This document shows positions 1-64,000 of a stretch of 64,000 bases of DNA, piece after piece. The position numbers and the translations under genes were made by a program. Every line of letters begins with the position of its first letter. The first letter of the stretch is position 1. Under the pieces are notes generated by a model. That model was not told where the DNA came from. It made no database searches and saw nothing but the letters and a program-made list of their open reading frames with translations. The DNA comes from Membranipora membranacea (Eukaryota; Bryozoa; Gymnolaemata; Cheilostomatida; Membraniporidae): assembly GCA_914767715.1 (NCBI GenBank), contig OU612066.1:7321001-7385000 (forward strand), read 5' to 3'.

Positions 1-58
1 GGCAAGCATGATTCTTATAACAGCAAACTTGGTCAGACGGCAGTCAAACAACACTAAC

Positions 59-1681
59 CCGTTTCATCCTCTTGAAAAGCTCCTTCTTGGAGCTGTTTCC
101 CTTCATGGCATCGATTACCATGGCCTTTGACAAGGACTTTGAGCTTCCTGGTTTTCCAACCACAAACAGAGGAATCCTGTTCTCAATGCAGATGATCATC
201 ATAAACACGTTTTCCTTCAGAGCTTTGTTCATGGCTATGTTAACATGCTGTTCTTTATCGATGACTTCACGGATAAACATATTCTGGCACCTTCATAATA
301 CACAAGGTAGACAGTGAAAGCATACTGTGCTAAATTTCAAGTAAAGCCATCTACTCTGTTTTCAATGAGTTGAAACATATTCTACAATAGTCTGTTTTCT
401 AGTGTGAGCAAATGTCACATGCGATCGGGTATCACTCTAACTTACAGTTCGATCTGATCGAAGAGGTATTTACTTCCATCAACGTCCTCAATTCCTATCA
501 ACTCCTCTAGCTGACCACTGATATGATGAGCATAATTCACTCTAGTATCATCTTCTAGTCTGGCCAGGTAGCACACTCCAATAGCGAGAATAAGACTACG
601 GGATGAGTAGTCCCTCTGAAGAGTGAGGGAATAGAATAACGGTAAACAGAGATTGCCTAATAATGTGAGGCGTTTGAATCATTTGTTTGAAAAAAAGTGT
701 CACAAGTCAGCAGTGTTTTGTTACATATGTATCATTGATCTCTCAATAGTTTCATGTAACTATTGGTTGCATAATTAAGTTCATGCAGGCCCCAAAGATA
801 CTAGAAATCCAACTACCTGTCCGTCAACTGGCTCTTCATCCTCATCATCCTCGTCGTCTAGGAGTACAACCTCCTCCTCCACCTCATCAATGGCTGGGAA
901 TAGGTATCTCCTCTGTTTGTAGAACCAGTTGGCTACATCCAGCAGTCTCTGAATGTCTCTCAAACTTACAAAACTACATTCATCCTACAAAACAAGGGGA
1001 AAACTCTCATTCAATCAAGAAATAAATAGTCACAAATAGTACGGCTGTTGTCATATTCTTCAACTTACCTTTTGTTCTCTCATGAATGATTGGGTCATAG
1101 TCAGTATATTAGCCACTTTACTGGTGTGGAACGGTCCAAACTTTAATCCTCCAGACGTCTGATTCTGTAAATCAAAACAATCACAAAATGTAAGTATACC
1201 TTACTTGCCACAGTTTGGTAGCAATTACTACTAGCACAAGGGAGTTCAGTAACTGTCTTGGACGGAAGGATAATCCACTACTACTATCTCATCAATCACT
1301 TAGTGAGTGAGCGGGACCTGCTAGGGGTCTCGTTTCTCAAATTGCTCACTCATTGATGGAACTTTATGCATTTCAAGTGGACTATTTGGGAACAAAGTTG
1401 CAAAGTGATAGTTTGCTTTAAAAAGCATTGCCCACTTGTTAAAATACGTTGTAGTTAAATAAGTGAAAATAAAGATTTGGAAATGGAAATCTGCATTCGA
1501 TAGTGTGTATGGATGCAATGCATGCTTACGAATTTTTTAATCATCTGTGTGATGTATTCACATTCCACATCAACTCCATCCTCAGTTCTAGATTTGAGAG
1601 TACCAAAGTCCCAGACTAGAGGAAGCAGACTCTGTGATAAAGCCTGTACTCTGTATACAAGGTGTCTCATCGGTATTTGTC
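59..1681 (-). CDS. RNF213: Gene A exons: AAA3 lid to AAA4 Walker A
   Basis: Exons 1530-1681, 1069-1164, 817-984, 446-615 and 59-283. They encode IPMRHLVYRVQALSQSLLPL, then WDFGTLKS (matching human VWDFGQL), then CSFVSLRDIQRLLDVANWFY, an acidic loop, a helical stretch, and VNIAMNKALKENVFMMIICI followed by IPLFVVGKPGSSKSLSK, the AAA4 P-loop. The exon at 59-283 is the last in the window; its donor (GTTAGT) lies at 58-53, and the Walker B exon expected next is off the left end. The loop in exon 817-984 is strongly acidic (VLLDDEDDEDEEP), and its counterpart in gene B is three residues shorter, one of the few length differences between the paralogues. Confidence 0.92.
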
Positions 1682-4600
1682 CTGCATTAGTATCATAAGA
1701 AATTGGGTTTCAAGAATTTTATGCTTTAGCTTGATAAACAACAAACACTCAAAAATGTAGGTTCTGGAAATTAAAGCTAACAGTTTCTTTTTGTAATGTA
1801 AAGATGGTCATCTTTGAAATATTGAATCCTCAAATTAATCCCAGATGGTCTGAATGAATAAAAAAAATAACTTGGCTTACCAAACTTGTCCTTAGTATTC
1901 TCTTCTCCAACATTATAACCCAAACCAGCTTTCTTGAGCTTCTCGATCATTTCATCTGAATGTCTTCTGTATGGATTACAAGCAGCGATGATCTTCAATC
2001 CTGTGTTGGTTCTCAGAGGTTCACCTCTAATGCGGCCATCACATAGTATTTCTTTCACCAAACCGATAGCTTCTGTAGTGTTGGCCTCATCAAGAAATAG
2101 GATGGTGTATACAGTAGGTACCTACAAGTATAAAGCTTTCAAACATAACAAACTGAATCGGATTTGCAATGATTAGTAGTGGTGGTGTTGGTGGTGTTGG
2201 TGGTGGTGGTAGTGGTAGTGGTAGTGGTAGTGGTAGTGGTAGTGGTAGTGGTAGTGGTAGTGGTAGTGGTAGTGGTAGTGGTAGTGGTAGTGGTAGTGGT
2301 AGTGGTAGTGGTAGTGGTAGTGGTAGTGGTAATAGTTGGTAAGAGATGCTCATTTAAGAATTACTATCCCTATGTCACTTGGTGCAATTTGTTAAGTACC
2401 TGAGAGGATTCGTATTCAGCAGCATATTGTCGGCAGCGCTCCTGATTCTGTATGGCTAAATCCTGAGCCTCAAAGACTTTCTGGATAATATCCTCCTCTG
2501 ATGTACCGCCATGTATCTGTAAAAAAAAAAGATTTCCAAATTTTAAAAACCGAATTCACACGTGATGGTAGTTCCACTTACCAGTTCTACTTACTGAGTA
2601 GCTATATTTACTCAGTAGTTCTACTCGCTTACTAGTTCTCCTTACTTAGCAGTTCTCCTTACTTAGTAGTTGTACGTAATAAATAGTTCTACTAACTTTG
2701 TAGTTCTACCTACTTAGTGGTTCTACGTACTTAGTAGTTCTACTCACAATTCTGAGCATTATAGTTCTACTTACTGAGTAGCTATACTTACTCAGTAGTT
2801 CTACTTACTTACTAGTTCTACTTACTTAGTAGTTCTACTCACAAGTCTGAGCATTATTAATCTAGATTGGCTCTTAGATGTTTACCTTGAGTAAAATTTA
2901 GTCGAGTCTGAAAAGGGACAATATCTCATATCTGCTCCCATGTCAAAGTGAAAAACTCCCAAAGACACCCTCTAAACTTTAGCCAATACTCACCTTTACA
3001 ATAATCATGGTGTTGACAACTTCTTTCAATGCAGTGGGAATTTGAAGCTTTGACATGAAATCAATCAACTTTGTTTTACCACAACCTGTTTCTCCCATGA
3101 TGATCACTGGTATCTCAACTCTGAAACAAAGAAAATGGTGGTTCACTATAAAAACAGCCATAATCATTATACTGCAGCTTTGATGAGTGGTGGTCCATCT
3201 CAGCAGGCACGAAAAAATTCCTCAATTGACAAGTAGATACACTGTTGCTGTGAAGACTTACCTGAGGCGTTGATGAATAGCTAATATCTTCTTGGCATTA
3301 TCCATAGTAAGGACATAGTTCGGATCCGGATCATCATCGTCAACAAAGGTTGGTTCCTCTTGCCTGACTCTTGTTCCATCAGGCCGTACAACTTCTCGAG
3401 AATACTTGACAGTTTTAACCATGATGTCCCGTAGCTTTTTCAGCTTAGCAGGCCTGTTTAAAGATTCACATGACAAAAGTTGAGCAAACATACAATTACA
3501 TAATCTAGCCAATCCACAAATTCAGCAGTGTGTATGCCTATTCTGGATATAACTGTTCGATTGTTTCAAGACTGATAACCAATTGGATTGGTGGGGTGCG
3601 GCGACTGCAATTGTGTCGAAATTCAGGTATTTTTTGAGATTTAGCCATTTTGTTTTTAATGGCTGACTGAGGATGGAAAAATTTACCTGAGAAGAGTGTT
3701 GAAGTTTTCAGACATCGGCACATTGTAACGGTCTAGTGCTTCCTTCAGTGTCGCGGGCATACAGTCTGGTACCAGAACTTGTTTAGTTTGACAGTCCACG
3801 AGGCTCAAAAGATTCTGTCCACCTTAAACAGATACAGGCTTGTTGTATTTTGAGATAAGCTTTCAGGATAACTTCCTAATGTAATTTAGCAGTTTTTGTT
3901 GTTTCATAAGTTTACAATGAGGGCCTTGAAAACGTACCTATGTTTTCTACAAAGAATCCTAGAGGAGAGAAGGTTTCTCCATCTTCATTGAAGAACAGAT
4001 ATGGATGGTTACCACTTTCCCATGTTCTCTTCATCTCCAGCTGCTCTAGAAAATCTCCTCCTCCCTGCTCCTGTGCCTAAGAAAAACAACAATTAGAAAT
4101 GTATAGTCACAAAGGGATCGGAGTTGCAAGACTCAACAGTCTGCTTCCATCACATACAGTATAGAGTCCCAGTAAAATCTGAAGAGCCTCTCAGATTCAG
4201 CTCAAGGTTTTGGTATTGGATTCAATCGTAGAGTTATTATATACTGTATTTACTATACTATTATATATTATATATCATAACTCTATGGATTCAATCAACA
4301 GATTGGATCGATAAAACTGGAGCTTCAATTGAACTCTTGTGTATTGTCATAAGCTAACATCAAATCACATTGGTGAGGCAAATTGCCCAGACAAAATTGT
4401 CACTATAACTGCATAAAAAGCATGAGATGAAAGATGGATGTTGCCCACCTCATGAAGGTTGAGGCCTGGTGTTTCTTCTGCTATCCTCAGTGACCTTGTA
4501 GCAAAGTCCTACAAAAGACCAGAACTTTTCACAGAAAAAGTTATTTTGAGAGACCATACACTTAGCAAAATCATGTATCATTGACAAAAAATCTAGTTGA

Positions 4601-7600
4601 AACATTTTTTACAAAAAGTCTTGGCCGGATATATAATCCAATCCCATGTTGTTTTTCAAGTTGATGTAACCATTGGGTATGTGGTTATTACTACCACCCT
4701 ATGATGTATCAGTCAATAAAATAAAATACCTTGGCCATTCTGAACATGAAGTCAACCACAAAGGCTCTGAATCCTGGTAAAAGATCAGCAGTCAGTGGTC
4801 CACAGAAAGGAGACTGCTCGACCTTACGCAGCTGATTACTCAGGAAATAAACATAGTGTCTTAGCTCACTCCACGTCGGATCATCTAACCCACAGTTCCT
4901 GTAATAAAGAAAATGTATTAGCTTTCTTTCAACAGAAAGTATAGCCCCCATAGATTTCTGCATGCTTAGTTAAGGGAAGCTAATCCATCTTCAGCCATTC
5001 ATAGTGCTAACATCTTTAGGTTTCTTTAACACACACACAATCAGAGGACAGAACTGATGACATACTGACTTACCTGATGAGCAGGTTGAGAGCGGCAAGA
5101 GGGTCAGTGAACACACCTTCCTCCTTCTCATACAGTCTATCGTTGCAATGTTTACAGTCCAGATATTTGATGACTAGCTGCCATTGGTGTTCTCGTAGTA
5201 CAGTACCATCAAATTCGTCAAAGCCAGCTATGCAATAGGATTAGAGGACTGAAATCTGACCTGAGACAGTTTCGAGGATTGACAAATTCAATTTTGTGGC
5301 CTACACTTTTCAAGTTGTATTCAAAGCAAACAGCCTAAGATCATCACATAGATTAAAATGAGGCTTTTGTTGCATACATGTGAAATGAATGTTGACGATA
5401 AATGTGGTAATGGCTGCTTGCTGTACATACAAGGGTACCATAGACTCAAATGCAACTATTTGGCCATTTTAGTCAAGCTAATATAAGATGCCAAGTACAC
5501 ACTTACCAGGTTTGTCTGGAGATGCATAGATATCAGCAGCTTGCTGTGGTGTGATACAGTTAGTTGTAGGAAGGTAATCCATCACCTCATGAGAACATTG
5601 CCCATCCTACAATTGATATCGAAAATTGTTCCCTGGGATTTCGCGTCCAGAATGACTGACGTCAAAATTCCAATTCAAAATAAGCAACATTAAATGACTC
5701 TTCGTCTGTCAACCTAAATATCACTCAGACATGTATCAAATGAAAGAATCTTAGAGCCTACCTTCTTGGTATATGGCATACATTCAATGATGTAGTATTG
5801 AGTTGGCTGTGACTGCCAGACAACTCCTTCAGAGTTCACAATGCTTCTCAGTATAATGAGATTGAACAGAAGCTCATCAGCTCCTGTTTCTACTTCATGA
5901 GCTATATCTACATGTATAGTATGATGTGGGGTGTCTGTATACCCATTACCCAGCTCAGTATTCAGCCTAGCTATAATACTGTTAGTGTCTATGGTCTTGT
6001 ATATTGGTATGGTGATGTCGTTGCCTTTGAGCCTTTTGTTACGACGTAATTGGTTGCATAAGTTGAACTTCTTCAGTGATTTTCCAACACCAGCTCTAGC
6101 TGAACGAATGAGCCTTGATGATGTCCTATAAGACAAAATATGACATTCCTATTAGACACACATTGGCTTCAGAAGCTTTAAATGCAACATCACCCTAATA
6201 TTCAAGCAATACAAATAGGTATAGGTCACTAACGCTTCAGCTCTAATACTCCACTCTAATTTACAGTGGTAAGTATAACAAGAGATCTTTGGATCCACAT
6301 ATCACTTTTCTGGATCCACATAATTGTTACCTATTTGGATCCACAGAGCATGCTGTCAGCCTCACATCATCAGGTAGAGTGAGAATCTTCTGGACATATG
6401 ACTGCAGTCGTTCTGGTTCAGCTAGCTGCATATTTTTCACCAGATGTTTGTCCAGATAAGCTCTTATTCTGGCGTCCCTCTTCTCCTCCGCATATATAAA
6501 TGCTAGGCCAGAGGTTTTCACAGTATCGTCGGCAGTGTTAGTGAGACGAGTTTCAATATATCTACACACATCATAGCCAAGAAGGTGGCAGTTCACCATG
6601 CAGTAGATGGAGAGAGCATCATTGAGAGCTCTACTCATGAACAGACGTACCTGAAATGGATATTCAAACCTTACACAAACCTCAACTTGTTTACAATTGT
6701 AACAATTTTCCAAGCTGTTTTGTGCTTTGCTGCTGGCGTACTAGAATTGCAGTTGCATATTCAAACTAAACATCATGATATTATGTATGAATTCAGCGGG
6801 ACATGCAGCTGGCAGACATTAAGAGTCTTGTTTTCAAAACTCTTTTGGCATCATTATAATTATGACTTTTTTGGCAGGTATAATCATCATTATACCTGTT
6901 TTTGGCATCATTATCATTCAATATTTTGGTTATACCAACCAGTTTGAATAAACACCGTAACAAAATTGAATACCTACCTCTTCAACTGTAGTTTGTTGAT
7001 TACAGACAAGTACTTCGTTTCTGGTGGGATATGTGTAATCTGGGTCACATTCATATATCGTCAACACAGTCTGGTAGACTTTAGCTGTAAAAAGGTGACG
7101 AAAAATACAGAGTTTCTGACCCCCTATATAACATATATGTTTTCTAAAGCAAGCAAATCAGTTATAAACCTAACGGTTTAGTTGACAGAAATTGTCAATA
7201 ATCTTTGATAGCAGACATAAGAATGGTAGTGCACATATCTGCTTTATCTTACACTGTGGAGCTGGTATGAGACATGGAGAACCACGCTGAAGCCATATTG
7301 GTGGATTTCTAGGACGACCAGGAGTCACTCTTAAATCTGAAAAAAAAGAGAAAATAAAAATATGGACACTATGGGCAGGTTTGTGAAACCACCAGCCTCA
7401 GCAGATCAAAATTGCAAAAATCCAGTGCCCTATGAATGTCATGTCCATTTCTATGGTCTTGCCTATAAAACCTTTTTGTAATCAACTCTTCTATGAGAAA
7501 TCTGTTTCAGCAGTAAGCTACACAGGTAGAATTGAATAAAAGTATTGCATTAACACGCCATATCATCAGACATGATAATATGAACTGCACACTCACTTCT

Positions 7601-10600
7601 GATTTGTTCCAGGACATGAGCCAAATGCGGAATACCCAGGAAATTCTTTATGCTTTGCTTGGTGTTCTCTATGAACTGCTCCCACAGCTGCTCCAGTTTT
7701 ATCAGTAAAGAAGCTTTGCTGAGAATAAAAATAACTATGAAAGGTTGAGTACATTGTAATCAATCATCCATGGCGATGTCTCACTGCTCAGGATGGCAAG
7801 TTGGACTGTGTTCCCAAATATGTGTGAAGTTTAACTATGACAAATTGCAGGACTGCTTTTGAACAATTAGCAGATTTCGGATATAAAAACTCACTCATTC
7901 TGAGCAGTCATGATTTTCGTCATGAGATCTTCAGATGTTTGAAGAGAATTCTCGCTGTCAACTTTTGCTTGCTGCGCTTGCTCCTCTTTAATGTGTCGCT
8001 GTTTGAGTTTATACTGTGCGATCCACTCTATCATGGTGTCTAAAATTAAATGTGACAAAATTAACGAGGTATGGTTCGGTACTCAACTACTGTGTCCTAT
8101 GGAATAAAATGAAGAAGAAGCGCGCCATATGTGATTTTAGGTTCCATAGAAAGCAGACTCTTCAACTGTCTTCCATGGAATGATCTGATGATTGAAAAAA
8201 TCATGGAACAACATGCTGCACAATAATATCAAATAGTTTATTGTCATGCTGAAACTATGGCCATGACGCAAAGATTGTTCCACACTCTTGTATACCTACC
8301 CAGCTCTGCCAACTCTCTGAGTTCGTTGAGACACTGCACAGCTAACATTTCATCAAAGTCCTCATGTTCTTCCAGCACCTCATCTATTAGATCTCGCTGC
8401 TCCTCAGTCATATTCTCTAATGTCAGATAAGCATGTCCAGTCTCCATATCTTGTTCTCTATTGAGCCTGCTGTCACCTCCTTTTGGGTTGAAGGTGCTGA
8501 TGAATTGGAGGAGCTGTCCAGGGCTAACAGGCTGTATCATAGCCAGGAGCGGCAACGTCTAAGTTAGTAAGAATGATGGGAAGATATAAGAAAGATAACT
8601 GTCGCACCATTAGCACCAGAAGGTTTCGTTCCATAATGTAGTACATTAACATAATTGTGTGACTCTTCTTCTTTAGACTTTATTAGTCATGCAAAGGTGT
8701 GATGTTAATACTCATCAACATAAAATTCTTTGAATGATTAAAATAACTTCATACCTGCGGTAGCACATCCGGAGAATGGTCCTCAAGGAATGTACCGAGC
8801 TCTTTTCTTAGCACTACTAGCTGCTCCGTGGTGAAAAAATTCAGTTCAGAGTGCTCTCTAGAAATAAATAAAATCCTGAGGTCAGTTTTGTGTCTGCTCA
8901 TTTCTTCAGTTCATATCTCTTCACAGGTCGAAGGAATCCCTTTCTGCTCACTTTTGAAATTCTTTTTTATTTTAAAGCCAGTAAGTAATATTTTATTACC
9001 GTCTATTGTTATCCATCGATTCTCTCCATTTACCAATGCATTCTCTCATGTATCTGTAAATGTCTTCACAGTGGGCTATGGCGTCCTGGTCCACTCGTTT
9101 TCCTGTCATAACTTTCCCGATTGACTGAAGACGCACTTCAATGGCTACTTTGTGTGTAGGGTTACAGTGAATCACCACAAGCATATCATCAAACTGTATA
9201 CAGCCCTCACGACGTATATCAACATAAGCTCGTGCAAGATTCTCAACAGCGTCTCGCATCTATGGAAACAATATAGGAGATTTTTACACCAAATCATCCT
9301 TCAGTCATGCAATCACAATATTAACAGCAATAAACTACCGACTGCTAAGCGCACAATTCTGTCATTTGGGTAGAATTTTCCATGGAATCTATTCCAATTT
9401 TCATTCAGTCTTGGGAAATTTTATTGTCTTCTCTTGTGATGTACGGGATTTTCCTTTTTAGAGGAAAATATCTGATCAAATATTAAGCTCCATCAAGCCA
9501 TATCCGCTCAAAACATATTAGACCCTTCTCAATCATTTGACCAAGTTTGAAAGTTGATCTCTGAGAACTTCAGAAAGAGAATTTGACTCACCGTTTCAAA
9601 ACGCTGTATGGTCTCTTTGTTCTCCATTTGCTGCTCTCCAGCCACTAATGTAAGCTTACTCTGTAGTTCTTTCAGCTGTGTGTAAGAGTAGACCTTTTCC
9701 TTCTCCTCATTTCTCCTACCGATGCGGCACCTGAGTTGTATTACATCCTCTAGAGACTACAATCCACGCACAGAATAAATCAAACAGAGGGATCATATCA
9801 TGATAAAGCGCAAAAAAAATCATAATATTCCCTGTTAAATTATTGAGTAGTTTTCGATTTGAATGTCTTTGAACTTACGGAATCATGAAGAGTGTTACTA
9901 ACCTTGAAATCCTTGCTGTAGTCACGGATGTTGCCCACATAGTACAGGCCAGCCTCATTGATTGAAGTAGCTTGAGCGATTGATTTTATTTCCACGTTTC
10001 CAAAGTGAGTTTTGACCTTTTTCAGCCATTCTAGTTCAGTGTTAGATGCTTCCTACATTAGAGAAATCACTGTCACCTAAATTACCAGTCTGTGGAGGCA
10101 TAGTTGTTGATGTCTAAGTCAACAAACCTTATAAATAGCCCATAGCATTTATCCATCTGGACCATGTGAAATGGAACAATTATCAACCCACATATCCCAA
10201 CATACCAAGTTTTTGATCAGTTCTTGATTTGTTTCCAGAGCTTCCCACACTTTGGTACAGAATCCGATGAACTTCCCATAGTCAGCTCCATCTTGCTCAT
10301 CATGGAGGTCATAGATGAGTGGGCTGTAGCCTGTCAGTGCATTGAGAAGATACCGAGTCTTCTGTGCAGCAAGATCATCTTCTCCAAGTGTGCTGCTAGC
10401 TAAGTCCACAAAGTTACTGATGTCTTTTTCTACAATGTAAATCAAATAGGTGTAACTTCTGACTGACTCCCACACATGTTTATAGCATGCCAGTCTTGAA
10501 GGACTAAATTTAATATTTTTAATATTCATTCAAAAATTTTCATTAGGCTACAAAGTTCTTTCTTCCATTCTGAATCCATTTATTCAGATTTAGATTTAAT

Positions 10601-13600
10601 TAGAAAATAAACTGCCGGGAGTTAATCTAGAGTGCCAACTTACTAGGAACTTCTTTTCTTATCCAATCAACCAGCTCTTTACAATTCAAGAAGGTTCTCA
10701 GACACTTGATTTTCTGTGGTTGGTGAGAAATATCTCGGATCCGCTCAGCACTTGTCACTAAAGCATCACTGATGTCCTTCAATTGAAGTTTCTTGTTGCC
10801 CTATAGAATCAAATCAATGAAGATTATGTTAAACAAAGCAAGTTGTATGGGTTTGCTGCACTAGTGGAGTAAAGTGTAGTGAGCTTGGGTGCTATTATGG
10901 GTAGGGCTAGAACGGGTATAACTGCGGGTTTTACCTCCTTAGATGGGGTTTAAGCTTTGTTAATATCAGTTCACTCAGGGTTGGTCAGTCCCATCAGTTG
11001 TACAACCATCTACTAATACATTGTGCTACTAGTTGGTCAATGCACCTCACTCAAGATTGTTCCCTATTTATATACTTAAATAGGATATTTTTCAATTTCC
11101 ATTTTAGTGAAAGGGAAAACGACCCCGGTTTAGGTGTGTTTATATCTCTGTGAAGAAAAATTTTATGTTAGTATCATATCAAAAATAATTATTGAATTTA
11201 GTATTGTCTTATCTTCATATGGTTTCTTAGGTATGGTGCTTTGATATTGCAGTCATGACTGGAACGGAGTATGACTCTTTGCTTGAACTGCGGTACATTC
11301 TGTATATTTTGTCGGTTTCACCCGAGCTCAGAAAAAGCTGTTACAATAGCGCAGTTACAAGCGTACTGTACCCAAACCCATACCCGAACCGATCCTGAAA
11401 GCTAGCCAAGACCCAAAAACACATCCTAATCTTGATTTTTGGGACCGGTTCCGTTACACAAGCACTGTGGACAGGGAGAGGTTGCAACTAACGTTAGTAA
11501 GAGGGCCCAACAGACTGCAACATGTGGCAGTATTTGACCAAGGAGTTAAAGACTCCTTGATTCGACTTTATATGATGTATGGGGACATTGTGTGATATGG
11601 TGTATTATATGGTCACATACAGATTCTAATATCTTGTCCATATCAGAAAAGTCTCCTGTCAGAAGAAATTTCTCTTTAAGCTCCAGTATGACCTTTGCTC
11701 CCTCAGTGTATTGGTCAAGTTGTGAGCATAGCAAAATCTGTCTTTTCCTCTCAACACTTTTAGCTTTAGGAAGCATGTTATCCAGTTCTTTCATCAGTTC
11801 TGTCACATTGTTGTCAAAATAGCTCCTTGTTGCTTTTCCAAGATCTTCTATAGAGAGGGTACCTAGCAATATAAGACAAAAAATCAGACTTAAAACTATC
11901 AAGACGAGCTAGAGAGTTAAAGGAAGTCTATCAGGGCAAATGAATTGTTCACAGAGCCTTGCCATATTTGTCACAGCATCCACGTTGCCAGAACTAGGAG
12001 GTGTGTATACAAATAGCTGATGACTTTATTCTTTGGCATTTGTGGATACTTAGTCTATGCACTTTGCAGGATATGCTTGGATTTTTCCTCTCATTACTTC
12101 TACATTAATCTTACTTCATATAGCCTAGGGTCCAATAATACACATTGTATGACCTTTTGTCAATGTCATGAATGACCGCCCTTATTCAAAATGAAAGAAA
12201 TTCTGGCTGACATTTTCTTCACTACTTGACAGTGAATATCTCTGCTCATGGGTATTTCCCAAACGTGAGGCTACTTTTCCCAGAGTCTGACTGGAAAACT
12301 CTCATACCTGGAGCAATATAGTAGGTGGCATGAATAGAAATCAATAGATATTGCAGTTTTAGTGTTCCCCTTGATTAACTTATGACACTCAAGGGCAGAC
12401 AACTCCAGCAAGATCCTGCAATGTTCTCAGACTTTCTCTCGCCCAGGGGGCAAAAGTCTGGGGGGCTCAGACTAGTGGATATTCAATAGCCAGGAGTGAA
12501 CATAAGGGGGAATTTCTTCTTTTACCCAATGAATAACTGAATTGTTCAACAATTTTTTAAGGACAGCACAGCAGTCATAAAATGCTATCGGATGCTGGTA
12601 GTCTTGAAGTAGGTATATTTAGCTTGCACAATTAATGATATCGTTCCACTAGCTGCAAGCTACTGTTATGACTCACCGGTTTCAAGCTTGCTTTCTATCA
12701 GTTTATACTGGTCAAGTGCTTTCTTGTATAGAGTGACGACTTCCTCAAATGCACCCTGCGTTGCATTCTTGATTTGAAGGTCAAATAGTTTGACAAATAT
12801 GACCTTCTTTTTGTGTGTTTGTAAATCATATAGAGTCTCCTTCACACTATCATGTACAGCTGGGCAGATTATACGGATTGTGATTGGTTGTACAGTGTCA
12901 CAAAATAGTCTCTGCTCTGGTCCAAGTCTCAGCCATTCTTCAATATGTTGATGGTGATCTAAGCAAAATATATAAGACCTCATTAGCAACCACACACCTT
13001 TTGAATTGTCAAAATACTCGCAGAGGAACAAAAGCATCTTCAGATAAAACAGACATGGGATTCAAGCAAAAAAACTCTTGTAATTCTAGCATTTCTTATC
13101 TTTTGCTTCCAATAATTAAAAGACAGGCCACACTTGGTTGATTTCTCACGAATCGTATAAATTATTCACAAATACTTTCGTACGAATAGGGATTCCCACG
13201 ATTTTGTGAAACGTTGGATGTTCACGATGCACGAGTCCGAATAGTGTAAATTTTCACGAAATGTTATCTGATTGGCTGTCAGATTTGATTGATTTCCTGT
13301 CGGTTTTGATTGATAGTCAAGGCCATATCTATGTAGACAACTTTGGTTAAAAAGATGGAATGGTTGATCAATATGTGGAGCTTCTCATTGATTTGGACCT
13401 GGATCAAGAGGGAGAAGGGATACAATGACTAATGGGGTATCAAATTGAATAAACATGAGGAGATAGTTGAGCCTAAGCATATCCAGAAGCTGAATCACTG
13501 GACTGGTTGGTATAATAAACAAGAAGAAACAGCTTCTCATTGGTTTAATTTTTTATTTATGACTGTAGGCCTATGGTTTAGATTGGCTGAGGAGGATTAC

Positions 13601-16600
13601 ACCCATAAATCATTAGTACGAATTTGGGAAATGACAATCATGTGGAGCAGGCTAATATTCGTACGAAATTTAATTAGCAAGAATTGGTGGAAATTTGCAC
13701 GATCAGGTGGCCTCTGCTTAAGAGTACATACCAGGCTTTACCGCCTTTCTTGAGTAGCCCCACAAGTCAGAAAGAGCATTGTGGAATTTCATGAAGCTGT
13801 CCTGCTCTTGTTTCCTGGCATCAAATGCTTCACCAACAAACTTCAAACTTGACTTGAGCTGCTCAGACACTTCACATAGAGACATGACTTTTACTTTATT
13901 CCCTTCAAGGAAGTCAAACTCAGCAAAAGTGATTTCACCCTTGAGGAGTTTGGTTATTACAGCCTCTAGTGCTGAGTTAGACATTGCCAGTCTCTCCTTG
14001 TTTTTATCTGATATGATGTCTTTCTGTTCTGGCGTGAGACACCCTAAAATCAAATCACAAAAGTGTAAAATATGTAGATGATCCTAACACATCGAACCAA
14101 TAGTTCAATACATCCTTGTCATGGTTGAGTTATGGCTTCCAGATGGTTAACTACTTTCTCAAGAGGCAAACCAATATTCTGAGACTCCCAGCAAAAATAC
14201 TATGGGCACGACTTACTGAAAACCTTCCATACAGACACAAAGTTCCCCCATTTCACCATATTCTTTACGATATCCATAACTTCGACATTCTCAGCTTCCC
14301 AAGCCTTGGTAAGTGCGTGATCGACAAGTTTTCCCACCTTAGCAGAAGCAGACAGCTTGGAGGTGCTCCCTTCCTGCAATTTCAAATAATAACATGCCTC
14401 ACACACAGTCTTGTGTAGAAGATAAAAATATACATGATAAATTGATTGACTGATTAATGGAATATGGTTAGCAGCTTACATTTTTTGACTCGCTATTATA
14501 AAACAGCAAAGTACTACCAGGTGACAAAAGTGGGATTTACTGCTAATCAGCTTCATATACTATATTTACCTTCAATAGTTCCTCAGCATGTGAAAACGCT
14601 GATTCAGCAACAGTTTCATCCATTGCAGGAACATCGTAATCATAGCTACAGTACATGTCTATAACGGCAGCTGGCAGTAGTTTAGCAACCTGGTTTGAAG
14701 GAAAATAATCTGATATGAAAAAAAACAATTTGAAATGACGCGGTTTGTTAGTGCTGATGATGACGATGATTTTTAGTTGAGACTATGTGTCCGCTCCATT
14801 GATCCCACCAATTACCAAGACCGGAGCCGTTTAACCGGTTTCTGCATTTGCTCCAGTGGGCACCCAACAGCCCACATGTATATAGGGTTCATTAGCATGC
14901 ATGTGAGATATCAATTAAATGTAAGACACCGGTCTGGAGTAAAAAGTTATCAGAACATAACCTTCCTTGATCAATAACCATTCAGAGGGCAACCTGGACC
15001 TAAGATTGATGTATTTGATAGAAGGCCCACAAATAATCAGGAGCATATTTTAAATTTTTGTAGCCTACCTTTTCGAGGCGAGCTTGCAGTGTTTTAGAGC
15101 AGATTGTTAACCACCAGTCTCTTAGCTCAGTAGTGTCTACTTCAAACTGGAACAAAGTCTCCCAAATCTGCAAATCAGCGTTGTACATACCAATGATAGA
15201 TTTTTAGTCTAAATGATTGAGTATATAAAGGCTCAAATAGAGTGTTTCCCACAAATGCCTTGAATGCAAAGATTTCAGAGATATCCGGGTTTAACTGAGG
15301 TTGTCCGAGGTTTGAGCCCTGTTTACTATGAGCCCCAGGCCCCAGTCCACCATCCAAAACTAGCTTGTGGCTGTTTGAAGAGATGAATGATAATCATGCC
15401 GTGGACGTAAGAACTAGCCCAGCTGTACAACAGCTCTTACTGAACAATACTATTCCAATTTGTGTGAATCAATGAGTTCCATTTTGTGCCATCTGTGAAA
15501 GGTCTGCAACCTATTGTGAAATGTGAGCCGTTTGCAACATTTTGATTGAGATTCGTTTATAATTGCCGTTTCAAACTTGAACAAACTCATCTAATAGCAA
15601 CTATCATGCTAGGTCGGGGAATTAGTTTATGCGCTCAAAATTTGACGACGACCGCATTCACAGCAAAGGGATTGTGATTGATAATGAAATGCTTCTACCA
15701 ACAGCCTGAGCAACATTTGAGCACTGAAATTAGCTAGCAATATATCTTATAAATATGTCATACCTTGATTTCAGTCTGTGGTACATAAAGTCTATGGTTG
15801 GCATACATTCTTGTTTTGTCAAAGACCTCGACCAGTCTATCTGACAAGAACACTAACTGGGAACCAAGTTCATTCACATTCAAGGAGCTGTCCTCTTTTA
15901 TCAAGGCATCCATCACCAGCAGATAAATGTGAAATGAGCTGAGTATGGTATCACTGACTTTACGGGTATGAAATGGAAACAGTTCATCTAATATACCATG
16001 GGATATCGCATGTATACATTCAGAGCCAACAACTCTGCCGCTGAAATGGGCACAAAAACAAAGATGGAAATTATAATGATATTGGGTTGGTTGCGTTCTC
16101 TCTCAAATGCCTCTTTGATCACCGTATTGTGGTAAAACAGAAACCTAGCTTGGATTGAATTGGATATTTTTATGTTGTATTTCAAAATCAAGATTAATAT
16201 ATATAAATCTTACCCTTTCACAGCTTTGCTTCTGATAATCAAGTACTGATGTAAGGCAGTAATGATCGCCTCTTTCTGCAAAGAATAAGGTACACTCTCT
16301 AACTTTCTCAACAGCCAATTAGCGGGCTCAGTGAGGACGATAAAACAGGGACAGAAAACAATACGGCTGTCTTTTCTCTGAGGAAAATATTTCCATGACC
16401 CTTTGCGGATAGTAAATGAAAACCAACTGTTTTTATATTTTACGTTTACCCAACTGCCGCTTCCTCTCCTCTGCTATGTTCTTTGATGCCTGACTTGTCT
16501 ACATGTAGGTGTTCCTGGTTGTCTTATCATCAACAGTTAACTTAAGTTATTGCTTACATTGGCAATTCTACCATAAATTGCTGACATTTGCAGCATATAA

Positions 16601-19600
16601 TCTGATTCGGAAAGTTCCTTTTTTTACGGGCACTCACCACAATATCCCGATAACTTTGCTCCCGTATATGATCTTCTGCACATGCTAATATTCCATCCAG
16701 TGGTAAATACAGTAACCTCTCATCTGTGAAGCTCTGCAGCATGTGAATGAACTGCCGATCAGTTAGAGTTGCCAGCAGGCTGTAGGGGAGAATCTCGTTG
16801 TGTGGAAAGAACGGGCTTAGTAGTCTTAGAGCTGTTTCCCACTGGTTGCTGTAATAAGGATGTGTTATGCTGTTAGTATTAATACTCAAAATGTAACCGG
16901 ATGAGCTTATTTATTTTCATTTTGAGGGTATTAGAACAGAAAAATATGTGGTTCTTTGAGGGAGACCTCAACACAATTGGGACTTGCGTGCCCCTTTTTA
17001 AGCACGACCCACAGGAACACCACATCAATCAATCACTCTTGCCCCATATGCTGCCACCATAGTTTTGTGTTAACATGAAGCAATGATTGGACTGTAACTA
17101 GAATTTCTGTTGGGCTCATTGGATTATAGGGTAGGTCTCCTTTTAGTAAATCCTGGTAAGGCAGGAAAGCTCGAGCAGACATTTCAGAGACTGTGCTATG
17201 ACAACTTACTCTTGTTTGAAAGACCTCTTCTGCTCAACAATTTCATCTTTCACAGACTCGACCCCCCACCAATCCTTCGCATCATGTCTGTTTGTGGGCC
17301 GATTACTGACACCTGAAGTACCCATGACCATATGGATAAGAGGTATTGTTAGCATCCATGCATCTCCTTCAGCACTACTTGCTAATACTCTGGCAGTGTA
17401 TTGTAGAGCCGATAGCAATGTACTAAAATATATATCACAATGTGACAGCAAAGGGCACAGACATGTAGAAATAATGGATCAAGCAGTGTCTTGAGCAAGA
17501 AGGCTAGTTATCACAAGTTCCCAAGGAACATTATTGTGGGAATTAATGTACAAGGTTACACCAAGGACCTAACTCCTTGGTGTGACCATATAAATAATAT
17601 ATAAATATGTTTATGATTACACTATACATTTGTGTTATGTCTTGGAGTCGGAATTGAAAGTGTGGAGATTACAATTTCTCTCTTACAATAACAACTTGTA
17701 CCTTACTACATACTTTGAGTATATTTTCTCATCTGGATCAACAAGTTCACTCATAATGCTATCGTGCTCTGACAATAGCGAGCCAATTTTATCCATAGCT
17801 TGAAGAAGGCATATCTTGACCACTTGCAAACTATTCCTCAGGTAAGAGATGTTGTTGAATTTCAGTGATGACAGCCATAATACACCCAAAGTTGATGTCA
17901 GTAGAAGAGGAGCGTTGTTGGATGATTTCAACAGTCTCTCAAAGCCAACTATGCAACCTTTGATATAACCATCGTAAACCTAAAATCAATGCATGAGGCC
18001 TGTCACACAGTGTTTTGCTGTGAGTCAACCCGTCCAACCACAATTGGTAAAAAGGTCATGAGACTATAGGAACATGTGGCCAAACGAAATGCTTGTAGAG
18101 CATGGGAATTCAATTTACTGATGAGCTATTCCCATCAAATCATCAAACCAGACACATCACGTTATACATCATTGAGGAGTAGCAGGGTCACCTTGCCCAT
18201 TGGTCAGACTGGCTTGTTAGACAATCAAACTTAGTTTCGTAAACTAGTTTCAAGTAGTTCATATACGCAAAATAGGCAAAGCTAAATTAATATAAATATA
18301 TACCTTGCCCAGGATCCGTTGGGCATTCTTTTCCTTCACCCCAGTGTCGGAATAGTGGTAGTAAAATACCCTGGGGTACCCAGAGAGATGTTCTGTCTGT
18401 CTTCTCTCAACGGTACTGATCCGTGAAATTAACTCATCGAGGCCAGTACCTCGTTCTAACTCTCCAATAAGATCTGGTAACATTGCCCTGACTCCTCTTT
18501 CCCTCTGAGCATCTTTAGAACTGACATTGTTGGTGTTGGTGAAGAAGCCTGATACCTTTGTGAGAGCTTTCTTCCATAATGGCGATTCATCTTTCATCAA
18601 TATAACACCATCGTACACTGTGGCATCTTTTTCTATAACTATAATAACACATAAGATTGTATATTTTGCCTTGATAATCAAGGTATGTGGAAAAAATACC
18701 AAATTTCAACTGTTAACCCCCCCCCCCCCCCTCTCCTCCCCACAAAGAACATGATGTTTGGTAATAGTGTTGTACAGAAATATTAAGCAGCACAGGGGTT
18801 TAGGTAGCTCTCACACATCAGGTTTAAGTAATTGAGAGCTTCTTCTGTAGGTCGAATTCCAGTGGATTCTGTTAACGAGACATGGTAGTTTTAAGGATCG
18901 ACTGCAATCGCTTCTCAGTAGAATCAAAGTGTTTCTTAACCTTCTTAGCAAATACAAGGCCTATGTGTTATGATTGGATATTGGGTTGAAACTCATCGTG
19001 CGCTTGGCAGTTGTGAAAAGTGAGAGCAGTACTCTTGGCTGCACTAGATCTTGTAACCGAGACAATGCAATCATCAAAGCAGAAAGTAATAAAACAACAC
19101 ACTCAATAGATATTTCAATAAATTGTGATTCATCCAATATCATCACAGACTGACCTGAGAGATTAAGGCAACGGTTCACTATCCTGTCACCTAGGCTCGC
19201 TTTCCCAAGCCACTCATAGTTATCAGCGTTGTTCTGCTGTCCACCATCGTGAATAAAATACTTGTATTCATACGATGTATCTCTACATGATGTAGTCCAA
19301 TTGCCTGTCCACACCTCTCCATCACTAAAAGCGCAGATTGTCAAAAATTCAATATAACTTATATACAGCAAACGATCATGATTCTCATTCTTTGCTAAAA
19401 CTACTCTTGCTTGAGCTCTTGGATGTGATATGTTTGCTCTCTATTTACATTATTGATGTGTTGAGGAACTAGTTCTCAGAATATAGCCTTCTTCTGAAAG
19501 ATTGACTTGTTACAGACTAGCTATTGAGATAATTCATATGCTGGAGCATCATTGAGACATAAGCACCAAAAAACTGGCACACTACAGCATATATCCCTAT

Positions 19601-22600
19601 GCGCGTTGGCAGGTAAACTTTGATAGTTTATGCTATAGTAAGTGATATTACAGAATACTTTATGTGCTTACCGTTTCTCAAGAGTCAGCAATGTCTTCCA
19701 GCTAGAATAAGCATGTTCTTTGCTACGAATTTCTACAATAGGCTGCTTTCCAATCTCTGAAAAGTGTTGCACTATGATTTCAGCTAAGATAACCTTGAAT
19801 GTAATCTTCCGTTCTGTTTGACCTCTAAAATGTTAAAAACAGTGTCTAACATTCATACCCACTGAAATGCGGCACAATTTGTTCTCCTGAATCAAGAATA
19901 TGCCATGCATTTTGTAAAAAGTATAGTTTGTAGTACACAGTCGGAAAAAAGAACTTGTATGTATACACAGATAGCTATACATTAGGGCTTTGAGACACTG
20001 ACCTTCTACACCGTTGATTTGTTTCTTCATGTTTTTGCTTCTCCATATCACTGCCTGTTGGGACCTCATCAATGTTTATCTGTTTAGAATAAAGAGTATA
20101 GCTAAATTAATAAAAGAGACTCCGTGCAGTAGATCGGATGTCCAGCTGAAATATGAACCTGATATCATTTGGGTTTGTGAATTCTATTAACTATCATATG
20201 ATTTTTTTCTCAAACGTATAACCAATGAAATTGAACAACAGCTTGTGCCTGATGGATCACAGATGAAACAAAAAAATCTGAACGTTATTCTAACATACAG
20301 CAGAAGGAGTCATCTTCTATTTGACACACTAGGGGTTGAACTTCAGACACTTACCAAAGGGAGTTTGTTTGCTGTGAAGATTTTATTTAGGTTTTTGGCA
20401 TATTTGTTGATGAATTTTCTGAACCCATTCACATAATCTTTGCACTGCTGCTTCTGATTCCAATTCTTGCTGTTGCTGTGAAGATTTTTGTCGCCTTCAA
20501 ACTTGGTCAGTCGACTTGTGGCCTCAGCACATGCCTCAAGCAATAAGCTATCACTTATGCCAGAGGACTTGGCCAGGTCTGCTTTTTTCTTGATATCCTT
20601 GAACATTGCAATGATGTCCTGATCATGGAATGTGCCTCCTGAAAAATTTAAGCATTGCGTAAACAAAATATTTCGGTGCTGCAAATGGAAATCTTTTGAT
20701 ACTCCTTCCAACAACTGATATTTGTGTTGTGGGTTTAGTCAAGACTAAACACTGAGGCACAAAGATACTTTTTGATAAAAAGAAACTAGCAGGCAGGCCA
20801 GGAAGTTCTCATTGGTAGAGAAATTAGCATTGATGTCACCAGCTATATACAAATAGTCAGGGTACCGAAGGCCCATTTTTGGCGTGTTGTGACTCATAGA
20901 AAGTAACTCGATGTCCAATATGTCATTACGAAGCTGACAATCTGTGGGTTCAGGATCTACAGGCGCAGTTTGGCTATCATGGTAAATTTTGGGGCAATCA
21001 AGGGAGATAATAACGAAAAGGCCGAAATCGAATGTTCATCACCTGATCACGTTTTAATCAATTATACCAAAATTAAGTCTTCTATAAGTCAAGAAATACT
21101 TGGCAGATTCTAATAATACTTGGTCACAACATAGTCCTATAGGTCAAGATGAAAAAATGCTTAGACAATTTTTGAATTGTTATGTAATTTATTTGCTAAT
21201 TACACTAATTAGTGGAGGATGTTTTTCGTGTTTCTTTTGGTTTTTTGAGAATAAATCCTGCGATTGAGTTAAAACTTGGGATATGTGGGTTTTGACATAT
21301 TATACCGAATCTTATGAAATCATCAATTATGATGTCACATGACCCGATATACAAAATGGCCGCCATAAACAGTAAACTGCTGCCGATTAACATTTCTTAT
21401 CATGCGATTGAGTTAAAACTTGGGATATGGGGGTTTGACATATACCGAATCTTATGACATCATACATTTTTATGTCACATGACCCGATATACAAAATGGA
21501 TGCCATAAACAGGAAGTGGCTGCCGATTAACAGTTCTTAACATGCGATTGAGTTAAAACTTGGAGTTTATGGGTTATGACATATACCGAATCTTATGACA
21601 TCATCAATTTTTACGTCACATGACCCGATATACAAAATGGATGCCATAAACAGGAAGTGGCTGCCGATTAACAGTTCTTAACATGCGATTGAGTTAAAAC
21701 TTGGAGTTTAGGGGTTATGACATATACCGAATCTTATGACATCATCAATTTTTATGTCACATGACCCCGATATCCAATTTGGCCGCCATAGACAGTTAAT
21801 TGCTGCGTATTAACAGTTCTTATCATGCGATTGAGTTAAAACTTGGGATATGGGGGTTATGACATATACCGAATCTAATGACATCATCAATTTTAATGTC
21901 ACATGACCCGATATCCAAAATGGCCACCATAAACAGTATATTGTTGCCGATTAGCAGTTCTTATCATGTGATTGAGTTAAAACTTAGGATAAGGGGGTTA
22001 TGACATATACCGAATCTTATGACATCATCAATTTTGATGTCACATGACCTTGATATCCAAAATTAATGGTTGTATTCCTTTATATTTGCTTGCAAATATC
22101 TTAACCATTTCTAGTTCTTATTGTAATTTGATTTAACTTGGATTTATGATTTTTAAACAAAATGATCTCAATGAAATGAAAAACAACAGGTAATGAATAG
22201 TTGCTTCAAATATGCTCTGGATGTACACAAGTTAGTCACATCGAATCTTCAAGCAATCAGAGTAAAAACACAAGCATATTCAAGTGCTATAATAAAATGG
22301 ATTGTTAGATAAAGATCTATATTTATTTTAGCAATTGAAGCATGAGCACGAGAACATCTAACACCCACCTTCAGAGTCCACAGCTGAAGTATCATTACTA
22401 CCTGTGCTATCTACAGCAGTTTTACTTCTAGTACGGTCAGATATGTTCTCTGACAACAGAAATGAGGAAAGTGTATAAAATGAACATATTCAAAACAAAT
22501 TTCAAACACAAATTTCAAACTTCGGGAAAACATCACATCAAAGAAAATCTTCAATTAAGGGTGAAACGACTTTGTCTAAACCTAACCTAACTAGTCAACA

Positions 22601-25600
22601 TTATACTAAGTACAATATGTTTATCGTGGAACATTATGCTGATTATAAAGAAAAACACCATAAGGACACCAACCAGAGTGATTAGCTGCAGAATGAGCCT
22701 CTTTATCATCCATACCATCTTGATCAGCACAGCTTTCCTGGGTAGGTTTACGCTCAGGGGGAACTGTTTTCTCATGTTCATCTATAAAAAGTGCAGAATA
22801 GCAACTGATACCTCTTCATCAAAAAGCCTAAATTTTTTTAATATCTTTGCAAATATTATAATGTCAATTATAATTTTCAAATTTCATCTAAAATTTAAAA
22901 ACAATTCAATATTCTGTTTCAAAATCTACAGATGATGAAAACTTACCTTGACCTGTTAAACTAGGGGAGGAGTCTGTTGGTTTACGGTTTGCATCGCCAA
23001 AAATTCGGCCTGTATAAATTTTACGTAAAATTAAAACATAACAAAAATTGATACTTATTGCATTGTTTAATTCTGATCAGTAAATATGACATTGTAGCAA
23101 CAAGTTTGACAACATCACTCGTTAATTGAAGAATACTTTTAAGGGGGGGGGGGGGGGTGCTCTCAATATGAGTTCAACATAAGCCTTTTTAGATATGACA
23201 ACATAGGATTATAATGCGAAAACGGTTTTTCCACAACAGTATTTCCCAAATATACGCCTTAGGGAGATTGTAATCAGAGACTAGGGAAACAATTTAAAAA
23301 AGGCAAATTACTATAGGCAGTTTTCTGAGCTCTGATTTAGGCCTCAATTTGGGGTTGTCCTCTCTCCAGTTTGGTACTTTTAACCCACGCTGCGTAGGAA
23401 AAACGTGCTGAAAAGAGGGTTATCTTGAAAACCGCTTATAATAGGATCGATATTATTTTTGATTCAGAATTTGCAACATTGAAAACTCATATGGACATAG
23501 TTTGGGAAATAAATTTAGTATTTGGATAGTCAATTATAGCATTTCCTGCCTGTTTTGCGGACAATTTGGCAGAATCTTTCATGAGTTTTGTCACTAAAAT
23601 TAAGATTTATCAACATTCAAGCCTCCCTCCAATGATTTGGAAACCCTGTCTCTCAGGGTTTTCAATGGTGCAGACTCTTAATCAAAAATCATTTTTATCC
23701 TAACATAAGCGGTTTTCAATATAACCCTCTTTCAGCAGGTTTTTCCTATGCGGCGCGGGATAAAAGTACCAAACTGGAGAGAAGACAACTCCGAGTTGAG
23801 GCATAAATAAGAGCTCAGAAAACTGTCTATTGGTGCTACTTCTATCATCAGACAGGCAATAGCTTAGTTTTACCAGCCACGTTTATCTTATTGTGATCAC
23901 CTGGTGTATGTGAATACAGTAAGAGATCAATCCAATCCTTACCCTCGGGATTGCTCTCCCTTCCTAAAGCAGCTTGCAGATCCTTTGTGAATGAACCTGG
24001 CCCAGCATCGTTGGCTTGAGGTTGTGTGGGAGTTTGCTGCTCATGAAATAATGATGTCTCATCCATGGATTTTTCCTTTATTTTTTTTTCGTCCTTTCTA
24101 ACATTACCCTCTGATTGGTCATCTGCTGTTCTCTTACTGACATCACGGTCACCTGTTATAATATTTCCAAAATCAGCAGAGTTCACATCACTGGTTAGTT
24201 GATCATTTGGCTTCACATGAGGTGATGAGTCAGATTGATCTTCCCTTCCTTTGTCATCAGAGACATGATCTTCAGCTCCCCTACTATTGTAACCGCTCGT
24301 TGTATCCCGCATGAGGGGGCCTTTCTGGGGTTGGACACTGCTATCAACCTCCTTTCTAATATCTGCTCTCTCATCGTGCTGATTATTTATGCTGTGTGTG
24401 TTCTGGTTTTTGGTGTCATCTGCAAGATTGTTATCAGCAGTTGACATTGTGTCTGTCTGACCAGTAGTGTTCCGTGCTCTTGAGGGAGGGACAACTTGAG
24501 AAGGGCTGAATTTTTTAGGCTGTGAGCTGCTCCCATTTTTGGACCCAATGTCGGTCTGTTCCCTTTCATCTGTTTGGCTTGCGGGGGCCTCTGTGGTGGA
24601 CAGATGCTGGTTAATGGATTGACGTAACACAAGCACCTGAGCTGTTGTTTTCTCAACATGATGAGTTATTTCTCCACCATGTTGTGGCATGATAGGTGCA
24701 AGAGATTGTTCAGCAATTCTCTCAGACTCTGAAGCCCGCCCATCTGTGCCGGTCTCCTTTCCCTCGACTCGAGTCAGTTTTTCATCATCATCACTCTCTG
24801 GAGGTGTCACAAACATCTCATTGTCTGATGAAGAATCGTCATCCATTGGCTCGTCTTCATCCGCAGTCCTTAGGGCAGCTGGGGATGAGAGCTCTTCGGG
24901 AAAGTGACCCGAGGCAGCGTGGATAGCTCCAGATTGCTGTTTCTGTGACACTTTCTCACCAGTATGTAATGATAGATCTGCCATTTCTCTGTCTGGGGTC
25001 TTTGGATTCTTGTAGACTGGTGATTTATCTGCATGATTACCGGAACCATCTAAAATATTGTGCAACTCCCAATTATAGTTTTTATAATTTTATGCTTACT
25101 GTTAGACATGAGGTGTAGGAAATGCAAGGGCGTATGTAAGCAGAGAAAAGCCTGGTCACAAGTAGATCGATCCGCCTTTGTTTGGAGTTGCCCCCTCCTC
25201 ATGCCAGCGGCTTGCCAGTGATTTGGGAGGAACCTGAAAGCAGGGGAATACAAGCAAAGTTGATCTTGTCACTATTCAGTTACTTCAGAGATCCGATGAT
25301 TTTGAGATCAGTATTTGTGCTACACGCGCCCATTATGTCATCCTGGACATGCACAGACTACTGTATGGACTGTATGATTGAAGAGTTTTATCGAAAACAA
25401 AAAATTCATTCCCTGAACAACACATAGGAAGTGTAGCGAGATGAGTCACATATAAAGCATATCTCCAGTTAGCAGCTTGCATGTAGAGATAGCATTACCT
25501 GGTTCTTGGATTGCTAGAGGAAAACATAAGCAATACATTAATATAATACATATTTATTATTCTACATGCTGACAAGCTGGAAAGACAGCTAAACCTACTA

Positions 25601-28600
25601 CAAGGGGTCCCAGCAATGGGCCATGTAAGGCCAATAACCCTAACACGTACGCTGTGTTTCATAGGGTGGCAATGGTGGATTGGAATGTGCTGTGGGATGA
25701 GAGAACACAACTCCGAGTAGTGAATAGCGGGCTATCTAATTAGCGCCATCAACCCATTCTTTTTTTGGGGATGGTGAGATGGCGCAATCGGTTAGCGCGC
25801 TTGCTATTCACTGCCAGGCGATTAGTGCCGCAGGAGTTGTGGGTTCGAGTCCCACTGGGGGAGCTTTCATTGTTGATTGTTCCAGCCCCCAGCACCCACG
25901 GGTGTATACCTCTCCATATTTATTATTCTAATGCACTGCTATTTCATTCACAAACCAGCACATTCTTTGAAATAACTTCTAATTGTTTACAGCTTCGCAA
26001 TAACAGAACTGGCCATACAATGGCGTATATTTTTATATATCCGCTCACCATTGCACATGTCCTCAGCAGTTCTTTTGGTCGGCTTAGGAGCCCGATCACC
26101 AGATTCAATTGAGCCGATAGTCTCATCACCCCTAGAAAATATGACCGAGTACCCTAATCTACCAGCACAGTTGAGTAATTCTGAATGAGATTGTGTAAAC
26201 ATGAGGGAGGGAAATGGAGGAATTATAAGGTTACAGTTCGTACCCGACAAAGCATCATGCTTAGATGCTTTCTTTTTCACACTTGCGTAGCATATGCTAC
26301 GTTGCCATAGGTTGTTTTTAGCTCAATCATGACTGAGCTGATAACCAATCCATGAAACCACTAATAATGTAGTGCTCAGTGCCACTGTTGAGAGCGAACA
26401 GATGCCAGTTTAGCCATTGGCCTGAATAGCCTGGCGGTGAGGTCATTAAGATTTTGGCTAAGCAATTCACTACATCAGCTTCTCATCCCAGCAACGGACA
26501 TTACAATTACGATGAGATGAATAGAGTTGATGATTGACTTTCTATTCATATGGGTACAAAGTTTAGTAACACCTCACTGTCAACAAACACATCAGCTAAT
26601 ATTTTCATTTGCAGAAAATAGGATTGAATGAAACTAGGCTTGGTATGAGCTGGTAACTCCCTGGTATGAGTGTGCTTCGCTTGATGGTCAAGATTTTTAA
26701 TTTATTTGCTGAGTAGGTTTTAATCAGATTGAAAAGTTTGCCAACATGAACAAGATCACTGTGAAGGTCCTCTAGCCAAAACAATTATTCAACAACTTCT
26801 TGGTTCACTAACCTTTTGTCAGTAACCTCAGGTGTTTGAGACATCGAATCATCTGTCATATAGATGTCCTTTCCAGGTACCTCTACTGCGAAACAAATAT
26901 ATTCTACTAACAGGATTTTCCAACACAAAACATGGTGTGACCACAGTACATACACGCAGTCCATGCATTCATTGTTAAAGTGTTTTGTCAGAAACAAAAT
27001 ACACTGTCTGACCCCATGCTGATACCACCACCAACCAGAATATCCCTTATCGTGATAACCCGTCGAGTGTCTACAAAGTATGTCTTAGTTTACGTGCTCA
27101 AACAGTGCCAGAGAAGCTGGTAGTAGCATTTCACTATCATAAAGAAACGATACCACCAGCTATTCAGGGACATTTTGAGTGCTTAGCCTAATACTAGATA
27201 TATCTGAGAGTCTGCAAAGGACATCATCGATAAGGAGACACTTTGGTATTCAATGATACGCCCCCTTTGGGCGTAAAGAGAATAACAGAATAAACAAAAG
27301 TTTCAGATCTACAGTTCTTCAATCACTGATGAGCCATAACAGTTCTCAACAAGCTGATATTTTGACGCATAACAGAAGAAACTTAGGGGAATTTTTGCAC
27401 ATTGTGGTTATCATGCCGGGGATTCCCCTGAACATTGTCGCATATAAAACTACTAAACAATACAAAGGCATGCAGAATTGCTCATTCAACTCAACACAGG
27501 ACAATTGTTGCTGCCTCTGCAAAAATAATTGTATTTGTTATTTATTGGTTTTACTATCCAATCAATCACTATTCAAAGGATTAGGAGATAGAATAATCTG
27601 CAAATGCCTGCTATTTTAACCATACCTTGGCCGCAGTCTGTGGCAGACTAATTTAGACAGACATCTCAAGTGTAACCCAGATTAAATGATAATAGTTCTC
27701 ATCAAAGTTCACTTAAGCCTTTTGACAATGAAAGGATCCCAAACGTAATCTCAACATAGCATTGTTAGCTAAACAACTATAATGAATATGGTGGCAACTG
27801 GCAAGCCTACTCACTGTTAGATGAAGGGAGCTGCGTAACTAGTGCCATGGAATCTACACCAGACCGCATAGTGACCTTCCTGGCATCATTGTCAGCATTG
27901 CACATGCCATCTTCTGAAACAACTATAGATAATCAAAAGCATGAGCATGTGTTTCATCCTCATGCCAGCAAACATGAATAAGTACTATCATAGAGTAAAC
28001 CATATGCCGAGAAACACTTTGATGATAGTAATAATGTCTGTGTTTCTTAGTTGATTGGGCGAGAATAATGTGTAGCCACTGATGAAGTAAGGCCAAGGCT
28101 TACCAGTGCTTAACCCCGGGTAGCAAATAAAATAAAATATATATGGTGCAAACAAAAAGTTCAGCTCACAGTTAAGAGTGGCAGCCTTCCTCCTGCTGAG
28201 ATTATTGCAGAATTTTCTGGGGGGGGGGGGGGTTGGTGGCTTAAGAAAAATCACTCACAATGTTCAGCAAAACAGACAAATACAAATTTTTTTAATATTT
28301 CAGCCTCATCACATGCAGGGTAGGCTTATAAGTTAACTACACAACAGAAGGAAGCCTGATGTGGTAACTAAGTTTTAGTTCAGTTATATTTATAATGTAT
28401 CACTATTGAATTGACGTAGAACATACCGTAATCAAGAAAGCTGAGTCTGCATTTTCTACAGAACTTGGAGAGTTGGCCTTCCTTACTACACTTTCTCTCA
28501 GCTCTGCAACCATCCAAAGGACAAATGAGAAGTTCAGCCGATGAGAAATGTGTGTCACCTGCCTGAGCGTATATTTCGTCAGTGCCTGGAGCTATCTCCT

Positions 28601-29186
28601 GAGTGACTGGCTTTGTGGTATGCTGCCCTGAAGGGGTGACAGCTATGTCATCACTTAATGATTTACTGAAATCCCCAGCTGCAGGTGAGAAATCACTACT
28701 ATTTACCATAGGTTTTGATAGCCCTTGAGGAACAGAGGTTAACGATCCGGGTTGTCCAGTGGCATTGACTGGTTCACCTCGAAGCTTTCCATCACCGCCT
28801 TTTAGATCAGCGCTGAGATTTGTTGTGACATCTGTACGATGATCGATGAGCTCATCACAGTCAGGGCAGTGCTTTGGGTATAATCTTTTCCTGTTTTTGA
28901 TAAGCTTGCCATTACAATCCACATTGGGGCATAAACGAGCTAGTTCTTTCTCCGGCTCTGGGTCAGTTGATGAGCCACACTCAGGACAATGTTTTGGGAA
29001 AACGCCTCTTTTGTTTTTCTTCAATAGCTCATTACACTCAATGTTAGGGCAGCGCCTTTTGTCATCTCTGTTGAGCCCGGTAGGTTCATCGCATTCAGGA
29101 CAAAATTTCGGAAATTCCCCTTTCTTGTTTAGAGCAAGACCTTCGCGGCAATCCTCATTCGGACACTTGGGTCCATCATCTTCCAT
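59..29186 (-). CDS. RNF213: RNF213-like giant AAA+ ATPase/E3 ligase, paralogue A (5' part, spliced)
   Basis: Spliced gene read right to left: ATG at 29186, leaving the window after the AAA4 Walker A exon. I place 52 exons with GT/AG borders, about 10.3 kb of coding sequence (roughly 3,430 codons). Domain order is zinc ribbons, acidic disordered region, CBM20-like module, N-terminal helical arm, degenerate AAA1, AAA2 (RAGVGKS), AAA3 (GETGCGKT) and AAA4 (GKPGSSKS). This order and these motifs are those of vertebrate RNF213 (human about 5,200 residues), a cytosolic ATPase and E3 ligase in lipid-droplet and antimicrobial ubiquitylation. The RING and RZ ligase parts would lie left of base 1. Reading phase was checked at the N-terminal junctions and several others, with no break. 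The 5' portion is some 600 codons longer than in human, mostly disordered acidic sequence and extra zinc ribbons. Identity is firm; individual exon edges are estimates. Confidence 0.93.
1881..4508 (-). CDS. RNF213: Gene A exons: AAA3 domain with intact Walker A and B
   Basis: Exons 4449-4508, 3938-4076, 3687-3822, 3262-3453, 2994-3120, 2400-2516 and 1881-2121. Exon 2994-3120 carries VEIPVIIMGETGCGKT, the Walker A of AAA3, identical in core to human. Exon 1881-2121 carries the Walker B TILFLDEANTTEAIG, then IIAACNPYRRHS, the sensor strand, and GLGYNVGEE. These are the residues expected for active ATP hydrolysis. Exon 3262-3453 holds the NYVLTMDNAKKILAIHQRLR helix that precedes the P-loop. All seven exons match gene B exons in order and size (60, 139, 136/133, 192, 127, 117, 241 nt). 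The introns contain a hexanucleotide satellite and a degenerate minisatellite. Confidence 0.94.
2172..2335. repeat. GGTAGT hexanucleotide microsatellite
   Basis: Gene A intron between exons 1881-2121 and 2400-2516. GGT-rich start, then about 20 tandem copies of GTAGTG (roughly 2204-2328). It produces long meaningless open frames of poly-Val on plus and Pro/Leu on minus; these are not genes. The matching gene B intron lacks it. Confidence 0.95.
2575..2858. repeat. Degenerate TAGTTCTACTTACT minisatellite
   Basis: Gene A intron 2517-2993. Variants of TAGTTCTACTTACTTAG repeat through the stretch. A longer unit also recurs: AGTTCTACTTACTGAGTAGC begins near 2583 and again near 2762, and CTGAGCATTAT appears twice. 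So it is a short motif amplified first and then a unit of about 180 bp. No coding capacity. Confidence 0.85.
4730..6650 (-). CDS. RNF213: Gene A exons: AAA2 domain
   Basis: Exons 6331-6650, 5762-6125, 5506-5605, 5074-5227 and 4730-4898. The Walker A is RAGVGKS, preceded by SRLIRSA. The Walker B-like strand is degenerate (TIHVDIAHEVETGADELLF), as in human, where the acidic pair is also not canonical. In the mammalian structure AAA2 retains bound nucleotide but is not the main hydrolytic site. The following FLSNQLRKVEQSPFCGP and GFRAFVVDFMFRMA segments match the human lid and linker. Each exon has a counterpart in gene B with the same splice sites; lengths are 364/361, 100/100, 154/154 and 169/169. 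Protein sequence is visibly similar but not identical, with changes concentrated in loops. Confidence 0.92.
6978..11862 (-). CDS. RNF213: Gene A exons: linker and degenerate AAA1 region
   Basis: Exons 11621-11862, 10644-10800, 10206-10429, 9903-10052, 9592-9756, 9000-9259, 8755-8857, 8300-8558, 7895-8039, 7597-7718, 7253-7336 and 6978-7084. Landmarks collinear with human RNF213 are AKVILELKEKFLLTGDFSDM (human VKESLGLNGDFSVL), SNFVDLASSTLGEDD (human KVFVDLASISAGEND), LEWLKKVKTHFGNVEI, LNFFTTEQLVVLRKEL (human LNFYTAEQLVYLSTEL) and TRNEVLVCNQQTTVEE just before AAA2. No Walker motif is present, consistent with AAA1 being inactive in the family. Phases were checked through 10644-9592 and agree. 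The donor at 9903 was preferred to a second GT at 9878 because it keeps phase 0. Confidence 0.82.
10801..11620. other. Gene A intron, 820 bp
   Basis: Non-coding between exons 10644-10800 and 11621-11862. GC-rich patches of CCC/GGG-rich sequence (near 10920 and 11370) suggest a decayed transposon, but I could not define ends. Confidence 0.5.
11863..12676. other. Gene A intron, 814 bp
   Basis: No exon, repeat or RNA recognised. A small inverted repeat AGTCTG...CAGACT lies near 12450. Confidence 0.5.
12677..18632 (-). CDS. RNF213: Gene A exons: N-terminal helical arm
   Basis: Exons 18304-18632, 17707-17979, 17210-17422, 16638-16848, 16214-16275, 15764-15987, 15069-15167, 14570-14689, 14217-14373, 13732-14043 and 12677-12958. 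The translation is leucine-rich and alpha-helical, with no catalytic motif (for example WETALRLLSPFFPHNEILP and LSDRLVEVFDKTRMY). It sits where vertebrate RNF213 has its long alpha-helical N-arm, which wraps the AAA ring. Similarity to human is weak but collinear, for example the LTPEQKDIISDKN and ITFAEFDFLEG stretch of exon 13732-14043 against the human GEVTLAEIDVIFKDF region. The 62-nt exon 16214-16275 and the left edge at 17707 are the least certain. Introns here are long (300-800 bp) and mostly featureless. Role is structural by family knowledge; I see nothing enzymatic. Confidence 0.75.
12959..13731. other. Gene A intron, 773 bp, possible foldback element
   Basis: Two copies of the palindrome TTCGTACGAA (13177-13186 and 13658-13667) near opposite ends, with similar AT-rich flanks and short CACGA motifs. 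This may be a degraded inverted-repeat transposon. A 102-codon plus-strand open frame here has no recognisable domain. Confidence 0.4.
15168..15763. other. Gene A intron, about 596 bp
   Basis: Nothing recognised. Introns 16276-16637, 16849-17209, 17980-18303 and 19325-19671 are likewise 300-370 bp without visible features. 16849-17209 is followed by 17423-17706, which carries a 14-bp hairpin at 17554-17586. Confidence 0.5.
18633..19154. other. Gene A intron, 522 bp
   Basis: Between the CBM20 end exon and the next helical exon, which join in frame directly. A short minus-strand open patch around 18800-18960 (KKVKKHFDSTEKRLQS) is broken by stops and may be a repeat relic. Confidence 0.4.
18718..18731. 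repeat. Homopolymer C tract (others at 23144-23157, 28220-28232, 60685-60693 as G)
   Basis: Runs of 9-14 identical C or G bases in introns of both genes. They are simple-sequence tracts; length may be affected by sequencing error. No function is inferred. Confidence 0.8.
19155..20638 (-). CDS. RNF213: Gene A exons: helical linker and CBM20-like carbohydrate-binding module
   Basis: Exons 20355-20638, 20003-20079, 19672-19824 and 19155-19324. The last two form a CBM20-like beta-sandwich. It opens with ITFKVILAEI, carries the aromatic strand YSSWKTLLTL, then WTGNW and YEYKYFIHDG, and ends with the strand leading into NRCLNLS. Human RNF213 has a CBM20 in the same place, with similar YKYVIYNG and YVNRCLF strands. 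CBM20 folds bind starch or glycogen in other proteins; in RNF213 the ligand is uncertain. Upstream, 20355-20638 encodes a charged, probably helical 95-residue segment (FKDIKKKADLAK) that I do not recognise. Phases join 0, 2, then continue. The exon at 18304-18632 follows directly in frame (EKDATVYDGVILMKDE), matching the human continuation. Confidence 0.8.
20745..21035 (-). mobile_element. LINE endonuclease relic inside gene A intron
   Basis: A continuous minus-strand open frame of about 97 codons with no splice-site context. It reads FGLFVIISLDCPKIYHD, then LRNDILDIELLSMSHN and YPDYLYIAGDINANFSTNEN. The GD-x-N-A strand resembles the APE-endonuclease GDFNA motif of non-LTR retrotransposons, and the preceding strand fits the same domain. 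No reverse transcriptase follows. It is probably a fragment of an old insertion. The motif match is short, so a cellular exon is not excluded. Confidence 0.4.
21257..22065. repeat. 141-bp tandem satellite, six units
   Basis: Six head-to-tail units starting at about 21261, 21405, 21545, 21686, 21828 and 21969 (periods 140-144 bp), in gene A intron 20639-22368. Each contains CGATTGAGTTAAAACTTGG, then GACATATACCGAATC, then a GTCACATGACC-like stretch and an AAACAG...GCTGCCGATTA end. Units differ by scattered substitutions. No open frame crosses it. Confidence 0.93.
22369..27922 (-). CDS. RNF213: Gene A exons 2-8: acidic, low-complexity N-terminal linker
   Basis: Seven exons: 27815-27922, 26813-26885, 26049-26131, 23943-25049, 22947-23009, 22674-22781 and 22369-22449. 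Phases fit end to end (for example the phase-1 G of the 83-nt exon plus AT of the 1,107-nt exon make GAT). The 1,107-nt exon encodes about 369 residues rich in Asp, Glu, Ser, Asn, Gln and Lys (for example DEDEPMDDDSSSDNE) with no recognisable fold. Human RNF213 has a comparable unstructured Glu/Ser/Lys-rich stretch between its zinc ribbon and CBM20 module, so this is probably a flexible tether. An optional 15-nt microexon (25499-25513, phase 1-1) could insert five residues before the large exon. Function is not inferable beyond linker or interaction surface. The small exons are supported by frame compatibility and splice sites rather than by homology. Confidence 0.7.
23312..23830. mobile_element. 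Long-TIR MITE, copy 1 (gene A intron)
   Basis: About 519 bp with long imperfect terminal inverted repeats (roughly 150 bp each). The left end starts TAGGCAGTTTTCTGAGCTCT and the right end is its inverse, finishing GCTCAGAAAACTGTCTAT. Inside both arms are GTTGTCCTCTCTCCAGTTTG and its complement. A central part with no coding capacity separates them. The flanking dinucleotide looks like TA, compatible with a Tc1/mariner-type target. A second copy in opposite orientation lies at 52468-52982 in gene B. Confidence 0.75.
25774..25864 (+). mobile_element. tRNA-derived SINE head (Pol III A and B boxes)
   Basis: Contains an internal Pol III promoter: A box within TGGCGCAATCGGTTAGCGCG (25780 onward) and B box GGTTCGAGTCC (about 25842-25852), with a perfect T-arm stem GTGGG/CCCAC. 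The D-arm GCGC...GCGC also pairs. The segment between is longer than in ordinary tRNAs, as in class II (Leu/Ser-type), but the acceptor ends do not pair. A functional tRNA is therefore unlikely and a SINE head is favoured. It sits in a gene A intron, antisense to the gene. The 3' body and tail were not delimited. Confidence 0.5.
26132..28426. other. Gene A introns around small N-terminal exons
   Basis: Three introns (26132-26812, 26886-27814, 27923-28426) of 500-930 bp separating exons of 73 and 108 nt. No repeats beyond the G tract at 28220 were recognised. A plus-strand open frame at 27329-27619 has no recognisable domain. Confidence 0.5.
28427..29186 (-). CDS. RNF213: Gene A exon 1: start codon and tandem N-terminal zinc ribbons
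   Basis: First coding exon, 760 nt, opening with ATG at 29186 (MEDDGPKCPNEDC). Three near-identical zinc ribbons follow with C-x4-C-x15-C-x2-C spacing: cysteines at residues 8/13/29/32, 46/51/67/70 and 86/91/107/110. Each has the pattern CPN-x2-C, then K-x-[FY]-P-K-[FH]-C-P-[ED]-C. After about 110 Ser/Thr/Gly-rich residues a fourth, more diverged ribbon appears near the exon end (CPLDGC, then FCRKC). Vertebrate RNF213 starts with one short zinc ribbon of the CPSC...FCSQCG type, so this position fits the family and the number is expanded. The exon ends in phase 1 (donor at 28426/28425) and joins the next exon in frame. A CT-bounded splice acceptor-like site near 29217 suggests a short 5' UTR segment in the same exon. 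Start choice rests on the first ATG just before ribbon 1. Confidence 0.85.
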
Positions 29187-29691
29187 GACCTACTGATTAT
29201 TCATAAGGCCTATAACCTGTAAAAAGTTAGCTTACATTTTAAAACCTGTTAAGTTAATTATCTACCAGAATCTAGCAACTTTATGAGGTCACTAATCTTG
29301 CACATTATGTTCGCGTCATTGGGCTCAGATGAATTATTCATTTTAGTCATTAGTTTTGATGCGAATAACACCAGCCAAAAGCAATCTAACGGGCCTATTT
29401 GACTAGTGAAATGCGTCTTAACCTTTAGTTCCATAAGTTGAAAGCTATAGCCAATCATCCCACTCAGTCCTACTGAAGTTTGACAGGTGGAAAGAGCAGC
29501 AACAGCTCATGTATAGTATGGCCTATTGAATAATCCAGCAAGAAGACGGACAGTGATCGAGTGCCAGCAGGGAGAATGGAAGGATAAAAACAGTACTTGT
29601 AAGTCTATTATACTATTCCTCCCTTTGCCTGATTCAATGTTACCTTTTGCTAGTTTCAACCAAGGAAATACTCTTAGTCCATTTATTTTAG
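29187..29691. promoter_or_regulatory. Upstream region of gene A (presumed promoter and 5' UTR)
   Basis: About 500 bp between the gene A start codon and the plus-strand LINE. No convincing TATA box or initiator was found. A CT boundary near 29217 could be a splice acceptor for an upstream noncoding exon. If this is the promoter it is confined between a LINE insertion and exon 1; otherwise transcription starts further right in or beyond the retrotransposons. Confidence 0.3.
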
Positions 29692-31128
29692 TTGCAGACC
29701 AAGTTGAAGCTTAACAAACTTACTTTTACATATATCCCACTTCACATTGATCTGAATACTACAACTCAACTATTACATGTCATTCATTTTGCAACCCAAT
29801 CCCTTGATCAGCACAAAGATTACCATATTATTAGCTTTGATTTTTCAAAAGCCTTCGATAAGGTGCCTCATGCGCTGCTTATTCATAAATTGAAACATTA
29901 TAAGTTTGATAGTAAATGCATTGAATGGATTGAAAGCTGGCTGACTGATAGGACATGTACTGTTAACGTTAATGGCAATAAATCTAGTATATTTCATGCT
30001 TCATCTGGTGTTCCACAGGGATCGGTCTTAGGACCACTTTTGTTTCTGATATACGTTAATGACATCTCACAGTCAATCCAAAACTCTGACTGCAGGTTAT
30101 ATGCAGATGACACCATCTTATGTTCAGAAGTCATAAATGATGCTAAATCTCTTCAAGATGATATAAATGAATTGAAAAGTTGGGCTGATAAATGGGGTAT
30201 GATTTTCAACCATAAGAAATGTGTACATGTGAAAGTAGGAAGTGATCAGCCAGATATAAGTCTGAAGCTTGGTGACAATGTCATACCGCACTCAGACTCT
30301 GTCAAGTACCTTGGTGTGACCATCCATTCCAACCTGAAATGGAATGCACATATATCAAATGTAGTAAAGAAGGCGAATCGTTCACTCGGTCTCATAAAAC
30401 GAGGACTCAAAGAGGCCCCGGTTAAAACCAAACTACTAGCTTACAAAACCATGGTTAAACCCATCTTAGAATATACATGTCAGGTGTGGTCGCCACATAA
30501 CATTGGTCTGAATAATAGCTTGGAAAAAGTTCAGAGAAATGCAGTAAAATGGATCTATCATTTAAATAAAACTGACAGCGTAACTGAATGTATGACTAAC
30601 CATGCTATTCCCCTTTTGTCTGACAGGAGAGAAGCAATAGATATTACATTTCTTAGAAAAGTGGAAGGAGGACTGTTCGACATAAAATTGAATACCTATA
30701 TACGCTTTGTTTCATCTACCCACGACAACAGAGGTAAAACAATTAGTTGGCAGCATAGTTGTGATGCATGGTCACATAGCTACTATAATAGAATGAGGCC
30801 AGAGGTAAAGGTATATTTTCCTCCAAATTAACCTGACAACCTTCTAACAATTAACTAACATCTTAGCATTACATGTACATATCAAGTACATGCCGATACA
30901 TATCGATTAACTATGGTCAACTTGTTTACTATAAATCCTTTCTCTTCATAACTGGGCAGGCAATTTATTTATGTTCAATTATTGGTGTATTTTTAACATT
31001 TTTTCTGTAAATTAATCACCTGCAATACCAGTACGAAATACCCCTCCGAACACACTGAAGGTATATTTATCCAAATGTGCCCATGATGTGGACGGTTTGG
31101 ATTAAGTTGAAGGTAAGGTAAGGTAATA
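29692..31128 (+). mobile_element. 5'-truncated CR1-like LINE with AAGGT 3' tail
   Basis: Open frame 29692-30831 covers only the reverse transcriptase from just before its second block (TTTQLLHVIHFATQSL) onward: ISFDFSKAFDKVPHALL, SGVPQGSVLGPLLFLIYVND, LYADDTI (about 30097-30113), VKYLGVTIHSNLKWNAHI and ILEYTCQVWSPHN, to a stop at 30829-30831. Endonuclease and N-terminal RT are missing, the usual result of incomplete target-primed reverse transcription. About 275 bp of 3' UTR follows, ending in three AAGGT repeats (31110-31125), the short-repeat tail typical of CR1-like elements. Sequence differs clearly from the minus-strand LINE, so it is a separate family. No stop interrupts the remaining frame. 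Confidence 0.85.
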
Positions 31129-31317
31129 GCCAATTACATGAAATTTACCGCACCTCTACCTTTGAATACCTTTGAAGACTTCGTACACTCAGGAACTAAA
31201 AGTTAAAGGAGTGCCTCATGACTAACAGTGTGTTTAATGGTTAACGGGGGTTACAGCTGTATGCTGTTTAGTGTTGTCAGTCATCACTTTATTTCCAGCT
31301 AGACGCTGTCTTTGGAT

Positions 31318-34086
31318 TTAACTTGTGGTACCCTTGGTGTCCCTGATTGTCCTCGGAAGGAAACTTCCATAGTAGACTTTTGTAGATGCATATACAGAGT
31401 TGAGTTTGCCTCTGGTGGCAGATCTTGTTTTCATTGTCATGTTCTGTTTGTCGTTTGATACTTCATCATATGCGAGAGCTAGTGAGCTGTGTTGCTCCTC
31501 TTCTTGAAGGATCTTCATCAGAAGGGTTAGCCTGTGATTTCTTCTCCTGTTCTGTAGTGTTTGGAGGCCAAGCTCAGAGCTGGCCTCAGTAACGCTTTCT
31601 CTTCCTTTTAGGCAGCTGATAAATCTGACAGCTCGATGTTGAATCATTTCTATTGATTCAATGTCCTTGTTGAGCATTGGGTCCCAGACTGTATCAGCAT
31701 ATTCGAGTATTGGGCGACATAGGCTGGTATATGCCAGTAGGCGGCTCTTCTTGGGTGCATTGTATAGTATGTGTTTGATGGATCCAAGAGCTCTTGAGGC
31801 GCTGTCTCTCTTTAGTTTTATGTGCTGATCAAACTTTAGGTCAGACTGCATCATCACCCCCAAATACTTTGTGGAACTGTTCCATGCCATGCATGTGTCG
31901 CCCAGTTTGTATTGTGGCTTGAACTCTTGGTCTCCGAAGGCTATCATGTGGCATTTACTTTCATTGAACTGCATTTTCCATTGAACCGACCATCTGTGGA
32001 CAGCATCAATGTTGTTTTGGAATATAGCTGCATCTTCGTCAGTTGTGACTTGTTGATAGAGCAGTGTATCATCGGCATATAGGCTAATGTTACAGCTTAC
32101 CACTGTCGGTAGATCATTGATGTAGATCAGAAACAGTATGGGACCGAGGACTGACCCCTGGGGCACTCCTGAAGTCACCAATAATTCTGATGAGGTCTGA
32201 CCTTTGATGACCACTCTCTGTCTCCTGTTGGTGAGGAAATCCTGTATCCAGTTAACCAGCTGAGGGTGGATACCAGGAACTTCTTTCAGTTTCTTCATTA
32301 GTAGGGCATGGGGGACCTTATCAAAAGCTTTCTTAAAGTCAAGCACTACAGCATGTGTGGTTTTTGAGGACTCAGCTGTTTTGGCGAGGTCATGGAAGGT
32401 AGCACAAAGTTGTGTTTCGCAGGACATACCTCTCCGGAATCCATGCTGTCTGCAGTGTAGGAAGTCATTCAGCTTTTGGTTCAGATAGTGGAGAATGATG
32501 TGTTCCATCATTTTGCAGGGGATGCTGGTGAGCGATATTGGACGGTAGTTGTTGGTCGATTCCTTGTCACCCCCTTTATGGATTGGTGTGACATATGCCA
32601 GCTTCCACTGCTTGGGTAGTTGTCCAGCTGTAATTGATGCTTGGAATATGTGTTTTAGGCATTCGGCTGACATATCTGTATCAACGAGGAGATCTGGTTT
32701 ACGTATGGCGTCTGGGCCAGGTGATTTCCCGTTTGGCAGATTCTGAATCAGCTTCACAAGACCTTCAGTGGTGATCTCAATTGGATCCTCCTCTGATGTG
32801 GTCATTCTCTCTGGTTGCACTAACTGTTGGTCGGGGCAGAACTGGGCTTGAAAGTGTTCATTCAGAATCTCAGCACATTGTGTTTCGTCTTCAGTGATGA
32901 TGCCCCTTCTATCAGCCAGTCTGATGCTTGGTCCGTCGTTTGATTTGGCATGTTTTAGATGTTTATAGAAGGGTTTTGAATTTCCTCTTTCTAGTGGTTT
33001 GCAAATCTTGTCGACGAGGTAGTCTTTCTTTCTTCGCTGACACTCTTGTTTGCTGGTACGCCTTTCTGCACTATATTTCTGAAGGTAGAACTTATCACCA
33101 GTTTCTCTGTACTTTCCCCAAGTTTTCCTCTGCTTTTCTATTAGTTTGTGTGTCACTTTATCCATCCATTCGGGCCATTTCTTATTCTTAGGAGGGAGGG
33201 ACTTTGTGGGTATATGCGAGTTCTGGGCGTCGGAGAGTTTCACAGTGAAGTGGTTCCACATCTCGTCAGGGTCTCTCATCTCGGCTAGCTCATCTACTAC
33301 CATTTGCAAGGAGTCTCGATACCCTTCTGAATCTACTTGTCTGTATAGTTTGACTACTCTTGGCTTTGATTCTGCCACCTGTGGCTTGTTTTGGTCAAGT
33401 GAGGCAGTGATCAGAAAATGATCGCTCAGACCTGGAGACACTATGTCAACATCTTTAACAAGACCCTCTGTGTTGGTACATATCAGGTCCAGAATATTGC
33501 CATGTATGTGAGTAGGCTGTCTAACAAGCTGTTGTAGGTTGTTTTCCTGTAGCATGGTCAGGAAGTCTGCATGGGTTTGTTTGTACCTAGCATTGGGTTT
33601 TAGGGAGCATGATGCCCAGTCTATTTCGGGAAGGTTCATGTCTCCCATTAGGATAATCCTATGATCTGTGTAGTGATTGGTTACCTCTTCGAAGGAAGCT
33701 CTCAATTTGCTCATGTTTTGTAGAGCAACACAGGGTCTGTAATAGCAACAGATGATTACTTTGTGGTCGAGCTTAACAGCAATAATTTCCTCATCTGTAT
33801 TGTTTATCTTTACTTCGGATGGGTTGAGATCATTATCTATGGCAATGAGGACTCCTCCACCTCTGATGTTTCTGTCCCTCCTGAACACCGCCTTGTGTGC
33901 CTCAGGGATCACAGATTTACTGGGTATAGTACAGTCGAGATGAGTCTCAGTAAGGCAGACAATGTTAAAATCAGTTATAAGGGATTGTAATACTGCTGTT
34001 TTTCCTTTTGCTGATCTTGTGTTGGCCAAGAGCATACTTAGATGGTCGTTTCTTTTTCCTTTACTTCTGGTTTCAGGAGCTCCCAA
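31318..34086 (-). mobile_element. CR1/Jockey-type LINE ORF2 (endonuclease + reverse transcriptase), intact
   Basis: Uninterrupted 922-codon frame. The N-terminal APE endonuclease shows LANTRSAKGK, TETHLD near residue 46 (catalytic Glu), GGGVLIAI, MGDMNLPEIDW near 147 and LSDHFLI near 220. The reverse transcriptase shows NGKSPGPDAI, YRPISLTSIPCKMME, VLDFKKAFDKVPHALL, SGVPQGSVLGPILF and LYADDT near residue 670 (plus-strand bases about 32065-32078). The C-terminal end has LPRTIRD, typical of non-LTR elements of the CR1/L2/Jockey group. No stop or frameshift interrupts it, so the copy may be young. It lies between the two RNF213 genes on the same strand. ORF1 was not recognised, and the 3' UTR ends somewhere in 31130-31317. 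Confidence 0.88.
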
Positions 34087-34880
34087 TTTCCCGAAAGTTG
34101 TTTTTGTTCTATTTGTAGGTTCCGAATACGATATTCGGCTGTGACATCAGAGCCTTTAAGCTCACGGATTTTCTCTCTCAGCACCCATTCTTGATTTCTG
34201 ACTAGGATATACTTTCTCACCTGATGATTGATATGTTGTTGTGTTGTTGACAAAGAGATATGGTTCAAACTCGACGTTGTAAATGAACTAAAAGAGTGCC
34301 TGATGGTGGTGGCTGCATGTTGAAGAGCACAACATGAACATGAAATAACAAGATAGGGATTTCCCCACTTAGACCTACAAATACACATTGAGGGAATCTA
34401 AGCGCACAACATGTGATTTGTTTTGCTTATTTCTACATCACGATGTCTTAGTGTCCGAGATAAAAAGGCTACATATGCTTTACAGAAGATTCGGCCAATG
34501 AGAAAAGAAGAGAATAGAGCCCGCTAATTGGTCGAGGTTATGTATAAGGAGTTTTCTTCTTTATTATGTGGGAAGAAAACTCAAATTTATATAGCCATTG
34601 TCCTTATTCCTTTTGTGTGTTAAGTTATTAACTAAAACTGTCACCTGCCCCTTTTCTTTGCTTCTCATGCACACCTTTGCTTGAATCCCAGCCAGCTATC
34701 AGAAGCTTGGAAAATATTATATAACCATGGAGTAAAAAAGTAGCGTATATAGGGCTCACTGACACAAAGTTGCCTTCAATTTCTTCAGAGTAAAATAGAG
34801 CACTATATTCATGCTTCAGCATTCTGTCATCTTCAGAATAAATTCTTCAAAGACAAATTGACTGTACGCAAAACTGAGCG
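34087..34880. other. Intergenic stretch between gene B 3' end and LINE ORF2
   Basis: No conserved gene is seen. The left part carries a minus-strand open frame (34388-34038) that overlaps the start of the LINE ORF2 and ends in a charged, Glu/Lys-rich, possibly coiled-coil stretch. It may be the end of an upstream LINE frame. The 5' limit of the retrotransposon is therefore not defined and probably lies here. Confidence 0.35.
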
Positions 34881-35013
34881 TTTATTCTAATAAGAACTGA
34901 GCCAGCATTAAGCAAAAGCTTATTAGTAAATGAAGTTGACACCATACAACTTTTACACAGTAGGTAAATCATTTTATTCATAAACTGCAGATATTTTAAC
35001 GTTTGTATTTATT
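34881..35013 (-). terminator. Candidate polyadenylation signals for gene B
   Basis: Three AATAAA hexamers on the minus strand (TTTATT on plus at 35008-35013, 34973-34978 and 34881-34886) lie about 350-490 nt past the gene B stop codon at 35367. They precede the retrotransposon ORF, so a 3' UTR of roughly 0.4-0.5 kb is plausible. Which is used cannot be told from sequence. Confidence 0.45.
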
Positions 35014-35366
35014 TTGGGTTGTTAAACAAACAAATATGTACAGACAGAAAGTTTGTGTACACTTAGTTTAGAACCATAGACACAGTAGGACAGCATGATG
35101 TTTGCGGCTGAAAATAATATAAAAATGGGAACTTTAACTGCGTAATGATATGTTTGGCACAAATTTGCATAACAAAATCTATCTAGTCTAGATGTAAAAT
35201 TCCTATTTACAGGGTGAGCAAAAAATGGATTCTTCTAATTAATCCTACAACAAAAGAATGCACATTAAGGCAAAATGTTGTTTCTGCTATTATTTGTCTT
35301 CAGATTAGCTGGCAATTAGCTGGAGCTGATAGCACTGTGAGAATATTGCCCAGAATGAGAATGAGC

Positions 35367-38300
35367 TCACTCCACTCTTGTAGTATATCTCTTCCAGATG
35401 TACCGCCAGGCTCTAGGAGCGTGTTTGACAAGTAACTCTGGTGGCTTGTCAGTGCTGTTTTCTGGCTCCATAACAAGCTCTGGAATTTCGTCAATTATCT
35501 GATAGCATCTCTCGTCATCCGCGTCGGTATTGGCACTAGCCTGGATAAAGGCCTTCAGCTCTGCATCCAAACTGTAACATGACAAAGAGTGCCCAGATTA
35601 GAACAAGAATGTCTGTGATATTATTGTAATCATTGTTGTTTTATATGGCTTAGTTGCTGAGGTTGTTCAATTATCATCCACCATACTTGAGGAAAAAAAG
35701 AAGAATGAGCAAAGCAATGCATTGTGGGAATTATTGTAGCATACAGGGGAACACAATTCCGAATTTCCAAGTCTCAAAATGTGAGAACAAAAATTCGAAG
35801 TATTTAATTAAGTGAAACATACCTGTGGTTTGCGTCTAGCTCACTCTCAGAAGCAGCAGCCTTGTTCAGTCTGAGAATTATATACTTGAACAGTTCTTGT
35901 AGAAGCAGCTTAGTTCTTAGACTATTATACATACAGCGATCTCTTAGGAATTCTTCTAGCTGAGGAGTTAATGCCTCTCTGCACTCTGTGTCAATGTCAT
36001 CAAACGGTTCCTGTGTATTGGAAAAAATGAATTAATGTAACAGTGAAAAAGATAGTAAAGTTTTTATGCCAATCATATCTATCTTTGTACCTACCATATT
36101 GTTTGAGAGTGATAGTGATTGTCAAGGTGAGAGAGGCGCCTGAATCTGTGTTTGGTGGGTTCCGATCATCCAAGGGGACTACAATCATGTAAATCCAGTT
36201 TGCCCGCATTCCAGGCTGCTCATACTATACTGATGAATGCAAAATCCAATCCAAAACGCAGACAAAACGGATTATATTTTGTCAACATAACACAAATATC
36301 AGATATCATACCTGCTTTTGTATCATCAGAAGATCAGTCTGAGTGTATTTGAGAAGAAGCCAGACATCTCTAACATGTCTCAGTTTGATGGAGTCAGGTA
36401 GGTATGTCAAGTCTTTAGCAAATGACTGCATATACTCGGCTAGAGATTTGTCTCCTTCTATTTTTGTACCGTACAGGAAGTTGATGGCAACTTTGAGATC
36501 TTTTAGATGTGCGGTAAGCGTCGGAACTCGAGGCAACAGCTTACTAGATACAGAGACCTGCTGGTCCTGTGTCAGCCATTCCTGGAAAAAAATAAACCCA
36601 TGCAATTCTTTCGTAAAATATCTGCAGTTAATTATCATTTTCATCGCAAATATAATCAGAGAATACCTGTAAAATTAGTAGACATGTCATCACCATATAA
36701 TTGAGAATGACTTAATTATATTATTCACATCACTTACCTGAGAATCGTTGATCGATTTAAGCTGGTTGTGAAGGTTGAAGTCCTCCTGAAATATATAGTA
36801 CTGCAGTTCTTCCACTTTGAAGTCTATAGTTGGTTTGTTGCTTTGGTATTTCATTATCATCTCTTTCTCCACGGCCTGCCAGTTGTATTTGACAACAGTC
36901 GTATCCCTCATCTCATATTCACTATGAGAGAGGATAACTCCGATCAGCTCCTGAGTGCCAGTCATTGTCACCACATTGGAGCTGTTGACAGAGCGTAGTG
37001 GCACTGTAGATCTACAAATTGACAGAATATTTGTATACAAAAATTGATCAATTATTATTAGGATCTAAAATCTTTTTTAATTTATTGACAAACAACCGTC
37101 ATCATTAAAATGATGTTCTTCCGAATGTGCAAAAGCAAGCAAAACAATAAAAAAAAAGAAAAGAAAAATAATTAAAGCTGCGTTGTAATAGTTTTTCACC
37201 CTAAAATGAACATAAGCACGAATCTAAAATGGCTTTGTCTCAAAATATCGAATGAAGATATTAACTTACAAAGACTGGCTGGCAGTGGAAACCAGACGGT
37301 TTTGAGTCTCATGAAGGAACTTGATGAGTGTTACTGCAGGACTCGACTTATTCTTAGAATGCTGATCTAATAAGAAGTGTATCAGAGTTGTCGTCTCACT
37401 GATCTCCTGGTTGTCTTGCTCAGCCTCACCTGAAAGCAATATCAGAATCAAGATTATTATACCAATCCTTGGATAGTAAATGACACGGATAATGAGTGCA
37501 GCTAGTTATCATAAGCATAAAAAATCTGACATCAGTGAAACTATACTAGCAAATCATTGTATTGTAAAATCCATTATGAACTTAATTCCCTTGGTATTCA
37601 CCTGTTATGGCGACCATTGTGTTCCATGCTGTTATAAAACTATCGACAAGATGCCTCAAGTTCGGTATTTCAGCGTGATATCTGAAGATAAACTGTCCGA
37701 TCTGTAGTCGGGATGCTCCGTCTCTTTTGTATCTACTGTGGAATTTATCACTGAAGATTCTCATAAGCTCTAGTATATCAGGAAGATATTGGACAGCAGA
37801 GATAGCCTCACAATTACTCACTATGTGTCTCAACAGTGGGAAGTTCTAAAATAATCAAGATTGGTACCGTTATACGTTATTGTTATTTTTGCATCATTAA
37901 TCCCAAACAATCTGTGTTGGTTTAAAATTACAGCCACCTAGTTCAGTTGATTGAGCATACCCATTTGGCACCGATGAAGGTTCTCTCACTCCTGATGGTA
38001 TGACAAGGGAATGACCAATGACATTAACTATTCAATGCTAACAGAAAATGTGAAAATGGTATGATGACGATGTATTCTTAGAACATACCTCCTTGGGAAG
38101 ACTAGCCAGTATGTTAAGCACACGGGGGATGTTTAGCGTTAGTTTGTAGTCCCACAGTCCAGGTGTAGCCAGTATATGAGCTTCATTGATAGGTTTGTCT
38201 GCAGTAGATAGAATCCTCCTGATATCCACTGTATCAGCTGTACGAAGCTGCTGCTTTATCTGCTGAAGTCTTTGCTCCTGGAAATAATGCAACAATAAAA

Positions 38301-39552
38301 AGAGTTAGAAATATCTAGAGCGGGGGAGTATTGAGCTATTGTATTGGCTCTGAGAAAAAGCTAAAATTATTAACATCAAAATGGAAAATAGAAGACAGCA
38401 CACAATGTTTATGTGAACAAATATGGGGCATGACAGATTTATCACAGATCTGATATGTGAGCATGGGATTGGACCATTTTTTCATTGATGTGAGAGTCAA
38501 TGCGGGTTAACCATTGTAGGTAAATGGTTTTGCCGTAGTAGGATTACCCTGTTATTGTTGAATGTTGGTTTGATGTAGTTGTTATCAAATTGAGCCTCCC
38601 ATGCCTTCCTCTGTTGTATAGAAGCCAGTATTGTGTTTCCAACTCTTCCTTGCGCAGCTACATATAGAATGAGACATGGTTACATGTCTAAATAAACCTT
38701 GCGTAACCAAGCATCAAACAACAGGTTGACAGTTTGAAATTGATGGTTGCATTTAATTTTTCTCAACAAATTTGATGTAAAAATTGATAGCCAAATCCAT
38801 AACACTTCCTGGCGTTGCATTGTTTACATTTCATAGTAGTCACCGCCCTTGACTGCTAAAGATGCTATAGCATCAGCATAAATAACAACGAACCTTTCAT
38901 TCTGCTGATGACTTCATGAAGCATAAGAATGCAGTCATCCCGATTACTACCACAGCTTTGTGATATGTGCTGGATATCTAATCTTATGTGAGCATCTAGG
39001 TAACCTAGAAGTTGGTTTTGTCCAGGTGCATTACGCTGAATGACTGGAAGTACCTGTAAACAGCGAATTTGAGAAAACTGCACTCATCACAAAAATACCA
39101 TCTATTGTCAGGATATTAATCCACAGAACATACCAGGACATACAAATTAGGGAAGTGTTAACATAACAGGCGGTGCAAACACTTGAATGTGGAGAACCAC
39201 TGGGCATAGGTAGTTATTTACGTCAACATATATTAATACTTGAACTTAATGGTATTTCATTTTAACCAATTCAACAATGCTCTAAATTTTTATAGTTATG
39301 TCTTCAAAGTTCAGTATTTGAATTGAACCCCTTTTTTATCAGTGATGTTATGTTATTTTATATTATATAACATTGAGTGAATTATTCAACTTGATCACCT
39401 GTTGTGGTTGGAAGAGGGCACCCGCAAACATACAGAGATGAGTCAGGCATCTCAGTACTGAGCATGACAGAGTACTTAAATCTCTCTCTGCTATCGGACC
39501 TTGTCTCCTGAGTGCATCCCCCAGTATGTGTCCTGGGTCTGATTTGAATTGC
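35367..39552 (-). CDS. RNF213: Gene B exons: C-terminal helical domain and stop
   Basis: Exons 39399-39552, 38894-39053, 38548-38657, 38089-38277, 37602-37845, 37270-37429, 36738-37011, 36312-36581, 35823-36010 and 35367-35571. It opens with SDPGHILGDALRRQG (human TGHVLGNPQRRD) and LRCLTHLCMFAGAL. Later blocks include LNIPRVLNILASLPKE, LPDILELMRIFSDKFHSRY (human LPEILALQRDLVKQF), FLLDQHSKN and VKYNWQAVEKEMIMKYQSNK. The last exon reads LDAELKAFIQASANTDADDE and ends PRAWRYIWKRYTTRVE-stop, in place of human CVSVWKTAAVLKWNREMR. Exon edges at 38548 and 38894 are estimated. The domain wraps the E3 module in the known structure. Confidence 0.88.
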
Positions 39553-42500
39553 CTGTAATAATATGTGCATTCTGATGATGAACAACATCTGTCTTGGATC
39601 TTCAACCTCACTTATTTGTTAAACAAGAAATTTAACCCTTACCATTCCTATTACCATCCTTAACAGCATTGCCATGTCTGGACATGATAAGTTACCCGAT
39701 CTCATATCTAGACTGCACAATTTTGATGGGATTTTATACCTGTCATTTAGATTGATAGCTCTGTTATTTGGAAGAGCTTGATGGTTAGCTCCACCTATCG
39801 GCACTCCACACTCATTACAAGTCTTAGTCTCCATCGGTTGTCCACACTGTGTTACAGAAAGAAATGAAACATACAGGGGTCATATGCGCACTTCCAAGTA
39901 TATACCTTTGACATTAATTGAAATTATGTGCTACTGCTACTTGTTATTCAATACGATAGTGTCAACCCTAATTGTGTATACTCATTCAGCAGAAAAGGTT
40001 AGTCATGCTTATTCTACGAAGAAGTCCTTCACAAGATATTATATCTCTTTCACAAGCTATATTCTGATATAATCAGTTAAGGTATATCTCCCCAAAATCA
40101 AGAAATCCACTGGAGATATCGTTATCAATAGGTCCTAAACAAAAAGTTCGATAGAGATGGATGGGGACATCCTCACTATAATCATTTGTGAGTGTGTACT
40201 TACATTGTCAACAACATATAGATGTCCATTAGGGCAATCTGAAAGAAAGTGTTTAACAACAAATTATTTATCCGCCACTATGATTGAGATTTATCATTTT
40301 AAATGCATTAAAATAATAAGGTTATGACGCTTGAAAGGAATAGCTTTTGTTTTGCATTAACTTCTCTTTCTGGGCACTCCCGTTGGTCCAGATATAACAA
40401 AAATGCTCTTAATTCTGGGAAGTGGTGAAACTAGGAAATTGAAATGCCAAGACTGTAAATTTGGGATAACTTACGAAATATGGTGACATTAGTTCCTACT
40501 ATAGTCGCTTTGAAGACAGCAGCGTATAATTCGACTTGATTATCAACCATAGTGGGTAGGAAATGATTGGCAGCCTCTAGTGGCTGGTTGATGAGCTCAG
40601 CCAGAGGATTCAGGTCTGATGTCTGCTGATTGTTACACATACAGCTTAGAAGATTCAGCACCAGCATCGAGAGGTTAATACCTTGAGCTGTGTTAACATC
40701 CATTTCAGCAGGTAGGCCTCCATCTCTAATGACCATACGAAAGGTGGCCTGAAAATAGATACATTTAATATACTTTTATTGTCATTCTACATCATCTTTA
40801 GGAATGTAGAATACATAAAGGTACTGGTGGAAAATTCACCAATAGAGGCAGAAAATTTAACAGAGGCATAACCAAAAACTTGTGTTAGAACAGGGCAAAC
40901 AGATTTCACCTTATATCAAACATCTCTCATAGTAATGGTGGCTTTCTTTCCACAAATACATATTTAATTGATTATTTTTGGGGAAGAGGAGGGCAGCGTT
41001 GTTTGATTTTTAACCATCTAGTGTCAAATAAGGTTTGACCTAATCTGATTATTTTTCAAGTTGAAAAGATGGGAGGCATTGAGAAAGCTTGTCCAAACCA
41101 TACCTGATGTTTTCCATGGAGCTGAGTGTTCAGTTGCTCCCAGAGGCCGTTTGTGATATTTTGAGGTACCGGAGTTCTTTGAGCAAAAGTACGGGTGATT
41201 CGGGTAAAGACTACACTACACAGTAGCCAGTCAGATTGACATGCCTATAAATAATCAAAAATATTAGTAATGCAAAAGAAATGTAGTGATTCAAATCAAA
41301 TTCTATGCTTTAGATAATGTTTACTTGAGGGCTCAGGATTAACCTCCCTCCACTGTTCTACAATTGATTGATTATTCCTTGTCTCATCGATCACTAGCAA
41401 AGCCCTTAAAGACAAGCAAAGGCAAGTTCTGGCCCATTAGATATATGTTCATGTGACAGGCCTAGATAACAGGTTTTATGCTTGAAAACTATACCATTTT
41501 CAGCTGATTGACAGCATTAGTGAAGGCATCTTGGTTCCCTGAGGCAGTTATAACATTGTCAATAGCTGTCTTTGCTGCTCTGTATTCTTGACCTCCGTAT
41601 ACGGATAGAACATCTGGTACAGTGAATGATTCCAGGTCTCTCTTCACATCATCAGGTATAAGGTAGTTGTGTGGTGTGTTCATCAAATCTTTGATGAAAC
41701 TTTCTCCTTCAGTGGCATAGAGCAAACGAGCGGTATAATACCTAATAAGTTGAAGAAAAAGTGGTATAATTAAATCATTTCTATGAGGGGTATACGTATA
41801 ATGGTTAGTATTTGAATGATCTTTATGAATCAAATTTCACAAATAAACCTACCCAGGTTGAGGGTTGCCATTTCGTGCAGAGTCTTGTATGAATTTTCTG
41901 AGAGCAGCTTCGGTAGCCTGTAATTCTAAAGTGCCTTGTTGCGGGGTGGTCAGGTTTAGTTTCTTAACACCAAAGCTAAGAATACACTGTATCTCAGCTA
42001 CACTACTGAGCAGATCAACATTAGGCACATCGATTCTATCAGTCATCAGCACAACATCGTCATCATTAGTTTGGTTTACATCTTCGGTCGCGACATTGGG
42101 CATAAATATGTCCTAAAAGAACATAACATAATTTTTTAAAGTAAAAATCATGTTTTATCAGAAAAAAAAGGATCATTTGCTTGACTGTAGAAGCAAAACA
42201 AAGCGTCACTTGTTCATATTTCAAATCACTGCACAAGTTTTTTTTACCAAAAAAAGGTTAAAACATTAGCGCTGTCATGAGATGTGTGGACAACTTTAGC
42301 TGAAGGGGTCATCTAAAAATGAAATCATTATGAAACGTAGGCATGTCGGAATAGAGCTGTCTACATATTTCGGGTGTTACTTTACTTGGTGGTGGTTGTT
42401 TCAGTTTTACCTTTCTGCAGTCCATAAGGAGTACCATGGTTTGGATCTTCTGTCTTACATCATCACCCCACTCTACTAGCAGATGGTTGAGATGCTCTTG

Positions 42501-45500
42501 TACACGTTCACTTTGGGTGCACTGTATCAGTAGCTTGAGAAGGAATGATCGCAGTACAGGGGTTGGATCAACTACGTCAGCAGTGTTATATAGGCTGAAA
42601 ACTCGAGTTCCAGCACCAACTGTGACACACTGAAGAAGCCACTGTATGACATCTTCATCCGGTTCCTCATCTGGGCCAAATACAACCTCAGACACAAAGG
42701 CCATGAAAAACTTGTTCAGTCTTTTTCTCAGCCATCTCAGCTCTTCCAGCTTAGAGTCACTGTAAATATACAAATCAATATCACAAACAATTTAATCTTA
42801 AAGGTCCCCAAGCAGGGGTCACCATGAAGACAAATCTTAAGCACACTATCATGCGGAAGAGTCTTTGTACCATTCATACTCAGTTTCTATTGGCTAAGGA
42901 CTGAGCGTAAGTCAACTACATCTACTCTTCCAAATTATATATTTACTAAGCTATATATTTAGCTTTCTAGAAGTAGATACAGGAACTTACTCAATGTGAT
43001 CTTTAGCGGGGTCGTATATGAACCCTTCTGGTATCCGGCCGTCGCACTCTCCTTCTGGACACAGCTTCACTTCTTTCACACAGGTGTCACAGATCATGTG
43101 ACCACATGGCAGGCGTACAGGTGAGTGTAATGGGTGAGTACACACTGGGCAATTCTTCGGACATTTCCTAAAAGACAAACCGATATACACATTTAAACCT
43201 TCTGATGAAAATCCATCATTGGTCTAGAACCCCTCACGTGTATTCTTATGTTGTCAGAAACACACTGCAAATGCCTGTGTGTACTAATCTGTTACAGATG
43301 AGTCGGAGCTGAAAACAGATATCAGATCTCATATGAGGGATACATTTGCTATGGTCTGCCCATGTTTGAACAGACAAGGTTTGGATTCGACTTGACTTGG
43401 ATTTGCCTTCTGATTTGTCCAGGGATATCCAATAAATGTGCGCATGCTCACATTTGCACCTATATTAAATATACCTAGGCCGTGTAAAGCATAATGCCAA
43501 ACCGTGCAATAACTGATAGTCTAAATCACTGAATATAAATCAGTGGTCTAAATATATTCCATTCCCTTATGCTTTGATGCTGTCAATAGATGATCATGAA
43601 ATAGCCAAGTTTGACCCTTTGTAATAAAAATATGCTTCTTTGATCATTATCTCATCGAAAGAGGACACAGTGTTTGAAGAAGATGAGATGATGAGGATGC
43701 AAACTATAGATTTATGTTGCAAATCGATTCATGTGGCAAATCTGTTTATGAGGCAAATCTGATTTTTAATCAGCCAAATTTCCATCTGAATATCCGACCG
43801 CCTCACACCCATGGCCGTAAAAAACCTCCCGTATATACATGCGCAACAAATAAAACTTATAAAACGCTCACAACAACATTTATTTACTCCGGTGTTTAAT
43901 GTATACTTACGGATAGAGAGCTTGCACACCCTCGATGACGGTCGTCTGAAGCCAATGGACCACCTGCTCAAACGTCTCAAAGTCTTGGAAACAGTTACCA
44001 GTCACAGTCTGAAAAAAGAAACTTATACAAGTATTTGGAAACACCACCGCCGCTGTTAACACCATGGCATACACATGGACATGATTACAGTAACAGAATA
44101 ACCAAGAAAATTAATGCAGACCTTGATAAAAAATGAGAGTTTGTGTGGTTTGCGCTTCTTCTGGCCTTCTTTATTTATCACAGGCTCAGTTGGGATGATG
44201 ACATGCTCCACAAATAACTTCTTTAGAACCAGTTTCCACCACGTCTCTCTAAAACAACAATCACACTATCATTATATATATATATATATATATTATATAT
44301 TAAACTGCATAGATCACATGACACCGCAAAGCTGTTATAATGGTGATCACAGTAATAATTCATTAAATTTCGAAAACCCAAAAAAAACCTTAATTATGGC
44401 AATTATTATGACTAATTCATAGAATACAAAATAGTATTACGTGGTGCCAGCCCAACAGTAAACCCGAGTGACCACTTTCAAAAATTAAAAACTAAATGAA
44501 AGGAACTTGGACAGTAACAAACAACCGTTGTACGAAAATCTTGTGTCATACCACATGTCATGTGAGAAGTTGAGCCAAATACAATGAAAGACAAAAATAT
44601 ATCACAGCATGGCCCATTTCATCTATGCGGATAAATACGCTCACGTCCACGGGAAGTGAGCGGATAAATACGCTCACGTCCACGGGAAGTGAGCGGATAA
44701 ATACGCTCACGTCACGGGAAGTGAGCGGATGAATACGCTCACGTCCACAGGAAGTGAAAGTTTGAGAGAGTAGAAATCTGATCAATATCTCAGATGCAAA
44801 AGTTTACCTGCACTGTAATATGATTCCACCTTCATCTCTCTGATCTAAAACCTTGGAGATAATATATTTAGATTTGTCCACTCTGTCAACCCATTTCTCG
44901 GGGTCAGTGAGGAGAGCATTGATCTTGATGTTGGATAGATACACTAGTAGGCATCGTAGAGCAACAAGGTCACATGCCTACAAAAAATAAACCCGATCAA
45001 GAATCAACAGTTGAAATAGTTTTAATCCTGAACTCTGATGATAAGTGAAGACAGCATCCACAATGCCAGTGTTGGAGTTTCTGTTTTGGACATGACGTGT
45101 GCCATGATCAGTTGAGATCTTGCCTTTTCCTATCATAAGATGTCATAGTGTTGGAATCTTGGCTTCAATATAATTCAATGCAAGGGCAGAAGCTATCAGG
45201 TACAAGCATGTTTTGTGAAAACTCAAATCCGTAAGATAGAGTGACCACTTACAGTATTTTGATCTAAATCCTTCCTAACATTGCCAGCAAGGTCGTTTCC
45301 ATCTTCATCCTTCCAGGTTAGATGTAAGATGGCCGAGAGGTTTGAGAATGTTGACTTCAGTGCGTCGTAGGCCAGATGGATGTGAATTATGTCCTTGTCT
45401 TGTACTTGCTTCTGTTCCAGATATGTCATGATCGACATGCACACAATCTGTAATTAATTGTCATAGATTATTATATTTCTTCTCAAGAACTGACTGGGTT

Positions 45501-48500
45501 AATAACATCCAGTTAAGGCACAATCCTCTTGTGGTAGTGACATACTTAATACACATATTTGTGGTTAAATGAGGTAGGTGGACGATCACACAATCTTAGT
45601 CACAAATCTTAGCTTGTGAAACGCCAAATCAGAAATCAATAAAATGAATTTTCCAATCACCGGTTTTATCTTCATACGAGTGGAATAGACAGATATCAGT
45701 CATTATAATCAATTTTGTGATTACTAATTAATCATGTAATGATTGAAGGACAATCAGATCTCACTCACGTAGTGTTCATGCTGAGAAGAACAGGGATGAG
45801 CCAAGTAGACAAAGTCTCTGAGGTAATCTTCCAGCAGCTGGTTATGTAGTCTCTTGAATTGAGGGTTATATACCACTCTACCTATCGGTGACTGGCTCTT
45901 AAACTGACCAGATACAGTCTCAGCCAACTCATCTATAGACAGAAAAAAAAACACATAAAAGAGAATCATGGAGTTGGATGAGATACAAATTGCCCAAACC
46001 CCATAAGAGGCCGGGGATGTTTGACATAGATCACACTGGTGTTCACCTCAGAGCACAGTCACTTTACCCTCATCGGTGAGTCCTTTTTTATTCTAAAGGC
46101 GATGTCTATAGATCTTTCTTCTACTATCATGTTATCAGAAACACATTGGTTGAAGACCAACCTCCATTATCGCCATGGAGTTATTTTATAATCTATGAAT
46201 ATAGCTTACCAAAGTCAAGTCCAGAAGCAGCCTTGATAAGATTGTCAATGGTTGATTTGGCTAACCAGGAAAATGGAAACTGGGTGGCAAAGTCCTGTGA
46301 TCCTTCACCTGCCTGATGTATCCTGAACGATTTTGGCAACTTCTGAAAATATAAGGCATGTTCATTTATAACACAAGCATGATGATGAGAACTTAAATAT
46401 TTTAGTGCCTCCATAAATCACAGACTAAAATAGCGTGATGACAATCCTTTATTTGGTATGTTGGACCAGGGAGTCGTCTGGGACATAACCTCCTTGTTTG
46501 ACACATGAACATTATGAAAATGTTGTTACATGTTCATAGTTTGTTACTCAGTCTTTCGAACTGGCTGACGATAATCTAACACAGAAAGCACAGACCGAAT
46601 GAAGGTACAATACATAAATACTGTGAGTACTGACGTGGGGTTATATACAGTCCCTACAGGACTTACCAGAGTTTGCGGATCTACTTGAAGTCCGAGCTTG
46701 TCACACTGGTTGAATATTTGTAGCCAGATATTTGATGAAGGACCTCTAGTATCCATCATAGCGAGATTATTCCTGACGTCGATAAATGAGATAACAGCTG
46801 CCAGGGCAGGGACAAAAGCTCTCTCAAGAGAATCTTCTAGTGCATGCCTACAATGAATAAAGGTGTGATGTTCTTTAAAACCAGTAGCTAAATTTTCACC
46901 TCAAGATACACTGGGTGGTTTCACATATTCGCTCATATGAGGTCCACCAACCTGGAAATATTGTTTGTACATATCCCTAACAAATTTTGGAATATCTGCT
47001 TAGACATCTTTTTCCCCAAACCGTAAACTAAAAATGAATGTTTGTGTTTTTTTAGTTTATTATTAAGTCAACACATCTCACACATAACGTGGTCCATTGA
47101 GTTCATTCCAATAAGGAGAACTTACCTCATTGTCTCAGACTGTTTCATATTACTAGCCTTGGCAGCGTCAGCTTGGACCCAGTGTGTACGCATATTTTCT
47201 TCTTGTTTTTGAAGCAAATCGTGAACGTGCTTCAAGAAAATCTCTCTGAACTCTATAATAAATGTAAAAATGCCACTAGACAAATTTGTCGATACACCTT
47301 GTACAACTAAACGAGTTATATATACAATCACGACAAGTCATCAAAATTGTTCATTGCCAAAGTCGTAAAAATTCAACAATGTTATATCTTGGTAATGGAT
47401 AAAACAATAGGGCTCTTAGATACTAGTTGAAAATTACATGAATAAAAAAGTGTATTTTGAAACAAAATGGCGTCAGGTGCCGATGCTTTACCTGGGTTAC
47501 GCTGGAGAATCTTCTTTAGTAGAGTGTCTCGATCATACTGACTATCTGCCATGATCACAGATAGAGCTTGAGGTAGACACTGTAGTATAAACAGCAGCAA
47601 GTCACCAAACATCAGATCCTCTTCATCTTCTCTCTGCTGCCGCTGAGTAACGAGTCGATTCTGTTTGGTAGTTTGTGGTCTCGGAATGGGGCGAGCTGCA
47701 TCCTGCACTGCAGAAGGGTTCGGTGTCATCTCAACATCAGGATACTCATCATCCTTCAAAAACAAATAATAATTTAACTGTAGGCTTGCAGACTGGGTTG
47801 CAAAGTAAGGAAGTAGCTAAAAGCTACGACATCATCCCACTTACTACTAGACTGGGATCCACTTAGCTGAGACCTCCTCAAACATCAAATTCCCCTTGCA
47901 TCAGGCCATTCAAGAACGCAACAAAATATCTTATAAGCTGTTATATCGATCCTTTGTTTAAAACTGCATAAATAAGTCTGCGTCTTACTTTGATGACTGT
48001 CGGTTGATCATCTCCTTCCAATGGTGGCATACTATCATCATTGTCTCCATTCATTTCTTCAGTATCATCTTGTGAGTCTCTCTCATTGGCACCAGTTTCC
48101 GCCATTTCTATATTCATATCTGATACTACTGCTGTATCATCCATAACCCCATCAGCAGCTGCCATCTCTGTATATGCTGCCTCTGCATCTTGGCCAGCTG
48201 CCTGTGCTTCTTCTGTAGGGTCAGGTTTGGGTAACAACTTTGCTATTATCTGGCTTGGCTTAAGTTTCATACATTTACTCAGAGAAGGCAGTTTGATCTC
48301 TGGTGAGCGGGGGTCATCAATGTGCACACATTTCCATTTACCACCTGTATACAAAACAGATAACTCACATGCGTAAGAAAAAGGTGGAATTGAACTATCA
48401 GTGGGTCTCCCACTTCGCATAAGATTTGCTTGAAAAGCAAAGTTAATCCAACCAGGTCAGATCATTCATATTTAACTGGAAGCTTACAGAAGTGATTTGG

Positions 48501-51500
48501 GAATCAGACCTATGGAGGGTTATGTTAAAATCCCCCAAATTGCTAGCAAGCTTGCTTCTCATAAAGATGCACAGTATAAATTGGTCCAGATAGTAGATCA
48601 AGTAACCATAGCGTCATTATAAAACATCTGGTCACTAATTACTTACCTTGGTAACCAGAGAAGTTGCGGCCCCTGGGCAGGTTGAGTAACAGAACAGTAT
48701 GTGTACAATCATCTGCCACCTCACTCTCTCTCTGTACAATGAACCTGACAGAGTCTAAGAGTTCAGTATTCTCGTCAGCAGACTCACACTGTACAAGCAG
48801 CAGCTTCATCTTGTGATCACTTTGTCTTACGTAAAATGCCCTGTGTAATATACAGACTCATGGTTTTACAATAGCAATACAAACCAAATGAGCGAATTTA
48901 CAGCATTGACTTGTCTTTGAACAAAAACAGGAAGAAAGATACTGTGAGCAGCTCTCCATACTTAAAGTATAGCAGGCTCTGGAATCAACATAATAGATAG
49001 CGTCGGTCACATATATTTAACTAGTCATCATTTATTAACAAGGTTCAGGTGAAAACCCAAAATAAAATAGAGGAAAATCCCCACCTTATCGAGTCAGTAA
49101 ACTGGTCTTCTTTGAGGAAATCTTTGAGATAGATATTGTACACATCTACTTGCTGGGAGCCATTACTGTTCAGATTATCTTTGAGTATGTCCACATCGCG
49201 CTTACTCATCAGCTCAGCAAATGATGTCACCTAAACAAACATTTAAAATAGGCTAGTGAGCCTGGAATGAACAACAATAGCCATTTTCCAAGAAGGCTCT
49301 TCTTTGCAGTACAGGTTCTTTATTGGAGTAAGAAACAGGTTTTTGACATTATGAATTACACCCCCTTTTCCTGCTCGTGAAGCTAACAATCACAGATGTT
49401 ATATGTAGAGACACGGGGGTCAGCAAATGTTGACTTTTTATATACCGTTGGAAAGCTCTTGAAACGCGTTGCGTCATTTGACGTTGCGCTATCAACTTAA
49501 ATACTGATATTTTGCTCCAATTCTAAGGTGTTTGAAATGATACAGTGGCAATGTGTTGAGGATTGCTGGTTTAAAACTAGATGGTATAAGTAGAGGACCC
49601 ATCTTTATCACCCATTATTTCATTATTACCGCTTGACGAATGGTTTTTTTTTACGCCTGACACTTCATATATTTTGAGTGTAAAATATACGTTTAATCAC
49701 CAGCCAATAAAATGAGCATAGCACACTTTGTATCAATTAATTTAGACTTACTCCACCATTTACACCCTTGGCTAGCCCAACAAATAACTTAGGGCTAAAT
49801 ATTCAAATTTTTTTCAGAGTTACCTTCCCTATGAAATGTGTAGTTTTCAGAGAAAATGTGATTATTAAAAAACGTCATTAATATTGCACCAGGAGCCTTA
49901 TATTGTATGTAAAATATGTGTTTACAGCTATAGCAAGGTGCACTGGTGCACACGTTCTTATCTGTTTTGGCCTGGAGTGCTAGTATAGCTCTATGTAGTG
50001 AAAAAACCACATAATAGGACATGTCAAAAGAAGAGAGTGACCCAACCTGCTCGTCACTAATGTTGTGATTCCGTGATGACATCACACTCTTTCTCGTCGT
50101 AGTTAATTAGAGTAAAAAATACAAATTGCCATAGAAACCACAATTTTAAATATAATACTCTAATATTTTGGATTTGAGGTGTGGAAACTGTGTTTGATCA
50201 GTGTACAAAGTTCTGATAAAATCCGAGCACCCCGTGTCTCTATCTTAAAGCACACTCGAAAAAGAGTTATGGCGATAGGCTTGGTCATATAAAATCACAA
50301 ATGCTGATTGCGATTTCATTTCTTGCTTGGCTTATAAATGTGGCTTTCACTACTCTACTCAAATCTTAACCGCTAAATAATAAAACGCTGATACTGTCTC
50401 ACCTGTATGAAAAGTGATTCCTCAGCACAGAAGTTTAACTCATTCTCTAGGTACTGTAGTAAAGTCTCATGGTACTGATCACGTAGATAGATTTCCTGAA
50501 TTGCTTTAGCTTCATGCTTCAGATCGGTTCGTTCAAGTCTCATCACCGATTCCGCAGTGGCACAGAGAAGCATGTAGTACTTAGATCTCTCATACACCTG
50601 GAATACCGACATAAACACATGATATGGACTTTTGTAGAAATTAAGCTACGCTGTGGAAATTTAAATACTGCATGATTGTTTTCCTCTTTTGGTGTTGAAC
50701 ATTTTGACCATAGCAATCTTAGCGCGCAACAACTGGCTGATGAGGCCTACGCATGACTTGGGTAAGTGTGTATGCTTCATTATGTAGCCACATTTTAGCT
50801 TTATTTTTTAATGCTCATATCCCAAAAAATAATCAAATATCATTCGGCTTCACTTTTTAGCATAAAGAAACTACCTTCTGTAATTGCTGCTCTTGATCAT
50901 TAGTTTCTGGTGATTCAGCCTGCTCAGCGCAGACAACAGAGGTTGCTTGCATGACGGCCAGAGCTGTAGTCTCTGAGCTGTATCCAATAAAGGATGTCTC
51001 TCTGGTAGAGTTCTCAAAGTACTGCCTGTTGGAGATAGCCAAAGTAATCATTTTAATATTAATCATCTTGACACCAGATTAGAAGCAATGTGGTTATTAC
51101 TTTGGAAAAATGATGGTCAAGCATTAATGTCTGACTACAGACATTAGTGTGGGCAGATGGTGATAGGGGTTAATAAAATGGGAAAAGTAATTTGATCCAA
51201 TTCTGTGAACAATTTCAAATCAGTGGTATTTTGTGTCAACATTTAACCAGCCTCAAATCAATAACTTAGAGTATTTACCTGTTTTCCAGAGCGACAGAGT
51301 CTACCTTCCACTCATAGTCTACTGGTATCTCAGTGTCACACGCAGTATCACCTTCCATCACATCACACTTAACTTCTTCATCCTCCTCTGTTCTTTTGTC
51401 TAGAGCTTCCTGAAGTCTCTCCTTACAGCACGGACCTACGTAGTGTCTCCAGCACGGTAGAGGATATGGTTTTTCAAGTCTTTCCCCGCACATATCACAA

Positions 51501-54500
51501 TCAGCAGGGCACATCTTTTGTCTACAATGAGATGTTATAAGAAATCCATCTAGAGATCAATGCATGAATCAATCAATCTTTCTCCACTTTGTCAGACTAC
51601 AATGTTATTGTTTTATAAGTAGATAAGATTATTTCCTTACTGCATATTCCTCTGCGGCTTCACAAACTTCTTGATCCATTCCTCTAGCTCTCTCTTGATC
51701 ACTTTCTGATCTTTAGATAACAGAGATGTAGCTGACACGTAATGCTTCTCAAGACGATTGATGAGTGGAATCGGAAACTCAGAGTGAACTTTATTCTTAT
51801 CCGCTATCACCACCAGTCTGAAATTGATGAAAAATTCAGTTGAAGAATATGTCTTAGCAGCGTAGAAACAGATAATGTTTGGCATTATTTTGCTTTATAT
51901 CAGTTTTAATTCAGAGCCTTCTTCAATGATTTGCTCGTGGTTTTAAAAGGCACTACGGATGAATGGAATGAAGTTGAAGAGATATGAATTCTTGACCGGT
52001 TACCACTGGGATTGCTGTCCAAGCATTTTGTGTTTCTCATCAATGACATGAGAGTGAAATTTTTAAAACTTACAAAGATGAAGGATATGATCCAAAAACT
52101 GTTTGCTAATTTTACCTGAAATTCTCATTGACAAAGGTCTTCACCCGGTGGGTACCAAGCCCAAGGTCCACAAACTTTCTGTCACCCCATGTGGAGAAGT
52201 ACTGATTGAGGGCATCATAGAGACTCTCGTACAAGTCATCTAGGTTCAGTAGGATCACAGGCTTTCCCACATCCATGCACGTCTTAATTCTGTATATGTT
52301 ATGGCATACCTGCAACATTGTATCATAAATACACCAACCCTTCATCCTGTGATGTTTATTCTTATATCCCAATGCAGATTGTATCACAGTCGTTTCACTA
52401 GCCTCTAACCAGAAATTGATTGTGTTTGATCTATTGATCACGCTATGGCATCACTGTATATAATCAATAGACAGTTTTCTGAGCTCTTATTTATGCCTCA
52501 AGTTGGAGTTGTCCTCTCTCCAGTTTGGTACTTTTAACCCAGGCCGCATAGAAAATACCTGCTGAAAGAGGGTGATCTTGAAAACCAGTTATGTTAGGAT
52601 AAAAACGATTTTTGATTCAGAATCTGCACCACTGAAAACCCTGTGAGACAGGGTATCAAAATCATTTGAGGCTTGAATGTTGATAAATCCTAATTTCAGC
52701 AACGAAACTCATGAAAAATTCTGCCAAATTGTCCGCAAAACAGGCAGAAAATGCTATAATTGACTATCCAAATACTAAAATTATTTCCCAAACTATGTCC
52801 ACATGAGTTTACAATGTTGCAGATTATGAATCAAATATAAATTTTATCCTAATATAAGCGGTTTTCAAGATTACCCTCTTTTCAGCACATTTTTCCTATG
52901 CGGCGTGGGTTAAAAGTAACAAACTGGAGAGAGGACAACTCCGAATTGAGGCCTAAATCAGAGCTCGGAATACTGTCTATAGTGGCTAATATTTTTTACC
53001 TCTTCATGGTACAAATTATCAACCGACCTGTTTTATATTGTAAAATAATCCCTAGGCCTATTGATAAAAAATGTATGCGATAACTTATTGTTACCTGAGT
53101 GTATGATACATCCTCAGGAAACTTGCTGCCGAACACAACTTCTGGCTGTCGATCATGTGACTTAAATTTGTCTAATATAATACTGAGCACACTTAGATTC
53201 TCAGTAAGGATCAACAGGTAACGACTCTCAATTCTGTAAATGACACAAAACGACATACTGTGATATTATGATTTCCTGCAGAAAAGTTTGATATAAAGCC
53301 CGGGAGGTTTGTATTACAAAAATACTGAGCCTCCAAATCCTCCCCTCACCCAGTCAGACAACAGTGTTAAAGTATTCACGAGGCATAACACAAAGAGTAG
53401 TTCTAAGTTTATATACCTATTTTCAGATTTCCACTGAAAGCCGAGTGGTAGTGGAGTGTTACAGCCTTCGACAGTACATTGATATTGTTCTCCTCTGTCT
53501 AATGCTGCCTGTATCCGCTCCTGACAGCACACACCGACATAATGAGCTTTACACGGCAGAGAGAAGAGTTTACTCAACTTCTCACCACACACATCGCAGT
53601 ATCTAAAAGGTATGAGAAATTACAATAAAAAGAAACATTAGGTGAGAGTATAAATTTAGATAATCACTTAGTTCCCATGCGTCAATTGCATATCAATTTC
53701 ATGAGGTATCGAATCACGGAAACGACGGGGGATCAATTTTGGTTGACATCAATTGATGTTCCTTCACTCGATATAGGCTACAATATAGCTTGAAGCAGCG
53801 GCCTGACTAGCATAAATGACAGTGACACGGGAGGCCCAGGTTCAAATCCCGATCACGGCATATCTTTTTGAGGTTCATCATCATAGGAACCTTAAGCATT
53901 CCATACAAGTTTAGAGGGATGAACTTCATTCAACGTGCCAAATCGATGCATGGAAACAGAGTGATAAATCAGAAAAACTTTGATGTCCATACTGTTTAAA
54001 GTTGGCATAAACCTCACATTCTGACAAGATTGTCTTCTCCTGACAAACTTGATTCTATGAGACCAATAGAATCGATTGGGGGTCTTCCATCCTCCTGCAT
54101 GGCTAATGTGCCCAAAGTTGGACAGTGGTCACTGAATATGTCCATCGGGTCGAATCCTGATTCTGGATCATAACCACCAAAGTTACGTCTGATGCTGTGT
54201 TCTAGTTGGTTTCTGTTCAGTTCTCCAGTTCTGGAGGCAAAGTTCACAACCATCTTCATCAAACTGCAGAGAGAAACAAAGAATGTCAATTGAGCAATGG
54301 GTTTATTGTTATAACCGCTGTAATATTTAAGGCTAGGAATTAGCCATTTTTCAAATCTTTTAGCTATCTGACAGGAGCTTGTTGAGTCTTAAGGAGTACT
54401 ACATCGTGTTTATTTTCTATTTCAGTAGCAGAGTATTCTTACCTGTAGAAATCTCTGAGCCCGAAGAATTCGGTGAGATCTCGTTCTTCTGGTTTCTTAG

Positions 54501-57500
54501 CTCTGCAGATTTCCAGGTAGCCTTGAGCCAGATTATCTATGAATGGTGTCACACCATCCTCACCATTTTGTGAGCTGCGGCAAATCTCTCTGTAATAAGT
54601 CAGTGTAGTAAATTTAAATGTCAAACTTCCCCATATCTTCACCCAATCTCGGCGTTTAAATTAAAAAGAAAAACTCAGTTATATGAACTAACATGTGGGT
54701 CAATGGGGTGGTGAAGTTTTAGTGGTTATTTTGTGTTTGAGATTAACTTGAAGTAAGAAAACAATCGATATTTAACGATTGAAAAACTTACGCGGCAATC
54801 TCTGTGAGCTCATTTGGATCTGGTGTCCCACGCTGGACAAATATTCCTCTGTTCATCTTAGCTGGATCTAACGCCCAGTTAGATATACCAACAAAAGCAC
54901 ACTTCATCCAGTCCTCTGGTTTCCTATTTCCTTCACAGCCATCCTCCAACAGCGGGTGCAGTGTCTATGAATGTCATCGAAACGGTTCAAACATATGGTG
55001 CACAATGATTGAACACAAAATTTGATTAATACTGCTTAGCCAATCCAAAACTACCCAATTGTTAGAACTGCCTTTGTAAACCTAATGCTAGGTACCCACT
55101 GTGGTTTGAACTGCAATCAGAACAAAACCTAGAAGCAGTCAACTCTGATGATAGGCATATAGGTCTAACAGCATGGGAAAAACTTTGTTATATAGGAAGA
55201 GAAATAAATTTTTACCTTAAGCGGCATGTTCTCTGAATCTTCAGCCAATCCTACTTCATCCAAAACAACAACTGAGACAAACATGTCAAGTTTCTGACCC
55301 TTCTGGAAGTTAGCACAGTGGTTAAACACTCCCACAATACCAGCTGGTGTGGCGTGCCTGCTACATTGGAACGATACCATGTATGTCTGAAAACATGTAA
55401 GAGGACACAAGGGTTGAATGGATGAACGTAAAAATACAAACCCATATACTGTATGATTCCTCTTTTAGCAGCCAGAGAGTTTGTACATTAATTAACACTG
55501 GCTACTAATTTCGTGTTAATGTAATCAGTGATGATTTGAATTTTAGACAGATCAGAATAGATTTATTTAGGATGTCATTGACACAAGGGGAATGACTCTA
55601 ATTTCAGACAAAACTTCGCTGCCCTGATATAAAAGCCCTCTGTCTTATTGAACGGCAACATTATGACTTCTGATAATGAAAACTGTTTTGACTATGAGTT
55701 TATCCAGGTGCTTACCTGTTTCATCCTCTTGAATAGTTCCTTCTTTGAGCTGTTGCCCTTCATGGCATCGATCACCATAGATTTAGACAGTGACTTTGAG
55801 CTTCCTGGTTTTCCCACCACAAAAAGAGGAATCCTGTTCTCAATGCAAATGATCATCATGAACACATTCTCTTTGAGAGCCTTGTTTGTAGCAATGTTCA
55901 CATGCTGTTCTTTATCGATGACTTCGTGGATAAACATATCCTGACACCTTGGTAAAATAAACAGTTATAATGAAAATATTAAAATTTAATATATTATTTG
56001 TTTAGCTTTATTGAGGGTATCCAAATTTATTCACCTTTTGGAGCATATCCATATGTCTGTGACCATCGAAAACCTATTTGATAGCAGTACAGACAGACCT
56101 ACATGAGGAATTTGTCTATATTTTAGGAGTAAAATCTTACTGTTCTATTTGATCAAAGAGGTAGTCACTCCCTTTGATACCTTCTCCTCCGATCAGCTCC
56201 TCAATATGTGCACTGATATGCTCGGCATAGTTCTCTCTGGTCATATCTTCTAGTCGAGCTAGATAGCAAACTCCAATAGCTAGTATAAGACTGCGTGTCG
56301 AGTAGTCCTTCTGTAATTCATAATAGGAGAGAGGATCAATACCCAGGGAGCATAATTATATTTAACTCCAACCCAGAAGTACTCGTGTGAGAAGGTTTGC
56401 CTTTTTGCACATGCTTGTAATAATGAAATTTATTGCTAGCGTACATTCACTCCCATAAAGCATAGAGAGTTTGTGCTAGCTACTATTATTAAGACACCAT
56501 AAAACTAGCTGAAATAAAATCTAGCTAATATTTATTTCTACAGGGCAAGTAGCATGATTGCTAGATAGTAAGTAAATATCTGAGCAGACTGTATTATTGC
56601 TTACCTGCCCGTCAATCTGCTCATTATCTTCTTCGTCATCTATTATGATATCCTCTTCCATCCCATCGATAGCAGGGAACAGATTTCTTCTCTGTTTGTA
56701 GAACCAGTTGGCTACATCCAGTAGTCTCTGAATGTCTCTCAAACTTACAAAACTACACTCATCCTAAAAAAATGGGGTTGTGATCAACAAACGAATGAAA
56801 ATCTCTATGGTAGCCTGTCTTGACAAGCTTAGCTAGTCAGGGGGCTGAAAATATGAGTGTGCCACAAGATAGAAGGTAAGTTTATCTCTATGGCTTGACA
56901 TACCTTTTGGTCTCTCATGAAAGATTGTGTATTTGTCAGTATATCGGCAACCAGATTAGTGTGCTGGCCAAAGTTCAATCCTCCCTCTCCAGATGCTTGA
57001 TTCTGTAAAACAAAAAGCGGTGTATGTAATAAAAAAAAGCAAATTTATTAGTCATTGACGGAAAGACTTTGTGAAAATCAAATAAAATCAGCAATTCAAC
57101 TGAAAAACTTTCCAAAAATAGGGGAGAAAACCTACAAATTTTTTTATCATCTGCCTGATATAAGCACACTCCACATCGACTCCGTCATCAGTTCTAGATT
57201 TGAGAGTACCAAAGTCCCAGACTAGAGGAAGAAGGCTCTGTGATAAAGCCTGTACTCTGTATACCAGATGTCTCATCGGTATCTGTCCTGTAAATCAAGA
57301 AAACGGTGTTAATGGAATATGGGGTGCTGAATAATTAAAATTTTATAATGCTGTCAATTGGTTACACGGAATCATTGGTTAAACTGGCTGTGAAAGCTTA
57401 ATGGCAGGCAATATGAACAATGTTACTAGAAAAATCTTAGTTTCAATCATAAACTAAATAATATTATAATAATTATAATAATATTATTAAGTCAATGGTT

Positions 57501-60500
57501 TCAACACAAATTCGTCATAGTTATCAATGATTTTCACTATTTTATACTATTCTGGAACTGAGTGACTTTGCTAAGCCGTTTGGATCTGCTCCCGCACTTA
57601 CCAAACTTGTCTTTAGTATTCTCTTCTCCGACATTGTACCCCAGACCAGCTTTCTTGAGTTTCTCTATCATTTCATCTGAATGTCTTCTGTATGGATTAC
57701 AGGCAGCGATGATCTTCAGTCCTGTGTTGGCTCTCAGAGGTTCACCTCTAATGCGGCCATCACACAGAATTTCTTTCACCAAACCGATAGCTTCTGTAGT
57801 GTTGGCCTCATCAAGAAACAGGATGGTGTATATTGAAGGAACCTGAAAAAGATAGTTAAAGGATCTGGTGAAAATATGGTTTCAACACAAAAATGGTCAA
57901 AGATTGACGTAATATGTTGTCTTCGTGAAACTCTCATAATGTAAAATCGGATTCAGTCTTATTTCAATTGCAAACAAAGCCTAGACGCCTAAGAATAGGT
58001 AATACCTGAGAGGATTCATACTCCGCTGCATATTCACGACAGCGCTGTTGATTTTGTAGAGCCAAATCTTGTGCCTCAAACACTTTGCGTATTATGTCTT
58101 CTTCTGATGTACCACCGTGGATCTACAAATCAAAATGTTAGAGATGAAAATCGGTCTCTGCTGTAAAACGCTTCAAAAAAGATAACCCAACAATCACTAT
58201 ATATGCATTCAGGGTGTACAGTAAAGGAATTAGCATAAGTCAACCTAATTTTCTTTACCACGCTGCACAATCCCATCAACTACAAACCTTCACAATGATC
58301 ATAGTGTTGATCTCATCTTTGAGTGCTGTAGGAATCTGTAGCTTTGACATGAAGTCTATCAGTTTAGTCTTCCCACAACCTGTTTCTCCCATGATAATCA
58401 CTGGTATCTCAACTCTGTTCAAAAGATAACATGTGATATCAGTGTGTTAGCTAGAGACTAAATGTCAAGGATTTTCAGCCAATTATAGAGATAATGGAGA
58501 TCTTGACAAGCATGGACTATAAGGTTGACCATAGGAATGCATCATTAGTCAGATTCCTATCACATTTAAAATTTAATTGTTAAAAAACTAACAGAGTTTC
58601 AAGTTATGCCACTGTAAGACTATGTTAGTCATCTATTCATTTAGTAAAAGGTTGTTCACTGCAAACATCTAGATGCTTGAAACACTAGCACCTACTACTT
58701 GCTACATCTGAGGAATATCCGTTCTTAGCTTTTGGATATCATCAGTATTTGCTTGTGATTTCATTTCGCTTGCAGAATATCTTAAGGGGGAGTTGTGCTT
58801 GCAATACTAATGTGAGCATAACTCCTTTTATTATCTACTCATTCCTTGTTTTGACTAGGCAGGATTTGCATGCATAGTTTGATTTGCATACCATTCTAAT
58901 ATTTTCTGTTGAGAAATTCCTACCATTGAGCACCATTGATCAACCACAGAAGTTGAGGTTGAATCATCAAACGACATCAAGAGTCACTGGATTGAAATTG
59001 AATCGATATCATGGTTGCTGATATTATGTTAATAATTTTTCATGGGTAAACATTCTTTGACCAATTTACCTGGATGTGTTTCCCAGCACAAGAAAGTTAT
59101 GGAGGAAATGGAATACCTGAGTCGTTGATGGATAGCTAATATCTTCTTGGCATTGTCCATGGTGAGCACATAGTTTGGATCGGGATCATCATTGACCACA
59201 AAGGTCGGCTCCTCTTGACGGACTCTTGTTCCATCTGGACGCACAACTTCTCGAGAATATTTGACTGTCTTCACCATTATATCACGCAGCTTTGTGAGCT
59301 GTGCAGGCCTGCATTAGAGGAAGATGTTATGGTACACATATACACTATGCCACGACTGATGAACAGTGTGATAATATGGAATTTTCCTATTTGTAGATAT
59401 ACATGACTTTATGTCATTGTGAAAAAAGTTAAAACATAAGATAACTTGTACTATGACCAACTGCAGTACAGTCATAATCAGCGTAACCACGCAGAAAACC
59501 ATTCAAGCCCACATTTTGTTGTGAATACTTTGTAGATTAATCCTCTCTAACATTGTGCCGTGATGTGCATTTATGATTTTCTAAGACAATGTTAGCTCCT
59601 GCTGTGATCTGCTCCACCTGATCTAGACTGTTGCTAAATTATACCAAGGTTGTATTTTTATTGTAGCAACCTTACATCCATCCACTATCCATATGGTACA
59701 ATTTGAGCGGCTGTGTACGCCCCTGAATATTATAGTATTATTCTACCTGGTCAGAGTGTTAAAGTCTTCAGACATTGGTAGTTTGTATCTGTCAAGTGTT
59801 TGTTTGAGCGGAGTCGGCATGCAGTTCGGTACCAGGACTTCTTTGGTTTGACAGTCGACAAGACTGAGAGCATTACCACCTGAAAGTAATTCACAAAATT
59901 GACATCATGTGTTGTGAGCAAGGATTACTCTTGCACTGATTGGGCAGCATGGTTATTGATTAATATCTAACACTAAACCAGGGGCGGAATGATTCTATGG
60001 CGGAAACTTTACACCTATTGTTCTACTGAAGCCTGCTTCCTGCATTTTAAAACAATCACACATGACCTAAGCAGTTAAAAAATGGATGGTTTTTCTCTCA
60101 AATCTTCAGTCATTTTCAAGTTTTAGACAATTGGCTCTACTTTTTTATTCATAATAACTGAAACCAAGCATGGCAGCAGCTCATGGCCAACAGTTGGTTA
60201 GCAGAGCTCACCTCGATTTTCCACAAAGAAACCTAGAGGAGAGAAGGTTTCTCCATCTTCGTTGAAGAACAGATATGGATGGTTACCACTTTCCCATGTG
60301 ACTTTCATTCCAAGCTGTTCGAGTGCATCTCCTCGGCCTTGTTCCTCTGCCTGGAAAATTTTCAGATATTGTTAGAAACTCAACTGCACCGATCAGGCGG
60401 TAACTGTAAATTTCTGAACAGGCTGAACGGACTGAACAGCTGAACAGATTTTCTCAGACTGAAATAATTGTTTGTATTCTCTCCTCTGGCTGACTATCAT

Positions 60501-63500
60501 TTCTCAAACACATTCCTCCTAGCCAAATGATTTAACAAGTCACTAAGTTCCTGTTGGAGCCTTGCATAACCGATTTAGTGCAAGCAAATGAAGAAATCAA
60601 TGTGCCATTTCAGGTTACCAGAAAATTTATCCAGCTTAACCGCATAACCTTCCATCTTGCCAGTCTTGACAAGCTTTGTTAAGGGGGGGGGGGCTGGGGG
60701 TTCTACCCCAACGAAGCTTGCTAAGCTACTTTTCATCGGTTTACTAGTGTAACGCCGAAAAATCGAAGGGAACCAAGAAGGCGAATGCAAACTTAAAATA
60801 AACAAATTAACGTGATATATCGCCTTTTCAGTTTCTCAAGCACTACTTGTCCCATCTCAAAATTTCCTTCATTGACACGTTGACAGTAGTATGACTTATG
60901 TTTAATATCGCAAGTTTTTTCAAACCGCATGTTCCTAACTTGATTAATTGTACATCAACTAAAATGCATTGAAAACATATAGGCAGCAATGGGCAAAATG
61001 ATGCAGTAAATTACGTTATGCAAAAGCGTGATGAAAATCTAAGCAGTATTAAATGCAAAGCACATTGTGTACAACAATGGATCACCTTTTTTGGGTGATT
61101 GTTTAGCATGGAAAGAGAAATGTTTATGCTCATAACTTCTCTACTACTGAATTTATCATCAAACACCACGATGAAAACCTCGGAAATGCTCTCTCGTTTA
61201 ATGGAGGCTAATGTGTATAACATGTTGTTTAACTTATTTTCAGTTATTTGGCTGGAAAAGAGTGCATTTTTTGGACCAAATAAAGCTGGTTTTAGCCACA
61301 AAAATCCAAATATCTCAAGATGTAAAGCCATAATCAACAATCGCTTCGATCAAAACCTAGACAATCTCCTGTTGTTGATCATGCTGACAACAAATTTGAC
61401 TGACATCTTTCTGAATTTCTGATATTTGGCTGGAAAATTTTGACTTAAATTAGTTAAAACTTGGGTTATTATCTGTTACAGTTGTGACAACCAGGATCTG
61501 TAAGCTGGTAAGATTACTGATTAAAGTGACAGTACAAGACCGAAATGGTATATTGATTTGGAAATTTTAGTTTCTGCATTATTGGGGTCGCATGTAATGA
61601 GGGGTCAGAAATGGCCCTATTACCATTGCAAAAATCAATTTCAAGTCTCAGAGACAGGAGGCCTAAAATCATAAAGTTTCACCAAAGTGTCACTCCTTCA
61701 GTTAGTGCTATGCCTCCTCTATATGGTGAAAGCATAAACTAATCAAATACCTCAAAAACAAGGCACAGAGGGCACAATTTAAAAAGGGCACTTTTTGCCC
61801 CAAAATGAGCTTCCAGAGGTCACCGCGACACAACGTCAAATATTTGGGAGGTTTCAACTGTGAAAATAACTATTAGACATGATCACCAATACAATATTAA
61901 AAAGTTTTAAAAAGCGATATATCACGTTAATAAGCAGAATATAAGGAATTGTCCACGCTTATGCAAAATAAGCCTATCATGTAAAGAATCAAACAAGTGG
62001 TAGTCTGAGAAATTCTGTTCAGCTGTTCAGCCTGTTCAGCAATTTACAGTTACCGGCAATCAGGTGATGTCAAAAAGATGTGAATGTGAACCTTCATAAA
62101 AGGTGAATTCAATCAGTTGGCACCATTATGAATGTTCTAGAAGCTTACCTCGTTCAGATTGAGGCCAGGTGTCTCCTCTGCTATCTTCAGAGATCTTGTT
62201 GCAAAATCCTGCAATAAAATGTCAAAGTTAAACCAAAGAGAAAAGCACTTCAACGGTACATTCTGGAAATAAGATGAGATTTTTTGTGCATAATTATGTA
62301 CACATGATTCAAGCATTGACAAAAGGACTCAGTTCAGATGTATATTGTGTAAAAAGATTTATAAGTCTGATTTTAGTACCTTCGCCATTCTAAACATGAA
62401 GTCAATCACAAAAGCTCGGAAGCCTGGCAGGTCATCAGCGAATGCTTGCCCACAGAATGGAGACTGCTCGACCTTACGCAGCTGATTACTCAGGAAATAG
62501 ACGTAATGTCTCAGCTCACTCCATGTCGGATCCCTCAATCCACAGTTTCTACAGTAAGGAAATGTAAATGATTATATGATTATTCATGTCAAACATCAAT
62601 CAGATTACAGTAATGAAACATACTCTTCGGCAAACTCGGAAGAATATTGTTGAGATGAGAATTATTGTCAACAAAAGTGACGAAAAGGATGTTGTGAATG
62701 GTATGGATGTGAATTCAAAGTTGCATTTACAATAACAGCAGGGTATTCGAACAAAAGCTTATCAATCACCCAATCAGTAAGTTGAGGGCAGCCAGACGAT
62801 CCTCAAAGTACCCATCAGCCTTTTTAAAGAGACGATCTCCTCGCTGTTTGCAATGCAGAAACTTGATGACTATTTGCCATTCGTCCTCTCTTAGCACAGC
62901 CTGATCAAATCCATTGAAGTCTTCTGCAAAATGAATAACAGTGATAATAATTATGTTTTCTATTGGATGATGTCAGCTTGACGGCAGATGGGTAATATTT
63001 ATTACATGTTTTGTGAACAGTTAAAAGTAGAATTCAGCTGAAACTTTTGAGAGCCTGCTTTAGGGGCTTTTTGGTGTTTTGTTACTCACTTGGAACGTTC
63101 CCGGAGGCATACATATCAGCAACTTCTTGTGGTGTGATACACAGTGTTGTGGGGAGATAATCCATCACTTCATGAGCGCAGTTCTTTCCCTGCAATATTT
63201 GAGCATGTATTGACATTGTGTCTTACTTCGACTACAATTGGCAACAGACATTGTAGACAATATCATATCTCAGCTAAACTCATATCTCAGACCTAATTGG
63301 CAGTTGATTCCAACTGTCTCCTCGATGTTGACAAATAAGGTTATCAAACAAGTATCATCTCAAATGTTGATGACTATGAGTGCACACAACTCAAAATCTA
63401 TAAGCTCACCTTGGTGTATGGCATGCACTCAATGATGTAGTATTGTGGTTGCTGCGACTGCCATACAGCACCTTCAGAGTTTACCAGACTCCTTAGCACT

Positions 63501-64000
63501 ACTAGATTGAAGAGCATTTCATCCACTCCCATCTCCACCTCATGTGCGATATCTATGTGTATAGTATGACATGCGTCTTCTGTGTAACCATTACCTAACT
63601 CCATATTAAGCTTGGCTATGATGCTGTCTGTATCGATTGTTTTGTAAATTGGGATTGTGATGTCTTTTCCTTTGAGTTTCTTGTCTCGTCGGACTTGATT
63701 GCATAGGTTGAACTTGGTAAGTGACTTTCCAACACCAGCTCTAGCTGACCTTATGAGCCTTGAGCATGACCTTCAAGAAAATAGTATGAGGTTAGTGCAC
63801 CATCTAGATTGACACATCAAGTTTTGTCCCGTAATCTTGATGGGCGCCTCAAACACAAACAATGTTAACAAGCCAGTCTCAGTATTAGAAAAAGAAAACG
63901 GATAAGTACAGTTGCACTGCCAGTTAAGATGTCTCACCTGGTTGGGTCAACTGAACACGCTGTTAATCTTACATCCTGAGGAACAGTGAGAATATCTTGT
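35367..64000 (-). CDS. RNF213: RNF213-like giant AAA+ ATPase/E3 ligase, paralogue B (AAA2 to stop, spliced)
   Basis: Second RNF213-like gene, entering at the right edge inside AAA2 and ending at a TGA at 35367-35369. I place 58 exons, about 10.45 kb of coding sequence (about 3,480 codons). Order: AAA2, AAA3, AAA4, RING-like insert 1, AAA5, RING-like insert 2, AAA5/AAA6 remainder, hinge and E3 shell, RING, E3 core, RZ finger, C-terminal domain. Its 5' portion (zinc ribbons to AAA1) lies beyond base 64000. If both genes have the same layout, a full protein would be near 6,000 residues (inference). Gene A starts 6.2 kb downstream on the same strand. No in-frame stop or frameshift was noticed in the exons followed. 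The two RING-like inserts are not present in human RNF213 as I know it. Confidence 0.93.
39740..40238 (-). CDS. RNF213: Gene B exons: RZ zinc finger split by an intron
   Basis: Exons 40204-40238 (35 nt, a microexon) and 39740-39846. Joined in frame they give HCPNGHLYVVDN then CGQPMETKTCNECGVPIGG, matching the human RZ finger CPNGHPCSVGECGRPMEQ with its CGHPIGG end. Metal ligands are the Cys and His of CPNGH, the Cys of CGQPM, and C-x2-C. In mammalian RNF213 the RZ finger, including this histidine, is required for ligase activity on lipid A of cytosolic bacteria, so its intactness argues for a functional enzyme. The tail NHQALPNNRAINLNDR matches the region before human TGHVLG. The microexon is defined by clean sites on both sides (acceptor CAG, donor GTAAGT). 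Confidence 0.9.
40475..42759 (-). CDS. RNF213: Gene B exons: E3 core after the RING
   Basis: Exons 42337-42759, 41853-42112, 41495-41741, 41104-41244 and 40475-40748. Conserved blocks are RKRLNKFFMAFVSEVVFG (human RFRQMCNSFFVDLVSTICF), VIQWLLQCVTVG, VDPTPVLRSFLLKLLIQCT (human VDKTPVIRSVILKLLLKYS), VQEHLNHLLVEW, LESFTVPDVLSVYGGQEYRA (human YLVYGDEYKAL) and AANHFLPTMVDNQVEL (human MAHAFLPTMPEDLL), ending TNVTIFR. The donor at 42336/42335 is a non-GTRAGT GTTTCA, so that edge is less certain. This region carries the part of the ligase needed for ubiquitin transfer in the mammalian enzyme. Confidence 0.88.
42991..43167 (-). CDS. RNF213: Gene B exon: RING finger (canonical position)
   Basis: A 177-nt exon flanked by phase-2 introns. 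It encodes KCPKNCPVCTHPLHSPVRLP, then CGHMICDTCVKEVKLCPEGE, C and DGRIPEGFIYDPAKDHIE. Zinc ligands follow C-x2-C-x10-C-x-H-x2-C-x2-C then C-x4-C, a RING with LPCGH as in human (LPCDH). It lies between the E3 shell and E3 core, as in vertebrate RNF213. By family knowledge the RING contributes less to ligase activity than the RZ finger and E3 core, which use a transthiolation-type mechanism. The adjoining acidic codon split GA|T joins the next exon (DDSKLEELRW) in frame. Confidence 0.93.
43168..43910. other. Gene B intron, 743 bp
   Basis: Before the RING exon. It holds a near-perfect 22-bp palindrome, AAATGTGCGCATGCTCACAT plus TT, at about 43434-43455. Nothing else recognised. Confidence 0.5.
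43911..47753 (-). CDS. RNF213: Gene B exons: hinge and E3 shell leading to the RING
   Basis: Exons 47492-47753, 47126-47252, 46667-46847, 46210-46342, 45769-45932, 45253-45447, 44808-44977, 44122-44248 and 43911-44008. All are helical. Matches to human include VPALAAVISFIDVRNNLAMM (human TPLLASMISFIDRDGNLELL), FPFSWLAKSTIDNLI (human VPFSWKIKDYLEEL), SPIGRVVYNPQFKRLH and LLEDYLRDFVYLA (human TPLGRFLAQLHGEP and LQCYLKDFILLT), DIIHIHLAYDALKSTFSNL, and LVLKKLFVEHVII. Exon 47492-47753 opens with a Gln/Arg-rich stretch (QTTKQNRLVTQRQQREDEED) that looks disordered. The last exon ends LQTTVIEGVQALYP just before the RING. Confidence 0.87.
44269..44300. repeat. AT dinucleotide microsatellite
   Basis: A short (TA)n run broken once, in the same gene B intron as the 33-bp minisatellite and just after the exon 44122-44248 acceptor. 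Ordinary intronic simple repeat. Confidence 0.85.
44627..44757. repeat. 33-bp minisatellite with hairpin junctions, four units
   Basis: Units begin at 44627, 44660, 44693 and 44725 (33, 33, 32 bp). Each junction reads GTGAGCGGATAAATACGCTC, with arms GTGAGCG and CGCTCAC around an 8-base loop. It lies in gene B intron 44249-44807. It gives a repetitive SVFIRSLPVDV-type open frame on minus that is not an exon. Confidence 0.9.
47989..51025 (-). CDS. RNF213: Gene B exons: rest of AAA5 and AAA6 with acidic loop
   Basis: Exons 50875-51025, 50403-50597, 49085-49230, 48647-48840 and 47989-48344. Human-like landmarks are SFIGYSSETTALAVMQA, LLCATAESVMRLERT (human LLNCATPDAVVRLSAY), VTSFAELMSKRDVDILKDN (human ITTFSRLLTSHDCEILES), LLLVQCESADENTELLDS and WKCVHIDDPRSPEIKLPS (human WQSVHIDDLRRSTL). 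The last exon ends with a long Asp/Glu/Ala-rich stretch (EAAYTEMAAADGVMDDTA and onward to EEMNGDNDDS) that matches in position the human METEAST acidic loop. No ATPase motif is present. The intron 49231-50402 is long and featureless. Confidence 0.88.
49231..50402. other. Gene B intron, 1,172 bp
   Basis: The longest gene B intron without an identified repeat. It contains a 96-codon minus-strand open frame (49795-50085) with no domain, AT-rich sequence and no splice-supported exon. It may hide an old transposon that I could not delimit. Confidence 0.5.
51279..51521 (-). CDS. Gene B extra RING-like exon 2, inside the AAA5 region
   Basis: A 243-nt single exon bounded by phase-2 introns, 81 codons. 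It reads KMCPADCDMCGERLEKPYPL, PCWRHYVGPCCKERLQEAL, a short acidic insertion (DKRTEEDEEVK), CDVMEGDTACDTEIPVDYEW and ends ALENR. The ligand pattern C-x2-C-x10-C-x2-H-x3-C-C matches extra exon 1. The opening CP-x2-C-x2-C matches the true RING exon (CPKNCPVC), and the tail C-D-x-x-I-P-x-x-[FY] matches CDGRIPEGF there. It sits between EEWIKKFVKPQR (AAA5 helix) and YFENSTRETSFIGYSS, where human RNF213 has only a short FINVKAHHFQKRHKY linker. Probably an in-gene copy of the RING exon. Function is unknown, and it may or may not bind an E2. Confidence 0.82.
51641..53233 (-). CDS. RNF213: Gene B exons: first half of AAA5
   Basis: Exons 53095-53233, 52116-52309 and 51641-51817. They encode RIESRYLLILTENLSVLSII, EVVFGSKFPEDVSYTQ, CMDVGKPVILLNLDDLYESL, YDALNQYFSTWGDRKFVDLG, GTHRVKTFVNENFRL and FPIPLINRLEKHYVSA. 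These match human AAA5 (QPEIIFGSGFPKD, LNLQNLYESLYDALNQ, FPIPLINRLEKHYLD) almost word for word. The fold is AAA-like but has no P-loop, consistent with an inactive module. The strong conservation of this block contrasts with the RING-like inserts on either side. The intron 52310-53094 carries a MITE copy. Confidence 0.92.
52468..52982. mobile_element. Long-TIR MITE, copy 2 (gene B intron)
   Basis: About 515 bp. It begins TAGACAGTTTTCTGAGCTCT and ends with the inverse, GAGCTCGGAATACTGTCTA. Its internal sequence is the reverse complement of copy 1 (for example the stretch around ATGTCCACATGAGTTTACAA here against the TCATATGGACATAG side of copy 1). Both copies lie in introns that are not equivalent between the two paralogues, so they inserted independently. 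No open frame is present. Confidence 0.75.
53417..53602 (-). CDS. Gene B extra RING-like exon 1, between AAA4 and AAA5
   Basis: A single 186-nt exon with phase-2 introns on both sides, encoding YCDVCGEKLSKLFSLPC, KAHYVGVCCQERIQAAL, then QYQCTVEGCNTPLPLGF and WKSENR. Metal-ligand layout is C-x2-C-x10-C-x2-H-x3-C-C and later C-x4-C. It resembles the gene's genuine RING exon (CPVC, LPCGHMICDTC, LCPEGEC, IPEGF) and even more the second extra exon at 51279-51521. It lies exactly where vertebrate RNF213 passes from the AAA4 lid to the ESRYLLVL strand of AAA5. Splice sites are clean (acceptor CTTTTAG, donor GTATATA), the length is 62 codons and the frame continues. It could be a ligase RING, an E2-binding or substrate module, or a structural treble clef. 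Whether gene A has it cannot be seen. Confidence 0.82.
54018..55940 (-). CDS. RNF213: Gene B exons: AAA4 domain with intact Walker A and B
   Basis: Exons 55716-55940, 55216-55386, 54792-54964, 54443-54589 and 54018-54263. The first has the P-loop IPLFVVGKPGSSKSLSK. The second has TYMVSFQCSRHATPAGIVGV and the Walker B strand VSVVVLDEVGLAEDS. The third has the sensor/arginine region CAFVGISNWALDPAKMNRG. The fourth has EFFGLRDFYR. These are nearly superimposable on the human AAA4 motifs, so this site should bind and hydrolyse ATP. The fifth exon (NQLEHSIRRNFGG) is the lid, ending at LVRM. At the next junction the human protein runs into AAA5, but here a RING-like exon intervenes (53417-53602). 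Confidence 0.94.
56141..60350 (-). CDS. RNF213: Gene B exons: AAA3 domain
   Basis: Exons 60212-60350, 59747-59879, 59117-59308, 58288-58414, 58006-58122, 57602-57842, 57136-57287, 56904-57002, 56605-56763 and 56141-56310. Walker A GETGCGKT lies in 58288-58414. Walker B ILFLDEANTTEAIG and IIAACNPYRRHS lie in 57602-57842. LVYRVQALSQSLLPLVWDFG is in 57136-57287. The acidic loop of exon 56605-56763 (EEDIIIDDEEDNEQIDGQ) is nine nucleotides shorter than in gene A, and exon 56904-57002 is three nucleotides longer. All other shared exon lengths in this block are equal except 133 against 136. Catalytic residues for ATP hydrolysis are present. Confidence 0.94.
58415..59116. other. Gene B intron, 702 bp
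   Basis: Nothing recognised. The matching gene A intron (3121-3261) is only 141 bp. The neighbouring introns 59309-59746 and 59880-60211 (330-440 bp) are also featureless. Confidence 0.5.
60391..62064. mobile_element. 1.67-kb TIR element in gene B intron, with nested TTAA-flanked insert
   Basis: The outer arms are inverted repeats of about 70 bp: left CGGTAACTGTAAATTTCTGA...CAGCTGAACAG, right the complement ending GTTACCGGCAATCAGG. Inside, TTAACGTGATATATCGC (60807-60823) and its exact 17-bp complement (61914-61930) flank a 1.1-kb core, giving TTAA at both outer edges as left by piggyBac-type insertion. The core carries several short open frames but none resembles a transposase. The matching gene A intron (4077-4448) is only 372 bp and lacks it, so insertion followed duplication. 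A G-run lies near 60685-60693. Confidence 0.65.
62149..64000 (-). CDS. RNF213: Gene B exons: AAA2 domain (5' cut by window edge)
   Basis: Exons 63938-64000 (truncated by the window), 63410-63770, 63090-63189, 62770-62923, 62380-62548 and 62149-62208. They show the AAA2 P-loop region (SARAGVGKSL), the degenerate Walker B strand TIHIDIAHEVEMGVDEMLF, YYIIECMPYTK, and the lid with LSNQLRKVEQSPFCGQ. The donor at 62769/62768 is GTGATT and the other splice sites look canonical. All have counterparts in gene A at 4449-6650. Intron lengths and sequence differ completely between the genes, so the duplication is not recent or the introns turn over quickly. Confidence 0.92.

Follow-up and report, generated by a model that had tools for sequence, protein, structure and literature searches.

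The 64,000-nucleotide stretch of Membranipora membranacea DNA analysed here (the window) carries an RNF213 homologue, gene B, with two additional exons in its AAA5 region. These exons, E1 and E2, are in frame, homologous to each other, constrained at the protein level, and absent from human and mouse RNF213. Judged by their sequences they are RING-like and probably RING-derived. They are a genuine, well-formed pair of insertions within a known protein family, and such inserts are possibly common among invertebrates. RNF213 (mysterin) is the major factor in Moyamoya susceptibility; it is also a broad antimicrobial ligase, and the function of its RING is unsettled. A naturally occurring RNF213 whose ATPase ring bears RING-like copies next to the inhibitory IR5 element offers a direct test of communication between ATPase and ligase, and also tests the role of RING-like surfaces in RNF213. 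No report of extra RING-like inserts in RNF213 appeared among the matches listed from the open-access literature subset, which is a weak absence.

Gene B and its two additional exons

Gene B is a long RNF213 homologue on the minus strand. Its modelled exons run from 63744 to 35823 (modelled down to 35500), and its 5' part, where the N-arm and CBM20 domain would be encoded, lies beyond base 64000, past the right edge of the window. Gene B has a tandem paralogue, gene A. The gene model is a home-made chain of 52 exons encoding 3139 residues, with mostly unverified borders away from E1 and E2. RNF213 chains in the PDB were matched by the AAA5 open reading frame (E 1.7e-22) and the RING region (E 1.1e-12), and the spliced AAA5 region matched an RNF213 chain at E 5.5e-68, as expected of a homologous AAA5. 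The spliced RZ finger matches PF20173 (ZnF_RZ-type) at E 8.6e-20, above the cut-off, and the AAA domain is also matched in Pfam. The gene's own RING exon matched 11 Pfam families, all RING-type by name, with a best E of 1.1e-5; PF00097 is the sole family above its cut-off. From residue numbering and the mouse cryo-EM paper (PMC7311170) we take PDB entries 8s24, 9jw1, 9jwg and 9jta to be human RNF213, and 6tax, 6tay, 7oik and 7oim to be mouse RNF213. Coordinates of the relevant features are given in the table.

Table. Features of gene B discussed in the text (positions in the window).
Feature	Position	Strand	Remarks
Exon before E1, end of AAA4	54018..54263	-	5' border from gene model only
E1, RING-like insert exon 1	53417..53602	-	186 nt, phase 2-2; start of AAA5
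AAA5L exon IESRYLLIL...SYTQ, between E1 and E2	53095..53233	-	
AAA5L exon with LLNLDDLYESLYDALNQY and likely IR5 equivalent	52116..52309	-	IR5 place putative; name as in excerpts of PMC7311170
AAA5L exon with FPIPLINRLEKHY, next exon 5' of E2	51641..51817	-	
E2, RING-like insert exon 2	51279..51521	-	243 nt, phase 2-2; after AAA5 FPIPLINRLEKHY stretch
Exon after E2, FIGYSSETT..., probably AAA5S	50875..51025	-	
Genuine RING exon, C3HC4 with C7-x4-C8	42991..43167	-	177 nt; Pfam and alignment with 9jwg_A
RZ finger exons	40238-40204 and 39846-39740 (span 39740..40238)	-	Model borders; PF20173 match

The preliminary description of two extra RING-like exons is confirmed with small corrections, on the evidence of GT-AG borders, reading frame and the homology of E1 to E2. 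The borders, lengths and phase 2-2 it gave for E1, E2 and the RING exon (186, 243 and 177 nt) are all present in the sequence, with GT-AG sites. E1, E2 and the neighbouring exons join into a single open frame of 487 residues, the first piece of which extends upstream of the modelled border. A home-made exon chainer chose E1 and E2 in both of its runs, but it had been trained on these exons and so lends no independent support; the RING exon was chosen in the first run only, and exon 53233-53095 was also dropped in the second.

Alignments with the exons removed bear out the claimed placement of the inserts, one where AAA5 begins and the other past FPIPLINRLEKHY, with nothing extra in human RNF213. 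When E2 is left out, the printed alignment to the human RNF213 chain is gapless at the E2 site (E 5.5e-68). When E1 is left out, the printed human-chain alignment is gapless at the E1 site (E 4.6e-86, residues 2-328), and the stretch immediately upstream of E1 is poorly conserved. Neither junction shows a gap without them, so E1 adds 62 codons to the gene and E2 adds 81. For the mouse chain 6tay the comparison is of matched lengths only: 272 query and 265 chain residues at the E2 site, and 324 and 311 at the E1 site, so that the mouse chain has no room for either exon. Identical inserts in vertebrate RNF213, which had been named as counter-evidence, were not found in the two species compared, human and mouse.

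Likeness of the inserts to each other and to the RING

The alignment of E1 with E2 spans 68 columns at 47% identity, and its score was reached by none of 5000 shuffles, nor by any of 5000 with cysteines fixed or 5000 with cysteines masked. At the sequence level the two exons are clearly homologous, and this homology rules out chance open frames. Their ungapped 34-codon core has 22 identical residues, with the codon itself kept at 9 of the 22. Of the 34 codons, 11 differ at the first position, 8 at the second and 19 at the third. Ka in the core is 0.27, and Ks was not computable (the method returned -1). These values fit an old divergence under protein constraint. Given the 47% identity and the 19 differing third positions, the doubling is not recent. 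When E1, E2 and the RING were compared by blastn together with their flanks, the single significant match was that between coding E1 and E2 (E 6e-4); the introns flanking the three exons showed no similarity to one another at E below 0.05.

Likeness to RINGs was measured against a set of 13, of which 11, TRIM25, RNF168, TRIM5 and RNF146 among them, were not drawn from database records. The joint E2+E1 profile scored best with the gene's own RING (33.4, P 2.3e-6), followed by TRIM25 (27.1) and RNF168 (24.2). Shuffles of the own RING never reached this score, either free (0/200, maximum 27.5) or with cysteines fixed (0/200, maximum 27.3), and hhalign gave the same pairing a probability of 89. 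The human RNF213 RING scored 12.6, below the median of the Cys-fixed own-RING shuffles (13.6) and thus at chance. In pairwise tests against the own RING, the E2 score was reached by 0/5000 shuffles and by 4/5000 with cysteines fixed, and the E1 score by 18/5000 and 69/5000. Masking the cysteines brings the local similarity of both exons to the own RING down to chance level (2408/5000 for E1 and 3015/5000 for E2). Among the 13 RINGs, the own RING ranks first for E2 and second for E1, after TRIM5; the human RNF213 RING ranks 9th and 10th, respectively.

Database searches gave no clear family for the inserts. Up to E 10, neither E1 nor E2 matched a RING family in Pfam, and the Pfam matches of the inserts, DUF4428 (E 0.0053) and Asp23 (E 0.094), are both under the cut-off. 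The joint profile found 8 weak matches among PDB sequences, with no RING among them, and in NCBIfam E1 had one weak match, the RING exon another and E2 none, both matches being far under the cut-off. The predicted folds of the inserts are RING/U-box-like at modest scores. Five models of the E2 exon scored 83, 62, 48, 41 and 40, one of them confident; a Foldseek search with the insert models returned nothing at E 0.001 or better, and every VIA Z was under 8.

The arrangement of potential zinc ligands is partly that of a RING. Both inserts have eight Cys/His in C3HC4 order and retain C-x2-C-x11-C, a His, and the tail C-x3-[IL]P-x2-[FY]. The shared pattern described earlier, C-x2-C-x10-C-x2-H-x3-C-C, is right in its order, but the spacing is C-x2-C-x11-C-x2-H-x4-C-C. 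Likewise, the CP-x2-C-x2-C opening is common to E2 and the RING exon but does not extend to E1, and the closing pair, which is C-x8-C in E2, takes the form C-x4-C in the other two exons. The tail, said to be common to both inserts and the own RING exon, does occur in all three. C-x2-C-x11-C is widespread (11 of the 13 RINGs), and the tail is found in both inserts and in three of the 13: the own RING, human RNF213 and RNF146. Of these three, the own RING shares the final C-x4-C with E1, and the other two have C-x2-C. At the centre, the own RING reads C-G-H-M-I-C-D-T-C and the inserts C-x2-H-Y-V-G-x-C-C. The inserts thus fail the cross-brace spacing, with C-x2-H-x4-C-C where a RING has C-x-H-x2-C-x2-C; both have lost the fifth ligand position and gained an adjacent CC pair. 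Neither has C-P-x-C or a linchpin Lys/Arg, the residue after the last Cys being Asn in E1 and Asp in E2; the own RING likewise has Asp there.

As candidate RING domains, E1 and E2 therefore failed on Pfam profile, ligand spacing and linchpin alike. The suggestion that the ligase carries three RING-type modules is not supported in that form, given the missing Pfam RING match, the missing ligand position and the missing linchpin, and for these reasons we call the inserts RING-like rather than RING. What stands of that first interpretation is a pair of extra, interrelated, RING-like exons absent from human and mouse. RING ancestry and a RING fold for E1 and E2 are supported but not proven.

Origin of the inserts and their possible role

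Descent of E1 and E2 from the gene's own RING exon is moderately supported by the sequence comparisons. On this reading a zinc module of RING descent, with the own RING exon as its most likely source, would have entered the RNF213 gene as two phase-2 cassette exons. Parsimony favours a single copy that first lost the fifth ligand position and gained H-Y-V-G-x-C-C, and then doubled; alteration before doubling would account for the same odd centre in both inserts. Symmetric phase had been offered as a sign of duplication. All three exons are indeed 2-2, but the argument is weak because any cassette added within an intron must be symmetric, and 7 of the 52 modelled exons are also 2-2.

One of the introns between E1 and E2 holds a fold-back repeat of ~510 bp, and nothing connects this repeat with the duplication. 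Scans of viral contigs with exon 52309-52119, exon 51816-51643, the E2+E1 alignment (A1) and a further alignment (A4) found 0 relatives each, as did a scan of prokaryote genome contigs with A1. The A4 scan of prokaryote contigs gave one locus, rejected because its match (26% identity) centres on an LYESLYD stretch within short bacterial ORFs that look unrelated. A tRNA scan found none.

Several background observations bear on function. In mouse RNF213, the IR5 insertion of AAA5L extends to the active site of AAA4, where it would be expected to impede the binding of nucleotide (PMC7311170, in excerpt), and ligase activity is turned on by ATP binding to AAA3 and AAA4, according to part of PMC12075652. 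The mouse RING has Leu in place of the linchpin in the same excerpt of PMC7311170. The human RING is described in passages of PMC12440826 as atypical, without linchpin and of elusive function, and as the target of IpaH1.4, which binds the E2-enzyme face of this RING.

E1 and E2 flank AAA5L in sequence (its borders in gene B are putative) and would thus stand at the two ends of the unit whose inhibitory IR5 adjoins the AAA4 ATP site. From this position they would be expected to project from the ATPase ring. They are probably non-catalytic docking or regulatory modules near the AAA4 site, and they might pair with one another, as RINGs are able to. Candidate partners are an E2 enzyme, ubiquitin, a second RNF213 molecule and a microbial protein; binding of such a partner would shift the AAA4/AAA5 interface and so adjust the ATP-dependent switching of the ligase. 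Because skipping either exon preserves the frame, the modules could be turned off by splicing. Zinc binding, docking, regulation and alternative splicing are in this sense what we infer for E1 and E2. The account as a whole, with doubled zinc modules derived from the own RING and docking non-catalytically near the AAA4 site, could in our estimate equally be right or wrong. A bolder version, which we think improbable, is that the own RING exon was copied twice into the ATPase ring, and that a paired pseudo-RING sensor on AAA5 gates the AAA4 site and reads an E2 enzyme, ubiquitin or microbial proteins that target RINGs, in the way that IpaH1.4 does the human one, possibly as built-in bait or a splice-controlled switch.

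Other explanations differ in how far they depart from this account. The inserts may be old in many invertebrate RNF213s and lost or never gained in vertebrates, amounting to ordinary family variation. We regard the chances of this as evenly balanced: the comparison covers RNF213 of solved structure, taken as human and mouse, the divergence of E1 from E2 points to an old doubling, and RNF213 is reported in part of PMC9993606 to be expanded in symbiotic bivalves. This explanation concerns spread rather than mechanism and is compatible with non-catalytic docking modules derived from the own RING. Exon shuffling from the zinc finger of another gene (a RING of TRIM or TRAF type, or some other treble-clef finger), with a general RING likeness only, is the less likely origin, since E2 and the joint profile favour the own RING, with which the tail motif and C-x4-C spacing are also common.

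With respect to function, the inserts could serve as oligomer contacts, RING-like pairing between molecules helping to build RNF213 coats on microbes. Some RING folds do pair. The coats are described as cooperative in portions of PMC11549300. We find this role doubtful. Least probable is that E1 and E2 are active RING ligases giving the protein three RING activities. The modestly scored RING-like models and the eight Cys/His in C3HC4 order speak for it; the positional loss of ligand five, the adjacent CC, the Asn or Asp after the last Cys and the lack of C-P-x-C speak against it. Moreover, the RNF213 RING is itself largely dispensable for ligase activity, as stated in parts of PMC7311170 and PMC11549300.

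Comparison with known RNF213 and RING proteins

Compared with TRIM-, TRAF- and RNF125-type RING and U-box domains, the inserts are missing the ligand spacing and the linchpin of active RINGs. The E3-RING domain of RNF213 (PDB 9jta) has the canonical C-x-H-x2-C-x2-C centre and lies in the E3 module rather than in AAA5. Unlike gene B, human and mouse RNF213 are without E1 and E2, and chain 9jwg_A has C-x2-C where the own RING of gene B has C7-x4-C8. Elsewhere gene B resembles human and mouse RNF213: its AAA4-AAA5 and RING regions can be aligned with them, and its RZ finger and AAA domain are recognized by Pfam.

Tandem RNF213 copy and neighbouring retroelements

A second RNF213 gene, gene A, is arranged head-to-tail with gene B, the long minus-strand RNF213 homologue. 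Gene A is represented by 14 tblastn pieces with 55-95% identity to gene B, some of which span introns. These pieces cover AAA1 to part of AAA4, and the gene leaves the window at the left edge ahead of AAA5. Both retroelement sequences are located between the two genes.

Features of the RNF213 locus (window coordinates)
Feature	Position	Strand	Detail
Gene A	59-6097	-	
Gene A, likely N-terminal exon	28380-29189	-	
Reverse transcriptase fragment	29692-30831	+	separate from retrotransposon ORF
Retrotransposon ORF	31318-34146	-	non-LTR type; endonuclease and reverse transcriptase domains
Gene B RING exon	42991-43167	-	
Adjoining direct repeats	44627-44757		66-bp pair, 95%
Fold-back inverted repeat	52467-52980		arms 101 nt (88%) and 75 nt (84%)

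Repeats in gene B introns

The fold-back repeat is MITE-like and lies in an intron between E1 and E2, the two RING-like insert exons. The direct repeats are found in the intron upstream of the genuine RING exon, and also match one another in reverse at about 75%.

Cysteine motifs compared with human RNF213

The zinc-ribbon-like pattern CPN-x2-C ... FPK-x-CPEC recurs about four times in the likely N-terminal exon of gene A, and its final copy is degenerate; the human protein has a single motif of this type. In the gene B RING, C7 and C8 are separated by four residues (C7-x4-C8), a spacing that is unusual beside the C-x2-C of human RNF213.
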